A DNA stretch of 64,000 bases from NCBI GenBank assembly GCA_020435995.1, contig JAGQYO010000003.1, forward strand, positions 1 to 64,000, given 5' to 3'. Shown here one piece after another: positions 1-64,000 of this stretch. Origin of the DNA: Flavobacteriales bacterium (lineage in GTDB: Bacteria > Bacteroidota > Bacteroidia > Flavobacteriales_G > Salibacteraceae). The position numbers were made by a program, and so were the translations under genes. Numbering within the stretch: the first letter of the stretch is position 1; every line of letters begins with the position of its first letter. The notes beneath the pieces were generated by a model, which worked only from the letters and a program-made list of their open reading frames with translations, did no database searches and was not told the origin of the DNA.

Positions 1-77
1 ATGATTTTCTCTTTTTCATGTTTTTCTACTCCTTTCTTTATCAGTGATTATCATAACCATCAGCGTTATCAGTGTTC
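1..77. repeat. intergenic palindromic repeat, copy 1 (cut by window start)
   Basis: 3' portion of a repeat family found ten times between 1 and 12,803. All 77 bases are identical to 136-212 of copy 2, so the two lie in tandem. It ends in the conserved arm reading ATCAGCGTTATCAGTGTTC. The 5' arm is outside the window. Confidence 0.9.
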
Positions 78-100
78 TAACTTTTTTCTAATGGAATAAT

Positions 101-212
101 GGAACGCAGATGACGCGGATCTTTATGATTAAAAAATGATTTTCTCTTTTTCATGTTTTTCTACTCCTTTCTTTATCAGTGATTATCATAACCATCAGCG
201 TTATCAGTGTTC
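101..212. repeat. intergenic palindromic repeat, copy 2
   Basis: A full copy. The left arm begins GAACGCAGATGACGCGGATC, followed by TTTATGATTA and a T-rich centre. The right arm ends TCATAACCATCAGCGTTATC and AGTGTTC. The right arm is approximately the reverse complement of the left, so the transcript could fold into a long imperfect hairpin. It lies 15 nt past the stop of the mutase large-subunit gene. Confidence 0.9.
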
Positions 213-227
213 AATCTTTTTATTTTT

Positions 228-1853
228 TTAAAAGAAAATCGGTTCTTCAAATTCACCATATACATCTTTCATCACTTGCACTATTTCACCAACGGTTGCA
301 TACTCTTTAACCGCTGAGATAATGGAAGGCATCAAGTTTTTATCGGCTTCGGCATCGGATTTAATAAGCGCCAAAAGTTCCTTCACTTTTTCGTTATTCC
401 GCGTTGCTTTAATTCTTTTCAACTTTTCAACTTGATCGTCTGCCGCTTGTTGGTTGTAAGGGTGAAACTCAACCTCCTTACTTTCTTCTTCTCTCGTGAA
501 AATATTGACACCTACTTTTTCCACCTTTCCCGTTTGCATACCCATTTCTCTCTCGTAGGCTTGCTTAGAAACCGACTCTTGGATTTTTCCCGTAGCTACC
601 GCATTAACGATTCCACCCCACTCATCAACCGTGAGCATTTCTTTCTTAATTTCCTTTTCGAAACGATCGGTTAATGATTCAATGTAATACGAACCTCCAA
701 GAGGATCTACAGTATCGCAAATACCCATTTCGTGAATCATAATTTGCATGGTTCGAAGTGAGATTTCGGCGGAGTGTTCGGTTGGGATGGTATAAGCCTC
801 ATCATAACTACACAAAGCCATTGTTTGTGTTCCTGATAAGGCGCTAATTAAAGCATAATAAGCACTTCTGATAATATTATTCTCAGGCTGTTCTTTGGTG
901 AGGCCACCACCGCCTCCACCAGCAATCATTCGCAACCAGCACGAATTGTCATTTTTGGCTTGGTACTCTTCTCTTATAATTTTTGCCCAAAGTCTTCGCC
1001 CGCCTCTAAACTTTGCGATTTGCTCAAAGAGGTTTCCATAAATATCAAAATTGAAAGATAACCGAGACGCAAAATCATCGATATCTATGCCTCTGCTTAA
1101 AGCGCCATCGGTATAGGCTTTAGCAATGGAAAATGCGTAGGCCATTTCCTGAATTGGATTAGCGCCACTCTCTCTTATGTGGTATCCGCAAACGCTTACA
1201 GGGCTGTATTTCGGAAGATGCTTCGCGCAATATTCGATGGTGTCTACCACCAGTTTTACAGATTTATCTACTGGAAAAATCCACGTTCCTCTTCCTATGA
1301 ATTCCTTTAAAATGTCATTTTGGGCAGTTCCTCTTAAGCTGCTAATGTTGTAACCCGCCTTCTCTGCCATAGCAATGTACATAGCAATAGCAATGATGGC
1401 CGTACCATTAATGGTAAGTGAAACTGTAATCTTATCTAAATCAATGTTTTTAAATGCAATTTCAAAATCGTGCAAAGTGTCAACGGTCATTCCTACACGC
1501 CCTACTTCACCAACAGCTCTCGGATCATCAGAATCCAAACCACATTGAGTGGGTAAATCGAATGCTACGTTGAGTCCAGACTGTCCGTTCGCAATCAAAA
1601 ATTGAAATCGTTCATTGGTTTCTTCTGGAGAAGCAAAACCCGCATACTGCCGTATGGTAAATGGCCTTTTGCGGTACATGGTGGAGTGAATTCCTCGTGT
1701 AAAAGGATATTCACCAGGCATTTCATGTTTTATCCCTGAATTTTCAATATCCTGAGCTGTGTAAATCGGATCTACCTCAATGCCTGACTCGAGATATACT
1801 TTTTTTACACCGAGTTCTTCAGCACTTTGTTTTGTATTTTCAATCGTACTCAT
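228..1853 (-). CDS. B12-dependent acyl-CoA mutase, large (catalytic) subunit
   Basis: Methylmalonyl-CoA mutase superfamily TIM-barrel subunit of 541 residues without the cobalamin domain, which is encoded separately by the next gene upstream. Such enzymes isomerise a carbon skeleton by a radical mechanism. By motif alignment with Propionibacterium MCM, Tyr70 (TIRQYAGF) matches Tyr89, Gln178 (TAQND) matches Gln197, Arg188 (FIGRGTW) matches Arg207 and His225 (CGYHIRESG) matches His244. Keeping the Tyr/Arg pair points to a substrate with a free carboxylate rather than isobutyryl- or 2-hydroxyisobutyryl-CoA. The split architecture differs from the usual roughly 700-residue MutA/MutB of propionate metabolism. 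In this cluster a phenylsuccinyl-CoA/benzylmalonyl-CoA type reaction is possible but unproven. It is the last gene of the minus-strand cluster and is separated from its small subunit by a repeat. No MeaB-type chaperone gene is present. Confidence 0.85.
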   Translation of the reverse strand: MSTIENTKQSAEELGVKKVYLESGIEVDPIYTAQDIENSGIKHEMPGEYPFTRGIHSTMYRKRPFTIRQYAGFASPEETNERFQFLIANGQSGLNVAFDLPTQCGLDSDDPRAVGEVGRVGMTVDTLHDFEIAFKNIDLDKITVSLTINGTAIIAIAMYIAMAEKAGYNISSLRGTAQNDILKEFIGRGTWIFPVDKSVKLVVDTIEYCAKHLPKYSPVSVCGYHIRESGANPIQEMAYAFSIAKAYTDGALSRGIDIDDFASRLSFNFDIYGNLFEQIAKFRGGRRLWAKIIREEYQAKNDNSCWLRMIAGGGGGGLTKEQPENNIIRSAYYALISALSGTQTMALCSYDEAYTIPTEHSAEISLRTMQIMIHEMGICDTVDPLGGSYYIESLTDRFEKEIKKEMLTVDEWGGIVNAVATGKIQESVSKQAYEREMGMQTGKVEKVGVNIFTREEESKEVEFHPYNQQAADDQVEKLKRIKATRNNEKVKELLALIKSDAEADKNLMPSIISAVKEYATVGEIVQVMKDVYGEFEEPIFF

Positions 1854-1890
1854 CTTTTTTTTAGAATTTTATTATAGCACACGTTACTAT

Positions 1891-2010
1891 AGCACGCAGA
1901 TGGCGCAGATCTTTATGATCAAAAAATGATTTTCTCTTGTTCATATTTTCCACTCCATTCTTTATCAGCGATTATCATAACCATCAGCGTTATCAGCGTT
2001 ATCAGCGTTC
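1891..2010. repeat. intergenic palindromic repeat, copy 3
   Basis: Copy between the mutase subunit genes, starting AGCACGCAGATGGCGCAGAT and ending in the CAGCGTTC arm. The right arm contains a perfect 9-bp unit ATCAGCGTT three times in tandem (1983-2009). Its end overlaps the small-subunit gene: GAACGCTGA on the minus strand gives the last two codons (Glu-Arg) and the stop. Confidence 0.9.
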
Positions 2011-2391
2011 CATCTTATCAAACACTTCATTAAAATAATCGACAACCTCCGACACTTTTGTGCTAGTAGCGAATGCTTTTAAAGCACCAATTTTTTCTAA
2101 TTTCTCAACATCTTTTGCAGGAATATTTCCACCGACAAACCAAGGCGTATCGAGCTTATTTTCAAGCATCACCTCCTTCATCTTTTGGGCTAAAACCAAG
2201 TGTGTCCCCGAAAGGATGGATAAACCAATAGCATCAACCTTATGATCAATAGCCATTTGCACAATTTCCTCAATGGATTTTCTTAATCCGGTATAAACCA
2301 CTTCGAATCCTGCTTCAATTAATCCGTGTGCGAGTACTTTTACCCCTACATCATGTCCATCAAGACCTGGTTTACTTAGTAGCACTTTCAT
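2002..2391 (-). CDS. B12-dependent acyl-CoA mutase, small (cobalamin-binding) subunit
   Basis: A 129-residue B12-binding domain, about the size of the small subunits of split mutases such as isobutyryl- and 2-hydroxyisobutyryl-CoA mutase. The DGHDVG motif near residues 11-16 carries the His that coordinates cobalt from below. SILSGTH and GGNIP are the other usual cofactor-contact segments. It would pair with the large subunit encoded just downstream (228-1853). It starts 5 nt after the thiolase stop, so the two are probably cotranscribed. The C-terminal Glu-Arg and the TGA stop are formed by the end of repeat copy 3, which suggests the original C-terminus was replaced. Confidence 0.9.
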   Translation of the reverse strand: MKVLLSKPGLDGHDVGVKVLAHGLIEAGFEVVYTGLRKSIEEIVQMAIDHKVDAIGLSILSGTHLVLAQKMKEVMLENKLDTPWFVGGNIPAKDVEKLEKIGALKAFATSTKVSEVVDYFNEVFDKMER

Positions 2392-2396
2392 AATCT

Positions 2397-3587
2397 CTAA
2401 TTTTCATTATTCAATACAATAACCGATGCAATTGCACCTGGCCCACCAATGTTATGCGACACTCCCCTTTTGGCACCTACAACTTGTCTATCGCCGGCAG
2501 TACCCCTCAAATGACTCGCTATTTCAACCACCATTCTCACTCCGGTAGCGCCAACTGGGTGTCCGCAAGACAAAAGTCCGCCACTTACATTCACTGGAAT
2601 TTCGCCACCAAGCTGAGTAGCTTTTCCTCTAATCATATCCTTGGCTTCACCTTGTTTACACAATCCTAGATCTTCATAAGTCAGGAGCTCTACTATGGAA
2701 AAACAATCGTGTACTTCCACTAAATCTATTTCATCAATGGGCTTTGTAATTCCCGCTTGTTTGTAGGCCATAGCCGCGGCGTCTTTTGTTGCCTGAAACG
2801 AAAGGAAATCGTGCTTGGGGTCGAAGAATGGCAAGTCCCAACCAGTAGAAATCGATAGCCCGATGCCATCCACATAAACCGGACGGTGTTTGCTTTTATC
2901 GACATCTTCGGAGCGCACCATAATCACACAAGCAGCGCCATCTGTTGTGGGGCAGCTATCCATCACGGTCAGTGGATCAGCAACCATGGGCGATCCCAGC
3001 ACCTGCTCCATCGAACAAGCGACTCTATGATGTGCCTTTTCATTTAATGTACCGTGGTAGTGGTTCTTTACAGAAATATTTGCAATATCTTCTCTGGTTA
3101 ATCCGTATTCGTGCATGATTCTTTTGGCGTAAACCGCAAAAGTTCCCGCAGCTGTAAATCCTTTTTGGAAATAAGGATGAGAAAGCTCCACCATCATTTT
3201 TACAATACTGTCTTGAGGAGAGCGGTCACGAAGTTTTTCAACTCCCAAGGCCATGGCCACATCACATTCGCCAGCCGCCAAGGCATTTGCAGCATTTCGG
3301 ATGGCATCGGCACCTGAAGCACAGAAATTAGATACACGTGTAACCGGAATTCCGTATAAGTTTAAAGGCTCCACGAGATCCATTCCGCTTCTGCCTTTAA
3401 AAACGCCAATTTCGGGGAAAGCAGTTGAAAGCCAAGCACCTTGAACCTCATCTAGGGTAATTCCTGCATCATTCACCGCTTGGGTAGCAGCATCGCGCAC
3501 CAAGTCGTCATAGCTTTGATGAAAAAGCTCTCCGAATTTGGTAACCCCCAACCCAACAATAGCAATATTTCTTTTTGAATCTTTCAT
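2397..3587 (-). CDS. thiolase (SCP-x / BbsB-like)
   Basis: Thiolase-superfamily protein of 396 residues. It has the nucleophilic Cys89 in SNFCASGADA, the HDCF segment, and a C-terminal SCGHPVGATG motif with the second Cys and the His. It belongs to the lipid-transfer/SCP-x type, as does BbsB, the benzoylsuccinyl-CoA thiolase of anaerobic toluene degradation. BbsB works with a small Zn-OB-fold DUF35 protein (BbsA). Here the DUF35 domain is fused to the HMG-CoA-synthase-like protein encoded immediately upstream, which supports a joint complex. Likely role: CoA-dependent cleavage of a 3-oxoacyl-CoA (aryl side chain) to an aroyl-CoA plus a short acyl-CoA. The exact substrate is inferred. Confidence 0.85.
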   Translation of the reverse strand: MKDSKRNIAIVGLGVTKFGELFHQSYDDLVRDAATQAVNDAGITLDEVQGAWLSTAFPEIGVFKGRSGMDLVEPLNLYGIPVTRVSNFCASGADAIRNAANALAAGECDVAMALGVEKLRDRSPQDSIVKMMVELSHPYFQKGFTAAGTFAVYAKRIMHEYGLTREDIANISVKNHYHGTLNEKAHHRVACSMEQVLGSPMVADPLTVMDSCPTTDGAACVIMVRSEDVDKSKHRPVYVDGIGLSISTGWDLPFFDPKHDFLSFQATKDAAAMAYKQAGITKPIDEIDLVEVHDCFSIVELLTYEDLGLCKQGEAKDMIRGKATQLGGEIPVNVSGGLLSCGHPVGATGVRMVVEIASHLRGTAGDRQVVGAKRGVSHNIGGPGAIASVIVLNNEN

Positions 3588-3625
3588 CGATACTATTTCA
3601 AAAATTGAAACGTTCAGGGATAATA

Positions 3626-3742
3626 GAACGCAGATAACACGGATCTTTTATGATTAAAATATGATATGTTTCGTAATCTCTCACTTTAATATTTTCCTAT
3701 CAAAACCCGCGCTAATCATAATCATCAGCGTTATCTGCGTTC
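3626..3742. repeat. intergenic palindromic repeat, copy 4
   Basis: Full copy with arms GAACGCAGATAACACGGATC and, on the right, ATCAGCGTTATCTGCGTTC. The right arm enters the upstream gene: on the minus strand GAACGCAGATAA reads Glu-Arg-Arg-stop, the end of the HMG-CoA-synthase-like protein. Confidence 0.9.
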
Positions 3743-5131
3743 ATTTTTAACGCATTTCCAGAAATAATTGGGTTTGTTGTCATTCTCCATCATTTTCCTA
3801 TAAACCAAGCTTACCTTATCGCCAATTCTTAAGGTGTTGTCCTCGGTTGGAAACATATCATCGGTTTGCTGAACGGTCATGCGCCCGCCACCGTCCAAAT
3901 CAATAATAACCATATTGGTAGGAGCAAAAGAATTTGGAAAATAGTATTCACTCGTGACAGAGTAAACCACACCCGTTTTTTGCAGTTGCTTTTGATTCAA
4001 CTCCTCGTGATGGCAAGAGTTACACCTCACGGCTTTCACAAAATAAACCGTGCCGCACTTGGCGCATTCATAACCGTGTAGATGAACCAAACTGTTTTTC
4101 TCCCTTTCGCTAATCATTTCAGAAGAGAAAATTTCTACCGATGTATATCCCTTACTTGTAAACTTACCTTGCTTCCTCAATTGAAGATAATCTTGATAGG
4201 ATTCAATTTCGGATATTGGATGTCCGATGGTGGATTTTGAATGTTGGATATTCGATGTTGATTTTTCTTTTGTCGATAGGGAGATCACATTTGTTCCATT
4301 GAGGTAATCAAAGATTAGGACATTCCCTTTGCCGTTTTCTATAGCATTAATCATTAAGACCAGGGCATGACAAGCTCCAGTATTTCCAATGGATGGTTCC
4401 ACATCGTCTTTTCTCAGCTGGGCTTCGAGGTCGAATCCAGCTTTTATTAATTGTCCAAAAGCCAATTTTGCGTAAGGCGAATGGAGGATGACATGAGCAA
4501 CTTCTTTCGCACGAAAATCACTCTCGTTAAGTGCTAAACCCAAATTGTTTTTAAATCCTTCGGTTCGGGCAAATCGAGCATCATATTGAATAGAAGAACC
4601 TTTGTATTTAAACTCTTCAGCCAAGGCAGAGGAGAATGATTTTGTGTTGGTAATCTCAGCAATTCCTTTTTCGTTTGAAACAACCATTGCCACAGCAGCA
4701 TGGCCAAATGCCGCACGGGTCTCATTTCCTATTTTAGGATAATAAACCTCAGAAGCGATAAGCAGTACGTTTTTAAATCCTGAGCTGTGAACCAACTTAT
4801 CAGCCATGATCAAGGCATCTGTTCCTGCCCGCGCACTTGTTCCAAAATCGAGACACAATATTCCTTGGTTGAGTCCTAATAAATCGGCAACAAAAGAAGC
4901 GTGGTATCTATTTTTAAAAACCGGACTTGTAGTAGCAAATAAAACAGCGTCAATTTCAGAGTTGCGAGTTGCGAGGTTCAACTGACTTGCTGCTTGAAAG
5001 GCCAAGGTGATGATGTCTTCGTCGGTATAACAAATGGCATGTTGTCCTTTCCTGCCCAATCTCGGGTGAAGCACCTTATCGGTAATTCTAAATTTTGGAA
5101 TTGCGACCTTATATTCTTTGATAAAACTCAT
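3731..5131 (-). CDS. HMG-CoA-synthase-like protein fused to C-terminal Zn-finger/OB-fold (DUF35) domain
   Basis: Two domains in 466 residues. Residues 1 to about 290 have the thiolase/HMG-CoA-synthase fold with His217 (ILHSPYAK) and Asn250 (SIGNTGA) in place. The segment DFGTSARAGTDAL has Ala100 where the catalytic Cys of archaeal-type HMG-CoA synthases lies, and no Glu is seen at the general-base position. Residues of about 340-466 are a DUF35 domain with a Cys356-Cys359-Cys370-Cys373 zinc ribbon followed by an OB-fold. Archaea have a thiolase/DUF35/HMG-CoA-synthase complex, and BbsA/BbsB pairs a DUF35 protein with a thiolase, so this is probably a non-catalytic scaffold or CoA-binding partner of the adjacent thiolase. 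It overlaps the acyl-CoA dehydrogenase gene by 4 nt (ATGA). Its last three residues and stop come from repeat copy 4. Confidence 0.75.
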   Translation of the reverse strand: MSFIKEYKVAIPKFRITDKVLHPRLGRKGQHAICYTDEDIITLAFQAASQLNLATRNSEIDAVLFATTSPVFKNRYHASFVADLLGLNQGILCLDFGTSARAGTDALIMADKLVHSSGFKNVLLIASEVYYPKIGNETRAAFGHAAVAMVVSNEKGIAEITNTKSFSSALAEEFKYKGSSIQYDARFARTEGFKNNLGLALNESDFRAKEVAHVILHSPYAKLAFGQLIKAGFDLEAQLRKDDVEPSIGNTGACHALVLMINAIENGKGNVLIFDYLNGTNVISLSTKEKSTSNIQHSKSTIGHPISEIESYQDYLQLRKQGKFTSKGYTSVEIFSSEMISEREKNSLVHLHGYECAKCGTVYFVKAVRCNSCHHEELNQKQLQKTGVVYSVTSEYYFPNSFAPTNMVIIDLDGGGRMTVQQTDDMFPTEDNTLRIGDKVSLVYRKMMENDNKPNYFWKCVKNERR

Positions 5132-6255
5132 AGTCCAAGCTCTCTCCCGATATTGTTTTTTAATATTTCTGATGTTCCGCCGCCAATTAATGTAAAGCGG
5201 GCGTCGCGCAAGTAGCGTTGTAACGGATATTCAGTGGCGTAACCATAGGATGCAAGAACTCTTGAAGCTTCATCGCAAATGGTATTGGAACATTCCGAAG
5301 CATAAAGCTTTGCAATCATTGATTCTTTATGTCGGGGAAGGTTTTTATCGCTTAGTGTTGCGGCATAATAGACATAGTGTTTGGCTGTTTGAAGTTGAAC
5401 TTCCATGTCGGCAAACTTCATTTTTATGGCTTGAAATTTTCCAATCGGTCTTCCAAAAGCTTCTCTTTCTTTGGCATACTGAAGCGCATATTCGAAGGCA
5501 GCAGTAGCCACTCCAATCGATAAGGCCGCGGTCATTATTCTAATTTCGGCAAGTATTTCGAGCAGACATTTTGTTCCTCCTCCAATTTCGCCAAGTAGGT
5601 AATTTTTAGGGACTTTTACTTCATCAAAAGAAACCTCGCTCGTAACAGAACCTCGTGCGCCCAATTTGTCAATTTTTTTTCCAACTGCAACCCCTTCTAA
5701 ATCGGCTGGCACAAAAAATATGGACAGCTTATCGTGGTTGTCAGTTTTGGCCAATACCGTGAAAAAGTTGGCAACGGGTGCCGATGTCACCCACGTTTTT
5801 TGTCCGTTTAAAAGAAAATGGTCTTCTTTTACCTGTGCTTTGGTTTGAATGCCAAATAGGTCACTTCCAGCGTTGGGTTCGGTCATACAAATAGCGCCGA
5901 TTTCTTCTCCGCGGAGGGCAGCATCAAAGTGTTGTCTAACTTCTTTGTCACCAAATCGATACAGAAAATAGGTGGCCATGAGTGATTGCATAGTAACTGC
6001 CGCAGCTAATGACATTGAACCTCTAGATAACTCAATAACGGCGGCACAATAGGAGACGATATCCATATTGGTTCCACCCGCTTCTTCTGGATAGCGCATC
6101 CCAAAGAACCCCAGTTCCCCAACCTCTTTGAAAAGCTCCATTGGAAATTCTGCCTTTTCATCAATTTCGGCAGCTTGGGGCATGACACGGTTGTCAACAA
6201 ATTCTTTAAAAGTTTGCTGAACAGATTTTTGTATGTCGTTTAATTCAAAATTCAT
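5128..6255 (-). CDS. acyl-CoA dehydrogenase
   Basis: FAD-dependent acyl-CoA dehydrogenase of 375 residues, full length. It has the FAD/substrate segments TEPNAGSD and TWVTSA, a REAFGRPIGKFQ helix, and IGGGTSEI near the C-terminus. The MCAD-type catalytic Glu (YEGT) is Gly here. A Glu in ILAEIRIM occupies the position used by isovaleryl-CoA dehydrogenase, so an IVD-like active site is likely. In the proposed pathway it would oxidise an aryl-propionyl-CoA type intermediate before hydration and thiolysis; electrons would go to ETF, not encoded here. The gene overlaps the next one by 4 nt. The first 62 bases are duplicated upstream at 6400-6461. Confidence 0.88.
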   Translation of the reverse strand: MNFELNDIQKSVQQTFKEFVDNRVMPQAAEIDEKAEFPMELFKEVGELGFFGMRYPEEAGGTNMDIVSYCAAVIELSRGSMSLAAAVTMQSLMATYFLYRFGDKEVRQHFDAALRGEEIGAICMTEPNAGSDLFGIQTKAQVKEDHFLLNGQKTWVTSAPVANFFTVLAKTDNHDKLSIFFVPADLEGVAVGKKIDKLGARGSVTSEVSFDEVKVPKNYLLGEIGGGTKCLLEILAEIRIMTAALSIGVATAAFEYALQYAKEREAFGRPIGKFQAIKMKFADMEVQLQTAKHYVYYAATLSDKNLPRHKESMIAKLYASECSNTICDEASRVLASYGYATEYPLQRYLRDARFTLIGGGTSEILKNNIGRELGL

Positions 6256-6270
6256 TTTTCTAAATCATAG

Positions 6271-6388
6271 CACACAGATGACGCAGATTTTTTATGATTA
6301 AAATATGATTCACCTTTACTCATTTTTAATTTCCTACACTTTCCTTTTTTATCTGCGTAAATCATAACCATAAGCGTTATCTGCGTTC
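6271..6388. repeat. intergenic palindromic repeat, copy 5
   Basis: Full copy (left arm CACACAGATGACGCAGATT, right arm AAGCGTTATCTGCGTTC) between the acyl-CoA dehydrogenase start and a duplicated fragment of that same start, so the copy is flanked by direct repeats of 62 bp. Confidence 0.9.
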
Positions 6389-6389
6389 A

Positions 6390-6461
6390 ATATCTGCTAT
6401 CAACAAATTCTTTAAAAGTTTGCTGAACAGATTTTTGTATGTCGTTTAATTCAAAATTCAT
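6390..6461 (-). pseudogene. truncated duplicate of the acyl-CoA dehydrogenase 5' end
   Basis: Bases 6400-6461 are identical to 6194-6255, which is the ATG and first 20 codons or so of the acyl-CoA dehydrogenase. Reading on, the fragment diverges after ...EFVD and stops a few codons later in repeat copy 5 (ATATTGAACGC). Upstream of the ATG the two copies are unrelated. It is a remnant of a duplication at the repeat, not a functional gene. Confidence 0.9.
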
Positions 6462-6547
6462 TATGATAAGCTTCCCGCTTTTAGTTTGTAGTTTTCAGAG
6501 TTATTCCTCGTTTTATTTTTTATTCTATTAACTAACAAATCGTTACT

Positions 6548-6949
6548 TTAAACTATAACAGCCATAGCCTCTATTTCTATTAATCCAGGATGGTCGAGTA
6601 AATCCACCACGAAAATCATACTCATGCAGGGGTAGTGTTTTCCCATAATATTTTTCCAAATAGCTCCTAATTCCTTTCTCGAATTGAGATACTGGGCTCG
6701 GTCTTTACAAAAGCAAGTCATTTTGCAGATATCGCTTGGCTTACCTCCTGCTTTCTCTACAATAGATAGAATGTTTTTTAATGCCTGTTCAAATTGTGGT
6801 GCTAAAAGCTCAGACTCAAATATTTCATTTGGGGTCCAACCAACTTGTCCAGCCATAAAGAGGAGTCTCCCTTCTGCGGCTAATATTCCATTAGAATAAC
6901 CCTTGGGTTGTGGCCAACCATCAGGCAATATTGTTTTGTGTGTTTTCAT
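6548..6949 (-). CDS. RidA/YjgF-family protein
   Basis: 133-residue protein of the RidA (YjgF/YER057c/UK114) family, seen from GQVGW near the N-terminus, the central FEQALKNILSIVEKAGGK helix, and the closing IEIEAMAVIV strand. Classical RidA deaminates reactive enamine/imine intermediates using an Arg (PARSCVEV in E. coli). Here the aligned segment is YPCMSMIFV, with Met in that place, so it is probably not a standard 2-iminoacid deaminase. It lies between TrpB2 and the acyl-CoA dehydrogenase, after a terminator. A role in handling a nitrogen-containing intermediate is speculation. Confidence 0.8.
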   Translation of the reverse strand: MKTHKTILPDGWPQPKGYSNGILAAEGRLLFMAGQVGWTPNEIFESELLAPQFEQALKNILSIVEKAGGKPSDICKMTCFCKDRAQYLNSRKELGAIWKNIMGKHYPCMSMIFVVDLLDHPGLIEIEAMAVIV

Positions 6950-6963
6950 CTTTATTATTAAAT

Positions 6964-6997
6964 AAAAAAAGCTGGGACTCTTTTAAGCCCCAGCTTT
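6964..6997 (-). terminator. Rho-independent terminator after trpB2
   Basis: On the minus strand AAAGCTGGG and CCCAGCTTT form a stem, followed by a run of seven T. It lies 14 nt past the TrpB2 stop and upstream of the RidA-like gene, so transcripts may be partly separated here. Confidence 0.85.
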
Positions 6998-7010
6998 AAT
7001 CACTATTTAT

Positions 7011-8375
7011 TTATGGAATCTCTGGAGTGGTTAGCTCCGCAATAGATGCTTGAATTTCCGCATCTGTCAATTCGTGATCGACAATCTTGCCTGCAAAGTA
7101 GTCTTCATAAGCCTTCATATCGAAATTACCGTGTCCACACAGGTTAAAAAGAATTGTCTTAGAAACTCCTTCTTCCTTACACTTTTTAGCTTCTGCAATT
7201 GCAGTAGCAATGCCATGCGTGGCTTCTGGAGCAGGAATAATTCCTTCTGACCTTGCGAAAATGACACCCGCTTCGAAAACTTCATTGTTTTTATGCGATC
7301 GTGCTTCAATCAAGCCATCTTTCAGCAATTGACTTACAATCACACCAGCTCCGTGGTATCTCAATCCACCTGCGTGTATGGGTTCTGGTACAAAGTTGTG
7401 GCCCAGAGTGTACATTGGGAGTAGCGGTGTCATTCCAATGGTATCACCAAAATCATATCTAAAAACACCTCGGGTTAACTTAGGACAAGATGCAGGTTCA
7501 CTCGCTATACAGCGTATGTTCCTTCCCTCCGTGAGATTCAATCGTAAAAATGGGAAACTAAGTCCAGCGAAATTCGACCCACCTCCAAAAGGTGCAATAA
7601 CAATGTCGGGCATGTCACCCGCTTTTTCCATTTGAAGAATTGCCTCTTGACCAATGATTGTTTGGTGCAATTTCACATGATTGAGAACACTTCCTAAGGC
7701 ATATTTTGTATCTGGATCTCCAGCGGCCATTTCAATGGCTTCTGAAATTGCAATTCCCAATGAGCCAGGAGAATCTGGGTGTTCTGCCAATATTTTTCGC
7801 CCTGCCTCAGTTCTGTTTGAGGGAGAGGCGTACACATTAGCACCCCATGTATTCATCATCACTTTGCGATATGGTTTGCCATCATAAGAGACTTTTACCA
7901 TATACACATCGCACTCCATTCCAAAGTGCTTACACGCAAAGCTCAATGCAGAACCCCATTGGCCCGCACCTGTTTCTGTGGTGATTTTTTTCACACCCTC
8001 TTTGGCATTGTAATACGCTTGAGGAACGGCGGTATTGGGCTTGTGTGAACCCGATGGACTTACACCTTCATATTTGTAATAAATTTTGGCGGGCGTGTCG
8101 AGTGCTTTTTCCAACCCATAAGCCCTATAAAGCGGTGTAGGTCGCCACAAGGAGTATATGTTTCTTACTTCATCCGGGATATCAATCCACCTATCCGTAC
8201 TTACTTCCTGTTTTATAAGTTCCATTGGAAACAAAGGCGCCAGATCTTCGGGGCCAACAGGTTCACCCGTTCCAGGGTGTAATGGAGGGAGGGGTTTGTT
8301 TGGCATGTCTGCCAAAATGTTATACCACTTGTCTGGTATTTCTTGTTCCGATAAGGTAATCTTCCTTGTTCTCAT
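7011..8375 (-). CDS. trpB: tryptophan synthase beta chain, TrpB2 type
   Basis: PLP enzyme of 454 residues, the length of the TrpB2 subfamily (classical TrpB is about 400). PLP would bind the Lys in [19 protein letters not shown] and the glycine-rich GGGSNFAG phosphate-binding loop are clear. TrpB2 makes L-tryptophan from indole and serine and often works without TrpA. No other trp biosynthesis gene is nearby, and the gene is inside a catabolic cluster. It may salvage indole, perform a beta-elimination or replacement for this pathway, or be there by chance. It is followed by a terminator and preceded by two repeat copies. Confidence 0.9.
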
Positions 8376-8446
8376 AATCGAGCATTTTAAAGGGTTAATA
8401 AATCATTCGTACTCTACTTTTTGTTTTAATTGTTAATTCATTTATT

Positions 8447-8542
8447 GAATGCTGATGACGCAGATCGCTATAATCAAAAAGAGATTCGTTTATTCTTATT
8501 TTTTTATCCGCGATTCTCATAAGCATCAGTGTTATCGTGTTC
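8447..8542. repeat. intergenic palindromic repeat, copy 6
   Basis: Shorter, diverged copy (left arm GAATGCTGATGACGCAGATC, right arm ATCAGTGTTATCGTGTTC) in tandem with copy 7 between trpB2 and the HyuB gene. Confidence 0.85.
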
Positions 8543-8566
8543 TATCACTTTTCTGTTTGGATAATG

Positions 8567-8663
8567 GAACGCGGATGACGCAGATCTTTATGATCTAAAT
8601 ATGATTTGATTATTCTCATTTTTTTATCTGCGTTTATCATAACAATCAGCGTTATCTGTGTTC
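8567..8663. repeat. intergenic palindromic repeat, copy 7
   Basis: Copy of about 97 bp with left arm GAACGCGGATGACGCAGATC and right arm ATCAGCGTTATCTGTGTTC. It begins 6 nt after the HyuB stop codon (transcription runs right to left). Confidence 0.9.
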
Positions 8664-8669
8664 TATTTT

Positions 8670-10337
8670 TTATAAGCCATATTCGTTTACAGCTTGCTCT
8701 TTATCTATTATTTCGTTTTTTAAATCTTGTTCTACTGCTTCTCTATCTCTTTCTTTTGGATTTCCATAACCTCCACCACCACCAGCTATTTGATGATAAA
8801 TAGTGCCAGATGGAATGTTCTCCACTATATCTTTACTCATTGGCACATGCGTTTTTCCATCGGGATAAGTAAGGGTTATGCTATTTAACACGCTGCCTTT
8901 CCCACCAAAAAGTCCATAATTCGGTTCTACATCTCCATCACCAAACACAACCATTGTGGCATTATCTCCACCCATTTTAATCATGGTTTCAACGCCAAGT
9001 CCGCCCCTCCACTTTCCAACTCCGCCAGAATTTTGGAGGTATTCGTGTTTTAAAATCAAATGCGGAGTCTGTTGTTCGTACATTTCATAATCCTGATCCA
9101 ACAACCCGCCCGATGCGTCAATCATGCCTATATGATCATACCCGTCGTCACCTTCTAAGGCTCCAGAGCCGCCTTTCAATCCCATAAAACAGATATCGAC
9201 ATACTTCTCGCCCGTTCTTGGATGATCTCCTGTAAATAATGAACAGAGTAAATGATTCCAACCAGCGGTAACTCGGTGTGGCATGGCAGGACCCAGAGCT
9301 TTAAAAATGGAATCGGCTACTTGCGGACATAAGTGATTGCCGAATGTGGTGGCTTTGGGATAGGAGGCATTTAAAATCGTTCCTTCAGGTACGATGTAGG
9401 TCAATGGCCTGAGCATACCTTGGTTGTGAGGAATGTTGGGGTTGACCATTTGCAAAAACGTGAGTGTAATGGCCGAACATGAAGATGTATAAGTCCCGTT
9501 TACAAATCCATTGGTTTGTACCGATGTTTCTGAAAAATCAAAAGTGATATCCTCGTTATGGACAGTAATCTTTGCTTTTATTTCGAATTTGGAACCCGGG
9601 TGTTTACCGTCGTAATAAACCATGCTGCTGCCTTCATAAATTCCATTTGGTACCGAGGCAATTTCAGAACGCATCATGGTTTCGGTGCTGTTAAAAAGCT
9701 CTAGTTTATGTGCTTCATAGCACTCGATTCCATATTTAGAAACCAGAGCGTTGAGTCGTCTTTCACCCAAACTACAAGCACCTATCTGGGCTTTTATATC
9801 CTCTTGCACCATGGTGAGTCGGATGTTGGCAAAAATCAAATTCCAAACATCTTCTCTTAGCTTTCCTTTTTCGTAGAGTTTTACGGCGGGAATTCTCAAT
9901 GCTTCTTGCCAAACTTCGGTGGCGTTGGGGTTATAACCGCCCTGCACTGCTCCACCAATATCCGCCTGATGTCCTTTTGCTGCCGACCAGCCAATTAATG
10001 TTCCATCACAAAAAATGGGTTTGAATATGGCTACATCGTTGTTTTGGTTTCCCATGGAAAATACATCGTTGTGTATGATGACATCGCCTTGGAAAATATC
10101 ATCTCCATATTGGTCTAAAATAACCTTGCAAACAGGACCCAATGAAAAGCTCAAAATAGGAAGGTTCTCCGTTTGCTCCAGCATATTTCCCTCAGCGTCA
10201 TACAGTCCAGTAACAAAATCCTTAGCCTCACATAATATCGGTGAACGCGTCGTTTTTGTCAATGAAATACTCATTTCATCGGTAATAGACTTAAACGCGC
10301 GTTGGAATATGCTGAGTAATATTTTATCTATCTCCAT
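8670..10337 (-). CDS. hydantoinase B / acetone-carboxylase-type subunit (HyuB-like)
   Basis: 555-residue member of the HyuB family (N-methylhydantoinase B, 5-oxoprolinase C-half, acetone carboxylase AcxB, acetophenone carboxylase subunits). Recognisable segments are the N-terminal SITDEMSISLTKTTRSP, HNDVFSMGNQ and GHQADIGG with likely metal ligands, and the C-terminal AGGGGGYGNP. HyuA/HyuB pairs use ATP to activate amide or carbonyl substrates. Its partner is encoded just upstream (10484-12610). In the anaerobic indoleacetate pathway a HyuA/HyuB-like pair opens the oxindole ring amide. No third small subunit typical of acetone carboxylase is adjacent, so amide hydrolysis is favoured over carboxylation. 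Confidence 0.85.
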   Translation of the reverse strand: MEIDKILLSIFQRAFKSITDEMSISLTKTTRSPILCEAKDFVTGLYDAEGNMLEQTENLPILSFSLGPVCKVILDQYGDDIFQGDVIIHNDVFSMGNQNNDVAIFKPIFCDGTLIGWSAAKGHQADIGGAVQGGYNPNATEVWQEALRIPAVKLYEKGKLREDVWNLIFANIRLTMVQEDIKAQIGACSLGERRLNALVSKYGIECYEAHKLELFNSTETMMRSEIASVPNGIYEGSSMVYYDGKHPGSKFEIKAKITVHNEDITFDFSETSVQTNGFVNGTYTSSCSAITLTFLQMVNPNIPHNQGMLRPLTYIVPEGTILNASYPKATTFGNHLCPQVADSIFKALGPAMPHRVTAGWNHLLCSLFTGDHPRTGEKYVDICFMGLKGGSGALEGDDGYDHIGMIDASGGLLDQDYEMYEQQTPHLILKHEYLQNSGGVGKWRGGLGVETMIKMGGDNATMVVFGDGDVEPNYGLFGGKGSVLNSITLTYPDGKTHVPMSKDIVENIPSGTIYHQIAGGGGGYGNPKERDREAVEQDLKNEIIDKEQAVNEYGL

Positions 10338-10375
10338 AATAGAATTTATTTCTTGAAGAAGAATGATGAATTATA

Positions 10376-10492
10376 GAACGCTGGTAACGCGGATCTTTAT
10401 GATTAAAAAATGATTTACTCTCGCTCATATTTCTAATTCTGTGGTTTTCTTTTTATCTACATTCATCATAACTAACAGTGCCATCAGCATTC
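10376..10492. repeat. intergenic palindromic repeat, copy 8
   Basis: Copy between HyuA and HyuB genes, left arm GAACGCTGGTAACGCGGATC, right arm CAGTGCCATCAGCATTCC. The right arm overlaps the HyuA 3' end: GAATGCTGA on the minus strand encodes Glu-Cys-stop. Confidence 0.88.
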
Positions 10493-12610
10493 CATCTTTT
10501 CTGCGTTCATAGTATTAAATCCATTGGGCATCAGATGTCTGTTATAGACAATAAAGGCACCTCCAATTCCTGTTTCGCAATTGTAACTTTCGCCTAGAAA
10601 AACGGTTGTATTGACCTGCTCAATAATGGCTGGCCCACATATTTTGAAATTGCTTTTTAAAATATCGCCGTCATATACAGGCACCTCTTGCATGACATCA
10701 TTCTCAGGCACGTAAGCTCTTCTTCTACCTTTTAAGGCTTCTTCAAGCGTTTCGACCCCCTTTGTGATATTTCCAGATAATGAATGTGGCTTTTCTGTAA
10801 TTCCTATGGCTCTAAAACGAAGGTTGATCAATTCCAATTCGGTTCCTTCTTCTTTGAGTTCGTAGCCAAATTGTCGGTTATGCTCTTTGTGAAATTTCTC
10901 TTTTATACTCTCTAAATCAAAGTTGAAAAGATCGTCCATACTCACTTCTAGGGGTACTTCGTGATATTGGCCGATGTATCGCAAATCGAGCGAGGGCACA
11001 TATTCTATTTTGTCTTCTGCAATGCCTTCGGCGAGTAAGGTACTGATTGCCTCAGCTTTCATTTCATCGTACAATTTCAAAAAATCACCTCTATTGATTT
11101 CTGAAAGCTTGCTCAAATAAGATCGTACATAATCGTGTTTGAGATCGCCGAGAAGCATACCAGCCGCACAAAAAATAGGTGCGACACTCGGTACCACAAA
11201 CATTGGAATCTCCAGTTCACGGCAAATCTCGCCAGCATGAATTGAACCAGCCCCACCGGCGCAAATCATCAAAAACTCTCTTGGATCGTAGCCTCTTTCA
11301 ACCGAAACCTGACGTACACCTTGAGCCATGTTCATATTGATTACTCGGTACATTCCGGCGGCTGCTCCTTCGGCACTTAAGCCCAGTGGCTCTCCAAGTA
11401 CCTTTTCGGTTGTCTTTAACGCTTTATCCTTGTTGAGTTTGTACTTCCCGCCCGCAAAAAAATCGGGATCGAGGTAGCCTAAAATTAGGTCGGCATCAGT
11501 ACAGGCGGGTTTTTCACCTCCTCGGTCATAGGAAATTGGCCCAGGCAATGAACCCGCACTTTTGGGGCCCATTTGGAGCAATCCGCCCTTATCTACCCAA
11601 CCAATACTTCCGCCACCAGCCCCTATGGTAATGATATCTAAGGTGGGAAGTGCGACACGGTATCTGTCAATATCAGCATCGGTACTGGTTACACATTGCT
11701 TGTTTACAACCAAGGAAGCATCGAAACTTGTGCCTCCCATATCCATGGTAATGCAGTTATCATATCCCAATAAATTGGCGTAATAAGCTCCCGCAATAGG
11801 TGCGGCAGCAGGGCCCGAAAGCACAGTCACCGCCGCAATTTTTCCAGCAATTTCGGGTGTCACAACTCCCCCATTGGATTGCATGATCATCAGTTTACCG
11901 TTGAAATTGAGTTTTTTTAGTTTTCCTAAAAGCGATTTTAAATAGGAGTCAACCACCACACCGATGTAGGCATTTACCACCGTGGTGCTCACCCTTTCGT
12001 AAAATCGAACAGAAGGTAAAACTTCGTACGACGCTGAGATAAAAATATCGGGAAGGGCTTTTCTCAAGTATTCTGTCGCTTGTTTTTCATTCTCATTGTT
12101 GAGGTAAGAATTCATAAAACAAAGGGCTACAGCGCGAACCTCTTCCGCCTTTAATATGGAAATAATGGCATCCAATTCAGCGAAATCAACTCCTTGTAAC
12201 ACTTTTCCTTCGGCATCAATTCTTTCGTCGATGGTATATCGCAAATACCGAGGAACCAGTGGAACAACATTTTTGTAGTGGTTGTTATAACGTTCCTCTC
12301 GAATACCTCGTCGCATTTCAAGCGCATCTCGAAATCCTTTGGTTGTAATGAGGGCAGTTTTAGCACCGCCATGAGTGAGGAGGGCATTAGTGGCTACCGT
12401 AGTTCCGTGAACAATGGTGTCGATATGATCAATAAAATCGGCAACTGGTAGGTTAAGTTTTTCGGCAACTTCTTTTAAACCTGTGATAAATCCTTCGGAA
12501 GAATCTTCTGGTGTTGATAGTGTTTTGTGGACAATAGAATAACCATCGTCCGCTACCAAAAAGAAGTCGGTAAACGTTCCTCCTACATCGATGCCAATTT
12601 TGTATTTCAT
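10484..12610 (-). CDS. hydantoinase A / acetone-carboxylase-type subunit (HyuA-like)
   Basis: 708-residue ASKHA-fold ATPase of the HyuA/5-oxoprolinase/acetone carboxylase alpha family. The phosphate loop is GIDVGGTFTD at residues 5-14. HGTTVATNALL, TVLSGPAAAP, MDMGGTSFD and IGAGGGSI follow in the family order, with a C-terminal domain (about 500-700) ending near FLGES. It likely phosphorylates an amide or enol substrate that HyuB then processes. With HyuB it may hydrolyse a lactam ring in an indole-type pathway; hydantoin, oxoproline or ketone carboxylation are alternatives. The C-terminal Glu-Cys and stop are formed by repeat copy 8. Repeat copy 9 lies 13 nt upstream of the start. Confidence 0.87.
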   Translation of the reverse strand: MKYKIGIDVGGTFTDFFLVADDGYSIVHKTLSTPEDSSEGFITGLKEVAEKLNLPVADFIDHIDTIVHGTTVATNALLTHGGAKTALITTKGFRDALEMRRGIREERYNNHYKNVVPLVPRYLRYTIDERIDAEGKVLQGVDFAELDAIISILKAEEVRAVALCFMNSYLNNENEKQATEYLRKALPDIFISASYEVLPSVRFYERVSTTVVNAYIGVVVDSYLKSLLGKLKKLNFNGKLMIMQSNGGVVTPEIAGKIAAVTVLSGPAAAPIAGAYYANLLGYDNCITMDMGGTSFDASLVVNKQCVTSTDADIDRYRVALPTLDIITIGAGGGSIGWVDKGGLLQMGPKSAGSLPGPISYDRGGEKPACTDADLILGYLDPDFFAGGKYKLNKDKALKTTEKVLGEPLGLSAEGAAAGMYRVINMNMAQGVRQVSVERGYDPREFLMICAGGAGSIHAGEICRELEIPMFVVPSVAPIFCAAGMLLGDLKHDYVRSYLSKLSEINRGDFLKLYDEMKAEAISTLLAEGIAEDKIEYVPSLDLRYIGQYHEVPLEVSMDDLFNFDLESIKEKFHKEHNRQFGYELKEEGTELELINLRFRAIGITEKPHSLSGNITKGVETLEEALKGRRRAYVPENDVMQEVPVYDGDILKSNFKICGPAIIEQVNTTVFLGESYNCETGIGGAFIVYNRHLMPNGFNTMNAEKMEC

Positions 12611-12623
12611 AGTTTTATAAATG

Positions 12624-12733
12624 GAACGCTGATGACGTGGATTCTTTATGATTTAAATATGATTTGCTATTACCCATATTTTCGGCTCCTTTTTGTATCT
12701 GCGATGATCATAACCATCAGTGTTATCTGCGTC
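12624..12733. repeat. intergenic palindromic repeat, copy 9
   Basis: Full copy with left arm GAACGCTGATGACGTGGATT and right arm CATCAGTGTTATCTGCGTCC, immediately upstream of the HyuA start and in tandem with the half-copy 10. Confidence 0.88.
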
Positions 12734-12747
12734 CTATATGAATGATT

Positions 12748-12803
12748 GAACGCGGATGACGAGGGTTCTATAAGATTAAAATATGATTTGCACTTACTCA
12801 TTT
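12748..12803. repeat. intergenic palindromic repeat, copy 10 (left half only)
   Basis: Starts with GAACGCGGATGACGAGGG and continues through the ATGATTTGCACTTACTCATT centre, but the right arm is missing. It ends about 20 nt from the stop of the dehydrogenase/hydratase gene. No copy was seen to the right of this point in the window. Confidence 0.8.
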
Positions 12804-12824
12804 CTTCATTCTTCTATCCATAAT

Positions 12825-14843
12825 TTAAGAATGCTTAAACTCTGCTTTTGCCCTAGGGCCATTTTCCAAGAAATTATTTAACCCTACCCGCATATCCTCA
12901 GTGAGAATACACTCTCCAAATAGTTTAGATTCTAGCTCAAGTGCCTCTTCTAGCGGTAGTTTTATTCCTTCATAAATTGCTCGGTTCATGATCTCGTCAA
13001 TCTTCTTACTCAAATGCCCAATGTTTATCTCTTTTGGGCTCAAATTTTCAGCGCTTCCACCTTTCATAAAATCTCTTGGTTCCACTTCTCCGTTTACCAA
13101 TTGTTTGGCAAATGCCACGGCTCCTTCAATCAAATCCCCTTCGATTTCGCGATCTACCAGTCCAATTTCAGAAGCTTCGGCACCAGAAATGGGTCTTGCA
13201 GTTCTTAGTATTTCTGCGGCTATATCAACACCAACCAACCTTGGGAGTCGCTGAGTACCACCCGCTCCGGGAATAAAGCCTAGGTTAACTTCTGGCTGGC
13301 AAGCAACAACCGGTAACCCTTTTTTGGCCACGCGAGCCGTACAAGTAATGGCCAATTCGTTTCCACCGCCAAACGCAAATCCATTTAACGCACAAACTGT
13401 AGGTTTTTTACACTTTTCGATGGTGTTGATTAGCTGCTGGAAGGTGTGCGAATTGTTGTAGCCCTCTTCGGGTGTTTTTAATGCCGCGAGCATATTGATA
13501 TCCGCACCTGAAACAAAAGCCTTGGTTCCAAATCCAGTAATGACAATTCCGTCCACACTCGCATCGTTTTCGGCAATTTCAATTTCGGCTTTCAACTCTG
13601 TAAGTACACCGAGGTTCAAGGCATTCAGCACCTTGGGTCTTCTAATGGTGAGTACAGAAATATTGTCTCTTTTTTTATGGATGATTCTCGAAATTTTCCA
13701 TCCTCCATCGGACTTTGCTTTATCTAAAGATTTAGGAAATGGGAAATCGGTGTGTTCTGCGCACCACTCTTTAACTAAGGCATGTGCCTCATCAATTCCG
13801 ATTTTATTCATGAGGGTAAACGGTGCAGCAATTACCAACGCTATTTCCGTAGCCATGTCTAGGTCATCTACCGAGGTTATACCCAAATCAATAATGTAGC
13901 AACACAAGGCGAAATAACCTCCAAGAAATTGTTTTCTCAATACCTCAGCTTTTGCCGGGTCAACTTCTACTTCTTCACCTCTTTTGGCCGTATCCCATGC
14001 AGTACGATTGGCTACAGCTTGTTGCAAGAGTTTGGGCGAACGAAACCACTGGATATGTGTTTCGCGCATTTCTTCCAGCCCGTGATTGGTAATTGGATTT
14101 CCACCAGTGAGGTTTAAAGCCGTAAATGGTCCAACTCCTTGATGAAGTGTTTTTCTGGCGATGGCATCAATCTCCTTTACAGTTCCATATCCTTTTTCTA
14201 AACACAGAATTGCTAATTCACACAGTCCTTCAAAAATAGGATCGATGGCGTAGCCATAAGAACTAGCTACTTCAATAGGCACCTTTCCAATTGCTTCGTA
14301 AAACCCAAGTAAATCTGCTGTAATTTGTGGGTCGGTGTCTTTTCCTGGCACCACTTCAACAACTGGATTTCGCTCTGCTGGAAAAAAGTAATGGGTAACC
14401 AAACATCTACTCTTGTTGGCAATATTTCTGAAAATAACTTCGGGTTGCATGTGTGATGAGTTGGACAAAAACAGGCATGAATCATCAGTTAAGGCTTCTA
14501 CTTGTTTGAAAATAATATCCTTAATTTTTCCGTCTTCAGTAGCGGCTTCGAGTACCACATTCGATCCCCTGATGGCATCATAGTTCGAGGTGTAGGTAAT
14601 GCTATTTCGCATGGTGTCGGCCATTTGCTTTTTAAAAGCGCCTGACTCTTCACCTTTGCTAATCTTTTTTTCAATTTTGGCTTTAGCCGCGGCCAGAGCA
14701 TCTTCTGAAATATCTACTATTACAAATTCAACATTGTTTTTCCAAAATACTTTAGCGAAGTGCAAACAAATATCTGGACCAATTTGCCCTGCGCCAATAA
14801 CCGATAACTTGGAAATGTTTAAGTTTTTATAATGGTATGCCAT
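12825..14843 (-). CDS. 3-hydroxyacyl-CoA dehydrogenase / enoyl-CoA hydratase fusion
   Basis: 672-residue bifunctional protein with the dehydrogenase first (Rossmann motif GAGQIGPD near residue 17, catalytic His in LVTHYFFP) and a crotonase domain from about residue 390. Both crotonase glutamates are present, in FAFGGGNELAI and QPEVNLGFIPGAGGTQ. This order is the reverse of FadB/MFE-1 and resembles archaeal 3-hydroxyacyl-CoA dehydrogenase/hydratase fusions. It would hydrate an enoyl-CoA and oxidise the 3-hydroxyacyl-CoA, giving the thiolase substrate. It is the only hydratase and 3-hydroxyacyl-CoA dehydrogenase in the cluster, so it could also take the ring-derived dienoyl-CoA, but that is not supported by any specific motif. 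Confidence 0.88.
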   Translation of the reverse strand: MAYHYKNLNISKLSVIGAGQIGPDICLHFAKVFWKNNVEFVIVDISEDALAAAKAKIEKKISKGEESGAFKKQMADTMRNSITYTSNYDAIRGSNVVLEAATEDGKIKDIIFKQVEALTDDSCLFLSNSSHMQPEVIFRNIANKSRCLVTHYFFPAERNPVVEVVPGKDTDPQITADLLGFYEAIGKVPIEVASSYGYAIDPIFEGLCELAILCLEKGYGTVKEIDAIARKTLHQGVGPFTALNLTGGNPITNHGLEEMRETHIQWFRSPKLLQQAVANRTAWDTAKRGEEVEVDPAKAEVLRKQFLGGYFALCCYIIDLGITSVDDLDMATEIALVIAAPFTLMNKIGIDEAHALVKEWCAEHTDFPFPKSLDKAKSDGGWKISRIIHKKRDNISVLTIRRPKVLNALNLGVLTELKAEIEIAENDASVDGIVITGFGTKAFVSGADINMLAALKTPEEGYNNSHTFQQLINTIEKCKKPTVCALNGFAFGGGNELAITCTARVAKKGLPVVACQPEVNLGFIPGAGGTQRLPRLVGVDIAAEILRTARPISGAEASEIGLVDREIEGDLIEGAVAFAKQLVNGEVEPRDFMKGGSAENLSPKEINIGHLSKKIDEIMNRAIYEGIKLPLEEALELESKLFGECILTEDMRVGLNNFLENGPRAKAEFKHS

Positions 14844-15000
14844 TTTTTTCTATTTATAATTTAGGGTTAAAAAATTTGTCGAAATTTAGATACACACATT
14901 GCCAGAAAATAGGACTTACAACATATCCGCTAGTGGTCGTTATCCGTTTTTTTAATTATCAGATATGCTTCCAAGGCAGTATGTACAATGGAAAAATTCA

Positions 15001-16893
15001 TTATTTCACGACTGCTGTCTTATTGAGTTTTGTGCCTGGCTCGGTATCGATACTTTCTGGTACTGAATTGGGTTTTTTCTTGTTGTTGACATAATACTTT
15101 TGGGCAATTATGGCAGCTCCAAGCGAAACACTATGTTGCGGCACTTCTACTATTTGAATGTCGGTGCCAAAGCGTTCGTTTAACAATGAAAGCAAATAAG
15201 GATGGTTATCAATTACACCACCAATCATAACCGTAGGTACATCTGGTAGCAATTTCATTTTGGCTACTTTGTTGGCAATAGACAAGTAAATTCCCTTTGA
15301 GATATCTTCAATTGAAATGCCGTCAAAAATCCAGTTCATGATTTCTGTTTTGGCAAAAACAGCACAAAAGCTATTAAGCTCTTTGCTGTTGTTGGACCTT
15401 GCCGCTAAATGGCTCATTTCCGATACTTCAATTTCGGCTCTGTCGGCAATTTCTGATAAAAACGATCCCGTACCCGCAGCACATTTGTCATTCATGTAGA
15501 AATTAGCCACCGCATTGTTTTCATCACAGTGAATTACTTTTATATCCTCTCCGCCAATATCTATAATGTTCTTCCTTCCTTTGATATCCCGTGATACCCC
15601 TGCGGCGGCACAATTAATCTCGGTTTTAACTATGTCGGATTCAATAAAATGTTTTCTACCGTAACCCGTAGCACAGCTGTATTTAATATCAAAATCGCTT
15701 TGTATGGCCTGCATAACCTGGCGATGTGCCAAGCGCTCCTTATTGAGAGTTTGAAGGGTGTACCTGAATACTACATTTTGTTTTTCGTCAATCACCGTAA
15801 ACTTGATGTAGGCCGAACCTAAATCAACACCGAGAAAACAATCTCCACCTTGATAAACTACCGAAGATTTTTTGTCTTTAACGATACCCTTCTTAATAAT
15901 ACCTCGGCTAAAAGAACCTGCTGCTCCCGGAATTCTTGAAGAAATATTTTTATTGGTCATGGCTTTCACCATATTGGTAAATGCCAGATTGAGCGAGGTT
16001 CTTACATAGTGTTTTTTTCCATATTCAACTATTTTACCGTTGAAATAGTCAATTTCGGTTTGTCGGTTATTAATCACGTCTCCAGCAAGCGATGGAAAAT
16101 GGTTTCCGCCTTTGCGGAGGTACCGCATACATTGGCGAATAAAATCATCGGGAAAACGAATTTTTTCAGCCTCAGCTACCAAAACAGCTTCACTTATGAT
16201 TTGTTCAATTAGCTCAACGGTATCGGGATCGGCCATTGCCTCGGCCATGGTGAGCCTTCCCACTCCGCACAAGGCGCTTAGTGAGGAATTGAGAATTGTT
16301 TTTTCCCAACTTCTTTTTAGAATTTCAAACGAATCGATTGATTTGGTTAACAGCCCCACATCGGTGAGGTATTTAGCAAATTCCTTGGCCTCTTCGCTTT
16401 TGTTGTCATCAATAGAACCGATGTAGTTTGGCGGAGTAAAAAAGGTGACGTTCACTACATTTGGAGCAGATAGATTGCCCGCGTAATTGACCACCATTCG
16501 CAGTACCCTATCGCTTCCAAAAATCGGAATCAAAAGCTCTTCCACATCAATCCCATTCTGGGCAGAAACAATCGTTAAATCATCCTGTTTGAATTCTAAA
16601 GCTTCTTTTGCTGCGCTTTTAATTTGATAAGATTTAAGGGCAAAAACCAAAAAGTCCAAATCGAGCTTGGCCTTGGTCATTTCTTCAATGGTAGAATAGA
16701 TTTTGTCGAAGTAAGTAACCGACTCCATCTTTCCCTCCAGCTTGATGCCTTCGCTTTTTATCTGATTGAGTTTGATTTTGTTGCGCACACAAAGTGTAAC
16801 GTCACAGCCAGCCTCTTTCAACTTCACAGCCATGATCATTCCTACTGGACCTAATCCAACAATGGCAACTTTTATGTCTTTAGGGTTTCTCAT
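15001..16893 (-). CDS. ketopantoate-reductase-like dehydrogenase fused to BadF/BcrA-type activator ATPase
   Basis: A 630-residue fusion. Residues 1 to about 320 are a ketopantoate reductase (ApbA/PanE) family dehydrogenase: GLGPVG at 13-18, catalytic Lys198 in SWEKTILNS, and Glu280 in RQTEIDYFNG. Residues of about 350-610 are a BadF/BadG/BcrA/BcrD ATPase: GVDLGSAYIK, IDIGGED, Cys471 in NDKCAAGTG and Cys510 in SFCAVFAKTE, the Cys pair that holds a [4Fe-4S] cluster between two subunits. PanE-family enzymes include D-2-hydroxyacid (mandelate) dehydrogenases. A dehydrogenase making a 2-hydroxyacid joined to the activator of a 2-hydroxyacyl-CoA dehydratase would be coherent. It starts 2 nt after the BcrB-like gene. 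Confidence 0.85.
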   Translation of the reverse strand: MRNPKDIKVAIVGLGPVGMIMAVKLKEAGCDVTLCVRNKIKLNQIKSEGIKLEGKMESVTYFDKIYSTIEEMTKAKLDLDFLVFALKSYQIKSAAKEALEFKQDDLTIVSAQNGIDVEELLIPIFGSDRVLRMVVNYAGNLSAPNVVNVTFFTPPNYIGSIDDNKSEEAKEFAKYLTDVGLLTKSIDSFEILKRSWEKTILNSSLSALCGVGRLTMAEAMADPDTVELIEQIISEAVLVAEAEKIRFPDDFIRQCMRYLRKGGNHFPSLAGDVINNRQTEIDYFNGKIVEYGKKHYVRTSLNLAFTNMVKAMTNKNISSRIPGAAGSFSRGIIKKGIVKDKKSSVVYQGGDCFLGVDLGSAYIKFTVIDEKQNVVFRYTLQTLNKERLAHRQVMQAIQSDFDIKYSCATGYGRKHFIESDIVKTEINCAAAGVSRDIKGRKNIIDIGGEDIKVIHCDENNAVANFYMNDKCAAGTGSFLSEIADRAEIEVSEMSHLAARSNNSKELNSFCAVFAKTEIMNWIFDGISIEDISKGIYLSIANKVAKMKLLPDVPTVMIGGVIDNHPYLLSLLNERFGTDIQIVEVPQHSVSLGAAIIAQKYYVNNKKKPNSVPESIDTEPGTKLNKTAVVK

Positions 16894-16895
16894 AA

Positions 16896-18113
16896 TTAGG
16901 CCAGCACTTTTGCATCTTGAATTTGTTCAATGAATGTTTCGATTTTGGTTATAGACTGGCCTTCTGAGAAGAATCTTAAATCACATAAATCTCCTTCTAC
17001 AACCAAGGAAGGCACACCTGTCGTTTCTTTTAAGCGAAGCGGCATTCCAAATTTGGCATTGGAATTATTAAAGCACGTTTTTGAATCGTGGAATACAATT
17101 CCATCAATTTTATACTCTTTGAACCACTGGCTGAGCATTTTCATTTTGGCTTTTTCACTTAGATTAATAAAAATACCGGTGTAAGCTCTGGCAGTGGATT
17201 CAAAAGGATCGTTTTCATCAAATTGATCAAACACCCAACTGCTACAGTATGTAGAAGCTACCACTGCTGCTTGGTTTTGGTTAAAGAGATCACTCATCAT
17301 TCTGAGTTTTCCCCAAATAGGCATTCCTTCCCAAAATATTCTACAAGTTGCCTGCGGCAAAAAGCCCTTGTTGTTTTTCACCTTATCCTCGAGTTCAGCA
17401 AGTAAGGTGGTGTAGTAATCTATGGCTACCTGCGTACCTCGAAGCACCACAATAGGCCCCATGTGAATGGTGCCATCAAAGAAACTCAAGGGTGCATTCA
17501 TTGCGGTGGACGTTTTTAGCACTTTTTGCCACAGCAAGGTCGCTTCTTTACTCAACCTAACCGTTTCTTTAAACTTATCCAAGTCAAACTTTTGACCGCT
17601 CGCCTTCTCGCAAGCAGGAATCATTTTTTTAAATTGTTTTACTACTAAATCAACCTCATCCTGTGTTACTTCATTTAAATACCTTGGTGGTTGAATACCA
17701 ACGATTGGGCATTTAAAATGATCCGCATAAAAGGTAAACCAGTCTTCCACCTCACGGCATTGGTTTGTGTTGTACGCAATGAGATCTGGTGTAGGCACAC
17801 CGTCCATGTTATAATGTTTTTGAAGCGGTGTTTGATTCTTTAAAAACGAGCCAATATCGGCAGTTGTATAGGAACATACATGCCCCGAATAGCCACATTT
17901 TATAGCTTCTGGAATATAATCCATTGCGGTACGTGTGGCGCCCAATAGCGCACCATGGTTTTCTGGAAAATAAACCTCAAACCCAAAGGAGCGAAGTAAT
18001 TCGGCTGGGCCCACGCTGGTACACCAAGCAATCTTTTTTTCGCCTTTGCCCAGAGACCGGAAATAATTTCCCATAATCTCTTTCATTAAGTCTGTTGCCT
18101 CTATCTTATACAT
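16896..18113 (-). CDS. second BcrB-like / 2-hydroxyacyl-CoA dehydratase component D family protein
   Basis: 405-residue member of the 2-hydroxyglutaryl-CoA dehydratase D-component/BcrB family. It shares with the BcrB of this cluster the segment GPIVVLRGTQVAIDYY (GPINIGFRGTQEAVDYY there). Candidate cluster ligands are the Cys in GHVCSYTTADIG, the Cys in SKTCFNN and perhaps the Cys in GDLCDLRFF. Such proteins normally work as a pair of homologous subunits plus an activator ATPase. Here there is one subunit beside a fused activator (15001-16893) and a CoA ligase, with which it overlaps by 8 nt. It may use BcrC as partner, act as a homodimer, or be a dehydratase for a 2-hydroxyacyl-CoA. Its function is not established from sequence. 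Confidence 0.82.
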   Translation of the reverse strand: MYKIEATDLMKEIMGNYFRSLGKGEKKIAWCTSVGPAELLRSFGFEVYFPENHGALLGATRTAMDYIPEAIKCGYSGHVCSYTTADIGSFLKNQTPLQKHYNMDGVPTPDLIAYNTNQCREVEDWFTFYADHFKCPIVGIQPPRYLNEVTQDEVDLVVKQFKKMIPACEKASGQKFDLDKFKETVRLSKEATLLWQKVLKTSTAMNAPLSFFDGTIHMGPIVVLRGTQVAIDYYTTLLAELEDKVKNNKGFLPQATCRIFWEGMPIWGKLRMMSDLFNQNQAAVVASTYCSSWVFDQFDENDPFESTARAYTGIFINLSEKAKMKMLSQWFKEYKIDGIVFHDSKTCFNNSNAKFGMPLRLKETTGVPSLVVEGDLCDLRFFSEGQSITKIETFIEQIQDAKVLA

Positions 18114-19857
18114 TCTCCCTCACTTTTTTATGGGTATCAGCCAATTCAATCACATAAACTTCTTCCTCTACAGGTACGTCTCCACCATATAAATTGTGGA
18201 GATGAGCCTTGTATTTTTCAATCACATTTTTTGGAGCCATTTTCATAGAAGGTGTTAGCGTATTTGACTCCAATGACAGCTCATCCATGATGATGGCCGC
18301 CGATTTTACTTTTGAAAACTTCTGTTGAATGTTGTTGTTGGCGATTTGCATACAACCTGTCAAACATCTGCCGAGCTCATTTAAACTCCGTGGACAAAAA
18401 CACCCATCTTCAAGCGTCATTTCATAATCTGGTTTTTCCAGCAATCTTTTGTTTGGGAAAATAAGCGCCACAGGATGCTCCTCTCCGCTACCTGAAACTA
18501 TGGCGTATTGCACATAATGACATTTCAGTTCGATTTGTTTTTCCAAATCGGTTGGAATTACTTTTTCGCCATTGGAAAGTTTAAATATTCGGTCTTTTCT
18601 AGAAATTAGCTGCACGCCACTATCTGTAATTTTCCCCACGTCACCGGTGCGATACCAGCCATCCTCGGTAAAAACGCCAGCATTGGCCTCATCATTTTTG
18701 TAATATTCGAGCATTACATTAGGCCCCTTTACCTGTATTTCATCTTCATCGCCAATGCGTACACTTACACCAGGTATGGGCTTGCCTACCACTCCCGAAA
18801 TTCTTTTAACATTCGGATCGGTGAGGGTACAACACGGAGAAGTTTCGGTAAGCCCCCATCCTTCAATTACAGGGATATTTCTCTTTTGAAATTCGAGTGA
18901 TAGTTTTTCGGGAAGAGCTGCTGCCGCAGTAAAAATGAATTTTAATCCAGAATTGAAAAAGGTATCACTTGCCTCTTTGCTTGCCAAGGTTTTTTCATAA
19001 AGCGACTGATATACTTTGGGAACACTAAAAAACACCGTCGGTTTTACGAGTTTCCAGTTCTCAAAGATAGAATCGGGATCGCGGCCATAACTACTTTCGA
19101 GATAGTAGGTGGCGCCACTGTACAGCGCGGTAAACAATTCAAATATTCCTCCGAAACTGTGATGCCACGGCAGGTATGCCAAAAACCGATCATTTTCATT
19201 AACGTCCCATATCAGTTCTATAGCAGCTTGTTGCGATAAAATATTTTTGTGCATTAATTGGACGCATTTAGGCACACCCATTGTTCCCGATGTGTACATA
19301 TTCAGGCAAACCGCATTGGGGCTTATGTCCTCATCAAGGCACGACGGTTCGTCGATGGGCATGCTCTTTTGTAAAGCTGAAAATGGAATAAGGTTGTTGT
19401 ATCGATTATCTGTCACAGGATCGAAGTGAAAAATAGCTTTCAGTTGCTTCAGTTCGCCACCTATATTATCCATCTGGGGCTGACCCGCAACGGCCATCCA
19501 TTGCGCATCGGAATGGTTGATGAGCAATTCGGCAGTTTCTTGTTTGAAATGGGCAAATATGGGAACTGCAACTCCTCCAAAAGCCATAATAGCCAACTCG
19601 AGTTCTAACATTTCCAAGCGGTTTCGACTGAAAAGGATCATTTTATCTCCTTTTTTAAAGCCTAGATGCTTTAGGTTGTATGCAATTCGCTCAATATTCT
19701 GATAAAAAAAACTCCATTTTACACCCTCATAATCTCCATTGTCATTTTTTGCTTGAAAAACGTATTTATCATGAAACGATGCGACATTTCTTTTTAAGAA
19801 TAACGCAATGTTTGGGATAACTTCACCAAGTTGATGTTCCGAATTGAGTACTTCCAT
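18106..19857 (-). CDS. AMP-forming acyl-CoA synthetase (ligase)
   Basis: 583-residue ANL-superfamily acyl-CoA ligase. Motifs are the phosphate loop MYTSGTMGVPK, LPWHHSFGG, GWGLTETSP, and WYRTGDVGKI with RKDRIFKLSNGEKV near the hinge. It resembles long-chain acyl-CoA synthetases more than benzoate-CoA ligase in size. An unusual Cys-rich stretch, DGCFCPRSLNELGRCLTGC, lies near residue 500. It lies between bcrD and the BcrB-like gene in the same direction and overlaps the latter by 8 nt, so it probably activates the acid that enters this pathway. Substrate unknown; an aryl acid is inferred. Confidence 0.85.
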   Translation of the reverse strand: MEVLNSEHQLGEVIPNIALFLKRNVASFHDKYVFQAKNDNGDYEGVKWSFFYQNIERIAYNLKHLGFKKGDKMILFSRNRLEMLELELAIMAFGGVAVPIFAHFKQETAELLINHSDAQWMAVAGQPQMDNIGGELKQLKAIFHFDPVTDNRYNNLIPFSALQKSMPIDEPSCLDEDISPNAVCLNMYTSGTMGVPKCVQLMHKNILSQQAAIELIWDVNENDRFLAYLPWHHSFGGIFELFTALYSGATYYLESSYGRDPDSIFENWKLVKPTVFFSVPKVYQSLYEKTLASKEASDTFFNSGLKFIFTAAAALPEKLSLEFQKRNIPVIEGWGLTETSPCCTLTDPNVKRISGVVGKPIPGVSVRIGDEDEIQVKGPNVMLEYYKNDEANAGVFTEDGWYRTGDVGKITDSGVQLISRKDRIFKLSNGEKVIPTDLEKQIELKCHYVQYAIVSGSGEEHPVALIFPNKRLLEKPDYEMTLEDGCFCPRSLNELGRCLTGCMQIANNNIQQKFSKVKSAAIIMDELSLESNTLTPSMKMAPKNVIEKYKAHLHNLYGGDVPVEEEVYVIELADTHKKVRENV

Positions 19858-19921
19858 AAGATTCTTTTGTTACTGTTTTTCAGTTCCCAAACTACCAAGA
19901 GGCAACCGATAAATGAGATAA

Positions 19922-20779
19922 CTATGCCACTACAGCCGCCTCCTTTTCCTTCAATTTATAATACCTAAACCCTCCCCAAAGAGCGGCTCCAATGGCACCC
20001 GAATAGATGGCATCAGGATGAGAGGTAAATACCAAGTCTTCTTTTTTCTTTTCTTTAGAAAGTTCTTCAATGGCCTGAAGCATACCTATGTTCATACCCA
20101 TTCCGCCCACCAAGGCGATTGGCGATTCTGCCTTTAACGAACCCAATAATTTTACCACCCTAGCCGCAATTGAAAGATTAATTCCCTTTACAATATTTGG
20201 CGTAGAAAGTCCCTTCGATACGAGATTAATAACATCAGTTTCGGCAAGCACAGCACAGATTCCAGAAGGCACTTCAGGGTTGTCTGCTTTTAATGACATA
20301 GGGCCAACTTCTTCAATGGCCAAGCCCAAGTAGCGGGAAATATTTTCTATAAACTGACCTGAACCAGATGCACACTGTCCGGTCATTTTATAATCCATTA
20401 CTTTTCCTCGATGGTCAATTTTAATAGCCCGTACATATAGGCCTCCCATATCAACCACCGTTTTGGCATCTGGGGTAAAAAACTTACCACCGCGTGCGTG
20501 GGTTGTCATGCTGTAGAAGTGTCCTGTTTTTTTCTCAACCATTTCACCTTCACCCGTTGATGCTAAGTAGGCAATATCTTTTTTAAGGTTGAGATTGTTC
20601 CTTTTCAGCACTTCAGCAATCGTTTCAGAGGCTACATCTTTTGGGTCTCTTTTTCTGATTTTTTCCGTTTGCTTGTCCAGTAATTTATGATCTTCATTAA
20701 TGTTGTCGTAAGACATTAGAACAACTTTTACGTAGCTTCCTCCTACGTCAATTCCCATGGTGTATATCGAGTCTGTCAT
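19922..20779 (-). CDS. bcrD: benzoyl-CoA reductase subunit D (ATPase)
   Basis: 285-residue ASKHA ATPase of the BcrD/BadG type (Thauera BcrD is about 282). Residues and motifs typical of this subunit: GIDVGGSYVK (9-18), TGEGE (75-79), HFYSMTTHARG (87-97), Cys136 in QCASGSGQF, Cys175 in ICAVLAETDV, and a C-terminal HPDAIYSGAIGAALWGGFR. With BcrA it hydrolyses ATP to drive low-potential electrons from a [4Fe-4S] cluster to the BcrBC site. Fourth in the bcrCBAD order, 49 nt after bcrA. The HFYSMTTHARG and HPD segments make BcrD/BadG much more likely than a simple dehydratase activator. Confidence 0.9.
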   Translation of the reverse strand: MTDSIYTMGIDVGGSYVKVVLMSYDNINEDHKLLDKQTEKIRKRDPKDVASETIAEVLKRNNLNLKKDIAYLASTGEGEMVEKKTGHFYSMTTHARGGKFFTPDAKTVVDMGGLYVRAIKIDHRGKVMDYKMTGQCASGSGQFIENISRYLGLAIEEVGPMSLKADNPEVPSGICAVLAETDVINLVSKGLSTPNIVKGINLSIAARVVKLLGSLKAESPIALVGGMGMNIGMLQAIEELSKEKKKEDLVFTSHPDAIYSGAIGAALWGGFRYYKLKEKEAAVVA

Positions 20780-20828
20780 TTTTTTTATTTTAAATGTTGT
20801 ATAAAAACTAGGCGCACAGGCATGTCGC

Positions 20829-22250
20829 CTATGCTGTTACATCTTGAATTTTATTTTCTTTTGAAGGCAAATCCACTTTAATATTTCTTCTAGCGAACAT
20901 GGCTCCTCCGAGTGCTCCCATAAATATGGAATCGGTGTGTATGTTCATGGTGACTTCGCCATAAGAATCGGTGACCATTTGTTTTACATATTTCAATACA
21001 GCCTGATTTCTCGCAACACCTCCTGTGAAAGTAAACTCTTCTCTAACTCCACCCGAACGAGCGATCAACGACATGGCTCTTTGAACAATGGCCTTGTGCA
21101 AACCAGCCAAAATATTGGGACGTTTTTCACCGTTGTGTAACAACTCTTTTACCTCGGCACCAGCAAAAACAGTACAGGTAGAACAAATGGTGGTTTCCTT
21201 GTCCGCTTTCATTGCTTCGGGACCCAATTCGTTGAGTGAAATACCAAATTCATCGGCGATATAACCCAAATAGCGACCGCACCCCGCCGCACATCTATCA
21301 TTCATGTGGAAACTCGTAACCAATCCATGACTATCTACCTGAATGGCCTTGGTGTCCTGTCCTCCAATATCCAATACGGTTCGTGTTTTAGGGAAAATTG
21401 CATGAGCTCCAAAGGCATGACAAAGAATTTCAGATTTAATACAATCTTCGGGAAACGGAAGTAGGGCTCTACCGTAACCAGTGCCCACCATATTTGATAT
21501 GTGAATGTCCTGATCTGCTATTTCATCAATATGCGCTCGCAGGGTAGATTCAACATTTTTATAGTTGTCTTTTACGGCATTGAGTTCGGCGTAATACCAA
21601 TCTTCTTTTCCCTCTTCAATTTTTTGGTCGGCCAATCCGCCATATTTTTCATCCAATACCTGCATCGATTCATCAACCAGTTCTTTGAAATTGAATTTCA
21701 CCATTTCATTTTCAACTGGTGTAATACTCTTATCAAAAGCAAGCATGAGTGGTTCGAATAAGGATTTCTCGGCATTTTCAACCTCCACATTGTATCGCTC
21801 GCTTACAATATCTCTGAAAAACTGATTTTTAGAACCTAAATCTTCATTGACAAATTCATGTCTTATTTGTGGACGAATGTTTTCAATAATCATCTTCAAC
21901 TCCTTAACAATGTCAGCCTTGTTGTCGTAGGCAAAATCATTGACTGTTGCCAACAAGGTTTCTTCTAAGCTGTCCATCCTGCGTTTAAACTGCTGGTATT
22001 GAAATACACTTCTAATATCCTCCATGTATTTTTTAAACTCAGGTTTGCTGTCAATTTCCTTTTGCAAGCGTTGCGACAAAAGAGTAAACCGAGCGTCATA
22101 CACTGCTTCTTCACGTGCGATATCAGCGGCTACCTTGTAATTAGCTCTGGTGTTGGTAATTCCCCGTCCTATGATCTCATCTTTTTCATTTATGATAACT
22201 GCCTTAGAGGTAGTAGAGCCCAAATCAATTCCTAAATAATACTTTTCCAT
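20829..22250 (-). CDS. bcrA: benzoyl-CoA reductase subunit A (ATPase)
   Basis: 473-residue ASKHA ATPase of the BcrA/BadF type, some 35 residues longer than Thauera BcrA. The N-terminus GIDLGSTTSKAV (7-18) is followed by a long charged helical region (about 45-245) that separates the two halves as in BcrA, then TGYGR, LDIGGQDTKAI, Cys320 in NDRCAAGCGRY, and Cys359 in ICSTCTVFAGAEV. The Cys pair would hold the ATPase [4Fe-4S] cluster shared with BcrD. It lies between bcrB (25 nt) and bcrD. The reductase reduces benzoyl-CoA to cyclohexa-1,5-diene-1-carbonyl-CoA with two ATP per electron pair. Confidence 0.9.
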   Translation of the reverse strand: MEKYYLGIDLGSTTSKAVIINEKDEIIGRGITNTRANYKVAADIAREEAVYDARFTLLSQRLQKEIDSKPEFKKYMEDIRSVFQYQQFKRRMDSLEETLLATVNDFAYDNKADIVKELKMIIENIRPQIRHEFVNEDLGSKNQFFRDIVSERYNVEVENAEKSLFEPLMLAFDKSITPVENEMVKFNFKELVDESMQVLDEKYGGLADQKIEEGKEDWYYAELNAVKDNYKNVESTLRAHIDEIADQDIHISNMVGTGYGRALLPFPEDCIKSEILCHAFGAHAIFPKTRTVLDIGGQDTKAIQVDSHGLVTSFHMNDRCAAGCGRYLGYIADEFGISLNELGPEAMKADKETTICSTCTVFAGAEVKELLHNGEKRPNILAGLHKAIVQRAMSLIARSGGVREEFTFTGGVARNQAVLKYVKQMVTDSYGEVTMNIHTDSIFMGALGGAMFARRNIKVDLPSKENKIQDVTA

Positions 22251-22275
22251 TTCTAAGTGAATTTGTCTTTATAAA

Positions 22276-23568
22276 TTATGCTGTTTCCATTTCTTTTTCC
22301 ATTTTCTTGCGCTGTTCAAGCATTTGGAAGTAAGATTCAAGCCTGTTTTTAATGTTTGAATAAGAGAAATATCGAGGATCAACCAAATCTGATTCGATAA
22401 ACCCCACAGGTACTTCTAGACTATCTTCAATTTCTCTCATCATGCCCAGTTGTCCAGCAGAAAAAGAATTACAACTCTTGATCGAATTGGTGACATAGCC
22501 ATCCGCGTCGTATTCAGTAATGCACTTTTTCAATAAATCGATTCGCTGCGGGATGTTCATGTTGGTGTAGCAGTTCATACAGTATTCGGCCAAGGCTTCA
22601 AGTGGCCGCTCTGGATCGTGTCTCCAACCCAAATCATATACACCACCCACTTTGGTATAAGAAGATGCCACGATTACAGCGCCCATGTCGTAGAATATTT
22701 TCCAAAACTCCCGGAAACTTGTCCAGTTTGGCGGCCCCTCAACAACAAGGCGGTATTTCTCCTCCTTCATTTCGCCTTCGGGCGTAATAGGCCCTAGTCC
22801 TTGTTCTATTCTAATATGGATTTCTTTCAACAATTCTTGGTAGTAATCAACCGCTTCTTGCGTACCTCTAAATCCAATATTGATGGGACCTATATAGTAT
22901 ACTCCGGCAAAATAGGCGTCGATGGGTGAAGGTTTGTGTTTGGTTGTTTGGAAAATCTCGTTGATCAAATCCTCGGCTTTAGCCGAAAGTTCAAGGTGTC
23001 TTTTGAGTTTGGCTTCGTCATATTTGATTCCGGTAACCTCCTCCATTTGCGGGATCACTTCTTCCTTGAATTGCTTGACCATGTATTGGGTCATTTCAGG
23101 AGTCATCTCTGCATTTTCTTGATAAGGAGTATGCACCATGATCACCTTAGCGTTGGGGTATTCTCTCTTTAAGGTTTCAAACCATTTTAAAAAGGTAAAA
23201 CACCCTGTATAACTCAATAACAGCACATCGGGTTCAGGAATTTTTTGACCAGTAGGACCAATATTTCCCTTCATCATCATACCTACATCGCATTTCACAT
23301 AAGTACAAACGTCTTCGGAGTGCGCATTTCTTTCAGCCTCTTTGATGTATGCCGCCGATTTCTTGCGCATGGCGCTTTGCAATGCATTGATCTCTGGATA
23401 AACTGGAAGCATATCGAAGGTTCTAATCAATTCGGATAAATTGCCAGGTATAAATGTGTAGCAGACTTTTTTACCTAATTCTTTAGCATTTGCCAAGTCG
23501 CTAAACAGTCCTTCGATCATCTCCTTTTGGAGGATCATACTTTTTTCTTTCTGTGCTTCTTTTGACAT
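22276..23568 (-). CDS. bcrB: benzoyl-CoA reductase subunit B
   Basis: 430-residue protein of the BcrB size (about 430) and family. Cys88 (EDVCTY), Cys93 or Cys126, and Cys366 (IKSCNSFS) are candidate [4Fe-4S] ligands, and GFRGTQEAVDYY is shared by the family. Together with BcrC it forms the substrate-reducing module where benzoyl-CoA is dearomatised. It follows bcrC by 39 nt and precedes bcrA by 25 nt. Homology to 2-hydroxyglutaryl-CoA dehydratase alpha subunits is expected; the neighbouring BcrA/BcrD pair decides in favour of benzoyl-CoA reductase. Confidence 0.9.
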   Translation of the reverse strand: MSKEAQKEKSMILQKEMIEGLFSDLANAKELGKKVCYTFIPGNLSELIRTFDMLPVYPEINALQSAMRKKSAAYIKEAERNAHSEDVCTYVKCDVGMMMKGNIGPTGQKIPEPDVLLLSYTGCFTFLKWFETLKREYPNAKVIMVHTPYQENAEMTPEMTQYMVKQFKEEVIPQMEEVTGIKYDEAKLKRHLELSAKAEDLINEIFQTTKHKPSPIDAYFAGVYYIGPINIGFRGTQEAVDYYQELLKEIHIRIEQGLGPITPEGEMKEEKYRLVVEGPPNWTSFREFWKIFYDMGAVIVASSYTKVGGVYDLGWRHDPERPLEALAEYCMNCYTNMNIPQRIDLLKKCITEYDADGYVTNSIKSCNSFSAGQLGMMREIEDSLEVPVGFIESDLVDPRYFSYSNIKNRLESYFQMLEQRKKMEKEMETA

Positions 23569-23607
23569 ATTAAATCGTTTTTAAGTTCTTTGTTTAGTGT
23601 TTCCTTT

Positions 23608-24792
23608 TTAAATGGATACCACCTCTTCGTTTTCCCATAATTTGATGGAGTCTGAGAAGGTGCCAACTTGTTCCTTTATTACTTTATATTGGTTGATGTT
23701 TTCGCTAAACTGGAAGGAGATATAACGAATACCCATTTTATCGAAGGCATTTTGGAAAATGGGCGCATCCAACAAACTGGGGTCGCAAAAACTCGCTGCG
23801 GCGAATATGACTCCATCAGCACCTCTATCCTTCACAATTTTAGCTAGGCGGTTTTCTTTTGGGTTGTGCACATCATATATAGAAGATGAATATTGACTTT
23901 GTTTAATATAAGATATGGCAATGGACTCAAGTGGATGATCTGTAGTGGCATCCACATCACCCAAAATCATTCGTGAGCCAAGCATATAATCATCATCTAC
24001 AACGTAGCATCCTGCCTCTTCAATAGCACGTATTAAACCCAAGGCGGGTTGCTCACAAAAAGCACCAGAAATAACTACCTTAATTTTGTCCTGAGGAACA
24101 CCAATATCTTCTTTGATGTGTTCGCACACCTGTTCCAATATAGCATTGTGCTCTTCTACTGGAATTACCGTACCGGCTCTTACCACACAATACACCTCTT
24201 CTATGGATAACCTCCAAGGGTAATCTTGTCTAATGCGGTATATAAAGTCAATCAATTGTCGGTTTCTGTTGTACAATTCTATAGAGTGATTAAGTGCTTC
24301 GATAGTCACCTCCACTCCATTCAACTCCTTGATGTACTTGAGTACATGTTGCATCTCTTGCTGATAAAACACGCCTCCTATTTCAGGCAGAAAGTTTTGT
24401 GGAAAATCCATGTACTTGACAAACTTTCCAATTTTCTGCTGTTTAAAAATACCCGACAGGTTTCGGATAACGTCACAAATTGAAGGGAAGATGAACCCAT
24501 CAATATGATCCAAATGCTTGTCTAAAGCAATTTCCATAATAGAACGTGGGATATGGCAGATATAAGACTGGTAATAGGCATCACCCTTTATAATCTGCTT
24601 AATATCCCCTCCTCCGAATATGCCGACAGGCATAGCGCCTGCAGCATGTATTATTTCTCTAGGAAAATAAATGGGCATATAGCCCACGAGCACACGGCCT
24701 TCTTTTTCTTCTTTCCAGTTTTTAGCCCGAGTAAAATTCAAATCAAAGGAAAGTTCCTTGCACTCTTGTAGAATTTCTTTTAGTTCTTTCAT
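23608..24792 (-). CDS. bcrC: benzoyl-CoA reductase subunit C
   Basis: 394-residue protein of BcrC size (Thauera 386). Family features: GYMPIYFPREIIHAAGAMPVG near 37-57, Cys79 (SYICHIPRS), Cys106 (FPSICDVIRNLSG) and Cys336 (AASFCDPSLLD), the three expected cluster ligands. It is the first gene of the minus-strand cluster and follows a 605-nt region shared with the divergent aquaporin gene, so the cluster promoter should lie there. Gene order bcrC-B-A-D matches Thauera. The enzyme is strictly anaerobic in known hosts and needs reduced ferredoxin. Confidence 0.9.
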   Translation of the reverse strand: MKELKEILQECKELSFDLNFTRAKNWKEEKEGRVLVGYMPIYFPREIIHAAGAMPVGIFGGGDIKQIIKGDAYYQSYICHIPRSIMEIALDKHLDHIDGFIFPSICDVIRNLSGIFKQQKIGKFVKYMDFPQNFLPEIGGVFYQQEMQHVLKYIKELNGVEVTIEALNHSIELYNRNRQLIDFIYRIRQDYPWRLSIEEVYCVVRAGTVIPVEEHNAILEQVCEHIKEDIGVPQDKIKVVISGAFCEQPALGLIRAIEEAGCYVVDDDYMLGSRMILGDVDATTDHPLESIAISYIKQSQYSSSIYDVHNPKENRLAKIVKDRGADGVIFAAASFCDPSLLDAPIFQNAFDKMGIRYISFQFSENINQYKVIKEQVGTFSDSIKLWENEEVVSI

Positions 24793-25397
24793 AGTTTATT
24801 AAATCTGTATGATGTATTTATAATTGCAGCTGCAAAGACTTTTTTTTTACTTCGAACAATAAGGGTGGATGGTGATATTACATTACTTATAGAGCAAGTA
24901 AAAAAATGAGCATAAGTGGCGTTACAACTGTGTCATAAAGAGGCAACCAAATTAGTTACTAGAATGGTATTGTTTTATGATTCAGATCATTGAGAGGTAT
25001 GCAAAGAGGTAATTATCCGCTGAATAAATTCATTCGGTTGCTTTGATCAAATCGGTCAATATAATTGAGCTTCATAAAAAAACCACTGCATATCCAACCG
25101 TATTTTCGAAGTTACCGAATGCAAAATTGACCTTGTATATTTTCTGAGATTTAGATTTTATGGTTTATTTATTCGTCCTAAATCCACGCAACTCATCAAT
25201 TATTAATTCGAGAGAGTTAGCGCTGGCAGAATTTTGAATCTATCTATTTCAAATCATCAAATAGGATGTTCTATGTTACGGATTCAAAACATTGTTGAGA
25301 AATAATGTTGAATCGACCCAGCCAACCCCAAGGTTGGTCTGGCTAAATCTTTAATTTTCACCTTTATAATTATTCGTTTACCTAAATTATTTGATTT
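24793..25397. promoter_or_regulatory. 605-nt divergent intergenic region between bcrC and aqpZ
   Basis: No convincing gene in either direction. The region is AT-rich and must hold the start sites of the minus-strand catabolic cluster and the plus-strand aquaporin gene. I could not place a Bacteroidota -33/-7 promoter with confidence. A TTTGATCAAA palindrome is present near 25,044, and a hairpin at 25,317-25,341. Confidence 0.5.
25317..25341 (+). promoter_or_regulatory. stem-loop upstream of aqpZ
   Basis: CCCAGCCAACC, a CCAA loop, and GGTTGGTCTGG form a GC-rich stem with one bulge, 57 nt before the aquaporin ATG. It is followed by a T-containing but not pure T stretch. It may be an attenuator, a weak terminator or an mRNA 5' structure. 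Confidence 0.45.
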
Positions 25398-26075
25398 ATG
25401 AAAAAATTAATGGCAGAATTTATTGGCACTTTCTGGTTGGTGCTTGGCGGATGCGGAAGTGCAGTATTAGCGGCAGGTTTCCCTGATGTAGGAATTGGTC
25501 TATTGGGCGTGTCACTTGCATTCGGACTCACCGTACTTACAGTGGCCTATTCGCTCGGGCATATTTCGGGAGCTCATCTCAACCCAGCAGTTTCTATTGG
25601 CTTATGGGCTGGTGGTCGCTTTAACGCGAAAGAATTGCCAGGATATATTGGTTCTCAAGTTTTAGGCGGTATAGCTGCGGCTTGTGTACTATATGTTATT
25701 GCCACCGGCAATGGCTCGTCAGTGGGTGATTTTGCAGCCAACGGATATGGCGATCACTCTCCTGGTGGATACAGCATGACCTCGGCGCTAGTTACTGAAG
25801 TTGTAATGACATTTATGTTCCTCCTTATTATATTAGGAGCCACAGATAAAAGAGCCCCTGCTGGTTTTGCTGGCATCGCTATCGGGCTTGGATTAACGCT
25901 CATTCACCTGATCAGCATCCCAGTTACCAACACATCTGTTAATCCTGCCAGAAGCACAAGCCAAGCGATATTTGCAGGTGATTGGGCTCTAGGGCAATTG
26001 TGGCTTTTTTGGGTTGCTCCCATAGTGGGTGCACTCTTAGCTGGGTTTGTCTATAAAATGTTTGAAAAAGAATGA
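25398..26075 (+). CDS. aqpZ: aquaporin Z family water channel
   Basis: 225-residue membrane protein with six hydrophobic segments and both NPA boxes, HLNPAVS and SVNPARS, plus the aromatic/arginine filter Arg after the second NPA. The start [15 protein letters not shown] is typical of AqpZ. It moves water across the inner membrane. It lies alone, divergent from the catabolic cluster, followed by a terminator. Confidence 0.93.
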
Positions 26076-26104
26076 CACATTTTTGAAAAAATAATCACTT
26101 AAAA

Positions 26105-26133
26105 GCCTGAATTTAACATTCAGGTTTTTTTTG
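26105..26133 (+). terminator. Rho-independent terminator after aqpZ
   Basis: CCTGAAT / ATTCAGG stem with TTAAC loop and eight T, about 30 nt after the aquaporin stop. Confidence 0.9.
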
Positions 26134-26252
26134 CTCCAATTTGTTGTAAAAGTGATTCAGATAAAAGCATAAAAATGTTTCACCATGTCAAGAGTAAAGT
26201 ACATTTGCACGCTTAATTTAAGCAAAAAAGTACTTAATTTATACCCCAAGAA

Positions 26253-27563
26253 ATGAAAAAAAGTGAAGAGTTATTGGAGCGCAGAAAGAGAATTGTTCCC
26301 AATGGCGTAGGAATGTTCAATACTGCTACTGTATCGAGTGCGAAGAACGCAACTATTATTGATGTTGATGGCGATGAGTGGATTGACTTTGGGGGAGGAA
26401 TAGGCGTAGTAAATTCAGGCCATTGTCCCGATTCTGTGGTTCAAGCCATAAAAGACCAAGCAGATAAGTATATCCATACCAGCTTCAACGTTGTGACTTA
26501 TGAACCATACATCGAACTTTGTGAGAAGCTAGCCGACATTCTTCCACATGGTAAAGCAACTAAGGTTATGCTAGCTTCTACTGGAGCTGAAGCTGTAGAA
26601 AATGCAATTAAAATAGCACGACAGGCAACTGGCCGTCAGGCTGTATTATGTTATACAGGAGCGTTTCATGGTCGTACGCTAATGGCGATGACACTTACTT
26701 CAAAAATTGATTATAAACTAAACTGCGGACCATTTGCTCCAGAGGTTTACAGATTGCTTTTTCCAAACAAATACCGATATGGGCAAGGGCTTACCGAGGA
26801 ACAATTTGTAGACATTGAACTAAAAAAACTTCATGAGTCTGGAAAAAATGTTGTGAACCCTACAAGCCTTGCAGCAATTATCATCGAGTTAGTTCAAGGT
26901 GAAGGTGGTTTTAACGTAGCACCAAAAGCCTATATCGAAGGACTTCGCGAATTTTGCGATGAACATGGTATTATGCTCATTTTTGATGAAGTACAATCTG
27001 GATTTGCGAGAACAGGAGAATGGGGCGCGATGCACCACTATGGCGTTACACCCGACATTAGCACTTGGGCTAAAAGTTTAGGTTCAGGAATGCCTATTTC
27101 TGCAATTATTGGAAAAGCAGAAGTAATGGATGCAGCGGCACCAAGCACCATTGGAGGAACATATATTGGAAATCCTCTTTCTTGTGCTGCTGCAATTGCC
27201 ACCATCGATTTTATTAAGGATAACAACCTCAATCAAAGAGGAAAGGACGTAGGTGAGATTGTATTGTCTCGATTCAAATCTATGAAAGATCGTTTCCCAC
27301 AAATTGGAGACGTTAGAGGACTGGGGGCGATGGTAGCTATGGAATTTGTAAAGAACGGAGACCCACGACAGCCAGATGGAGACTTATGTGTGGAAGTAGT
27401 TCAAGCCTGTGCAAAAAGAGGCTTGATTTTACTTAATGCTGGTACTTACAAAAACAATATCCGGGTTCTTAGCCCTCTCACTATTGAAGATGAACTTCTT
27501 TATAGAGGATTAGATATTCTAGAAGAGGAAATCGAAAAATTGGTTGGAATACCAGTCGCTTAA
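26253..27563 (+). CDS. class III aminotransferase (4-aminobutyrate aminotransferase-like)
   Basis: 436-residue PLP-dependent class III aminotransferase. TGAEAVENA, GAFHGRT, FDEVQSGFARTG and the PLP lysine in WAKSLGSGMP follow in the correct order, and GGTYIGNPLSCAAA closes the active site. GabT/PuuE-type enzymes transfer the amino group of 4-aminobutyrate or a terminal diamine to 2-oxoglutarate. It is the first gene of a plus-strand run followed by an amidohydrolase and a decarboxylase-like protein, so an omega-amine substrate is likely. The class is certain; the substrate is inferred. Confidence 0.88.
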   Translation: MKKSEELLERRKRIVPNGVGMFNTATVSSAKNATIIDVDGDEWIDFGGGIGVVNSGHCPDSVVQAIKDQADKYIHTSFNVVTYEPYIELCEKLADILPHGKATKVMLASTGAEAVENAIKIARQATGRQAVLCYTGAFHGRTLMAMTLTSKIDYKLNCGPFAPEVYRLLFPNKYRYGQGLTEEQFVDIELKKLHESGKNVVNPTSLAAIIIELVQGEGGFNVAPKAYIEGLREFCDEHGIMLIFDEVQSGFARTGEWGAMHHYGVTPDISTWAKSLGSGMPISAIIGKAEVMDAAAPSTIGGTYIGNPLSCAAAIATIDFIKDNNLNQRGKDVGEIVLSRFKSMKDRFPQIGDVRGLGAMVAMEFVKNGDPRQPDGDLCVEVVQACAKRGLILLNAGTYKNNIRVLSPLTIEDELLYRGLDILEEEIEKLVGIPVA

Positions 27564-27682
27564 ACTACGAGCGAATACAAGAAATAGTAATTACATATAA
27601 AAGAATGAGGTAGATAAGTGCCAAAAAGTAATGTGCCATTTTTCTATAATTCCTCATTTCAATTATTTAGATTAGCAAACTT

Positions 27683-28591
27683 ATGACACCTTTTTCAATA
27701 GCAGGAATTCAAATGAAAGTACGTGCTGGCATCAGTAATGTACCCATGATGAAACACAAATTAGATGTTCTCATGTCCATATATCCTTGGGTAGATATGG
27801 TGATGTTTTCGGAGTTGGCCCCTTTTGGACCTCTTACCCATAACGCCATGCCCTTTCCTAATACCATTGAAGATGAGTTTCGAGCTATGGCCAAAAAACA
27901 TAAAATTTGGTTGGTTCCTGGTAGTATGTTTCAAAAGAAACTCGGTAAAGTCTACAATACGGCTTCGGTAATTAATCCAGATGGAGAAGTAATTGGTCGC
28001 TACGACAAAATGTTTCCATTCCTTCCTTATGAACAAGGAGTTGCCTCTGGAGAGGAGTTCTTGATTTTCGACGTGCCCAATGTGGGTCGATTTGGATTGA
28101 GCATCTGTTATGACATGTGGTTCCCCGAAACTTCACGAACTCTTGCCGTTCAGGGTGTGGAGGTAATTCTTCACCCTTCGCTTACGGGTACAATTGATCG
28201 AGATATTGAGTTGGCCAACGCACAAGCTACTGCAGCCATCAATCAATGTTTTATTTTCGACATCAATGGTTTGGCCGATGGCGGGACAGGACGTTCCATC
28301 GTTTGTGGCCCTGATGGTCGAATTATGTATCTTGCAGGCACGGGACCAGAAATGATTCCAATAGAAATTGATTTGGACAGAGTGAGAAGTAGCCGAGAAA
28401 GAGGTGTGTTGCGATTGGGGCAACCCTTAAAATCGTTTAGAGATCACCGTGAAGTTTTTCGCATTTATGACAAGGATCAAAAACTTCCCTATTTGGATTC
28501 TATTGGTCCATTGTTAAAACCCAAGCAGGTAACTAAAGGTATCGATTTGGATGTATTGGAAAATTATCCCGATGAAAGCTTAAATCAATAG
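27683..28591 (+). CDS. nitrilase-superfamily carbon-nitrogen hydrolase
   Basis: 302-residue C-N hydrolase with the Glu-Lys-Cys triad: Glu in MFSELAPFG, Lys in YDKMFPFLPYE, and Cys in LSICYDMWFPE. The length fits aliphatic amidase or N-carbamoylputrescine-amidase-type members. It hydrolyses an amide or N-carbamoyl bond. Its stop is 5 nt before the start of the decarboxylase-like gene, which suggests one transcript with it, and a shared amine or amide pathway. Confidence 0.88.
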   Translation: MTPFSIAGIQMKVRAGISNVPMMKHKLDVLMSIYPWVDMVMFSELAPFGPLTHNAMPFPNTIEDEFRAMAKKHKIWLVPGSMFQKKLGKVYNTASVINPDGEVIGRYDKMFPFLPYEQGVASGEEFLIFDVPNVGRFGLSICYDMWFPETSRTLAVQGVEVILHPSLTGTIDRDIELANAQATAAINQCFIFDINGLADGGTGRSIVCGPDGRIMYLAGTGPEMIPIEIDLDRVRSSRERGVLRLGQPLKSFRDHREVFRIYDKDQKLPYLDSIGPLLKPKQVTKGIDLDVLENYPDESLNQ

Positions 28592-28596
28592 CGCGA

Positions 28597-31299
28597 ATGA
28601 ACATAGCAGAACAAATTAAAAGCGATAAAAGAGGAATAGAAAAAACTCATTTTACCATTGCCCAACTTAGGCATGAGCGATGGGGTGAGCTAAAGGAAAT
28701 TTCAGAGAAAATTAAAAAATCGCCCGACAATGTTCCTGCTGACTTATGTAAACGCGCTAAAGTTGTAATCCAAGATTTAGCTACCATTGAGGTTTATTGG
28801 GCTTTTCCTGGCCTCAAGCGCATTAGACATATCGAGCTTCTACTTGAAAACCAAGAGTTTAATGCTTTGCAGCAGGAGTGCTCAGCCATTAACCGACAAT
28901 TGGTTAGTGAAGCTTTTCGGTATAATCCACAAGATGCCCGTGGTGTCCAAATTTTTCAAGAGGAAGAGGATATAAAAGAAAAACCCAATCAGCACTATTT
29001 TGAAACCCTCTTTGTAGACAATGTAGATGAAACCGACGAGCATGAGCTAAAAGAAAAACTAGATTCACTCCGCGAGCCGAGAGATCAATTTGTTTATAAC
29101 CCGCTGCTGGCTCGAAGCTTTGAAGATGCGCTGCTGGCCATTTCTTTTAATTATACCATTCAAGTTGTTGTTATTCGCTACGATATCGTTCCTAAGTCGC
29201 TGAATAACCTAAAAATTCTTGCGCCTTTTATTTCCGCACTTAAAAACTACGATTACGAAAATTTAGAAGCCGAGGATTTGGGTCTATTATTAGCCTGGAC
29301 AATTAAAAAGATTCGCCCAGAACTGGATTTGTACTACATAACGAATACATCCCTTCTGGAAATGGATGACAAAATTGTGTCTACATTTAGAAGGATTTTT
29401 TACCGACAAGAGGATTTACAGGAATTACATCTATCCATCCAAAGGGGGTTGTTTGAGCGATTTGATACCCCATTCTTTTCTGCGCTCAAAGCATATTCTC
29501 AAAAACCGACGTCGGTATTTCATGCTATGCCCATCTCTCGAGGAAACAGCATTTACAAAAGTTTTTGGATTAGAGATTTTGGTGAATTCTATGGAAAAAA
29601 TCTATTCTTAGCCGAAACATCTGCTACTACGGGTGGACTCGATTCATTGCTCCAACCTACTGGACCACTCAAAAAGGCACAAGAAATGGCTTCTAAAGCT
29701 TTTGGTTCGAGAAATACCTACTTTGTAACTAATGGAACCAGCACCGCCAACAAAATTGTTCAACAAGCTTTAGTAAAGCCCGGCGACTATATTCTAATTG
29801 ATAGGGATTGTCACAAAAGCCACCATTATTCTCAAGTATTATCGGGCGGGTTTCCTATTTATCTTGACTCGTACCCAATTGAAAAATACAGCATGTATGG
29901 TGCGGTTCCTTTACAAGAAATCAAGGAGAAACTTCTGTACATGAAGTCAAAGGGGCAACTGGAGCGTGTAAAAATGCTTGTTTTGACCAATTGCACCTTC
30001 GATGGTTTGGTGTACAACGTGGAGCGGGTCATGCAAGAAATACTCGCTATAAAGCCAGATATGGTTTTCCTTTGGGATGAAGCCTGGTTCGGTTTTGCTG
30101 CCTTCACGCATATATATCGCAAGCGAACAGCTATGTATGTTGCAAGAAAATTGCGCTACCGATATTTGAGCAAGAGCTACCGAGAAGAGTACAAAAACTA
30201 TATCAAAAATTTACCCGAAGGAAGCACGCCCATCATGCCAGATCCTGAAAAGGCTGTATTGAGGGTTTACAGCACCCAATCCACTCACAAAACGCTTTCT
30301 AGTTTGAGGCAGGGATCTATGATTCATATTTATGATGAGGAGTTTCCAAAGAAAAAAGATGCCTTCTTGGAAGCATATATGACTCATACTTCTACCTCGG
30401 CCAATTATCAAATATTGGCATCCTTGGATATAGGCCGCCGACAAGTTCAATTTGAAGGATTCGAGATGGTGGAAAAATGCATTGAACTTAGCATGGTACT
30501 CAGGGCTAAGATTAACGATCATGACATACTCCGAAAATACTTTGATGTACTCACTATCGAAGATTTAATTCCAGAAGAACACCGACAAAGTGGCCTCAAA
30601 GAGTATTATGACTCTGCAAAAGGCTGGTCGCGGCTCGATGTACCTTGGGCCACCGACGAATTTGTGCTTGACCCTACCAAAATCAACTTGCATATAGGAC
30701 GCACCGGTGTAGATGGAGACACGTTTAAGAACCGTTTTTTGATGGATAAATTCAATATTCAAATCAACAAAACATCAAGAAATTCAGTACTCTTTATGAC
30801 CAATATTGGAACTACCAGAGGTTCGGTGGCTTATTTGGTTTCGGTATTGCTTCAAATAGCCAAAGAGCTGGATGAAGAAGCAAAGAGCTGGACAAAAACC
30901 GAAGCGAAAATTAGGGAGAATCAAATTAAAAACCTCTGCGAAAACTACCCTGCCCTACCCGATTTTAGTAGATTTCATGATGTTTTTAGACATCACCCTG
31001 AAATTCCGGGAGGTGACATTCGAAGTGCCTATTATTTAGGTTACCATGAAGAGAACTACGATTTCATTCAACTCAAAGAATGTATCAAACGAGTAGAAAA
31101 AGGTGAAATTCTTGTTTCTTGTACCTTCGTTATTCCTTACCCTCCAGGTTTCCCTGTATTAGTTCCTGGTCAGGTGGTGAGTATCGAAATTTTAGAATTT
31201 ATGAGGGTGTTGGATGTAAAAGAAATACATGGATACCAAGCAGATTTAGGTCTTCAGATATTCACCAATGAAGCACTAATAAATCACAAGAAAAAATAA
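28597..31299 (+). CDS. Orn/Lys/Arg decarboxylase-like PLP enzyme (large)
   Basis: 900-residue PLP fold-type I protein. The catalytic core (about 330-720) contains TYFVTNGTSTANK, DRDCHKSHHYS, FLWDEAWFGFA and the PLP-lysine motif STQSTHKTLSSLRQG, all typical of the Orn/Lys/Arg decarboxylase major domain. The N-terminal 300 residues differ from the wing domain of E. coli SpeC/CadA and I do not recognise them. The C-terminal part has the VSCTFVIPYPPGFPVLVPG segment of this family. It probably decarboxylates a basic amino acid to a diamine or agmatine, although a related non-decarboxylase reaction is possible. It is tightly linked to the nitrilase gene upstream. Confidence 0.82.
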   Translation: MNIAEQIKSDKRGIEKTHFTIAQLRHERWGELKEISEKIKKSPDNVPADLCKRAKVVIQDLATIEVYWAFPGLKRIRHIELLLENQEFNALQQECSAINRQLVSEAFRYNPQDARGVQIFQEEEDIKEKPNQHYFETLFVDNVDETDEHELKEKLDSLREPRDQFVYNPLLARSFEDALLAISFNYTIQVVVIRYDIVPKSLNNLKILAPFISALKNYDYENLEAEDLGLLLAWTIKKIRPELDLYYITNTSLLEMDDKIVSTFRRIFYRQEDLQELHLSIQRGLFERFDTPFFSALKAYSQKPTSVFHAMPISRGNSIYKSFWIRDFGEFYGKNLFLAETSATTGGLDSLLQPTGPLKKAQEMASKAFGSRNTYFVTNGTSTANKIVQQALVKPGDYILIDRDCHKSHHYSQVLSGGFPIYLDSYPIEKYSMYGAVPLQEIKEKLLYMKSKGQLERVKMLVLTNCTFDGLVYNVERVMQEILAIKPDMVFLWDEAWFGFAAFTHIYRKRTAMYVARKLRYRYLSKSYREEYKNYIKNLPEGSTPIMPDPEKAVLRVYSTQSTHKTLSSLRQGSMIHIYDEEFPKKKDAFLEAYMTHTSTSANYQILASLDIGRRQVQFEGFEMVEKCIELSMVLRAKINDHDILRKYFDVLTIEDLIPEEHRQSGLKEYYDSAKGWSRLDVPWATDEFVLDPTKINLHIGRTGVDGDTFKNRFLMDKFNIQINKTSRNSVLFMTNIGTTRGSVAYLVSVLLQIAKELDEEAKSWTKTEAKIRENQIKNLCENYPALPDFSRFHDVFRHHPEIPGGDIRSAYYLGYHEENYDFIQLKECIKRVEKGEILVSCTFVIPYPPGFPVLVPGQVVSIEILEFMRVLDVKEIHGYQADLGLQIFTNEALINHKKK

Positions 31300-31400
31300 G
31301 CGTTCACACTTTTAATTCATCCATTTTCTGGGGTTTTAAATAACTCTGCTTTGAATTCTGGGCTGGTTTATTTATTCTTGACCTTTAAAACTTTATTATA

Positions 31401-32198
31401 ATGACTACCAATACCCATTCTACCTCCAAAAAGGCCAATCATTTGATACATAAAACCTCGCTTCTTTTTGTACATGGCAATTCTTTAAATTCTGTCACTT
31501 GGGACAAACAACATGAACTTACCAAGCATTGCGAATTGACGTTTATCGACTTGCCCGGACATGGATTTTCGGAATTTTCAGAAACACCGGAAACTACCTA
31601 TTCTGTTGACGGCTATGTATCTTCCATAGTAGATGTAGCCAAAAAACTTGATGCAGAGCGCCTTATTCTTATTGGTCATTCACTCGGTGGGCACTTGGTT
31701 GTAAACGCAGCTAGTAAAATTGATAACTTGGTTGGGATTGTGGCAATGGGCGCACCTTTTCTAGGTATGCCTCCTGCCATGGATAGAGCATTTCTACCCA
31801 ATCCAAGTATAGGATATGGATTTCAAGGGAAATTAGATGATGCGCAATGCATGGATTTAGCCCTGGCTTTTTGGAGCAACAACAACCCACCCAATTGGAT
31901 ACAAGAATCCATTAAAAACACCGACCCAAATGCTAGGGCCTACTTGGGGCAATCGATGGCACAAGGAAAAATGTATGACGAACTCAAAATTCTTAAATCC
32001 TTACAAGTTCCGATCGCTATTTTTCACGGAAAAAACGATACGTTGGTGCGTAGGGAATATTTTGATGAAATAGAGATTCCCACACTTTGGAAAAACCAAG
32101 TTCATGATATGGAAGGAGGACATTGTTTTTTCTATGAGAATCCCAGAGCATTTAACGCTCTACTTGAAGAGTTTATAGCCTTCAATACACCGAGTTGA
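31401..32198 (+). CDS. alpha/beta hydrolase
   Basis: 265-residue alpha/beta hydrolase. The oxyanion segment is FVHGNSLNSVTW, the nucleophile elbow is GHSLGGH, the acid is probably in FHGKNDTLV, and the His is in MEGGHCFFYE. The substrate is not evident; it could be an ester, thioester or lactone. It follows the decarboxylase-like gene by about 100 nt on the same strand. Confidence 0.85.
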   Translation: MTTNTHSTSKKANHLIHKTSLLFVHGNSLNSVTWDKQHELTKHCELTFIDLPGHGFSEFSETPETTYSVDGYVSSIVDVAKKLDAERLILIGHSLGGHLVVNAASKIDNLVGIVAMGAPFLGMPPAMDRAFLPNPSIGYGFQGKLDDAQCMDLALAFWSNNNPPNWIQESIKNTDPNARAYLGQSMAQGKMYDELKILKSLQVPIAIFHGKNDTLVRREYFDEIEIPTLWKNQVHDMEGGHCFFYENPRAFNALLEEFIAFNTPS

Positions 32199-32203
32199 TT
32201 TCT

Positions 32204-32284
32204 ATTTTGGTAAAAGCCATTCAAGAACAACAAAAAGAAATTGGAAGTTTAAAAACTCGACTCGAAGAAGCAGATAAGAAATAA
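32204..32284 (+). pseudogene. remnant of a chaperone-of-endosialidase (S74)-type tail protein C-terminus
   Basis: Open frame of 26 codons with no start, ending in TAA. It reads LVKAIQEQQKEIGSLKTRL and then a short charged tail. This coiled-coil ending is very typical of Bacteroidota tail-fibre-domain (peptidase S74) proteins, which are otherwise absent here. It is probably the last piece of a deleted gene. Confidence 0.7.
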
Positions 32285-32459
32285 TTGGTCTTTTCTCGCT
32301 CTGCGCTAAGACTCTCGGTATCAAGCTAAAAACACCACTAGAATCTCCCAAATTATATCCAACCTTTTGGTTGCTTATCTATTTAAAGTTATCACTTTTG
32401 TCAAAGTTTGCAGGGCACAACTAATTATTGTACATTTTGCCCACTTATAAGATTTAAAT

Positions 32460-33968
32460 ATGGCTACAAAAAAAGAAACTGCTCTGGCTAATACGAGTAA
32501 AGCGATTAAAAAACTAGACGGAATATCTGATATCAGAAGGTTCTTTCATACAAACGACACCCCCATTTATTTTATTAGTGCCACCAATTTTAACTTGCTT
32601 GGCGCTGATGAATGGGTTAAGGGTTTTAAGTTTATTTGCTATATCGAGTGTTTTGACGGTCAACATCCTAACGTATTCTCACCCGATGAAATTCCGCATG
32701 ATGAGTTCCAAAGCATCGAAGACATCAACAACTATTTACTCGAACACAAACAAGTAGTGGATTATATTCAATCGCGAGCGAAAGGAAAAGACAAAGGCAA
32801 AGCCCTTTTTCTAATGTTTGATGAAAAAACAGAGAAACTTGCCAAAAAAATAGGACTCGATGTAGCCTTTCCTTCGGCCAAACTCCGAAACGAACTCGAT
32901 AACAAAGTAGTAACAAACCGAGTTGCCGAAAAAGCTGGTGTGCCATGTGTACCCAACATTTTGACAAAAATAAGCAGCTATCAAATGCTCGAAAAGAAAG
33001 CAGGGCATTTGGGTCACGACTGGGTAATACAAACTCCTTATGGAGATAGTGGTCACACGACTTTTTTTATCAAAAACGAAGAAGACTACAACAAATACTC
33101 AGATGAAATAGAAGTTGAAAAAGAAGTAAAGGTGATGAAAAGAATCAACTGCCGTGGATCGGCTATTGAAGCTTGCGTTACTAAACATGGTACCATTGTA
33201 GCTCCTTTGATGACAGAACTTGTTGGCTTTAAGGAGCTTACCCCTTACAAAGGTGGTTGGTGCGGAAATGAGATTTTTGCCGATGCGTTCACAAAACCAT
33301 TGAGGGAAAAAGCCCGAAAATATACCCAGCTTTTTGGAGATCAATTAAGAAAAGAAGGTTACAAGGGTTATTTTGAGCTCGATTTTTTGATCGACACAGA
33401 TAATAACAATATGTACTTGGGAGAATTGAACCCACGAATTACTGGAGCTAGCTCAATTACCAACCATGCGGTATTTGCACTTTCTGACGCGCCTCTGTTT
33501 TTATTCCATATTCTAGAATTTTTGGATGTGGATTACGACCTGAACGTAAAGCAACTTAACCGAAGATGGGCAAGACCCGAAAACATAGACTCTTGGGGCC
33601 AATTGGTCATTAAATATACCAAAGAGAGCATTGAGCAAGTTACTCACGCGCCAAAATCTGGCATTTATGCAATGGATACCAATGGTGTTATTTCATTTAA
33701 CAGAATGGACACACACAGAAGGGCCGTTGAGGGAGAGAATGAAGCATTCTTTTTGCGCATCATGAGAGAAGGCGAATATGTATATGAAGGAGCAGACCTA
33801 GGTATTTTGGTTATGCGAGGTAGAATGATGACCGATAATTTTAATTTAACAGAGAAGTCGAAGAAATGGATCGCGGCTATTCAGGCTCAATTCGAATCAG
33901 TGGCACCTCAAAACATACCACTTGTTCAAGAACAAGTTGCCGAAATTGGTGGCTTTAAAATGATGTAG
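32460..33968 (+). CDS. ATP-grasp ligase (biotin-carboxylase-like)
   Basis: 502-residue protein with an ATP-grasp core. KAGVPCVPNIL lies in the pre-ATP domain; VIQTPYGDSGHTTFFI is the flexible phosphate-binding loop; GYKGYFELDFLID and YLGELNPRITG are the metal/ATP-binding strands. Such enzymes join a carboxylate to an amine or other nucleophile using ATP. No biotin carboxylase partner domains or BCCP are nearby, so carboxyl-amine ligation is more likely. It precedes a C45 acyltransferase gene, and the two may act in sequence on an amide product. Confidence 0.83.
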   Translation: MATKKETALANTSKAIKKLDGISDIRRFFHTNDTPIYFISATNFNLLGADEWVKGFKFICYIECFDGQHPNVFSPDEIPHDEFQSIEDINNYLLEHKQVVDYIQSRAKGKDKGKALFLMFDEKTEKLAKKIGLDVAFPSAKLRNELDNKVVTNRVAEKAGVPCVPNILTKISSYQMLEKKAGHLGHDWVIQTPYGDSGHTTFFIKNEEDYNKYSDEIEVEKEVKVMKRINCRGSAIEACVTKHGTIVAPLMTELVGFKELTPYKGGWCGNEIFADAFTKPLREKARKYTQLFGDQLRKEGYKGYFELDFLIDTDNNNMYLGELNPRITGASSITNHAVFALSDAPLFLFHILEFLDVDYDLNVKQLNRRWARPENIDSWGQLVIKYTKESIEQVTHAPKSGIYAMDTNGVISFNRMDTHRRAVEGENEAFFLRIMREGEYVYEGADLGILVMRGRMMTDNFNLTEKSKKWIAAIQAQFESVAPQNIPLVQEQVAEIGGFKMM

Positions 33969-34109
33969 TGATCCAATGAGGTTACTTCAAAAATAGTATC
34001 ACGTTAGGTGTCTCCAATAAAGGATAAGGATTGTATCGAAAACAAGCTATTTTTAAAATTCGAATTTTATCGGTTTGTGCGAAAGATTCATTATAAAAAC
34101 AACTTGTAA

Positions 34110-35105
34110 ATGTTCCTCTATTTAAGAAGTATTTCAGAAGATAAACCAGGCGAAAAATGGCAAGACATTTTTGAGCGTACTTGGCCTTTCTATAAAAAGT
34201 GGTTTTTACAAGAGGGATATAGCAACCGACCGGGATACTTAACATCGAGTGAAGCTCTGAGAGATGCCATGCCCGAGCTTTACCCAATATACGAAGAGCT
34301 TTGCAACTTGGCTGGTGGTGGTGATACAGAATCTCGTTTTTTGAGCCAATACAACCCTCCACCGTTTATGTCGGGTTGCTCGCAAATAGCTTGGACAAAG
34401 GATGCCAATTTTCTGATTAGAAACTATGATTACTCCCCTCGCTTATTTGAGGGTGTCTTGCTAAAAACCAATTGGCTGAAACCCGTTATTGGAATTGGAG
34501 ATTGTATTTGGGGCCTCCTCGACGGAATGAATGGAGATGGGTTGGCCGTATCGCTCACATTTGGAGGTAGGAATATTTCGGGAGGTGGCTTTGGTATTCC
34601 TCTCGTATTACGCTATGTACTTGAAACTTGCACCACTGTTGACGAAGCGATTGCCGTTTTTAAACGAGTACCCGTACACATGAGCTACAACGTAACCATA
34701 CTTGACAAATTCAAACGATTTGTTACCGTTTTTTTATCTCCCGATAGGCCCGTAAGTATTGTGGCAACATGTATTGGAACAAACCACCAGCACAGTATAG
34801 AGTGGGAAAACTATGCTTCCATGTCGGCTACCCTACCTAGAATGCAATTTTTGGAAAAATGCCTGTATAATGCCGATGAAACTGCCACTTCTATCAAACA
34901 CAAATTTTTAAATCCTCCTTTGTACAATACTGAATTTGAGAAAGGATTTGGAACGCTGTACACGGCCATCTATGACCTCGAAAAAATGGAAATTGAACTT
35001 CGATGGCCGAACAAAAAAAGCACATACAGCTTTCTAGAATTTGAAGAAGAAAAACTACAAGTCAACCTCAGCAAGATGTTTTTTGGGCATAAGTTGGGGA
35101 TCTAA
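34110..35105 (+). CDS. C45-family autoproteolytic acyltransferase/hydrolase
   Basis: 331-residue Ntn-hydrolase of the acyl-CoA:6-aminopenicillanate acyltransferase family (C45). The new N-terminal nucleophile is the Cys in MSGCSQIAW, released by self-cleavage before it; RNYDYSP and DGMNGDGLAVS follow as in the family. Members hydrolyse or transfer N-acyl groups. Located 141 nt after the ATP-grasp gene on the same strand. It is the last of the plus-strand run before the convergent T9SS gene. Confidence 0.85.
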   Translation: MFLYLRSISEDKPGEKWQDIFERTWPFYKKWFLQEGYSNRPGYLTSSEALRDAMPELYPIYEELCNLAGGGDTESRFLSQYNPPPFMSGCSQIAWTKDANFLIRNYDYSPRLFEGVLLKTNWLKPVIGIGDCIWGLLDGMNGDGLAVSLTFGGRNISGGGFGIPLVLRYVLETCTTVDEAIAVFKRVPVHMSYNVTILDKFKRFVTVFLSPDRPVSIVATCIGTNHQHSIEWENYASMSATLPRMQFLEKCLYNADETATSIKHKFLNPPLYNTEFEKGFGTLYTAIYDLEKMEIELRWPNKKSTYSFLEFEEEKLQVNLSKMFFGHKLGI

Positions 35106-35122
35106 GATTTAGTAATTCTCGA

Positions 35123-36778
35123 CTACTTATTTGACTTAATTAATTTTAAAGTACCAGTCGTCCCATTTATTAGTACGTATTTAAGCAAGTACAACCCTTC
35201 TGGAACCACTTCAAGGTTCAATTCCAGTTCTTTAACCGGCATTTTTTGTTCAACGGTCAGTATTTTCTGACCATTAAGCGAATAAATCGAAACAAGTTGA
35301 ATAGCCTCTATTGACTCAATATTTATTCTAGATATAGAAGGGTTAGGAAATAATGAAACCTGGTTTTCAGGAAGTCTAAAATGTTCGACATTCTTCGGGG
35401 CACATTTATCACTCCCAACTACTTGATTGTCAAATTTCTGAGACGTTAAAAAAGCTTTGGCCTGCTCCATATTTAACTTTAACAAATTAATGTTCATCAA
35501 GTGGTTAGTTGAATCGATTACATTAACCCCAAAACCATATGCCACTGTGAGCGAAAACTCACCAAATGAAGGTAGATCGAATTCGGGTATGGAAGTAATG
35601 CTTCTTCGACTTCCCCCAGTATTTCCAGCGGAAGATTCTGTCCATCCTTTCTCGTTAATAGGATCACCAGTAAACATGTAATTCGTTCTTTCTAAACTAG
35701 GGTCAGTACTAAATCCTGTTCCTCCTACAGTTAAAGGCGTTGAGTCACGCCATCTCGCGTTTAAATAATTATCGAATTCAACTCCGTTTTTGGGCCATCC
35801 TCTCACCGAATTATTTGCTTCTATAGTCATAAATGAGCTCAATTTATGTGAAATATAGGCTAGGCCTACAGCAGGAGGGTTTCTTCCAAACCCAAACAAA
35901 CCATTGCAATCTTCATCAAATCCGTCACGATTATAGGTGTATACAAGATTAGCCAATGTGTCGCATCCTATAAAATCGTCGTTTCTACACCCAAGTGAGT
36001 ATTCTGTAAAATGGCCCACTTTCACCGATTTCAAATCAACTTCACTTCTATTCTTAATTGTGTAATCCACAAAAACCGTAGAATTCAGAGCTGAATCATT
36101 GGGCAAGTTCCAGGCATATATCATCGCATGAACTTCTACCGACAACGGAGCTGCACCTGAGGATGCATGATTTTTAGCCAAATCATTATAAATAATATAG
36201 ATAGCTTGGTCGCCTTTTATAAAGGGATAATCTCCGTTTTGTGGTTCGTAACAACCATTGCCATTTATATCAATAAATGGAGCCAAATTTGAAAACTCAT
36301 CCAGTGTTGAGTCTGCCATTCCTGGCCAATTCTCAATACTTGAAGGCACTAAATAGCCTGCTTTATTGAAATCTTTCTTATGTTGTTCAATCTCATTTCG
36401 AGTAATCTTTATCAGCGACGGTCTGTTTGATGAAAAAGTAGGATTGATAGTTCCTGAATAAAAATCGGAACCAGACTCATAGTCACCGCCAAGTAAATCT
36501 CCCGCCACTTTTAAATGACTATTTACGTCAGTTGCTGAAATCCACAAGTTACTTTGCATTATTCCGTGCGCAATCCTAGTACTTTGTATTTCAAACCTCG
36601 GTTCTATTCCAGAATCTAAGTTATTCCTAAATAGCTTTCCGTTTTTGTTTACGCCTACTTTTATCAAATTGGCATCTAGAGTCTCGTAGTTTTGACCTTT
36701 GAGATTAAAATAGATACTGAAAACTAATAACAAATAAGTCGCTCGATTAACGGTACATCTGGAAAGTTGTATTTTCAT
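35123..36778 (-). CDS. secreted protein with type IX secretion (type A) sorting domain
   Basis: About 551 residues. The ATG at 36778 is chosen because it opens MKIQLSRCTVNRATYLLLV, a signal peptide, while the frame also runs 8 codons further upstream. The mature part resembles Bacteroidota surface proteins rich in GNG-type turns with no enzymatic motif that I recognise. The last 80 residues, from LFPNPSISRINIE to a GLYLLKYV strand, are a T9SS type A sorting domain. It would be exported by Sec, then across the outer membrane by T9SS. Convergent with the C45 gene, 17 nt apart. Confidence 0.85.
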   Translation of the reverse strand: MKIQLSRCTVNRATYLLLVFSIYFNLKGQNYETLDANLIKVGVNKNGKLFRNNLDSGIEPRFEIQSTRIAHGIMQSNLWISATDVNSHLKVAGDLLGGDYESGSDFYSGTINPTFSSNRPSLIKITRNEIEQHKKDFNKAGYLVPSSIENWPGMADSTLDEFSNLAPFIDINGNGCYEPQNGDYPFIKGDQAIYIIYNDLAKNHASSGAAPLSVEVHAMIYAWNLPNDSALNSTVFVDYTIKNRSEVDLKSVKVGHFTEYSLGCRNDDFIGCDTLANLVYTYNRDGFDEDCNGLFGFGRNPPAVGLAYISHKLSSFMTIEANNSVRGWPKNGVEFDNYLNARWRDSTPLTVGGTGFSTDPSLERTNYMFTGDPINEKGWTESSAGNTGGSRRSITSIPEFDLPSFGEFSLTVAYGFGVNVIDSTNHLMNINLLKLNMEQAKAFLTSQKFDNQVVGSDKCAPKNVEHFRLPENQVSLFPNPSISRINIESIEAIQLVSIYSLNGQKILTVEQKMPVKELELNLEVVPEGLYLLKYVLINGTTGTLKLIKSNK

Positions 36779-36928
36779 TCTTTTTGGATAAAATTCCCAC
36801 AATAAAAGTACGCAAAAGGTAGTAATTTACTATCTGTCTTCTAAGTATTCATAAAAGGGCTTTCTTTAAATTTTTCAAACCAAAATAGTAACGCCCCTCC
36901 TGACCGCCTGGGCAGGTGAACATTGCTC

Positions 36929-37049
36929 CCGCGCGAATCTTTCGCATGGTTTATTTACAAAAAACATCTTCCTAAGTATTTTTGTTAAAATACTGCTGGA
37001 TTAAAACATGACTAGAAATTTGAGAATTTCACGCGAAAGATTCGCGCGG
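36929..37049. repeat. 17-bp perfect inverted repeat in intergenic space
   Basis: CCGCGCGAATCTTTCGC at 36929-36945 and its exact reverse complement at 37033-37049 enclose 87 nt. This lies between the T9SS gene start and the histidine-kinase stop. The outer arms are GC-rich compared with the AT-rich surroundings. It could be ends of a small inserted element or a large hairpin. Confidence 0.8.
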
Positions 37050-37060
37050 AAGTTGGGGAT

Positions 37061-39358
37061 CTAGCCAAGAGGAATTTTTACGATAAAAGTAGCGCCTTTA
37101 CCGGCTTCAGACTCCAGCAGCACTTCTCCACTTAAATGGCTAATCAATTCTTTAACTATGGCTAGCCCAAGTCCTGTTGAACTTTCTTCTCCCGTAGGCC
37201 TTGCACTGAGGCGGGTAAACTTCCCAAAAATCTTGGCCTTGTCTTCTGCACTAAATCCAGGGCCGTTGTCTTTAATCTCGATTTTTAAACCATCGGAATT
37301 AGTCATGGCATTCACCTCTATTCTACCGCCCACCGGACTGAATTTCACAGCGTTGCCTACCAAATTTTCTACGATTCGTTTAACCAAACGCACATCAGTT
37401 TGCACCTCTGCTTTTTGATCTATGTTTTCAATTATTTCGATCTGTTTCTTACGCGCTCTCAGTTTAATCCCAATTAATGAATCTTCAAGTATTTCAGAAA
37501 GCGAAACTTTTTGTTTCACTAACCCTACTTTGTCGTTTTCGAAGGCATGAATATCAATTAAATTTTGAACCATGGCGCTGCTATCTTCTACCACCGTATC
37601 CAAGTAATCAAGGTACTCTTCCTTTTCTTCTTCCTTTTCTGCCATCCTCATCAGATGAGCCAAGGCGCCAACCTTGCCGATGGGTGACAACAAATCATGG
37701 GCTACTACATGCATTAAATCATCCTTCTGTTTGTCTAGCAACTCAAGATGTTTGTTGGTCTTTTTTAATTTGAACGAAAACCATAAAATCACAAATAGCA
37801 ACACGCTAATACCAAGTACAAGTAAGAGCATGTAAAAACTAGTTTTGCGCTGAGACTCAAGTTCGTTGTTCGTTTCCAAGAGCTTGCGTTTGTTGTGCTC
37901 CGCTTCAAGTTCAAGTTCAAATTGTTTGGCTTGCTCTGCCTTAATTCGCAGCATGTTCACTTTTCGCGTAGACTCAATGCCCTCCAATTTGTTTTTAATC
38001 TCATTGGCATTTCGGAAATACAGCAAGGCATTTTTGAAGTCACCTTGTTCTTCAAATATCTGCGCCAAAGCAAACTGAACGTCCATTGAATCTGATCCAT
38101 CGTTATAAATCTGCGCTTCATCCAACAGCTTTAGCCCAAGAGGTTTTGCTGCCTTATATTTTTTAAAATTCATAAGGGTGAGAAACTCCTCTACAAAAGA
38201 ATTATAAACACCTCTCGAAACATTGATTTTGGCGAAATAACTTCTGGCCTTTTCGTACCAAAACAAGGCACTGTCAAGCTCCTTGATGTTATCAAAATAG
38301 TGCCCCTTGTCAATGTAAAGATGACCCAATCCATAAAAGTTTCCCGAATTGAGAAGTAAACGCTCGCTTTTATCTAAAACACTTGGGATTGAGTCGAGTT
38401 TATCTTCTAATCCGAATTGGGCAACCCAGTTTTGATACACGTGCCCAAGCATAGAAGAGTCGTTGATTTCCAAAGCAATTTTCTCTGCCTGCACAAGGTG
38501 TTCACGCGCTATTTCAAGACGATTTACCTTGCGATAATCGATGTTGCAATTAATGTGATAAGCGGCTTGACTCCTGAGCGTTACACTGTTGAGATATCTC
38601 GCACATTCGGCAAAATACGCTAAGGCTATGCTTATATCTCCCCGCTCCGAATAGAAAATTCCCAAATCCAAATTAGACATAAACAACCCCGAAGAATCGT
38701 TTTGCTTCATGGCTATTTTTACAGCCGCGTTATAATACCAATAGGTGGAATCAATAATATCGCTTCGATCAAACGCAATTCCAACTCTTCGAAAATCGGT
38801 ATAATTTAAGTCCTCAGAAAGCGCCAATCGCTTTATTTCCAAAGCCGACTTACACCATTTTAAAAAATTAGGTGCATCATAGTTTTTTTCGCAAACCTTT
38901 GCCAAAAGCAAGGAATAATAATAATAAAGCGTAGAATCCTCGAAACTTATTGGTGGATAAGCCGCCTTTTCTAATTCGGTATATTTTACTTCATCGTCTC
39001 CTCTTGTAAGGGCGATTTTTGTGTTCAAATAAAGAGATAGCAACCGATCGTAATCATCGGATCTTTTTGAAGCTTCGAAAATTTGTAAAATACTATCCGC
39101 AGTAGGTAACTCGTTCCCTTTTATAGCATCAAAACACTGAAAAGCCAGATATTTACTGCTAATCTCAAAACCTTTTGTTGATGCGACTCTTTTGTAAACT
39201 TCACTTCTTATGCCTTCTCGGTCATCAAATAAGTATCTACTAAACAGGTAGTCGAGCTTTTCTACTTCAGAATTCCCCTTTATAATTGGCTCAGATTGAG
39301 CAATTAAATCAACGCCAAGTATAAAAATTGAGAAGAAAATAATCACTACCATTCTCAC
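37061..39358 (-). CDS. TPR-containing sensor histidine kinase (1)
   Basis: 765 residues. A signal peptide or N-terminal hydrophobic segment (1-20) leads into TPR-like helices (about 100-450), one transmembrane segment (FYMLLLVLGISVLLFVILWF, about 507-526), a coiled linker, a HisKA domain with His in MHVVAHDLLSPIG, and an HATPase domain (NLVGNAVKFSPVGG, DNGPGFS, STGLGLAIVKEL). The periplasmic TPRs probably sense a protein or peptide, and the kinase phosphorylates an unknown response regulator. No regulator gene is adjacent. Confidence 0.9.
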   Translation of the reverse strand: MRMVVIIFFSIFILGVDLIAQSEPIIKGNSEVEKLDYLFSRYLFDDREGIRSEVYKRVASTKGFEISSKYLAFQCFDAIKGNELPTADSILQIFEASKRSDDYDRLLSLYLNTKIALTRGDDEVKYTELEKAAYPPISFEDSTLYYYYSLLLAKVCEKNYDAPNFLKWCKSALEIKRLALSEDLNYTDFRRVGIAFDRSDIIDSTYWYYNAAVKIAMKQNDSSGLFMSNLDLGIFYSERGDISIALAYFAECARYLNSVTLRSQAAYHINCNIDYRKVNRLEIAREHLVQAEKIALEINDSSMLGHVYQNWVAQFGLEDKLDSIPSVLDKSERLLLNSGNFYGLGHLYIDKGHYFDNIKELDSALFWYEKARSYFAKINVSRGVYNSFVEEFLTLMNFKKYKAAKPLGLKLLDEAQIYNDGSDSMDVQFALAQIFEEQGDFKNALLYFRNANEIKNKLEGIESTRKVNMLRIKAEQAKQFELELEAEHNKRKLLETNNELESQRKTSFYMLLLVLGISVLLFVILWFSFKLKKTNKHLELLDKQKDDLMHVVAHDLLSPIGKVGALAHLMRMAEKEEEKEEYLDYLDTVVEDSSAMVQNLIDIHAFENDKVGLVKQKVSLSEILEDSLIGIKLRARKKQIEIIENIDQKAEVQTDVRLVKRIVENLVGNAVKFSPVGGRIEVNAMTNSDGLKIEIKDNGPGFSAEDKAKIFGKFTRLSARPTGEESSTGLGLAIVKELISHLSGEVLLESEAGKGATFIVKIPLG

Positions 39359-39494
39359 TTGGCGAAAGTATTCTTTTGAGAAAACAAAAAAAATGACCTT
39401 ACCACGGTAAAAACAAATCAGATAAAAAAGCTAAAAAGAGTTCATCTACCTTTAAGAATGTTGATTTTTGCGCATTAATTAAACAAGATTATAC

Positions 39495-40943
39495 ATGAAT
39501 TCATCTTTCGACAAAATAGTCTCCACATCCAACTACATCAATGGCAAATGGCATTCAAAAGGCAATGGAAAAAACCTCCAAGTAATTGATAAATACACCC
39601 AGGAGGAAATAGCCCAAGTGCCTTTTTGTTCGACCGATCAAATGGAAGAAGCCATTCAATCTTCGGTAATGGCTTTTAAAGAATTAAAGAATTGGTCGGC
39701 AGGGCAAAGAAGTGAAGCCCTCGAAAAAATAAGAATTGCCTTGGTCGAAAACCAAGAAGCTTTTGCTCAATTGATTGCTGCAGAAGCTGGCAAGCCTATT
39801 GGCTATGCCCGAAATGAAATGGCGCGTTGCGTTGATACCTTAAAAACCGCCGTATCTGAAACGCTGCGTTTTGATGGCGAAATGGTTCCGATGGATTATA
39901 ACAACGGCGCAGGCAAGGTGGCTTTTACAAGAAGGTTTCCGATTGGACCGATAGCCGCTATCTCACCATTCAATTTTCCACTCAACCTTGCGCTTCACAA
40001 AATAGCTCCTGCCATTGCCTGTGGTTGTACTATTGTGTTGAAACCAGCACCCCAAACTCCTTTGGTAGCCTTGGCATTTGCCAAATTGGTTGACGATCTC
40101 AACTGCTTGCCAAAAGGTGCATTAAGCGTATTGGTTGCTGATATTCCAGAAGCGGAAAAATTGGTAACCGACCCTAGAATGGCCATGTTGTCGTTTACGG
40201 GTAGTCCGCAAATTGGATGGCATTTAAAAAATATCATTGGCAAAAAGAAAGTGGCGCTAGAGCTAGGTGGTAATGCGTCGGTAATAATAGATGAAAGCGC
40301 TGATTTGCCACTTGCAGCCAAACTCACAGCGATTGGTGCGTTCTTATATGCCGGTCAAATTTGTATCTCCACCCAAAGAATACTCGTTCACCAAAATGTT
40401 TTTAACGCGTTCAAGGTGCTTTTGATCAAAGAAGTTGAAGCCCTGAAAGTGGGAGATCCCCGCGATGAAAAAGTAATGATTGGGCCCATTATTCAACCTG
40501 TACACGTAAAACGAATTTCGGACTGGGTGAGTGAAGCCGTAGCTGCTGGAGCAGAAATTTTGACAGGAGGAAAGGTGATAAACGAACAAAACGGACTTTA
40601 CGCCCCTACCCTGCTTACCAACACTAAAAAAGGCATGAAGGTTTGCGATCTCGAAGCTTTTGGACCAATTGCCACTCTTGAATCTTTTGGAACTTTTCAA
40701 GATGCCATTGATCAAACCAATGATTCCACCTTTGGCTTGCAAGCCGGTGTGTTTACCAATCAATTCGATCAGGTAAAAAAAGCACATCAAGAGCTCGAAG
40801 TGGGCGGAGTGATGATCAACAACATACCAGGATTCCGAATTGATAGCATGCCTTATGGAGGAGTAAAAGATTCGGGGCTAGGCCGTGAAGGAATAAAATA
40901 TACGATGGAAGAAATGACCGAACCAAGACTATTGGTATATTAG
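39495..40943 (+). CDS. NAD(P)-dependent aldehyde dehydrogenase
   Basis: 482-residue aldehyde dehydrogenase superfamily protein. SPFNFPLNLALHKIAPA, the Rossmann segment FTGSPQIGWH, Glu in LELGGNAS, and the catalytic Cys in AGQICISTQR are present, as is the C-terminal DSMPYGGVKDSGLGREG. It oxidises an aldehyde to an acid, or could act on a semialdehyde. The next gene (a kinase) starts 20 nt later on the same strand. Confidence 0.9.
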   Translation: MNSSFDKIVSTSNYINGKWHSKGNGKNLQVIDKYTQEEIAQVPFCSTDQMEEAIQSSVMAFKELKNWSAGQRSEALEKIRIALVENQEAFAQLIAAEAGKPIGYARNEMARCVDTLKTAVSETLRFDGEMVPMDYNNGAGKVAFTRRFPIGPIAAISPFNFPLNLALHKIAPAIACGCTIVLKPAPQTPLVALAFAKLVDDLNCLPKGALSVLVADIPEAEKLVTDPRMAMLSFTGSPQIGWHLKNIIGKKKVALELGGNASVIIDESADLPLAAKLTAIGAFLYAGQICISTQRILVHQNVFNAFKVLLIKEVEALKVGDPRDEKVMIGPIIQPVHVKRISDWVSEAVAAGAEILTGGKVINEQNGLYAPTLLTNTKKGMKVCDLEAFGPIATLESFGTFQDAIDQTNDSTFGLQAGVFTNQFDQVKKAHQELEVGGVMINNIPGFRIDSMPYGGVKDSGLGREGIKYTMEEMTEPRLLVY

Positions 40944-40963
40944 ATTCGAAATAATAACATGGT

Positions 40964-42829
40964 TTGAATAAATTAATCGTTCGTGTATTTTTTGTTGCAT
41001 TACTTTTTTGGGGTTCTGATCTTAAGGCGGAAAACCACCAAATTATTGATAGCCTTCAAAAAAGAATTGCTTTTTTATCCGAAGCCAAACCCCTTGATTC
41101 GTTTCAGCTTTGGCTGGCTTATTACCATTCTTTTGACGAACTCGCCAAAATTGGGCGTAAAGATGATTCCCAAAACGCGTTTCTTAAAAGCCTTGAAGTA
41201 GCTCCTAACGACACTTTTAAATATCGGTCCTATTACAGAAGATCGGTGTGGTTTTCCGAAATTCATGAGGGCGAAGAAGCTATTCGATTGGCCTCTGAAA
41301 TTATCAAGAAATTCCCAGGTTATCACGAAGCTTTGGCATCGGGTTACATGTTTATGGCTGTTGCACACGAGCACAACAAAGAGTTTGATCAAGCACTGTC
41401 GTACTACGAAAAATCCCTTAAAGAATCAATAATTAGTGGTGATTCTGGCTCCTATTTCATGGTAAAAATGAACATGGCTAATACCCTTTTTGATCTGGGT
41501 AAAAAAGAAGAGGCTATTGACTACTACAAACAGGGTATTCGATACTACGGTGCTTCTGATAACCCGGGGTTTAAGTTTAAAATAGCAAGCCTCTACAACA
41601 ACATAGGAACCAGCTATATGGGGCATAATTCTGATTCAGCTATAAAATTTTTAAAGCTTTCTAAAGCCCTGAGTATTGAAATAGGCGATGAATTTGAAAT
41701 GGGCCTATCGAGTCTCAATTTGGGTATAGAATATTTTACGGTAGGAAAACCCTTGTTGGCCAAAGCAGAATTGATGCAGTCCCTAAAAAACATGAACCTC
41801 ATCAATGAGACATACTACCACTATGATATATATCGAATGCTAGGTGCTATTGAAAGTTATAACCAAAACTGGACTGCAGCTATGAATATGATGGATAGTT
41901 CTAAATATTTTCACGAGCGAGGCAGCAATGCCATGCGTGCGGAAGCATTTGCAGAGGCTAAGGCTCAGTTTAGAATTGCGGAAGAATCTTTAAAAAACGA
42001 TCAGCTCTTGGCCTCCAACCGTGCGGCACATGAAAAACTACAATGGCAAAGAATTGCGACCTTTTCGCTCGTTGGCTTGCTTCTACTTCTCGCCGCATTT
42101 ATGCTTTTTAGGTACAGACAATACAAAACCATAAAATCGCTCATCACCGAAAAAGACAACCTCATGGGCATTCTTTTTCACGACCTCAGGTCTCCAATGG
42201 CGGCTATCAAAACCGTGAGTGATATGATTGGCGAGGATCAAAAAGTAAATTTAGACCCACACTCAAGAGAGCTGCTTCACGAAATGTCTAAGGTATCGGC
42301 CTATGGGCTCAATTTGGTGGACACCTTATTCTACATTTATGAACTAGAAAACAAACAACTCCAAATTAAAAAATCAGAAATTGAAATCGCTGAAATATTT
42401 GGAATAATAGAATCTGAATTTACCTCCCTAGCCAAAACCAAGGGCATAGAGCTCGAAATGCCTAAAACCGAGTTGAAGGTCACTTCGCATCGGGAATTCC
42501 TCATTAGCATCCTGCGCAATTTAGTATCCAACGGAATCAAATTTTCGAGTTCAGCACAGAAAGTGGAATTAGAACTAAAAGACAATATAAAGCATACAAT
42601 TATTATAGTGCGAGATAATGGCCCAGGCTTTTCTACTGTTGACCAAAACAACATGTTTAAGAAGTTTACCACACTCACTGCCAAACCAACAAATGGCGAG
42701 AAATCGACAGGACTAGGCTTGTACTTGGTAAGCCTTATGGCGAAGAAAATAAACGCCACCATCACCTTGAATTCAACATATACGCAAGGGGCTGAATTTC
42801 ACTTAATAATTCCAAAACAAAATGGGTAA
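40964..42829 (+). CDS. TPR-containing sensor histidine kinase (2)
   Basis: 621 residues from a TTG start at 40964, chosen because it opens a signal peptide (KLIVRVFFVALLFWG) and no ATG is better placed. TPR repeats (about 90-330), one transmembrane segment (FSLVGLLLLLAAFMLF), a HisKA domain (LFHDLRSPMAAIK) and HATPase motifs (LVSNGIKFSS, DNGPGFS, STGLGLYLVS) follow. Same architecture as the kinases at 37.1 and 44.6 kb, so they are paralogs. It overlaps the next gene by 8 nt. Confidence 0.87.
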   Translation: MNKLIVRVFFVALLFWGSDLKAENHQIIDSLQKRIAFLSEAKPLDSFQLWLAYYHSFDELAKIGRKDDSQNAFLKSLEVAPNDTFKYRSYYRRSVWFSEIHEGEEAIRLASEIIKKFPGYHEALASGYMFMAVAHEHNKEFDQALSYYEKSLKESIISGDSGSYFMVKMNMANTLFDLGKKEEAIDYYKQGIRYYGASDNPGFKFKIASLYNNIGTSYMGHNSDSAIKFLKLSKALSIEIGDEFEMGLSSLNLGIEYFTVGKPLLAKAELMQSLKNMNLINETYYHYDIYRMLGAIESYNQNWTAAMNMMDSSKYFHERGSNAMRAEAFAEAKAQFRIAEESLKNDQLLASNRAAHEKLQWQRIATFSLVGLLLLLAAFMLFRYRQYKTIKSLITEKDNLMGILFHDLRSPMAAIKTVSDMIGEDQKVNLDPHSRELLHEMSKVSAYGLNLVDTLFYIYELENKQLQIKKSEIEIAEIFGIIESEFTSLAKTKGIELEMPKTELKVTSHREFLISILRNLVSNGIKFSSSAQKVELELKDNIKHTIIIVRDNGPGFSTVDQNNMFKKFTTLTAKPTNGEKSTGLGLYLVSLMAKKINATITLNSTYTQGAEFHLIIPKQNG

Positions 42830-43358
42830 AAAGCTGGACTATTTACCAACTGCCTTACAACGTTTTATAGCTGATCAAAAAATATACTTTGTGGCCACGG
42901 CAGCCGAACAAGGCAGGGTCAATTTGTCGCCTAAAGGAATTGATACATTTCGAATCATAAGTGAAAACGAGGTTATTTGGCTCAACCTTACTGGAAGTGG
43001 TAACGAAACTCAGGCTCATTTAGCTGAAAACAATCGAATGACCATCATGTTTTGCGCATTTGAAGGGGCTCCCAATATTTTGAGGCTTTATGGGCAAGCC
43101 AAAGCGATTTTACCAAATCAAACTGAATGGCAAAAAATGATCGACTTATTTCCTTTGGTTGCTGGCGCTAGACAAATTATCCAACTTCAGATTGAACTGG
43201 TTCAAACAACCTGCGGATATGGCGTGCCATTTTATGAATACCGAGGAGAACGGAACACCTTGCTCGAATGGGCTGACAAAAAAGGCCAAAACGGTATCGA
43301 AGAATATTGGCAAACAAAAAACACAGTGAGCCTTGATGGGAAAAAAATTGACATTTAG
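42822..43358 (+). CDS. pyridoxamine-5'-phosphate-oxidase-like flavin-binding protein
   Basis: 178 residues, a split-barrel flavoprotein family member. YFVATAAEQGRVNLSPKGID and RMTIMFCAFEGAPNILRLYGQA are the usual FMN/substrate strands. PNPOx-like members of this group reduce or bind small molecules; a role in vitamin B6 is not implied. It starts 8 nt inside the upstream kinase gene. Confidence 0.83.
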   Translation: MGKKLDYLPTALQRFIADQKIYFVATAAEQGRVNLSPKGIDTFRIISENEVIWLNLTGSGNETQAHLAENNRMTIMFCAFEGAPNILRLYGQAKAILPNQTEWQKMIDLFPLVAGARQIIQLQIELVQTTCGYGVPFYEYRGERNTLLEWADKKGQNGIEEYWQTKNTVSLDGKKIDI

Positions 43359-43488
43359 AATAATTGACAGCCTGTCATTGAAAGAATAAAATATTTTTGT
43401 ACTTACTATTTATTGGCAGAAGAGTGTTTACAACCAAATCCTCCAATTTTGATTGGACTGACTGCTGTCAGATATTGCTAAAACTTAG

Positions 43489-43516
43489 AAAAGGCTGCCT
43501 CGGTAGCCTTTTTTTG
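43489..43516 (+). terminator. Rho-independent terminator before ribD
   Basis: AAAAGGCTGCC and GGTAGCCTTTT pair around TC, followed by T residues. It ends 12 nt before the ribD ATG. It probably ends the upstream transcript. No other structured RNA such as an FMN riboswitch is evident. Confidence 0.8.
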
Positions 43517-43528
43517 TAACCGAAAAGA

Positions 43529-44578
43529 ATGGAAAATGAAACTTATATGGCTCGGGCACTTCATCTGGCCCAAAGTGGCTTAGGCTTAGTTTCCCCAAAT
43601 CCACTCGTAGGTTGTGTTATCGTACATCAAAACAACATTATTGGCGAAGGCTACCACCAGAAATACGGAGCTGCCCATGCAGAAGTAAATGCAATTAGGT
43701 CTGTAAAAGAAAAGAACCTCCTTCCCTATTCAACCCTTTATGTTACATTAGAACCTTGCGCTCATTACGGTAAAACACCTCCGTGCGCTGACCTCATTGT
43801 AAAAAGCGAAATAAAAAAAGTAGTAATTTGCAACCTCGACCCGAACCCGCTTGTAGCGGGCAAAGGCATTCAGAAATTAAAAGAAGCCGGAATTGATATT
43901 ACCCTGGATGTACTCCATGCTCAGGGCAAATGGTTAAACCGAAGATTTTTTACTTCATTCGAAAAAAACCGCCCTTACATTATTCTCAAATGGGCAGAAA
44001 CCAAAGACGGTTTTGTTGATTCCATAAGGGATTCCAACTCTACAGCATTAAAAATTAGTGATGCCATCAATTCCAACTTAGTGCATACATGGCGCGCGCA
44101 AGAAGATGCAATATGGGTCGGTAAGAACACTGTTCTGAAGGATAATCCCTCTCTTACAACCAGAAATATAGTGGGTAAAAACCCCATCCGAATCACCTGC
44201 GATAAAAAAAACAACATCCCACCCGAATTCCATATTTTTAACCCCGAGGCAAAAACCATCATTTTTAACATTGAAAAAAATGAAGAAAAAGATGCTAATA
44301 AATGGATGAGAATTAGTGATGAAAATTGTTTAGAAGAAATGCTTGACAAACTACACCAGTATAAAATTCAAAGTATATTAGTTGAAGGTGGAACTTGGTT
44401 GTTAAATACCTTCATTAAATCTGGTATTTGGGACGAGGCAAGGGTTTCACAACACAAAGATTTAACTATAGGCACAGGAATTAAAGCACCCAAAACGCTG
44501 AATATGAATCTTAAAGAAAAGGTACTTGAAGGAGAAATGGAAGTAAAATTCTATACTAACCCACATCAATTGACATGA
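43529..44578 (+). CDS. ribD: bifunctional riboflavin biosynthesis protein RibD
   Basis: 349 residues. The N-terminal deaminase domain has GEGYHQKYGAAHAEVNA and EPCAHYGKTPPC, which supply the zinc His/Cys ligands and the catalytic Glu. The C-terminal reductase domain (from about 145) has KWAETKDG and VEGGTWLLNTF. It carries out two early steps of riboflavin synthesis, deamination of the pyrimidine and side-chain reduction. It overlaps the next kinase gene by 4 nt (ATGA). Confidence 0.95.
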   Translation: MENETYMARALHLAQSGLGLVSPNPLVGCVIVHQNNIIGEGYHQKYGAAHAEVNAIRSVKEKNLLPYSTLYVTLEPCAHYGKTPPCADLIVKSEIKKVVICNLDPNPLVAGKGIQKLKEAGIDITLDVLHAQGKWLNRRFFTSFEKNRPYIILKWAETKDGFVDSIRDSNSTALKISDAINSNLVHTWRAQEDAIWVGKNTVLKDNPSLTTRNIVGKNPIRITCDKKNNIPPEFHIFNPEAKTIIFNIEKNEEKDANKWMRISDENCLEEMLDKLHQYKIQSILVEGGTWLLNTFIKSGIWDEARVSQHKDLTIGTGIKAPKTLNMNLKEKVLEGEMEVKFYTNPHQLT

Positions 44579-46668
44579 AAAAATTGAAGAAATACATACT
44601 GTTTTTGGGCCTTTTCTGGTGGACCTTTTCGAGTTTTTCGCAGGGAACCATTGATGTAGAGGAATTCAAAAAAGCATTAGAGTCCAATTTGGATTTAGAT
44701 CAGCTCAAAAAGAATCCGGTGCTCGATATGGAGCGATCGGATAGCCTTTTTGAATCCATCAACAAGGGAGGGGATTCGTTATTTGAGCCGAAATTCTATC
44801 ACTTGCTTGGAAAACTGAACGCTGAAAAAGGAAATTTCGCGGTGTCTATTGAATATTTCAACACAGCCGAAGAGTACAGAAAGGAAACCAATCTCCGCGA
44901 TTTTTTTGTACACAATTTGCTTGATCGCGGAAACGTATATTACAAAAATGGTGATTTCGAAGCCGCCGAAAAAGATTACCAAACAGCCCTTTCTCTCGCC
45001 ACTACACTCAACGACGAAGCATCTCGGGCTATAGCTTTTAATAATTTAGGGCTACTTGAATTACATCGAAAAAATTTCGATTTGGCTTCGGGCTTATTTA
45101 ACGATGCTCTTTCTATTCGTAAAAAACTCAATGACCCTTTTTTAGTGGCGCATAGTTTAACCTATTTGGCCATGCTTCATTTTCATCAAGAACAATTCGA
45201 AAGCGCTATTTCATATTATTTGCAGGCTAAAGACGTTTATAGCACACTTCAAAAAGACAAACGAGACCAGCGTTTTCAAATTCAGATTACCAAATTGAAT
45301 AATGAGCTGGGTTTTTGCTTTTACAGACAAAACAAACCAGAAAAAGCTATTTTATATGCCGACAGCGCAGTTCTGTTTTCTGAGCAAATAGAAAGCAATT
45401 ATGATAGAGCCAGCCTTTTGTACCAGGCGGCCAAGGTTATTTTCTATGCCAAAGAAACCCAAAAGGCCCTCGAAATAGCCTATAAAATCAACGGATTAGC
45501 AGCCGAATACCACTTCAAAGACATACTTCAAAAAAACTATGACCTGATGGCCGATTGTTTTGAAGCACAAAAAAATTACGAAAAAGCTATTGAATACGCT
45601 AGAAAGAGCCATCAAATGAAGGATCAAATCGTAAACGACCGAATGGCAAAAAAACTAGCCGACGAGCGACTCAGCTTTCAAGTAATGACCAACAGGAAAC
45701 TGCTAAAAATGGCAGAAAAGGAAAACGAATTAAAGTCTATTGAGCTTAAGGCACAAGAGAGAATATCTATGCTGATGGGCATTATTGCCCTTATCGCCTT
45801 CCTTACGGTTGGAAGCTTATTCTATTCTAACCGACAAAAAATGAAGGTAAACCAAAAGCTTCTGGAGACCAATAAATTAATAGAAACCCAGAATGAAGAA
45901 ATAAAAAAACAACAAGAGCAATTGTCGCAGGCCAATTTAAAATTGCAAAAGAAATTCACGGAAATTGAAGAAATGGACGACGAAAAATCGCATCTGCTGT
46001 CAATCGTTGCTCATGATTTGCGAACACCCCTCAATTCCATCCTCGGGTTGTGTGATTTGCTGGAAATGGAAGAAGCCGACAGCGGGGAGGTAAACCCAGA
46101 CCGAAAAAGATATATCGAGTTGATCAAAGAATCTGGAGGGCGCATGCTCAATATGATTAATACACTTCTAAATGCTCGTAAAATAGAAAGCCAACAACTG
46201 GATATAAAAACCGAAGAAGTTGATGTAAACCTAATACTCGAAAAAATAATTAGCGAACATCGACCATGGTCCAAACGAAAATCAATCAATATTATCAATG
46301 AATTGAAAACGCCACCACCAGTTCTCGCGGATAAATTCCTCTTCCAACAGGTATTAGAAAACTTGGTCACCAATGCCATTAAGTATTCCCCAATTAATTC
46401 CAGTGTTAAGGTAGTGTCTGAAGTTAATGACAGGTTTTTAGCTATTAAAGTAATTGACAATGGCCCTGGAATAAGCCGAGATGACCAACAACGCCTATTC
46501 ACCAAATACCAGCGATTGAGTGCGCAGCCTACGGGTGGGGAAGACTCTATTGGTATTGGCCTCTCATTGGTAAAAAAATTAATTGAACTGATGGATGGAT
46601 CTGTAAGTTGTACAAGTGAACTTGGTTTGGGTAGCACGTTTCAGATAAACATCCCACTGGCAACATAA
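44575..46668 (+). CDS. TPR-containing sensor histidine kinase (3)
   Basis: 697 residues. A signal peptide (MKKLKKYILFLGLFWWTF), TPR helices (about 60-370), a transmembrane segment (LMGIIALIAFLTVGSLFY), a coiled coil (about 425-470), HisKA with His in SIVAHDLRTPLNSI, and HATPase (NLVTNAIKYSP, DNGPGIS, IGIGLSLVKKL). Start overlaps the ribD stop as ATGA, so it is translationally coupled to ribD. No response regulator nearby. Confidence 0.9.
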   Translation: MKKLKKYILFLGLFWWTFSSFSQGTIDVEEFKKALESNLDLDQLKKNPVLDMERSDSLFESINKGGDSLFEPKFYHLLGKLNAEKGNFAVSIEYFNTAEEYRKETNLRDFFVHNLLDRGNVYYKNGDFEAAEKDYQTALSLATTLNDEASRAIAFNNLGLLELHRKNFDLASGLFNDALSIRKKLNDPFLVAHSLTYLAMLHFHQEQFESAISYYLQAKDVYSTLQKDKRDQRFQIQITKLNNELGFCFYRQNKPEKAILYADSAVLFSEQIESNYDRASLLYQAAKVIFYAKETQKALEIAYKINGLAAEYHFKDILQKNYDLMADCFEAQKNYEKAIEYARKSHQMKDQIVNDRMAKKLADERLSFQVMTNRKLLKMAEKENELKSIELKAQERISMLMGIIALIAFLTVGSLFYSNRQKMKVNQKLLETNKLIETQNEEIKKQQEQLSQANLKLQKKFTEIEEMDDEKSHLLSIVAHDLRTPLNSILGLCDLLEMEEADSGEVNPDRKRYIELIKESGGRMLNMINTLLNARKIESQQLDIKTEEVDVNLILEKIISEHRPWSKRKSINIINELKTPPPVLADKFLFQQVLENLVTNAIKYSPINSSVKVVSEVNDRFLAIKVIDNGPGISRDDQQRLFTKYQRLSAQPTGGEDSIGIGLSLVKKLIELMDGSVSCTSELGLGSTFQINIPLAT

Positions 46669-46673
46669 AAGGA

Positions 46674-47519
46674 ATGTATTTTCTGTTGCTCAGCATCTGT
46701 TTTTCCTCCATCCTATTTGTTATCTTTAGGTACTTCGACAAATTCAAGGTCGATAACTTTACCGCCATTGTGGTTAACTACTTAGTGGCATTCGGAGTTG
46801 GTTTTCTATTAAATTCAAACCCTTCTTCATTCGATGCCAAAACCCAACCTTGGTTCTATTCCTCAATGGTACTGGGTCTTTTATTTATTTTTCTTTTCGG
46901 AATTCTAGCGCGAGTTACACAAGAAAAAGGCATCACGACTTCGGTAGTGTCCAATAAAATGTCGATGATCCTCCCAGTATTGGCAGCCTTTGTTTTTTTG
47001 GGCGACACTCCCAATTGGCTCAAAATAATGGGTATCTGTATAGCTATTCCGGGTATCATATTAACGGTAATAAAAAAAGGAACGCTCCTCAAAAACTATA
47101 TGGGCCTTCCTTTATTCCTGTTTTTAGGGAGTGGCATCCTCGACTTTAGCCTCAAGCTCAACCAAATGTACTTGGTAGACGATGACCAGTTTCTCTCCTT
47201 CGTTTCTTATATATTTTTATTCGCATTTGTGGCTGGAGCAGGATACGGAACTTTTCACAAAACGCTGGTATGGCACCAAAAAAACATAGTAGCGGGGATT
47301 ATTCTTGGCGTACCCAATTACTTTTCTATTTACTTTTTAATGGAAGCTCTCAATTTCGAAGGCATTGAAAGCACCACCATATTCCCTATAAACAACGCGG
47401 GAGTTTTGGTTATGTCGAGCCTGCTTTCGGTGCTCATATTCAAAGAGAAGTTAAGTATTACCAACACCATAGGAATGTTGCTATGCGTTGTATCCATTGC
47501 CATTATTTCCTTAGCATGA
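46674..47519 (+). CDS. EamA/DMT-type membrane transporter
   Basis: 281 residues with about nine to ten hydrophobic segments arranged as two EamA-like halves: FCSS/VFRYFDKFKVDN near the start, then two repeats around GIVIPGIILTV-like segments. Such permeases export or import small metabolites; the substrate cannot be predicted. It starts 5 nt after the kinase stop and overlaps the next gene by 4 nt. Confidence 0.83.
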   Translation: MYFLLLSICFSSILFVIFRYFDKFKVDNFTAIVVNYLVAFGVGFLLNSNPSSFDAKTQPWFYSSMVLGLLFIFLFGILARVTQEKGITTSVVSNKMSMILPVLAAFVFLGDTPNWLKIMGICIAIPGIILTVIKKGTLLKNYMGLPLFLFLGSGILDFSLKLNQMYLVDDDQFLSFVSYIFLFAFVAGAGYGTFHKTLVWHQKNIVAGIILGVPNYFSIYFLMEALNFEGIESTTIFPINNAGVLVMSSLLSVLIFKEKLSITNTIGMLLCVVSIAIISLA

Positions 47520-48106
47520 GCAGCGATGTTTATACCACCATCGCACTACCTAACGAAGTGCTGTTAAAAGAAAAAGGGTCCAAGCATTTGGGGTTTTCCC
47601 ATGCCATTAATTCAAGAGAAGAGGCGTCGGAACTGCTGAAAAAGTACCGAGAACTTCACCCAAAAGCCAACCATGTATGTTCTGCCTATGTCCTTTTAAA
47701 TGGAGAAGAATATGCCAGCGACGATGGTGAACCTAAAAATAGTGCTGGTCCACCTATTCTAGGTCAAATTAAATCCAAAAACCTGGTGAATGTCTTGGTG
47801 GTGGTCATCAGGTATTTTGGCGGTACAAAACTGGGAATTCCTGGCCTTATAAAAGCTTATAAGGAAACTGCCGCCTTGGTTTTAGATGCCTCTGAACAAA
47901 AAGTAATAGAATTGAGAGAATCCATTGTTGTATTATTTGATTACTCCTTAGAATCGTCGGTGAAAAGGCTGATTCATGAACATGGAATCGAAATAGGAAA
48001 ACAAGAATTCAATGAAAAGGTGACATGGGAGCTGCTTGTTCAACCAAACTTAAAAAAGCCTGTTACCCATCAATTATTAGAAATTCATGGTCTTGAAATC
48101 ATTTAA
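47516..48106 (+). CDS. YigZ/IMPACT-family protein
   Basis: About 196 residues from the ATG at 47516 (overlapping the EamA stop as ATGA); an earlier ATG in frame at 47483 lies inside the transporter gene and is unlikely. The YigZ signature is GSKHLGFSHAIN, ASDDGEPKNSAGPPILGQI, and VVVIRYFGGTKLGIPGL. This family is linked to translational control; the exact role in bacteria is unclear. It overlaps the next gene by 20 nt. Confidence 0.9.
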   Translation: MSSDVYTTIALPNEVLLKEKGSKHLGFSHAINSREEASELLKKYRELHPKANHVCSAYVLLNGEEYASDDGEPKNSAGPPILGQIKSKNLVNVLVVVIRYFGGTKLGIPGLIKAYKETAALVLDASEQKVIELRESIVVLFDYSLESSVKRLIHEHGIEIGKQEFNEKVTWELLVQPNLKKPVTHQLLEIHGLEII

Positions 48107-49856
48107 ACTCGTCGTAATTTCGGTGCTTATTCTGTTTGGGGCGCAGTTAAAGGGTCAAATGGAAGGTGCGGGTTATTGGCCAGCTCATGGTAGTTCTTAT
48201 TCAAACTCCAACTTTCGGTCACCAACAAACGATATTCAAGACATCCTCGATTCATTTATAAAAACCCACTCCACGTCTATTCATCCTCAGTCTACATTCT
48301 ATTTAATCAACACCCAATCTAGCAGTACTGGAATTCACTACACTTTTGAACAACATATTTTGGGAACACAAGTGCTACATAGTTTTCTCAAATTTCACCT
48401 AAACGGCAATTCTGTATTTGCACAGGCCTATCTGTATGGAAACATCAAGTTGGACCAAGCATCAGAGGTATTTGCACCAAGTGTTAGTTCACCTAAAGAA
48501 TACTACTGGTTTTATAGCCAGGGTCGCCTAAAACTTATGCACCAAGAATTTGAAACAGATCATGGCTTACTCAATATCCAGCGCTTGGTTTCGCTAGATA
48601 AAAACGAAGTAGTGATTCGCGATCTCAACCAATACCTGCATGCTAGCGATTCGCTTATTTGGGTAAAAGTATTTTATCCAGATCCAATAACATCCATAAA
48701 AGAGCCCTACGGTGTGTCTATCAAAGATTGGGACGATTCAACCTATGCCGCGATAGAAAACCAACAAGTGTTTAAGTCCATTCAAGCTCAATTCAAAAAC
48801 GACACATTTTTTCTTGCCAATGAATATATTAAAATAGTAGATATTTCGGGTCCATATCTCCCAGTGGCCGTTCAAAAAACCGATACTTTTAGTTTTCTCA
48901 GAAACGAACATGCCTTCGAGGAGGTCAACGTGTATTATCACATCACTAATTTTCGGCAGCACATGAGTCGTATGGGATATGATTCGCTGTGCAACTACCA
49001 AATATGGGCCGATGCCAGAGCTTTGGGGGGTGTTGACAATTCCATTTACGCTAACAATTTCTCTCCTCCACGTCTGCTTTTCGGAATCGGTGGTGTTGAT
49101 GATGGTGAAGATTGTAGTCCTATTATACATGAATACACCCATGCACTTTCTGACGCTGGCTCACCAAATAGCAATTTCGGAAAACATCGGGCTATTATAG
49201 ATGAAGGAATTGGGGATTATCTAGCAGCTTCTTACAAAAAAGACATTGATCCATACCAATCAGATCGTGTGTACAATTGGGATGGTCACAACGAATTTTG
49301 GGGTGGCAGAAACGTGGGCACAACTAAAATTTACCCCCGAGACACGTTTGGCACTATTCACGGCATTGGCGAAATTATATCGAGCTCCCTAATGGATATA
49401 AACAAAAACTTGGGGCGCACAGTAGCGGACCAACTTACTTTCGAATCGCTCTACTACTTAGCTCCAAACATGTCCATGCAAGCTTACGGAGAAACCTTGC
49501 TTCAAATAGAAGCCCAATTGTTTGGCGAGAAATACAAAAGTGAGTTATGCCGAGTGCTTTATCAGCGAGGATTAATTACACATTGCGAGGTGTCCGCTCA
49601 AAATCAAGTTAGCGACGTCGGATTTGCGGTAAGCAATACTTATGGGTTTGCCCTTGGAATAAGTCCGTTGAAAATTGAATCAAAGGAGCCTTTTTTGTTC
49701 TCTGTATACAACCTAAATGGCGTGCCAATTATGACCCGTACCACTGATGCATTAGAAGTAGAAGTTGCCCCTAGTGAGCTTCCAACTGGAACTCACATTT
49801 TGCGGATAGAATCGCCTTCCTATATTTTAAATCTAAAACTCACTCGTTTTAACTAA
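48087..49856 (+). CDS. secreted HExxH metallopeptidase with T9SS-like C-terminus
   Basis: 589 residues. A signal peptide (KSFKLVVISVLILFGAQLKG) leads into a pro-domain, then a gluzincin-type zinc site HEYTH (in PIIHEYTHALSD) and a downstream DEGIGDYLAA that supplies the third ligand Glu. The last 80 residues resemble a T9SS type A sorting domain (LFSVYNLNGVPIM, LPTGTHILRIE). Probably a peptidase exported to the cell surface. It resembles thermolysin-like (M4/M36) proteases but I cannot assign the family with certainty. Confidence 0.8.
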   Translation: MVLKSFKLVVISVLILFGAQLKGQMEGAGYWPAHGSSYSNSNFRSPTNDIQDILDSFIKTHSTSIHPQSTFYLINTQSSSTGIHYTFEQHILGTQVLHSFLKFHLNGNSVFAQAYLYGNIKLDQASEVFAPSVSSPKEYYWFYSQGRLKLMHQEFETDHGLLNIQRLVSLDKNEVVIRDLNQYLHASDSLIWVKVFYPDPITSIKEPYGVSIKDWDDSTYAAIENQQVFKSIQAQFKNDTFFLANEYIKIVDISGPYLPVAVQKTDTFSFLRNEHAFEEVNVYYHITNFRQHMSRMGYDSLCNYQIWADARALGGVDNSIYANNFSPPRLLFGIGGVDDGEDCSPIIHEYTHALSDAGSPNSNFGKHRAIIDEGIGDYLAASYKKDIDPYQSDRVYNWDGHNEFWGGRNVGTTKIYPRDTFGTIHGIGEIISSSLMDINKNLGRTVADQLTFESLYYLAPNMSMQAYGETLLQIEAQLFGEKYKSELCRVLYQRGLITHCEVSAQNQVSDVGFAVSNTYGFALGISPLKIESKEPFLFSVYNLNGVPIMTRTTDALEVEVAPSELPTGTHILRIESPSYILNLKLTRFN

Positions 49857-50253
49857 AATAAGGAGCGATATTCTTTTGGAAATACTCAGGAGCCGCAACG
49901 GGTCTTCCTGATTCATTTACAAACACCAAAGTTGTCTCACCCTCATTTATTTTTTCGCCTTTGAGATTAAACATTTCATAGTTGAAGGTAATTCGAGCCT
50001 TGGGAAGTTGTTTCAAATAAGTTACAAGTGTTAATTCATCATCGTAAAAAGCTGGCTTATAATATTTGATTTTATAATCCAACACAGGCATCATGATACC
50101 CGAGTCTTCCAACTCTTTGTAGCTCATCCCAATCGATTTCATGAGTGCAACCCTGCCCACTTCATAATATGTGGCATAATTGCCATAATAAACATATCCC
50201 ATTTGGTCGGTTTCGGCGTATCGTACCCTTATTGTTGTTTCAGCTTTTATCAT
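49849..50253 (-). CDS. 4HBT (YbgC/FadM-like) acyl-CoA thioesterase
   Basis: About 134 residues from the ATG at 50253; the reading frame also opens at a TTG three codons further. The catalytic Asp is in YAETDQMGYVYYGNY, as in YbgC. It hydrolyses acyl-CoA. The end overlaps the protease gene end by 8 nt (convergent). Confidence 0.88.
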   Translation of the reverse strand: MIKAETTIRVRYAETDQMGYVYYGNYATYYEVGRVALMKSIGMSYKELEDSGIMMPVLDYKIKYYKPAFYDDELTLVTYLKQLPKARITFNYEMFNLKGEKINEGETTLVFVNESGRPVAAPEYFQKNIAPYFS

Positions 50254-50600
50254 AATCCACAATTGAGTTCAAAATTGGCTTTTTGTTTCTTTATAAACCG
50301 AAAAAAACACATTTTAATAAATTAAAAAATAAATGAATTTAACCTTATAAATCACGTAAAATAGATAGTCAACGTCTAATCAAGTACATATAAAAAATAG
50401 TGTCCAATTTGGTACTTTTAGAAGTCAAATTAATTAGAAAATCAAGCGTAGATTCGTTTTTTTATTTACTTTTTTCTTCGAATATTTGCTGAGCTTATGA
50501 GAAGGGGCAAATGTTCTATTTTTCACCTTCGAAATTCTACACACAGCAAGAATGGAAAAATTAATAATAGTATTCACAAAGACAATTTGCATGATTAAAA
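50254..50600. promoter_or_regulatory. AT-rich intergenic region upstream of dnaA
   Basis: About 347 nt without a convincing gene. Contains near-matches to a DnaA box: TAATCCACA at the left edge and GTATTCACA near 50,571. It must hold the dnaA promoter. Nothing else was recognised in it. Confidence 0.5.
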
Positions 50601-52037
50601 ATGAGCGCTAAAACTCACGAAGACATCTGGAGGTCGTGCCTCTCGGTAATTAAAGACAATGTAAATCTTCAAAGCTACAAAACTTGGTTTGATCCAATTA
50701 AACCACTTCGCTTAAAAGACAACATCCTCACGATTCAAGTTCCTAGTCAATTTTTTTATGAGTGGCTAGAAGAACATTACATAACTCTTTTGAAAAAAAC
50801 ATTAAAAAAGGAAATAGGCCCTGACGGTAAATTGGAGTACTCTATTATTATGGATAATAGCTATTCTTCAGCAAAACCGTACACAGTGCGTATACCTACC
50901 AGTAACCGAAAAGAAACTAAAAATCCTTCAGTATCTATGCCTATTGATATGGGAGGTACTACTACGATTAAAAATCCATTTATTATTCCAGGACTCAAAA
51001 AAGTTGTGGTTGATAGCCAGTTGAATCCCAACTACTCGTTTGACACCTTTGTTGAGGGTGATTCAAATCGATTAGCAAGGAGCGCTGGTTTCGCTGTGGC
51101 AAATAAACCAGGTGGTACTGCGTTTAACCCTCTATTGGTTTATGGAGGAGTAGGACTAGGCAAAACACATCTTTCGCACGCCATTGGTATAGAAATTAAG
51201 AAGAATCACCCAAACAAAACAGTTTTGTTTGTTTCTTCTGAAAAATTCACGCAGCAATTTATCGAGTCGGTAAGAAACAATACCCAGAATGATTTTGTTC
51301 ATTTCTATCAAATGATAGATGTACTGATCATTGATGACGTCCAATTTCTTTCCGGTAAAGAGAAAACCCAAGACGTATTTTTCCATGTGTTTAATCACTT
51401 ACACCAAAATGGAAAACAATTGGTTTTGACTTCGGATAAGCCACCAGTTGAAATGCAAGGAATGGAGCAGCGTCTTCTATCAAGGTTCAAGTGGGGTCTT
51501 TCTGCCGATCTTCAAGTTCCTTCAATAGAAACTCGAATTGCTATCCTCGAAATGAAAATGTACCAAGAAGGTATTGAGCTTCCTAAAGAAGTGATCGAAT
51601 ACTTGGCATACAGCATTACCACAAACATTAGAGAACTAGAAGGAGCTTTGATTTCATTAATTGCACAGGCTTCATTGAACAAGAAATCCATCACCTTGGA
51701 TTTGGCAAAGAAGATGATCGACAAGTTTGTGAAAAACACCGCTCGAGAAGTTTCCATCGACTATATCCAAAAAGTGGTTTGCGATTATTTCGATTTGAAT
51801 ATCGAATTGCTGAAATCTAAAACTCGAAAAAGAGAAGTTGTACAAGCGCGTCAAATTGCAATGTTCTTTTCAAAGAAACTTACAAAATCCTCCTTGGCAA
51901 ACATTGGAGCGCATTGCGGAGGTAAAGATCATGCTACCGTTCTTCATGCATGTAAAACGGTAAATAATCTAATGGAAACTGATAAAACTTTTAGAGGTTA
52001 TATTGATGACTTAGAAAAGAAAATTGCTTTACAATAA
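50601..52037 (+). CDS. dnaA: chromosomal replication initiator protein DnaA
   Basis: 478 residues. Domain I (DIWRSCLSVIKDNVNLQSYKTW) is followed by an AAA+ domain with Walker A GGVGLGKTHL and Walker B VLIIDDVQFL, a sensor region, and domain IV with the DnaA signature GGKDHATVLHACKTV. Binds DnaA boxes and opens the origin. Start ATG at 50601 matches the usual DnaA N-terminus. It is followed by a terminator. Confidence 0.97.
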   Translation: MSAKTHEDIWRSCLSVIKDNVNLQSYKTWFDPIKPLRLKDNILTIQVPSQFFYEWLEEHYITLLKKTLKKEIGPDGKLEYSIIMDNSYSSAKPYTVRIPTSNRKETKNPSVSMPIDMGGTTTIKNPFIIPGLKKVVVDSQLNPNYSFDTFVEGDSNRLARSAGFAVANKPGGTAFNPLLVYGGVGLGKTHLSHAIGIEIKKNHPNKTVLFVSSEKFTQQFIESVRNNTQNDFVHFYQMIDVLIIDDVQFLSGKEKTQDVFFHVFNHLHQNGKQLVLTSDKPPVEMQGMEQRLLSRFKWGLSADLQVPSIETRIAILEMKMYQEGIELPKEVIEYLAYSITTNIRELEGALISLIAQASLNKKSITLDLAKKMIDKFVKNTAREVSIDYIQKVVCDYFDLNIELLKSKTRKREVVQARQIAMFFSKKLTKSSLANIGAHCGGKDHATVLHACKTVNNLMETDKTFRGYIDDLEKKIALQ

Positions 52038-52057
52038 AACCCTACCTTTTTTCATAA

Positions 52058-52152
52058 TGTGGAAAATGGGAATTCAATAATTTGGATTCCCTTTTTTTTT
52101 ATTCCCATAAGTTGTGGAGAATTAACATAGCACTACCTTCTTCCTATCCACA
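52058..52152. other. cluster of DnaA-box-like sites downstream of dnaA (possible oriC part)
   Basis: Three 9-mers with one mismatch to TTATCCACA: TTTTCCACA (minus strand, 52058-52066), TTCTCCACA (minus strand, 52113-52121) and CTATCCACA (plus strand, 52144-52152), in AT-rich DNA right after dnaA. It may be part of the replication origin, although single mismatches are not rare in AT-rich DNA. Confidence 0.35.
52068..52100 (+). terminator. Rho-independent terminator after dnaA
   Basis: GGGAATTCAA and TTGGATTCCC form a stem with one G-T pair, followed by nine T, 31 nt after the dnaA stop. Confidence 0.88.
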
Positions 52153-52200
52153 GATAGAACATTGCTAAATCATGTAAAGAATACGGACCTAGCGGTTTTA

Positions 52201-53241
52201 TTAGTGAATGCTATCGAACCGTTCGTTGGAGTGATTAGACTTCAGTCCAGTTTTGTAGCCCAATTTGTAGTGCAAGAGCAATTCCATTGCACCTTGCAAG
52301 TTGGTAGCTTGATTTAACTTAGATACGTTTACATCATAGCTGATTCCTATGCCTAAACCTGCCCAATTAAACTGAGTTTCGAAAACCATTGCGTCTTTTA
52401 CTCGATAAAATGCGCCAAATTCCAAGGTCATTTCTTTTTCAATACCCGTATAATTGCCAGCTTCTTGAAGCACAAAGTCGAAGCTTGTACCCAAAACAAA
52501 GTATCGCTGAGAACCCTGAAAATACATGATACCTCTCGGTATTACAGCAAAGTTGTTGGCGTGAGAATGAAACTCAAGTTCACCATGTACATAGGTTCCT
52601 GTTGAGAGCTGATATTCAGTATTTAAATATTCAACTTTGGGTTTGTTTAAATTGTTAATCGCAATACCGAACATACTCTTAAGGTTGGAGTGATTGGTCC
52701 CAAAATAATGGAATCCTGCGCCAACTCCCACATACGTTTTGGAGGCCTCACCTGCATACTCGCCTGGAATAGATTGATCAAATCCTATTTGATTCCATTG
52801 ACTACCCCAGTGCGCTCCATCGTAGGTCATCGACTTCTGGTTATACGTAACCTTAGCCCCAGCTGACCAAAAGTGGTTTTCATCTGGGTCGAATGACTTA
52901 CCAAATGCCAAATTGAGTCCGCTGTTAAAATTTGAAGTTTGGGTAACTCCGGCATCGTCCTTAATAACATATCCACCTAAGGCAAAAAAATCGTTTCCTG
53001 TAACATCGCTCAAAACAGGTAAATCTAATGAAGCAGCCATGGTATTGTAGGGCTGTGGAGAGGTTTGACTCCATTGTGTGCGGTAATGAGCATTCATTCT
53101 CAATGAACCATGAAACACACCAACCGCAGCTGGATTGAATATAGTTATTGCATCAGAAAATTGTGAAAAATGAGCCGCCTCTTGTGCCGCGCTTCCAAAT
53201 GAAACAACTATGCCTACTATGATGCCAATAACTCTTCTCAT
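52201..53241 (-). CDS. PorP/SprF-family type IX secretion membrane protein
   Basis: About 346 residues from the ATG at 53241, preceded by a 19-residue in-frame extension that would sit inside the upstream gene. The start RRVIGIIVGIVVSFGSAAQ is a signal peptide. The sequence HFSQFSDAITIFNPAAVG is the family signature and the rest is beta-barrel-like. PorP/SprF proteins accompany a T9SS type B cargo and are thought to anchor or assist it at the outer membrane. The start overlaps the stop of the upstream adhesin gene (TGATG), so the pair is translationally coupled. Confidence 0.9.
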   Translation of the reverse strand: MRRVIGIIVGIVVSFGSAAQEAAHFSQFSDAITIFNPAAVGVFHGSLRMNAHYRTQWSQTSPQPYNTMAASLDLPVLSDVTGNDFFALGGYVIKDDAGVTQTSNFNSGLNLAFGKSFDPDENHFWSAGAKVTYNQKSMTYDGAHWGSQWNQIGFDQSIPGEYAGEASKTYVGVGAGFHYFGTNHSNLKSMFGIAINNLNKPKVEYLNTEYQLSTGTYVHGELEFHSHANNFAVIPRGIMYFQGSQRYFVLGTSFDFVLQEAGNYTGIEKEMTLEFGAFYRVKDAMVFETQFNWAGLGIGISYDVNVSKLNQATNLQGAMELLLHYKLGYKTGLKSNHSNERFDSIH

Positions 53242-55502
53242 CAACGAACCAAGGTTACGTTTCCTTTCAATTCTTTGTAAGTTCCTTCTTCGTGCCAAGC
53301 CTTTATAAAATAAGTGTAGACTCCGGGGTCAAGTTCTTTCCCGTTTTCATTATCCTTACTACCATTCCATCCTGCATCTACCGGGCTAATATCCGATTCC
53401 CATACTATTTGTTTGGGATCGTCGGAATAGAACACCAATTGCCCATAGCGGTTGTAGATGCTCACTTGAATTTTAGTGATTCGGTTTCCAAACACATAAA
53501 ACTTCTTGTTTTTGGAGGTTCCTTTATGAGGAGAAAAAATATCTGGTGCACCCACATAAAACTCTTCGGTTACATTCACTTTTACCGAGTCATACGCCCG
53601 ACATCGGTTGTAATTTTCTTTGATGACATAAAAATAGCGTGTTTCTGATGGTCTTATTTGGGTTGATCTATTTGTCCAGTGAAATATTTCCCCTGTTGTT
53701 ACGTTTTCATCATCAACTACATAAGACCAGAAATAATTGTAACAACAACAACTATCTCCCTTAAGCAGATCAATTTCATGAAGTTCAGAGCATTTTTTGA
53801 CATCTTTATCCGTAGTTGATACCACGGTACTATAACCTTTTAATACTTCCTCATCCTTAATGGTGGCATCAACCTTTGGGTAACCGTATACCGATACAAT
53901 ATCTTCATAACCAATAGAATCTCTTCCATAAATATTTTCAGTAACCAATGACATTTTAAATACCCCCGAATCAGCATAACAAACCGTTACATCCGAAGTA
54001 GTAAATACAGTGTCCTTTTTTCCAGGTACACCTGCGGGACCATTAGGATTGTAGGCGTAGTCTGGCCATACCGAATCGTTAATACCCCAGAAATACCATT
54101 TGAAAGTAGGTTTTTCGGTAATAAAATACTCCTTCTCAACGGCCGCGTCATAGGTAAACGTAATACAATTGTCGGTACATATTTTTCTCTGTTTTTCTCC
54201 TTTTAATCGAGCTACAGATTTAATACAGGCTTTTACAATAACCTTTTTGGTAAGAAAATCTGCCCCTCCATTTCCTCCTACGTTTAGCGTAACAGTATAA
54301 GTAGTATCCCTACCGTTAGAGCCTGCACAAGGATAAAAAACAGATACTTGAGGGAGCGTATCATTTGCTATTCTACAAACCCCTGAATCATCCTGAGCCC
54401 CAGGAAAAGCCCAATACCTAGAGTTGACGACTCCTGTGCTGCTGTCGGCAAAAAACACGGTATCTCCAGCACAAATGGTAACCTCATTCAAGTTGAGACC
54501 ATTCATTGAAAACTTGGCAACCGGGGGTAAATTACAATCCCGAACGGTGATGTAATTGGTTTGTGTGAGAGGTACTCCCGAACCATTAACATTGCGTACT
54601 GTAAGTGTAATACTGTATTGACCAGGAGCAGGGAATTTAAACTTGGGATGTTGCAAGTTGGAAGTATCTTTTGGGTTGCCAGTACCAAAGCTCCATTTCC
54701 ATGAAGTGGGGTTTCCGGTGGATAAATCGGTGAATTGAATGGTATCGGTTAAACAAGCTAAACGTGGATTCGCTGAGAACTTTGCGGTTGGAAGATTCGC
54801 AGGAACTCCGGTCAGCCTCACCTTATCGATCGCGAACCCGGGCATACTTCCCGTATCTGGGTTTAAAAATGCAAAAGCAAACATGAGGTTTGCTTGGTTG
54901 TCGAATGCGGGAAGCGAAATCGTCTCCTTTTTCCAAATACTGTCACCCACATATTTTTTAGGCGTTGGAATCCAAGTAGCACCAGAATTCAAACTATAAA
55001 ATACTTGACCAGATGTATCGTTTGCCGTAACCGTACCTGCCGGATCGGTCAGCGCCCAATTTAACCACCAAAACGAAAACTCGACGTTTTTTAAGCCAGT
55101 TGTACTCTTTGGGGCATTCATACCCGTCATGTAATATTCATTGGGTCCCTTGATCAAATAGGTGTAATTGGCGTTTTTAATTCCAACCCCATTTAAATTT
55201 CCTGACAAAATGTGCAAGTAATTTGATTTAGGATTAGCAGAAATTCCTGCAGGTTGTAGGTTGGTATTCGGCACAGTTGCCAATGAATTTCCCGTGTATT
55301 CGTTATTAATAATCCACAGGTTTTCACCACCCGAAGTAGTGGTTTTGCCGTAGATCTGGTAGTTTTTATTTAAATCCCAGTTGCCTGGTCCAGCTTCAAA
55401 ATCGTCGCTGAATAGGACAATTTGAGCATCAACATTTACCTGCAAAAAACAACCAATGAACAAGACCAATAGAAGTCTTTTTCCGAATAATGATTTAATC
55501 AT
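53241..55502 (-). CDS. PKD-domain surface protein with T9SS type B (gliding-motility-associated) C-terminus
   Basis: About 753 residues from ATG 55502, which opens a signal peptide (MIKSLFGKRLLLVLFIGC); the frame extends further upstream without support. The mature protein contains a lectin/MAM-like front part, at least two PKD domains (WKWSFGTGNPKDTS and similar), and a C-terminal domain (FSPHKGTSKNKKF, VSIYNRYGQLVF, DPGVYTYFIKAW) of the CHU_C/T9SS type B type. Exported to the surface by T9SS with its PorP/SprF partner encoded next. A likely adhesin of the SprB-type family. Confidence 0.9.
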   Translation of the reverse strand: MIKSLFGKRLLLVLFIGCFLQVNVDAQIVLFSDDFEAGPGNWDLNKNYQIYGKTTTSGGENLWIINNEYTGNSLATVPNTNLQPAGISANPKSNYLHILSGNLNGVGIKNANYTYLIKGPNEYYMTGMNAPKSTTGLKNVEFSFWWLNWALTDPAGTVTANDTSGQVFYSLNSGATWIPTPKKYVGDSIWKKETISLPAFDNQANLMFAFAFLNPDTGSMPGFAIDKVRLTGVPANLPTAKFSANPRLACLTDTIQFTDLSTGNPTSWKWSFGTGNPKDTSNLQHPKFKFPAPGQYSITLTVRNVNGSGVPLTQTNYITVRDCNLPPVAKFSMNGLNLNEVTICAGDTVFFADSSTGVVNSRYWAFPGAQDDSGVCRIANDTLPQVSVFYPCAGSNGRDTTYTVTLNVGGNGGADFLTKKVIVKACIKSVARLKGEKQRKICTDNCITFTYDAAVEKEYFITEKPTFKWYFWGINDSVWPDYAYNPNGPAGVPGKKDTVFTTSDVTVCYADSGVFKMSLVTENIYGRDSIGYEDIVSVYGYPKVDATIKDEEVLKGYSTVVSTTDKDVKKCSELHEIDLLKGDSCCCYNYFWSYVVDDENVTTGEIFHWTNRSTQIRPSETRYFYVIKENYNRCRAYDSVKVNVTEEFYVGAPDIFSPHKGTSKNKKFYVFGNRITKIQVSIYNRYGQLVFYSDDPKQIVWESDISPVDAGWNGSKDNENGKELDPGVYTYFIKAWHEEGTYKELKGNVTLVR

Positions 55503-55567
55503 TCCTCCCGTCAAATTTTCCGTCAAAATAAAGGCAATAATTGATATGAGCAAATAAAAGTTCTTCT

Positions 55568-56608
55568 CTAAGTAATGTTTACAAGAAAGTCCAGCGTATT
55601 CACGTGGTCCGCATAGTCCTCTAATCGCGGAGTTTGCGAATGCCCAAATTTAATATCTCTTCCCACAATACATTGTATATTCTCTCTATTCTTATCAATT
55701 TCCGCCTCAACCTTGCGCTTGCCAGTATAGTATTCGTAATACAAAACACCCACAGGTGCATGTAAATCAGAAGATTCCTTCAGAATTATAAATTCATTAT
55801 CCAACATCACCTCTCTATTCATCATATAAAGTGTTTTGTTGTACGAATAGTTATTCATGTACCTGTTGTTTTCCATAACCCATGAAAACGGCAGAAAAGC
55901 TTTGAACAAGCGCTTGATATCGAACCCCACTGGAAGATATACCTTGGAAACATTTCTACATCCCAATCCAAAATAATTAAAAACATCTTCGGCCAAGAGC
56001 AGTAATTCTCTGTCTGTTTCTTCCCCCGTCAATACGGCCAATGAAGTTCTGTTCTTTCTAATAATGTGTGGGTACTTTTTGAAGTAGTACTCAAAATATC
56101 GCGAAGTGTTGTTACTTCCCGTAGCTATCACGGCATCAAATTTTTCTAGTTTACCCTCTGTAAAAAAAATACGCGAGCTGAATCGTGGTTCAAGCTCGCA
56201 GAGTCGAGAAACCATCTGAGGAAATAAAATTTTATCGTCACTAGAAAGTTTCAAAACCACATTATGACCAGCCACTAGAACCGATAAAAAATCGTGGAAA
56301 GCTACCAAAGGGATGTTACCCGCAGCAACAACCGCAATCGTTTTTTCTGTTTCATTATTAATCTTATCGAAATAGGGCTTTGTCCATTGCCGCAATTTTT
56401 TTTCATTAAGCATTTCAGCGATTCCATAAAAAGATTGATGAATCATTCTAGGGGTAAACCAAGTATTGAAATGACCTGCTTTTATTACAGTTTCGGCAAG
56501 TGCAATCTCAAAATCCGATGTGGGACAATCCTTTGTAGCTAGGTATTGTTGGAGCTCTTGCCCGAGCTTTGAAAATGCTTTTAAACTTTCATTAAGATGT
56601 AGATTCAA
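55568..56608 (-). CDS. LuxC-like acyl-CoA reductase
   Basis: About 346 residues if the TTG at 56608 is the start. A longer open frame (to 56743) would overlap the ferredoxin gene. AVVAAGNIPLVAFHDFLSV, VVLKLSSDDK and a FGLGCRNVSKVYLP segment with the likely catalytic Cys define the LuxC family. It would reduce acyl-CoA to aldehyde with NADPH. Gene order with the divergent ferredoxin and serC/serA is common in Bacteroidota, so this is probably a core gene rather than part of the aromatic cluster. Confidence 0.83.
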   Translation of the reverse strand: MNLHLNESLKAFSKLGQELQQYLATKDCPTSDFEIALAETVIKAGHFNTWFTPRMIHQSFYGIAEMLNEKKLRQWTKPYFDKINNETEKTIAVVAAGNIPLVAFHDFLSVLVAGHNVVLKLSSDDKILFPQMVSRLCELEPRFSSRIFFTEGKLEKFDAVIATGSNNTSRYFEYYFKKYPHIIRKNRTSLAVLTGEETDRELLLLAEDVFNYFGLGCRNVSKVYLPVGFDIKRLFKAFLPFSWVMENNRYMNNYSYNKTLYMMNREVMLDNEFIILKESSDLHAPVGVLYYEYYTGKRKVEAEIDKNRENIQCIVGRDIKFGHSQTPRLEDYADHVNTLDFLVNIT

Positions 56609-56681
56609 TTTAGAATTTCTTTTATTTATTATGGTGAATATCTTTGCGCCAAATTTAAGGCAACAATTTAGCGCTTTTGTT

Positions 56682-57029
56682 ATGGCAATAATGATTACAG
56701 ACGAGTGTATTAATTGCGGAGCATGCGAACCCGAATGTCCCAATAATGCAATTTATGAAGGTGGAGTTGAATGGAGATTAGCTGATGGCACTTCATTGAG
56801 CGGTGAGGTAACAACGAGTTCGGGCTTTACGGCAGATGCTCACGAAGACCAAGAAGCCGTTTCGATGGATTTCTTTTATATAGTTACTGATAAATGTACA
56901 GAGTGTGTTGGATTTCACGACGAGCCCCAGTGTGCTGCCGTTTGTCCAGTTGATTGCTGTGTAGATGACCCAGACCATCGCGAATCGAAGGAAGAATTAA
57001 CGGCGAAAAAAGAATTTATGCATTTGTAA
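56682..57029 (+). CDS. Alvin-type 2[4Fe-4S] ferredoxin
   Basis: 115 residues from the ATG at 56682 (open frame extends upstream to 56520 but overlaps the divergent gene). The first cluster is CINCGACEPECPNNAI, the second is CTECVGFHDEPQCAAVCPVDC with the longer spacing between Cys and a helical tail that mark the Alvin type. Ferredoxins of this type serve benzoyl-CoA reductase in Thauera. This gene sits in a common Bacteroidota neighbourhood, not in the bcr cluster, so a general role is more likely. Confidence 0.93.
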   Translation: MAIMITDECINCGACEPECPNNAIYEGGVEWRLADGTSLSGEVTTSSGFTADAHEDQEAVSMDFFYIVTDKCTECVGFHDEPQCAAVCPVDCCVDDPDHRESKEELTAKKEFMHL

Positions 57030-57055
57030 ACAAACCACCTGTAATAACAATCTTG

Positions 57056-57094
57056 AAAGCCAGTTTCTTAAAAAAGAGCTGGCTTTACTTTTGT
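57056..57094 (+). terminator. Rho-independent terminator after the ferredoxin gene
   Basis: AAAGCCAG and CTGGCTTT form the stem; the tail is ACTTTTG, so the T run is short. It is 26 nt after the ferredoxin stop. Confidence 0.7.
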
Positions 57095-57108
57095 AAGTTG
57101 TGCGACTC

Positions 57109-57990
57109 ATGAATCAAATAGCCCTTTTATTTTTCTTTCTGCTCTTTTCTACAAGGGTAGCTCATGGACAAAATACACTTTCGCCAGAAACCAAGTCCCA
57201 ATTGGAATCCCTGAATGAGCTGAGGGCAACTTCTATGAGGGCCGAATCGGATAAGGAAAGAATTGAAGCCAACAACATGTTTAAGTCCAAACTCAAAAAT
57301 CTCATAGCGTCCAATCACAAGTTCCCATTCGACAGCATTAAAAACTTTGGACTCACCCACTCTCCCAACAAGGCATTCAGTTTCTATACTTGGAATATTA
57401 TTACCGATGATTACGAATACACCTACTTTAATTGGGTAAGGTTTAAAAATGGGGACCTCCTGGAACTTGTCGATCAATCCAAAGACGCAATTGACCCACC
57501 CTTTGAAACTTATTCATATAAAAAATGGTACGGTGCACTTTACTATGAGATCATTCCTATAAAAGACAAAAAAGAAGGATTGTACTACGTTCTTTTGGGT
57601 TGGGATGGAAATGGCTCCGAATCGACCAAGAAGGTAATCGATGTTATGTATTTTGACGAAAAGTACGACGAGTGGAGATTCGGTAAAAAGGTGTTTTACG
57701 TTCCATTTCAAGACAATTACCGCATCATAATGGAATATTCGGCAGAAGTAACCATGTCGTTGAAGTACCATAAAAAAAGAAAACAAATTGTATTCGACCA
57801 TTTGGTGCCAGCGAGCGTTGGCATGGAAGGAATTTATGAATATTACGTACCTGACATGAGTTTTGATGCCCTAGAGTATCGAAAAGACCAATGGTATTTT
57901 ATTCAAAACGTAGATGTAAGAGGAGAGCAAACCATGGAAAACTACACCTACCCTATTGTTAACACACCTTCACCCTCTGGCACGAAGTGA
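57109..57990 (+). CDS. exported protein of unknown function
   Basis: About 293 residues from ATG 57109; a GTG three codons earlier is a less likely start. It has a signal peptide (MNQIALLFFFLLFSTRVAHG). The mature part contains aromatic-rich strands (WKNGDLLELVDQSK-like, TYSYKKWYGALYYEI) but no domain that I recognise. It overlaps the next gene by 4 nt (GTGA), and both are exported, so they may act together. Confidence 0.75.
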   Translation: MNQIALLFFFLLFSTRVAHGQNTLSPETKSQLESLNELRATSMRAESDKERIEANNMFKSKLKNLIASNHKFPFDSIKNFGLTHSPNKAFSFYTWNIITDDYEYTYFNWVRFKNGDLLELVDQSKDAIDPPFETYSYKKWYGALYYEIIPIKDKKEGLYYVLLGWDGNGSESTKKVIDVMYFDEKYDEWRFGKKVFYVPFQDNYRIIMEYSAEVTMSLKYHKKRKQIVFDHLVPASVGMEGIYEYYVPDMSFDALEYRKDQWYFIQNVDVRGEQTMENYTYPIVNTPSPSGTK

Positions 57991-58823
57991 GAATTATTCT
58001 GTGTTCATTTCTTCTTATCGGACTTTGTAAATTAAGCTGGGCCCAACCCGCAATGATTACGGTAGTTGATGGCGAGAAAAAACCTTTTTTCCTTTTTGTA
58101 GATGGCCTACAAGAAAATGAAACCCCGAAGTCGAAGGTGCGGGTAAAAAACCTAACCGAAGGAAACCACCACATTAAAATTATTTTCGAAGAGCAACAAA
58201 TTAACAACCCTCAAACCAGGGTTGAATTGCCATTTGGGCAGGAGCTACTGTTTGAAATAAAACTTTACCAAGCAGGTGACAGAAAGTGGTATGCCATTGC
58301 CAAAACAGATCAACGTGATATTCATATCAATCCAAAAAAGAATAACATAGATTCGTTGTCGACCGAAGAGTTGGAGGAAGCCAAACTAAAAGCAGACTCC
58401 ATATACGAAGCACACCTCCCAGTTGCCGAAATCAGCGTTCCAAAGGATACGGCACTTAACCTCGTACCCGATACCATGAAAGAAGAATTTATGCCAGATC
58501 TAAGTGAATTCAATTGCACCTCTCCCCTTCACCCCGAAGCGCTCAATTTGGCTATTTTGAAAATTAAAAACCTTAGCTCAGACGAGGCTCGCTTAGTTGT
58601 GCTTAAAGATTTTGTGGCCAAAAATTGTGTGAGCTCCATCCAACTCATGGAGTTGCTCCAATTCCTAGATTTCGAGGTTAGCAAACTAGAATTAGCCAGC
58701 TATGCCTTCCCCTTTTGTTTCGATCCAAAAAACTATGCCTTTGTTGAGGATGTGTTTGAGTTTGAAACTACCGTAGCAAAACTGCACGATGCCATTTATG
58801 GCGTGGGGAAAACGACCAAGTAA
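57987..58823 (+). CDS. exported DUF4476-like protein
   Basis: 278 residues from a GTG at 57987 that overlaps the previous stop. The signal peptide (RIILCSFLLIGLCKLSWA) is followed by an N-terminal beta domain and a C-terminal domain (about 185-275) of alternating helices, NLAILKIKNLSSDEARLVVL, matching the DUF4476 type seen in Bacteroidota. Function unknown. The IS element lies about 110 nt downstream. Confidence 0.75.
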   Translation: MRIILCSFLLIGLCKLSWAQPAMITVVDGEKKPFFLFVDGLQENETPKSKVRVKNLTEGNHHIKIIFEEQQINNPQTRVELPFGQELLFEIKLYQAGDRKWYAIAKTDQRDIHINPKKNNIDSLSTEELEEAKLKADSIYEAHLPVAEISVPKDTALNLVPDTMKEEFMPDLSEFNCTSPLHPEALNLAILKIKNLSSDEARLVVLKDFVAKNCVSSIQLMELLQFLDFEVSKLELASYAFPFCFDPKNYAFVEDVFEFETTVAKLHDAIYGVGKTTK

Positions 58824-58995
58824 CTTGTTTACATCTGCTAATTACGAATGCACATTGGACCTCATAGTATATTTCAAAATTTATATTCTATCAAGCTTCC
58901 AAAACTGAATTATCAGTCCGGCATTGGCGTACTGATCATACCCCAAAAAACTGGACAGTAAATTAAGCTTGAAAATAACACTTAAATTTACATTA

Positions 58996-59271
58996 ATGAC
59001 ACGAAGGAAGTTTACATCGAAATTCAAAACAAAAGTTGCCTTAGAGGCATTAAAAGAGCGGGACAGTTTATCCGTTTTAGCACAAAAACACGGACTAGTT
59101 CACCAGCAAATTACTACTTGGAAACGAGAGGTTTTATCTGGAGCTGATTCGGTTTTTGAAGGGAAAGCAAAGAGTAAGAAGACTGAGTTGCAAGAGAAGG
59201 AAGAACAATTGCTTAAAATAATAGGACAACAAAAAGTCGAAATAGATTTTTTAAAAAAAGCCTTGTCGTAA
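58996..59271 (+). CDS. IS3-family transposase OrfA
   Basis: About 91 residues from ATG 58996. The helix-turn-helix region is RKFTSKFKTKVALEALKE with AQKHGLVHQQITTWKR; a leucine-zipper-like tail (EKEEQLLKIIGQQKVEIDFLKK) follows. It binds the IS ends and is fused to OrfB by -1 frameshifting at the A7G run (59253-59260). Confidence 0.9.
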   Translation: MTRRKFTSKFKTKVALEALKERDSLSVLAQKHGLVHQQITTWKREVLSGADSVFEGKAKSKKTELQEKEEQLLKIIGQQKVEIDFLKKALS

Positions 59272-59294
59272 AACCAGTTAATGAATGTAAAATC

Positions 59295-60139
59295 ATGATA
59301 GACAAGGGTCATACTAAACTGAGCATTGTTAAGCAATGCAATTTGCTGGAACTAAACAGATCAAGTTTGTATTACAAACACTCATCTACTTCTACATTAA
59401 ATTTAAACCTTATGCGGCATATGGACGAGCATTATCTTGAGCACCCGTACAAAGGAGCGAGGAGAATGCATGTTTGGCTTACTAAAGATTTAGGATATAA
59501 GGTGAGTTTAAACAGGGTGCAAAATCTTTATTACCGCAAAATGCCTTTGAGGTCAATTCTGCCAGGACCTCATACTTCAAAACAAAATAAAGAACATAAA
59601 AACTTTCCTTATTTATTAAGAGGCATGGCTATTACAAGACCGAATCAAGTTTGGGCTACAGACATCACTTACATACCCATGGCAAAGGGATTTATGTATT
59701 TAATAGCCGTAATTGACTTGTCTAGTAGATACGTAGTTCACTGGTCTGTATCAAATAGTATGGAGGCGGAATGGTGTAGTTCTTTTATCCAAGAAACATT
59801 TGATAAACATGGGCATCCTGAAATATTAAATACAGACCAAGGCGCCCAGTTCAAAGTGATGTTTTTACAAAGGCAGTTTTATCAAAGAATGTAAAATTAT
59901 CAATGGACGGAAAAGGAAGGGCTACCGACAATGCTTTTATCGAGAGGCTTTGGAGGAGCGTCAAATATGAAAAACTGTACATACATCCACCTCAAGATGG
60001 GATGGACTTGTACAATAAGCTAGAAGATTATATGTACTATTACAATAATAAAAGAAGGCACTCAAGTATTGATGACCTTGTACCAGTAAAAAAATATGTT
60101 CATTTTAAGCAGCCCATTTCCTCTGCGAGGGCTGCCTAA
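59295..60139 (+). pseudogene. IS3-family transposase OrfB, frameshifted
   Basis: The rve integrase core is in two frames: 59295-59894 and 59903-60139 (the second continues the true frame). The DDE residues are present: Asp in WATDITYIP, Asp in NTDQGAQF, and Glu in NAFIERLWRS. Around 59851-59856 TTCAAAGTGAT lacks one base compared with a TTCACAAGTGAT-like sequence, which breaks the frame before KLSMDGKGRATDN. The product would be truncated between the second Asp and the Glu. Confidence 0.9.
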
Positions 60140-60202
60140 AAGAAAATATTTAATATAGGAAACAGTAGAAAGCTGTCTAGACTAATGGGTACACATCAAT
60201 GA

Positions 60203-60415
60203 TCGGAAATCAAATATAGTCTAACATTTATTTTATTTGTCTTCATATTAAAGCTTAGTCAACAAGTATTTCTCAATCTCAAATTCGCTACCCAAGGTCA
60301 AAAAGCTCAATTCTTTACCAGTGAACTTTCTCCAGCTCAAATAACCGAAGTCACTATTCCCATTTCGCAACCTCACCCCCAAGAATCTCCTCCCTCCATA
60401 ATTTCCCAACCATAA
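60203..60415 (+). pseudogene. possible decayed coding fragment beside the IS
   Basis: Open frame of 70 codons with no start, ending in TAA, which includes FLNLKFATQGQKAQFFTSEL followed by SPAQITEVTIPISQ. It reads like protein but I do not recognise the family. It lies directly right of the IS, so it could be the 3' end of a gene cut by the insertion or deletion. Weak evidence. Confidence 0.3.
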
Positions 60416-60494
60416 CCATTTCTTAACTTCATTTTCCCTGAAGACTCACTATTTTTTAGCAACTTCGCACGCTCAAACTTTTATCGTTTATTTT

Positions 60495-61565
60495 ATGTCC
60501 AAGGTTCACAATTTTAGCGCGGGTCCATGCATACTTCCACCCGAAGTACTTAAAGAAGCTGCTGAAGCAGTTGTTAATTTCGATAACCTCAATTTGTCTC
60601 TTCTGGAGATCTCTCACAGAAGTAAAAACTTCGTAGCTGTAATGGACGAAGCAGTGGCTCTAGTAAGAGAGTTGATGGATGTGCCAGACAACTACACCCC
60701 TATTTTTATTCAAGGAGGTGCAAGTTTGGGCTTTATCATATCGGCCCTCAACATGCGTGGCAAGCACGGCAAAGCGGCCTACACCAATACCGGTACTTGG
60801 GCCAACAATGCCATAAAAGAAGCCAAGCAATTTCTGAATGTGGTGGAAATAGCCTCATCTAAAGATGCCAACTTCAATTACATTCCAAAGGGATATACAA
60901 TTCCTTCAGATGTAGATTATTTCCACTTTACTTCCAACAATACCATCTTTGGTACCCAAGTAAAGGACATGCCCAAGACGTCGGTTCCCTTGGTGTGTGA
61001 TATGTCTTCTGATATTCTTTCGAGGAAGGTAAATGTGGCCGATTTCGATTTAATTTACGCTGGAGCACAAAAAAACATGGGTCCTGCTGGGGCTACTTTA
61101 TATATTGTAAAAAACGATGTATTTGCCAATTCTCAAAAACCCATTCCATCGTATTTGGATTTGAGCATTCACGCCGACAAGGAATCAATGTTTAATACGC
61201 CTCCAGTGTACTCCGTGTACGTTTGTATGCTTACCCTTAGGTGGTTGAAGAAAAACGGTGGTGTGAGTTGGATTGAAGGAGTTAATCAAGCCAAAGCAGA
61301 TTGCATTTACAACGAAATAGACCGCAACCCATTGTTTGAAGGTACTGCCGCCAAAGAAGACCGATCGAATATGAACGCTTGCTTCAAACTAAAAGACGAA
61401 AAATACCAAGAACAATTCGACGCTATATGGAAGGCGGCTGGCGTGAGTGGTATCAAAGGTCACCGCTCGGTAGGCGGATACCGCGCTTCAATGTACAATG
61501 CGCTTCCTCTCGAAAGTGTGCAGGTATTGGCCAACTGTATGAAAGAATTAGAAAAAAACGTTTAA
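60495..61565 (+). CDS. serC: phosphoserine aminotransferase
   Basis: 356 residues, the normal SerC length. HNFSAGPCILPPEVL, IFIQGGASLGF and the PLP-lysine segment YAGAQKNMGPAG are diagnostic, with GHRSVGGYRASMYNA near the end. It converts 3-phosphohydroxypyruvate and glutamate to phosphoserine. serA follows 19 nt later. Confidence 0.96.
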   Translation: MSKVHNFSAGPCILPPEVLKEAAEAVVNFDNLNLSLLEISHRSKNFVAVMDEAVALVRELMDVPDNYTPIFIQGGASLGFIISALNMRGKHGKAAYTNTGTWANNAIKEAKQFLNVVEIASSKDANFNYIPKGYTIPSDVDYFHFTSNNTIFGTQVKDMPKTSVPLVCDMSSDILSRKVNVADFDLIYAGAQKNMGPAGATLYIVKNDVFANSQKPIPSYLDLSIHADKESMFNTPPVYSVYVCMLTLRWLKKNGGVSWIEGVNQAKADCIYNEIDRNPLFEGTAAKEDRSNMNACFKLKDEKYQEQFDAIWKAAGVSGIKGHRSVGGYRASMYNALPLESVQVLANCMKELEKNV

Positions 61566-61584
61566 GAACATTTCAACGCAATAC

Positions 61585-62538
61585 ATGAAAATTTTAGCAA
61601 ACGACGGAATTGCCGCTTCAGGAAAAACGAAACTCGAAGCCGCAGGTCATCAAGTAATTACCCAAACTGTACCCCAAGATCAATTGATTGAAGCGATCAA
61701 CAAAGAAAACTACGAAGTAGTTTTGGTGCGTTCGGCTACCCAAATTCGCAAGGATATCATAGATGCTTGTCCATGTATCAAAATGATTGGTCGTGGAGGT
61801 GTAGGAATGGACAACATAGACGTCGAATATGGCCGTTCCAAAGGGATTAAAGTATTTAATACGCCTGGCGCTTCTTCGCAAAGTGTAGCTGAATTGGTGT
61901 TCGCTCATTTGTTTGGCGCCGTAAGGGGTTTATACGATTCAAACCGTCAGATGCCCATAAAAGGAACGACTGAATTTGGTGTTTTGAAAAAGAAATACGG
62001 AAAGGGAATGGAACTTCGAGGCAAAACCCTAGGCGTAATTGGAATGGGGCGCATCGGACAATCAGTAATGCAATACGGACTAGGTCTGGGGATGAAAGTT
62101 ATCGCTCACGATCCGTATGTTGACACGGTAAATATTCACGTTGAAGTGGCTGGCACCCCTGGATTAGATGTAGCCATCAAAAGCGAATCGTTTGACAAAG
62201 TGATTACCGAAAGTGATATTCTTACGCTTCACGTTCCGAAACAAAAAGACGGAAGCGCAGTAATTGGCGCCAAGGAATTTGAAAAAATGAAAAAAGGTGT
62301 CATCATTGCCAATGCAGCGCGTGGTGGTGTAATTGATGAAGATGCCTTGATCAATGCCTTAAATTCGAGTCAAGTTTCTGTAGTTTGTTTGGATGTTTAC
62401 AACAACGAACCTACTCCAGACCATCGTTTGCTTTCTCATCCTTCTATTTCGCTTACGCCACACGTAGGTGCGGCAACAGAAGAAGCCCAAGATAGAATTG
62501 GAACCGAATTGGCCGACTTTATCATTGCCAACGCATAG
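61585..62538 (+). CDS. serA: D-3-phosphoglycerate dehydrogenase (short type)
   Basis: 317 residues without an ACT domain. GRGGVGMDNID, the Rossmann motif GVIGMGRIGQS, NAARGGVIDEDAL, and the catalytic His in LTPHVGAAT are in place. It oxidises 3-phosphoglycerate in serine synthesis. The pairing with serC supports SerA rather than another D-2-hydroxyacid dehydrogenase. Without ACT, feedback inhibition by serine is not expected. Confidence 0.93.
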   Translation: MKILANDGIAASGKTKLEAAGHQVITQTVPQDQLIEAINKENYEVVLVRSATQIRKDIIDACPCIKMIGRGGVGMDNIDVEYGRSKGIKVFNTPGASSQSVAELVFAHLFGAVRGLYDSNRQMPIKGTTEFGVLKKKYGKGMELRGKTLGVIGMGRIGQSVMQYGLGLGMKVIAHDPYVDTVNIHVEVAGTPGLDVAIKSESFDKVITESDILTLHVPKQKDGSAVIGAKEFEKMKKGVIIANAARGGVIDEDALINALNSSQVSVVCLDVYNNEPTPDHRLLSHPSISLTPHVGAATEEAQDRIGTELADFIIANA

Positions 62539-62562
62539 TTTCTAAGACAAACTTAAATTTGC

Positions 62563-62593
62563 AGTCCTGACCTCTAGTGTCAGGACTTTTTTT
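62563..62593 (+). terminator. hairpin with T-run directly before the DUF1015 start codon
   Basis: AGTCCTGAC and GTCAGGACT form a perfect 9-bp stem around CTCTAGT. A T run of seven follows and is adjacent to the ATG at 62594. It would end transcription of serCA. It leaves no room for a ribosome binding site. Confidence 0.85.
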
Positions 62594-63841
62594 ATGGCTA
62601 AAATATCTCCCTTCAAAGGCTTTAGAGCTCCTCGAAACATGGTTCACTTGGTGGCATCGCGGTCGTATATCTCTTACAGCTCTGCTGGTCTCAAGCACAA
62701 ACTCACCACCAACCCCTACTCTTTCATCAATATTATTAACCCAGAGTTTGGAGAAAAGAAAAAAACCAAAGCCAACACGGGGAAGCGATTTCAACACGTG
62801 AAGGAAAAATTCGATGAGTTTATTGCCAAAAAGATTTTTATACAAGACGAACAAGAGTGTTTTTACCTCTATCGACAAAATTTTTTAGGCCACGAATACA
62901 CGGGAATTATTGCGGGTACATCCATCGACGACTACCAAAATGGCGTTATCAAAAAACACGAGCATACCATTATCAAAAGAGAACTAATTTTTAAAAATTA
63001 CTTGGAACTAACCGATTTCAACGCCGAGCCAGTGGTGATGACCTACCCCGACGATAAGCCCATAGCCAAGTTGTACGAAAAATACACCCAGACCCGACCC
63101 GAGTATGATTTTATGTCAGCCAATAGTGCTACACATGAGTTTTGGGTGATAAATAACAAAAAGGACATTGAGCTCATTATAAAAGAATTTGAGGGATTTG
63201 ATTCACTCTACATTGCCGATGGCCACCATCGCAGCGCGTCGTCTAATTTGCTAGGGCAAGAACTGAGGATACGAAATCCTCATCATACTGGAAAAGAAAA
63301 ATACAATTTCCTGATGACCTACCTCATACCTGAAAGTCAGTTACATATCATGGAGTTTAACCGGCTCATCACCGATTTGAATGGGTTGACCGATGACGAA
63401 TTTTTGGCAGAGGTTTCGGATTATTTTATTGTGCATCCCTTGGAAGTAAAAACTTTCAAGCCCAAATCGTACAACCAAATTGGAATGTACATGGAAGGGA
63501 AATGGTACGCCTTGGATGCTAAAGTGGGTATGTTTGACGAGAATCATCCAGTAGAACGCTTGGACGTAAGTATTTTAACCAACAACCTACTTGATCCCAT
63601 ATTGGGAATTAAAGACCTGAGATCCGACCCTAGGGTGCAATTTGCTGGCGGCATGCAAAGTGTGGAGGACCTAGTGAAATTGGTAGATCGAAAAAAAATC
63701 AAAGCTGCATTTATCCTTAGCCCCGTAACTATTGACCAACTGAAAGCCGTAGCCGACAACCATCAATATATGCCACCTAAAAGTACATGGGTGGAGCCGA
63801 AAATTAGAAGCGGATTAGTACTTTATAAAATTTCAGAATAA
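62594..63841 (+). CDS. DUF1015-family protein
   Basis: 415 residues. The start [12 protein letters not shown] is the normal N-terminus of the family, so ATG 62594 is accepted. [11 protein letters not shown] near residue 210 is the family core motif. These proteins are linked to serine metabolism in bacteria and some are described as putative HTH or kinase-like proteins; here the role is unknown. It follows serA and precedes yggS, a conserved Bacteroidota order. Confidence 0.9.
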
Positions 63842-63843
63842 AA

Positions 63844-64000
63844 TTGTCAGTTACCAGTAATCTAAAAGCAGTACTTAAAAACATTCCGTCAGAGGTAACT
63901 CTGGTGGCGGTTTCCAAAACCAAGCCCAACGAGGATATTCTTGAGGCTTATGATGCGGGTCATCGGCATTTTGGAGAAAACAAAGTACAAGACTTGGTGG
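63844..64000 (+). CDS. YggS-family PLP-binding protein, 5' part (cut by window end)
   Basis: A TTG start 2 nt after the DUF1015 stop opens a frame to the window end. [15 protein letters not shown] with the PLP lysine, and [14 protein letters not shown] are diagnostic of YggS/PROSC. It carries PLP to keep B6 homeostasis. Only the first 52 codons are in the window. Confidence 0.9.

Follow-up and report, generated by a model that had tools for sequence, protein, structure and literature searches.

The window analysed here (64,000 nucleotides of a Flavobacteriales bacterium, positions 1 to 64,000 of contig JAGQYO010000003.1) encodes on its reverse strand a protein, termed FUS (15001..16893 (-), 630 aa), in which a dehydrogenase appears to be joined to an activator ATPase. 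The question raised by this locus is whether the fusion is real and, if so, in which pathway the two halves would act as one polypeptide.

Domain structure and conservation of the fusion protein

FUS is a single open frame of 630 codons with an ATG start. Judged from Pfam and NCBIfam profiles, PDB relatives, conservation and an AlphaFold2 model, residues 8–314 are a predicted KPR/PanE-type (PanE/ApbA) D-2-hydroxyacid dehydrogenase, residues ~315–350 a linker and residues 354–597 a predicted BadF/HgdC-type acyl-CoA dehydratase activase (ATPase). The Pfam domains ApbA (9–160), ApbA_C (191–312) and BcrAD_BadFG (354–597; PF01869, 121.7 bits, cut-off 31.5) all scored far above their curated cut-offs, and the NCBIfam profiles TIGR00745 (apbA_panE, 2-dehydropantoate 2-reductase) and TIGR00241 (CoA_E_activ, acyl-CoA dehydratase activase; 155 bits, cut-off 125.4) were likewise exceeded; these profiles agree with the initial annotation in its pairing of a ketopantoate-reductase-like dehydrogenase with a BadF-type activase. 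A scan of 84,980 species genomes gave 107 relatives; the 80 best, which were retained, were nearly all full length (53–83% identity) and came mostly from Bacteroidota, with a few from Ignavibacteriota and single Acidobacteriota and Competibacteraceae MAGs. About 99 full-length homologues, mostly from Bacteroidota, were gathered; when 99 were aligned with the window protein, Lys198, Glu280, Cys471 and Cys510, which had been described as kept, were indeed invariant (100/100), as were Asn113, Asn202, Ser268, Asp357 and Ser360. Linker length was 34–43 residues (median 42, 78 scored). Because the homologues are full length, the residues invariant and the linker nearly constant in length, the fusion is real and old, and an assembly error or frameshift at the junction, named at the outset as what would undo the claim, was ruled out on the same grounds, relatives being encoded at 80 loci from other genomes. 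AlphaFold2 gave two well-folded domains (mean pLDDT 86) and a linker with pLDDT below 50 in two stretches (lowest 315–326 and 341–346); with a pTM of 0.55 the relative orientation of the halves is not fixed by the model. The initial annotation was aware of no such protein, and no account of a PanE-type dehydrogenase/activase fusion, or of the feeder route proposed below, was found in the open-access literature (subscription papers lay outside the search).

The nearest PDB sequences to the dehydrogenase half were 2ew2 (E. faecalis, putative), then the D-mandelate dehydrogenases 3wfi and 8wl1 with mutants of the latter (73–79 bits), whereas the E. coli-type ketopantoate reductase 1yjq reached 24 bits. 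Foldseek likewise placed D-mandelate dehydrogenase (5x20/3wfi) first; 8wl1 is annotated in the fold search as the enzyme of Lactobacillus brevis. The KPR fold, the Lys/Glu catalytic pair and the oxoacid-binding Asn/Ser of the PanE family are all present, and FUS has in common with 3wfi, 5x20 and 8wl1 the fold and all 2-oxoacid-binding residues, but it is only ~25% identical to them and is joined to an ATPase. The best interpretation of the half is a 2-oxoacid/(R)-2-hydroxyacid dehydrogenase, and that it makes a 2-hydroxyacid is well supported by sequence, since D-mandelate dehydrogenases are nearest and E. coli ketopantoate reductase is far. The (R) stereochemistry and the substrate side chain are predictions; on the similarity to D-mandelate dehydrogenase, aryl or branched 2-oxoacids may be the substrates. 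A genuine ketopantoate reductase for CoA biosynthesis is unlikely, given these relatives and the catabolic operon setting. The window's genome holds no other strong ApbA match (three weak ones were found), so FUS may moonlight in pantoate synthesis.

For the activase half, PDB sequence comparison gave HadI (4eht) and HgdC (1hux) as the nearest structures, the activators of 2-hydroxyisocaproyl- and 2-hydroxyglutaryl-CoA dehydratase, followed by MbdQ, the ATPase of an MBR-type benzoyl-CoA reductase. The BadF/BcrA ATPase fold scored above its curated cut-off, and the two cysteines for an inter-subunit [4Fe-4S] cluster are supplied by C471 and C510 (100/100). The activase motif GGQD reads GGED in all FUS homologues, with E449 invariant. 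This half may transfer electrons to a dehydratase in an ATP-dependent manner.

The neighbouring dehydratase subunit, ligase and reductase operon

Directly upstream of FUS, two bases away, lies the gene of a putative orphan alpha-type 2-hydroxyacyl-CoA dehydratase subunit of family PF06050, termed HGD (16896..18113 (-), 405 aa). Its nearest solved relative was HadB of (R)-2-hydroxyisocaproyl-CoA dehydratase (3o3m_A, 164 bits; MbdO 118, BzdO 72), which was also nearest by fold. C80, C119, C347, S33 and E51 were invariant in 60 sequences and represent the predicted cluster cysteines and the equivalents of HadB Ser37/Glu55; the HadB cluster cysteines C84 and C117 were matched in HGD and the third aligned with C347. 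Of 95 HGD sequences, 93–95 retained the HadB motifs W-x-T-S-V-x-P-x-E and PEN, and the BcrB proteins encoded at those loci differed at these positions, the general Glu excepted; HGD itself stayed below the BcrB and BzdO equivalog cut-offs (TIGR02260, 176 bits, cut-off 486; TIGR03191, 76 bits, cut-off 448). Because the HadB-type motifs and cysteines are kept and the BcrB motif is absent, HGD appears to be part of a dehydratase and not of a ring reductase. The target of the FUS activase half, expected to be an oxygen-sensitive dehydratase, would most likely be HGD. As a substitute for the molybdenum 4-hydroxybenzoyl-CoA reductase HGD is an unlikely candidate, Hcr-like genes adjoining the HGD unit in genome G386. 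MAGs of Competibacteraceae and Thermoanaerobaculia (L079, L072) carry the cassette as well, by gene transfer or mis-binning.

Known 2-hydroxyacyl-CoA dehydratases are alpha-beta heterodimers. No HadC-type beta subunit was found for HGD in the 12 genomes examined: the PF06050 set consisted of exactly BcrB, BcrC and HGD in 11 of them, which therefore have no HadC-type partner, and in the twelfth (G253) HGD was accompanied by one fragment and two subunits of the bzd type. The partner of HGD may be BcrC, a second copy of HGD, as in the homodimer of the double-cubane cluster protein DCCP, or another protein. BcrC is the sole beta-type PF06050 protein in the window's genome and is a possible shared partner. 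The DCCP/DCCP-R system (cluster protein and reductase) provides a precedent without a beta partner, a homodimeric PF06050 protein with its own activase, and its structure 7yyl was among the matches, although identity between HGD and DCCP is 14% and HadB is clearly the closer relative. The missing subunit makes it testable whether a second cluster protein is needed in radical dehydratases and whether another module can substitute.

The adjoining gene encodes LIG, an AMP-forming acyl-CoA ligase (18106..19857 (-), 583 aa, PF00501/PF23562) with a C-terminal domain of ~165 residues (window 18109–18612 (-)) that carries five invariant cysteines (C446, C486, C488, C498, C502). This module was invariant in 44/44 ligases, and in 40 other loci a free-standing five-cysteine protein of 147–181 aa (for example L031:9458-9940 and L095:9447-9911) adjoined HGD and FUS with its CxC-x9-CxxxC motif kept; the motif was not seen in weakly related ordinary ligases of the same genomes. 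Because the free domain conserves the cysteines and not the ligase residues, a metal or Fe-S role in the HGD–FUS unit is suggested. G253 seems to be without the domain, which is thus not indispensable in the unfused, dispersed form of the unit found there. At 29 loci an ADP-forming CoA ligase of ~709 residues took the usual place of LIG, and where LIG is replaced in this way the five-cysteine domain persists as the free protein. No benzoate-CoA ligase above the TIGR02262 cut-off was found in the window's genome or 19 other pathway genomes (n = 20), LIG itself staying below it; the CoA ester is therefore probably formed at a stage upstream of benzoyl-CoA, or LIG itself could be an unorthodox benzoate-CoA ligase.

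The window operon opens with the four subunits of a class I benzoyl-CoA reductase, namely BcrC (23608..24792 (-), TIGR02263 above cut-off), BcrB (22276..23568 (-), TIGR02260 above cut-off), BcrA (20829..22250 (-), TIGR02259 438 bits, cut-off 578) and BcrD (19922..20779 (-), TIGR02261 above cut-off), the last two being ATPase subunits, and a 3-hydroxyacyl-CoA dehydrogenase/enoyl-CoA hydratase fusion for a beta-oxidation step (12825..14843 (-), Pfam) is also encoded. At related loci the order was BcrCBAD, ligase, HGD, FUS, thiolase, Had (TIGR03201), Oah (TIGR03200), Dch-like protein (TIGR03189), hydratase/dehydrogenase and KorAB, which is a complete class I benzoyl-CoA pathway with an extra HGD–FUS pair. 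In the window's genome a different contig encodes the thiolase, Had, Oah, Dch and KorAB, which adjoin an Hcr/xanthine-dehydrogenase-like enzyme and an indolepyruvate oxidoreductase subunit there. None of 34 other genomes of the same taxonomic family carried the fusion (0/34), which fits horizontal acquisition. Class I reductases (BcrABCD, BzdNOPQ, MbdNOPQ) have the families PF06050 and PF01869 in common with HGD and FUS, and a genuine BcrCBAD is present in the same operon. HGD and FUS come on top of it as additional paralogues that lack the BcrB motif, HGD sharing 28% identity with BcrB and FUS about 30% with BcrA.

Further genes were recorded at these loci. Downstream in the window (228–10337 and 10484–12610, both (-)) the genes resemble those of anaerobic indoleacetate degradation (hydantoinase A/B of the caprolactamase-like kind, a TrpB-like enzyme, a Rid protein, an acyl-CoA dehydrogenase, a BbsA/BbsB-like thiolase, a B12-binding protein and a methylmalonyl-CoA-mutase-like subunit), and parts of this set recur in L018, L021, L023, L026, L039, L051 and L083. 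Between BcrA and BcrD several loci encode a ~375-aa NAD-binding protein, saccharopine-dehydrogenase-like by eye (L125:13471-14589, L027:5011-6147, L079:3909-5066, L041:3914-5056, L062:5003-6127); the L125 copy had no NCBIfam match. A genome of the same phylum carries a bzd-type reductase set (L139:7590-11717; BcrC-, BcrB-, BcrD- and BcrA-like, in the order of BzdNOPQ) accompanied by a short ferredoxin-like protein (11844–12128) and an ADP-forming ligase.

Co-occurrence with the benzoyl-CoA pathway and unfused forms

Among 395 genomes of the class, the ring-opening hydrolase Oah was found in 50 and the fusion family (fusion or dehydrogenase half) in 53, including all of the former (50/50). Both halves, separate or fused, were present in 49 of the 50, and G680 showed only the dehydrogenase half at the cut-off used. 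The three genomes with the family and without Oah were G492 (92% complete), G509 (85%) and G568 (82%, only 37% identical). Fisher's test gave 2.7e-60 (395 genomes), a value that overstates independence because of relatedness and gene transfer. In a phylum sample of 395 genomes a bcr-type BcrB occurred in three, all with the fusion family (3/3), and all four fusion-family genomes had a benzoyl-CoA reductase (4/4), three of the bcr type and one (G253) of the bzd type. The fusion family is thus in every sampled Bacteroidota genome found with the benzoyl-CoA pathway. A function independent of ring reduction, first hinted at by G253, was rejected on account of its bzd-type reductase.

Unfused forms were found in a few genomes. 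At L110 (G077) two ORFs (328 and 263 codons), less than 20 bases apart and with a separate ATG, encode the halves, in G617 and G691 they are adjacent but separate genes, and at L121 of the single-contig genome G386 a 4-hydroxybenzoyl-CoA-reductase-like enzyme (HcrA profile 948 bits, cut-off 995) stands between dehydrogenase and activase in one operon. In G253 the genes for HGD, the activase and two copies of the dehydrogenase lie apart from one another. Of these stand-alone dehydrogenase copies (L122:9456-10409 and L123:9478-10434), one lies beside a Mo-enzyme FAD subunit and XdhC/MobA-like genes and the other adjoins a HisC-like aminotransferase, which may point to aromatic 2-oxoacids. The dehydrogenase and activase trees (quick trees, moderate support) both group the unfused copies, from which it follows that the two halves travelled together.

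Proposed role of the fusion protein

LIG, HGD and FUS make up the same part set as the (R)-2-hydroxyisocaproyl-CoA dehydratase system of Clostridioides difficile (LdhA, HadA, HadI, HadBC) and the phenyllactyl-CoA dehydratase system of Clostridium sporogenes (FldH/FldA/FldI/FldBC), namely a D-2-hydroxyacid dehydrogenase, a CoA-ester former, an activase and a HadB-type subunit with cluster cysteines and Ser/Glu. In contrast to these systems, the FUS dehydrogenase belongs to the PanE family and is fused to the activase, a ligase stands in for the CoA transferase, the HadC/FldC beta subunit is absent and the unit is coupled to ring degradation, not to reductive amino acid fermentation. Some details of the Clostridium systems are given in PMC11971306 and PMC13416013; the latter discusses conversion of phenyllactyl-CoA via cinnamoyl-CoA to benzoyl-CoA as a hypothesis for a benzene degrader and the phenyllactyl-CoA dehydratase known from C. 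sporogenes, and does not describe a fusion of the FUS type.

The fusion, its conservation, the intact residues, the gene order and the strict co-occurrence with the pathway were established directly. With a probability of roughly 45%, FUS serves two functions in an (R)-2-hydroxyacyl-CoA dehydratase unit through which aryl-2-oxoacids enter the benzoyl-CoA pathway. Using NAD(P)H, the dehydrogenase half would reduce an aryl-2-oxoacid, most likely phenylpyruvate or perhaps 4-hydroxyphenylpyruvate, to the corresponding (R)-2-hydroxyacid, and LIG would convert the (R)-aryllactate to aryllactyl-CoA. The activase half, as a homodimer with one [4Fe-4S] cluster between the Cys471/Cys510 pairs, would then use ATP to inject an electron into HGD, which would dehydrate (R)-aryllactyl-CoA by a ketyl-radical mechanism to a cinnamoyl-type CoA ester. 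From this ester the hydratase/dehydrogenase and thiolase of the operon would release acetyl-CoA and (4-hydroxy)benzoyl-CoA; benzoyl-CoA would be reduced by the class I reductase of the operon, and in a tyrosine branch the 4-hydroxybenzoyl-CoA-reductase-like Mo enzyme would act before ring reduction. The cluster of G386, in which the unfused halves flank that enzyme, was counted in favour of this feeder route. The initial annotation had proposed that the protein makes a 2-hydroxyacid and activates the dehydratase of its CoA ester; this fits the evidence best (D-mandelate dehydrogenase relatives on one side, HadI/HgdC relatives on the other and a HadB-like HGD next door), and is supported in part only because we infer each catalytic activity, as well as the (R) stereochemistry, the substrate and HGD as partner. 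Several points count against the feeder route: an optional feeder would not be expected to be coupled so perfectly to the pathway, the HadC-type beta subunit is missing unless BcrC serves, and LIG could be a benzoate-CoA ligase of an unorthodox kind.

The tight coupling would also suit a reductive removal of ring amino or hydroxyl groups from substituted benzoyl-CoA by HGD and the activase, with the dehydrogenase half serving a later oxo intermediate. The window operon runs on into the indoleacetate-like genes (hydantoinase A/B, BbsA/BbsB-like thiolase, acyl-CoA dehydrogenase, B12-dependent mutase), and anaerobic indoleacetate degradation would end in 2-aminobenzoyl-CoA. Most loci, however, keep HGD and FUS without these genes, 4-hydroxybenzoyl-CoA is provided for by separate Hcr-like molybdenum enzymes in G386 and by more distant ones in the window's genome, the HGD active-site motifs are of the HadB and not the BcrB type, and the 2-oxoacid reductase would be left without a natural role; such a function is judged improbable. 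HGD and FUS could instead be an accessory of the benzoyl-CoA reductase (electron delivery, reactivation or repair) with HGD paired to BcrC and no feeder, as the 50/50 co-occurrence, BcrC as the only beta subunit in the genomes examined and the conserved place of HGD–FUS between the reductase genes and Had/Oah/Dch would allow. This, too, has a low probability, as the well-studied reductases of Thauera and Rhodopseudomonas are not known to need HGD and FUS, the unit is dispersed and unfused in G253 beside a different (bzd-type) reductase, and a hydride-transferring dehydrogenase could not directly supply single electrons to a [4Fe-4S] activase.

The halves might also share an operon and not a substrate line, the dehydrogenase handling another 2-oxo or 3-oxo acid and the fusion only setting dosage. 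Unfused forms do exist (L110, L121, L122–L124) and AlphaFold2 leaves the orientation of the halves unfixed (pTM 0.55, linker pLDDT below 50), but both halves are present together in G253 and G386 though unfused, the unfused copies group together in the dehydrogenase tree and likewise in the activase tree, and the linker length is nearly fixed; this reading is placed just as low. Somewhat less remote, yet still unlikely, is a stricter form of the feeder route, in which an alpha-only HGD and an activase tethered to the substrate-making dehydrogenase, with the five-cysteine module (on the ligase or free) replacing the Fe-S relay of the beta subunit, are the obligate entrance to the Bacteroidota benzoyl-CoA pathway.

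Beyond what was first noted, the fusion is phylum-wide and tied to the benzoyl-CoA operon, with a dehydratase without beta subunit and a ligase with a five-cysteine domain. It is part of a conserved and undescribed form of the 2-hydroxyacyl-CoA dehydratase system that is linked to the benzoyl-CoA pathway, and suggests an undescribed anaerobic route by which aromatic rings, perhaps those of phenylalanine and tyrosine, reach ring reduction. If the feeder route is correct, it would explain the supply of benzoyl-CoA in many Bacteroidota without a canonical benzoate-CoA ligase and would take phenylalanine and tyrosine through a complete anaerobic oxidation via aryllactyl-CoA and cinnamoyl-CoA to ring reduction, and the fusion would couple the making of the substrate to the costly ATP-driven electron in one polypeptide.
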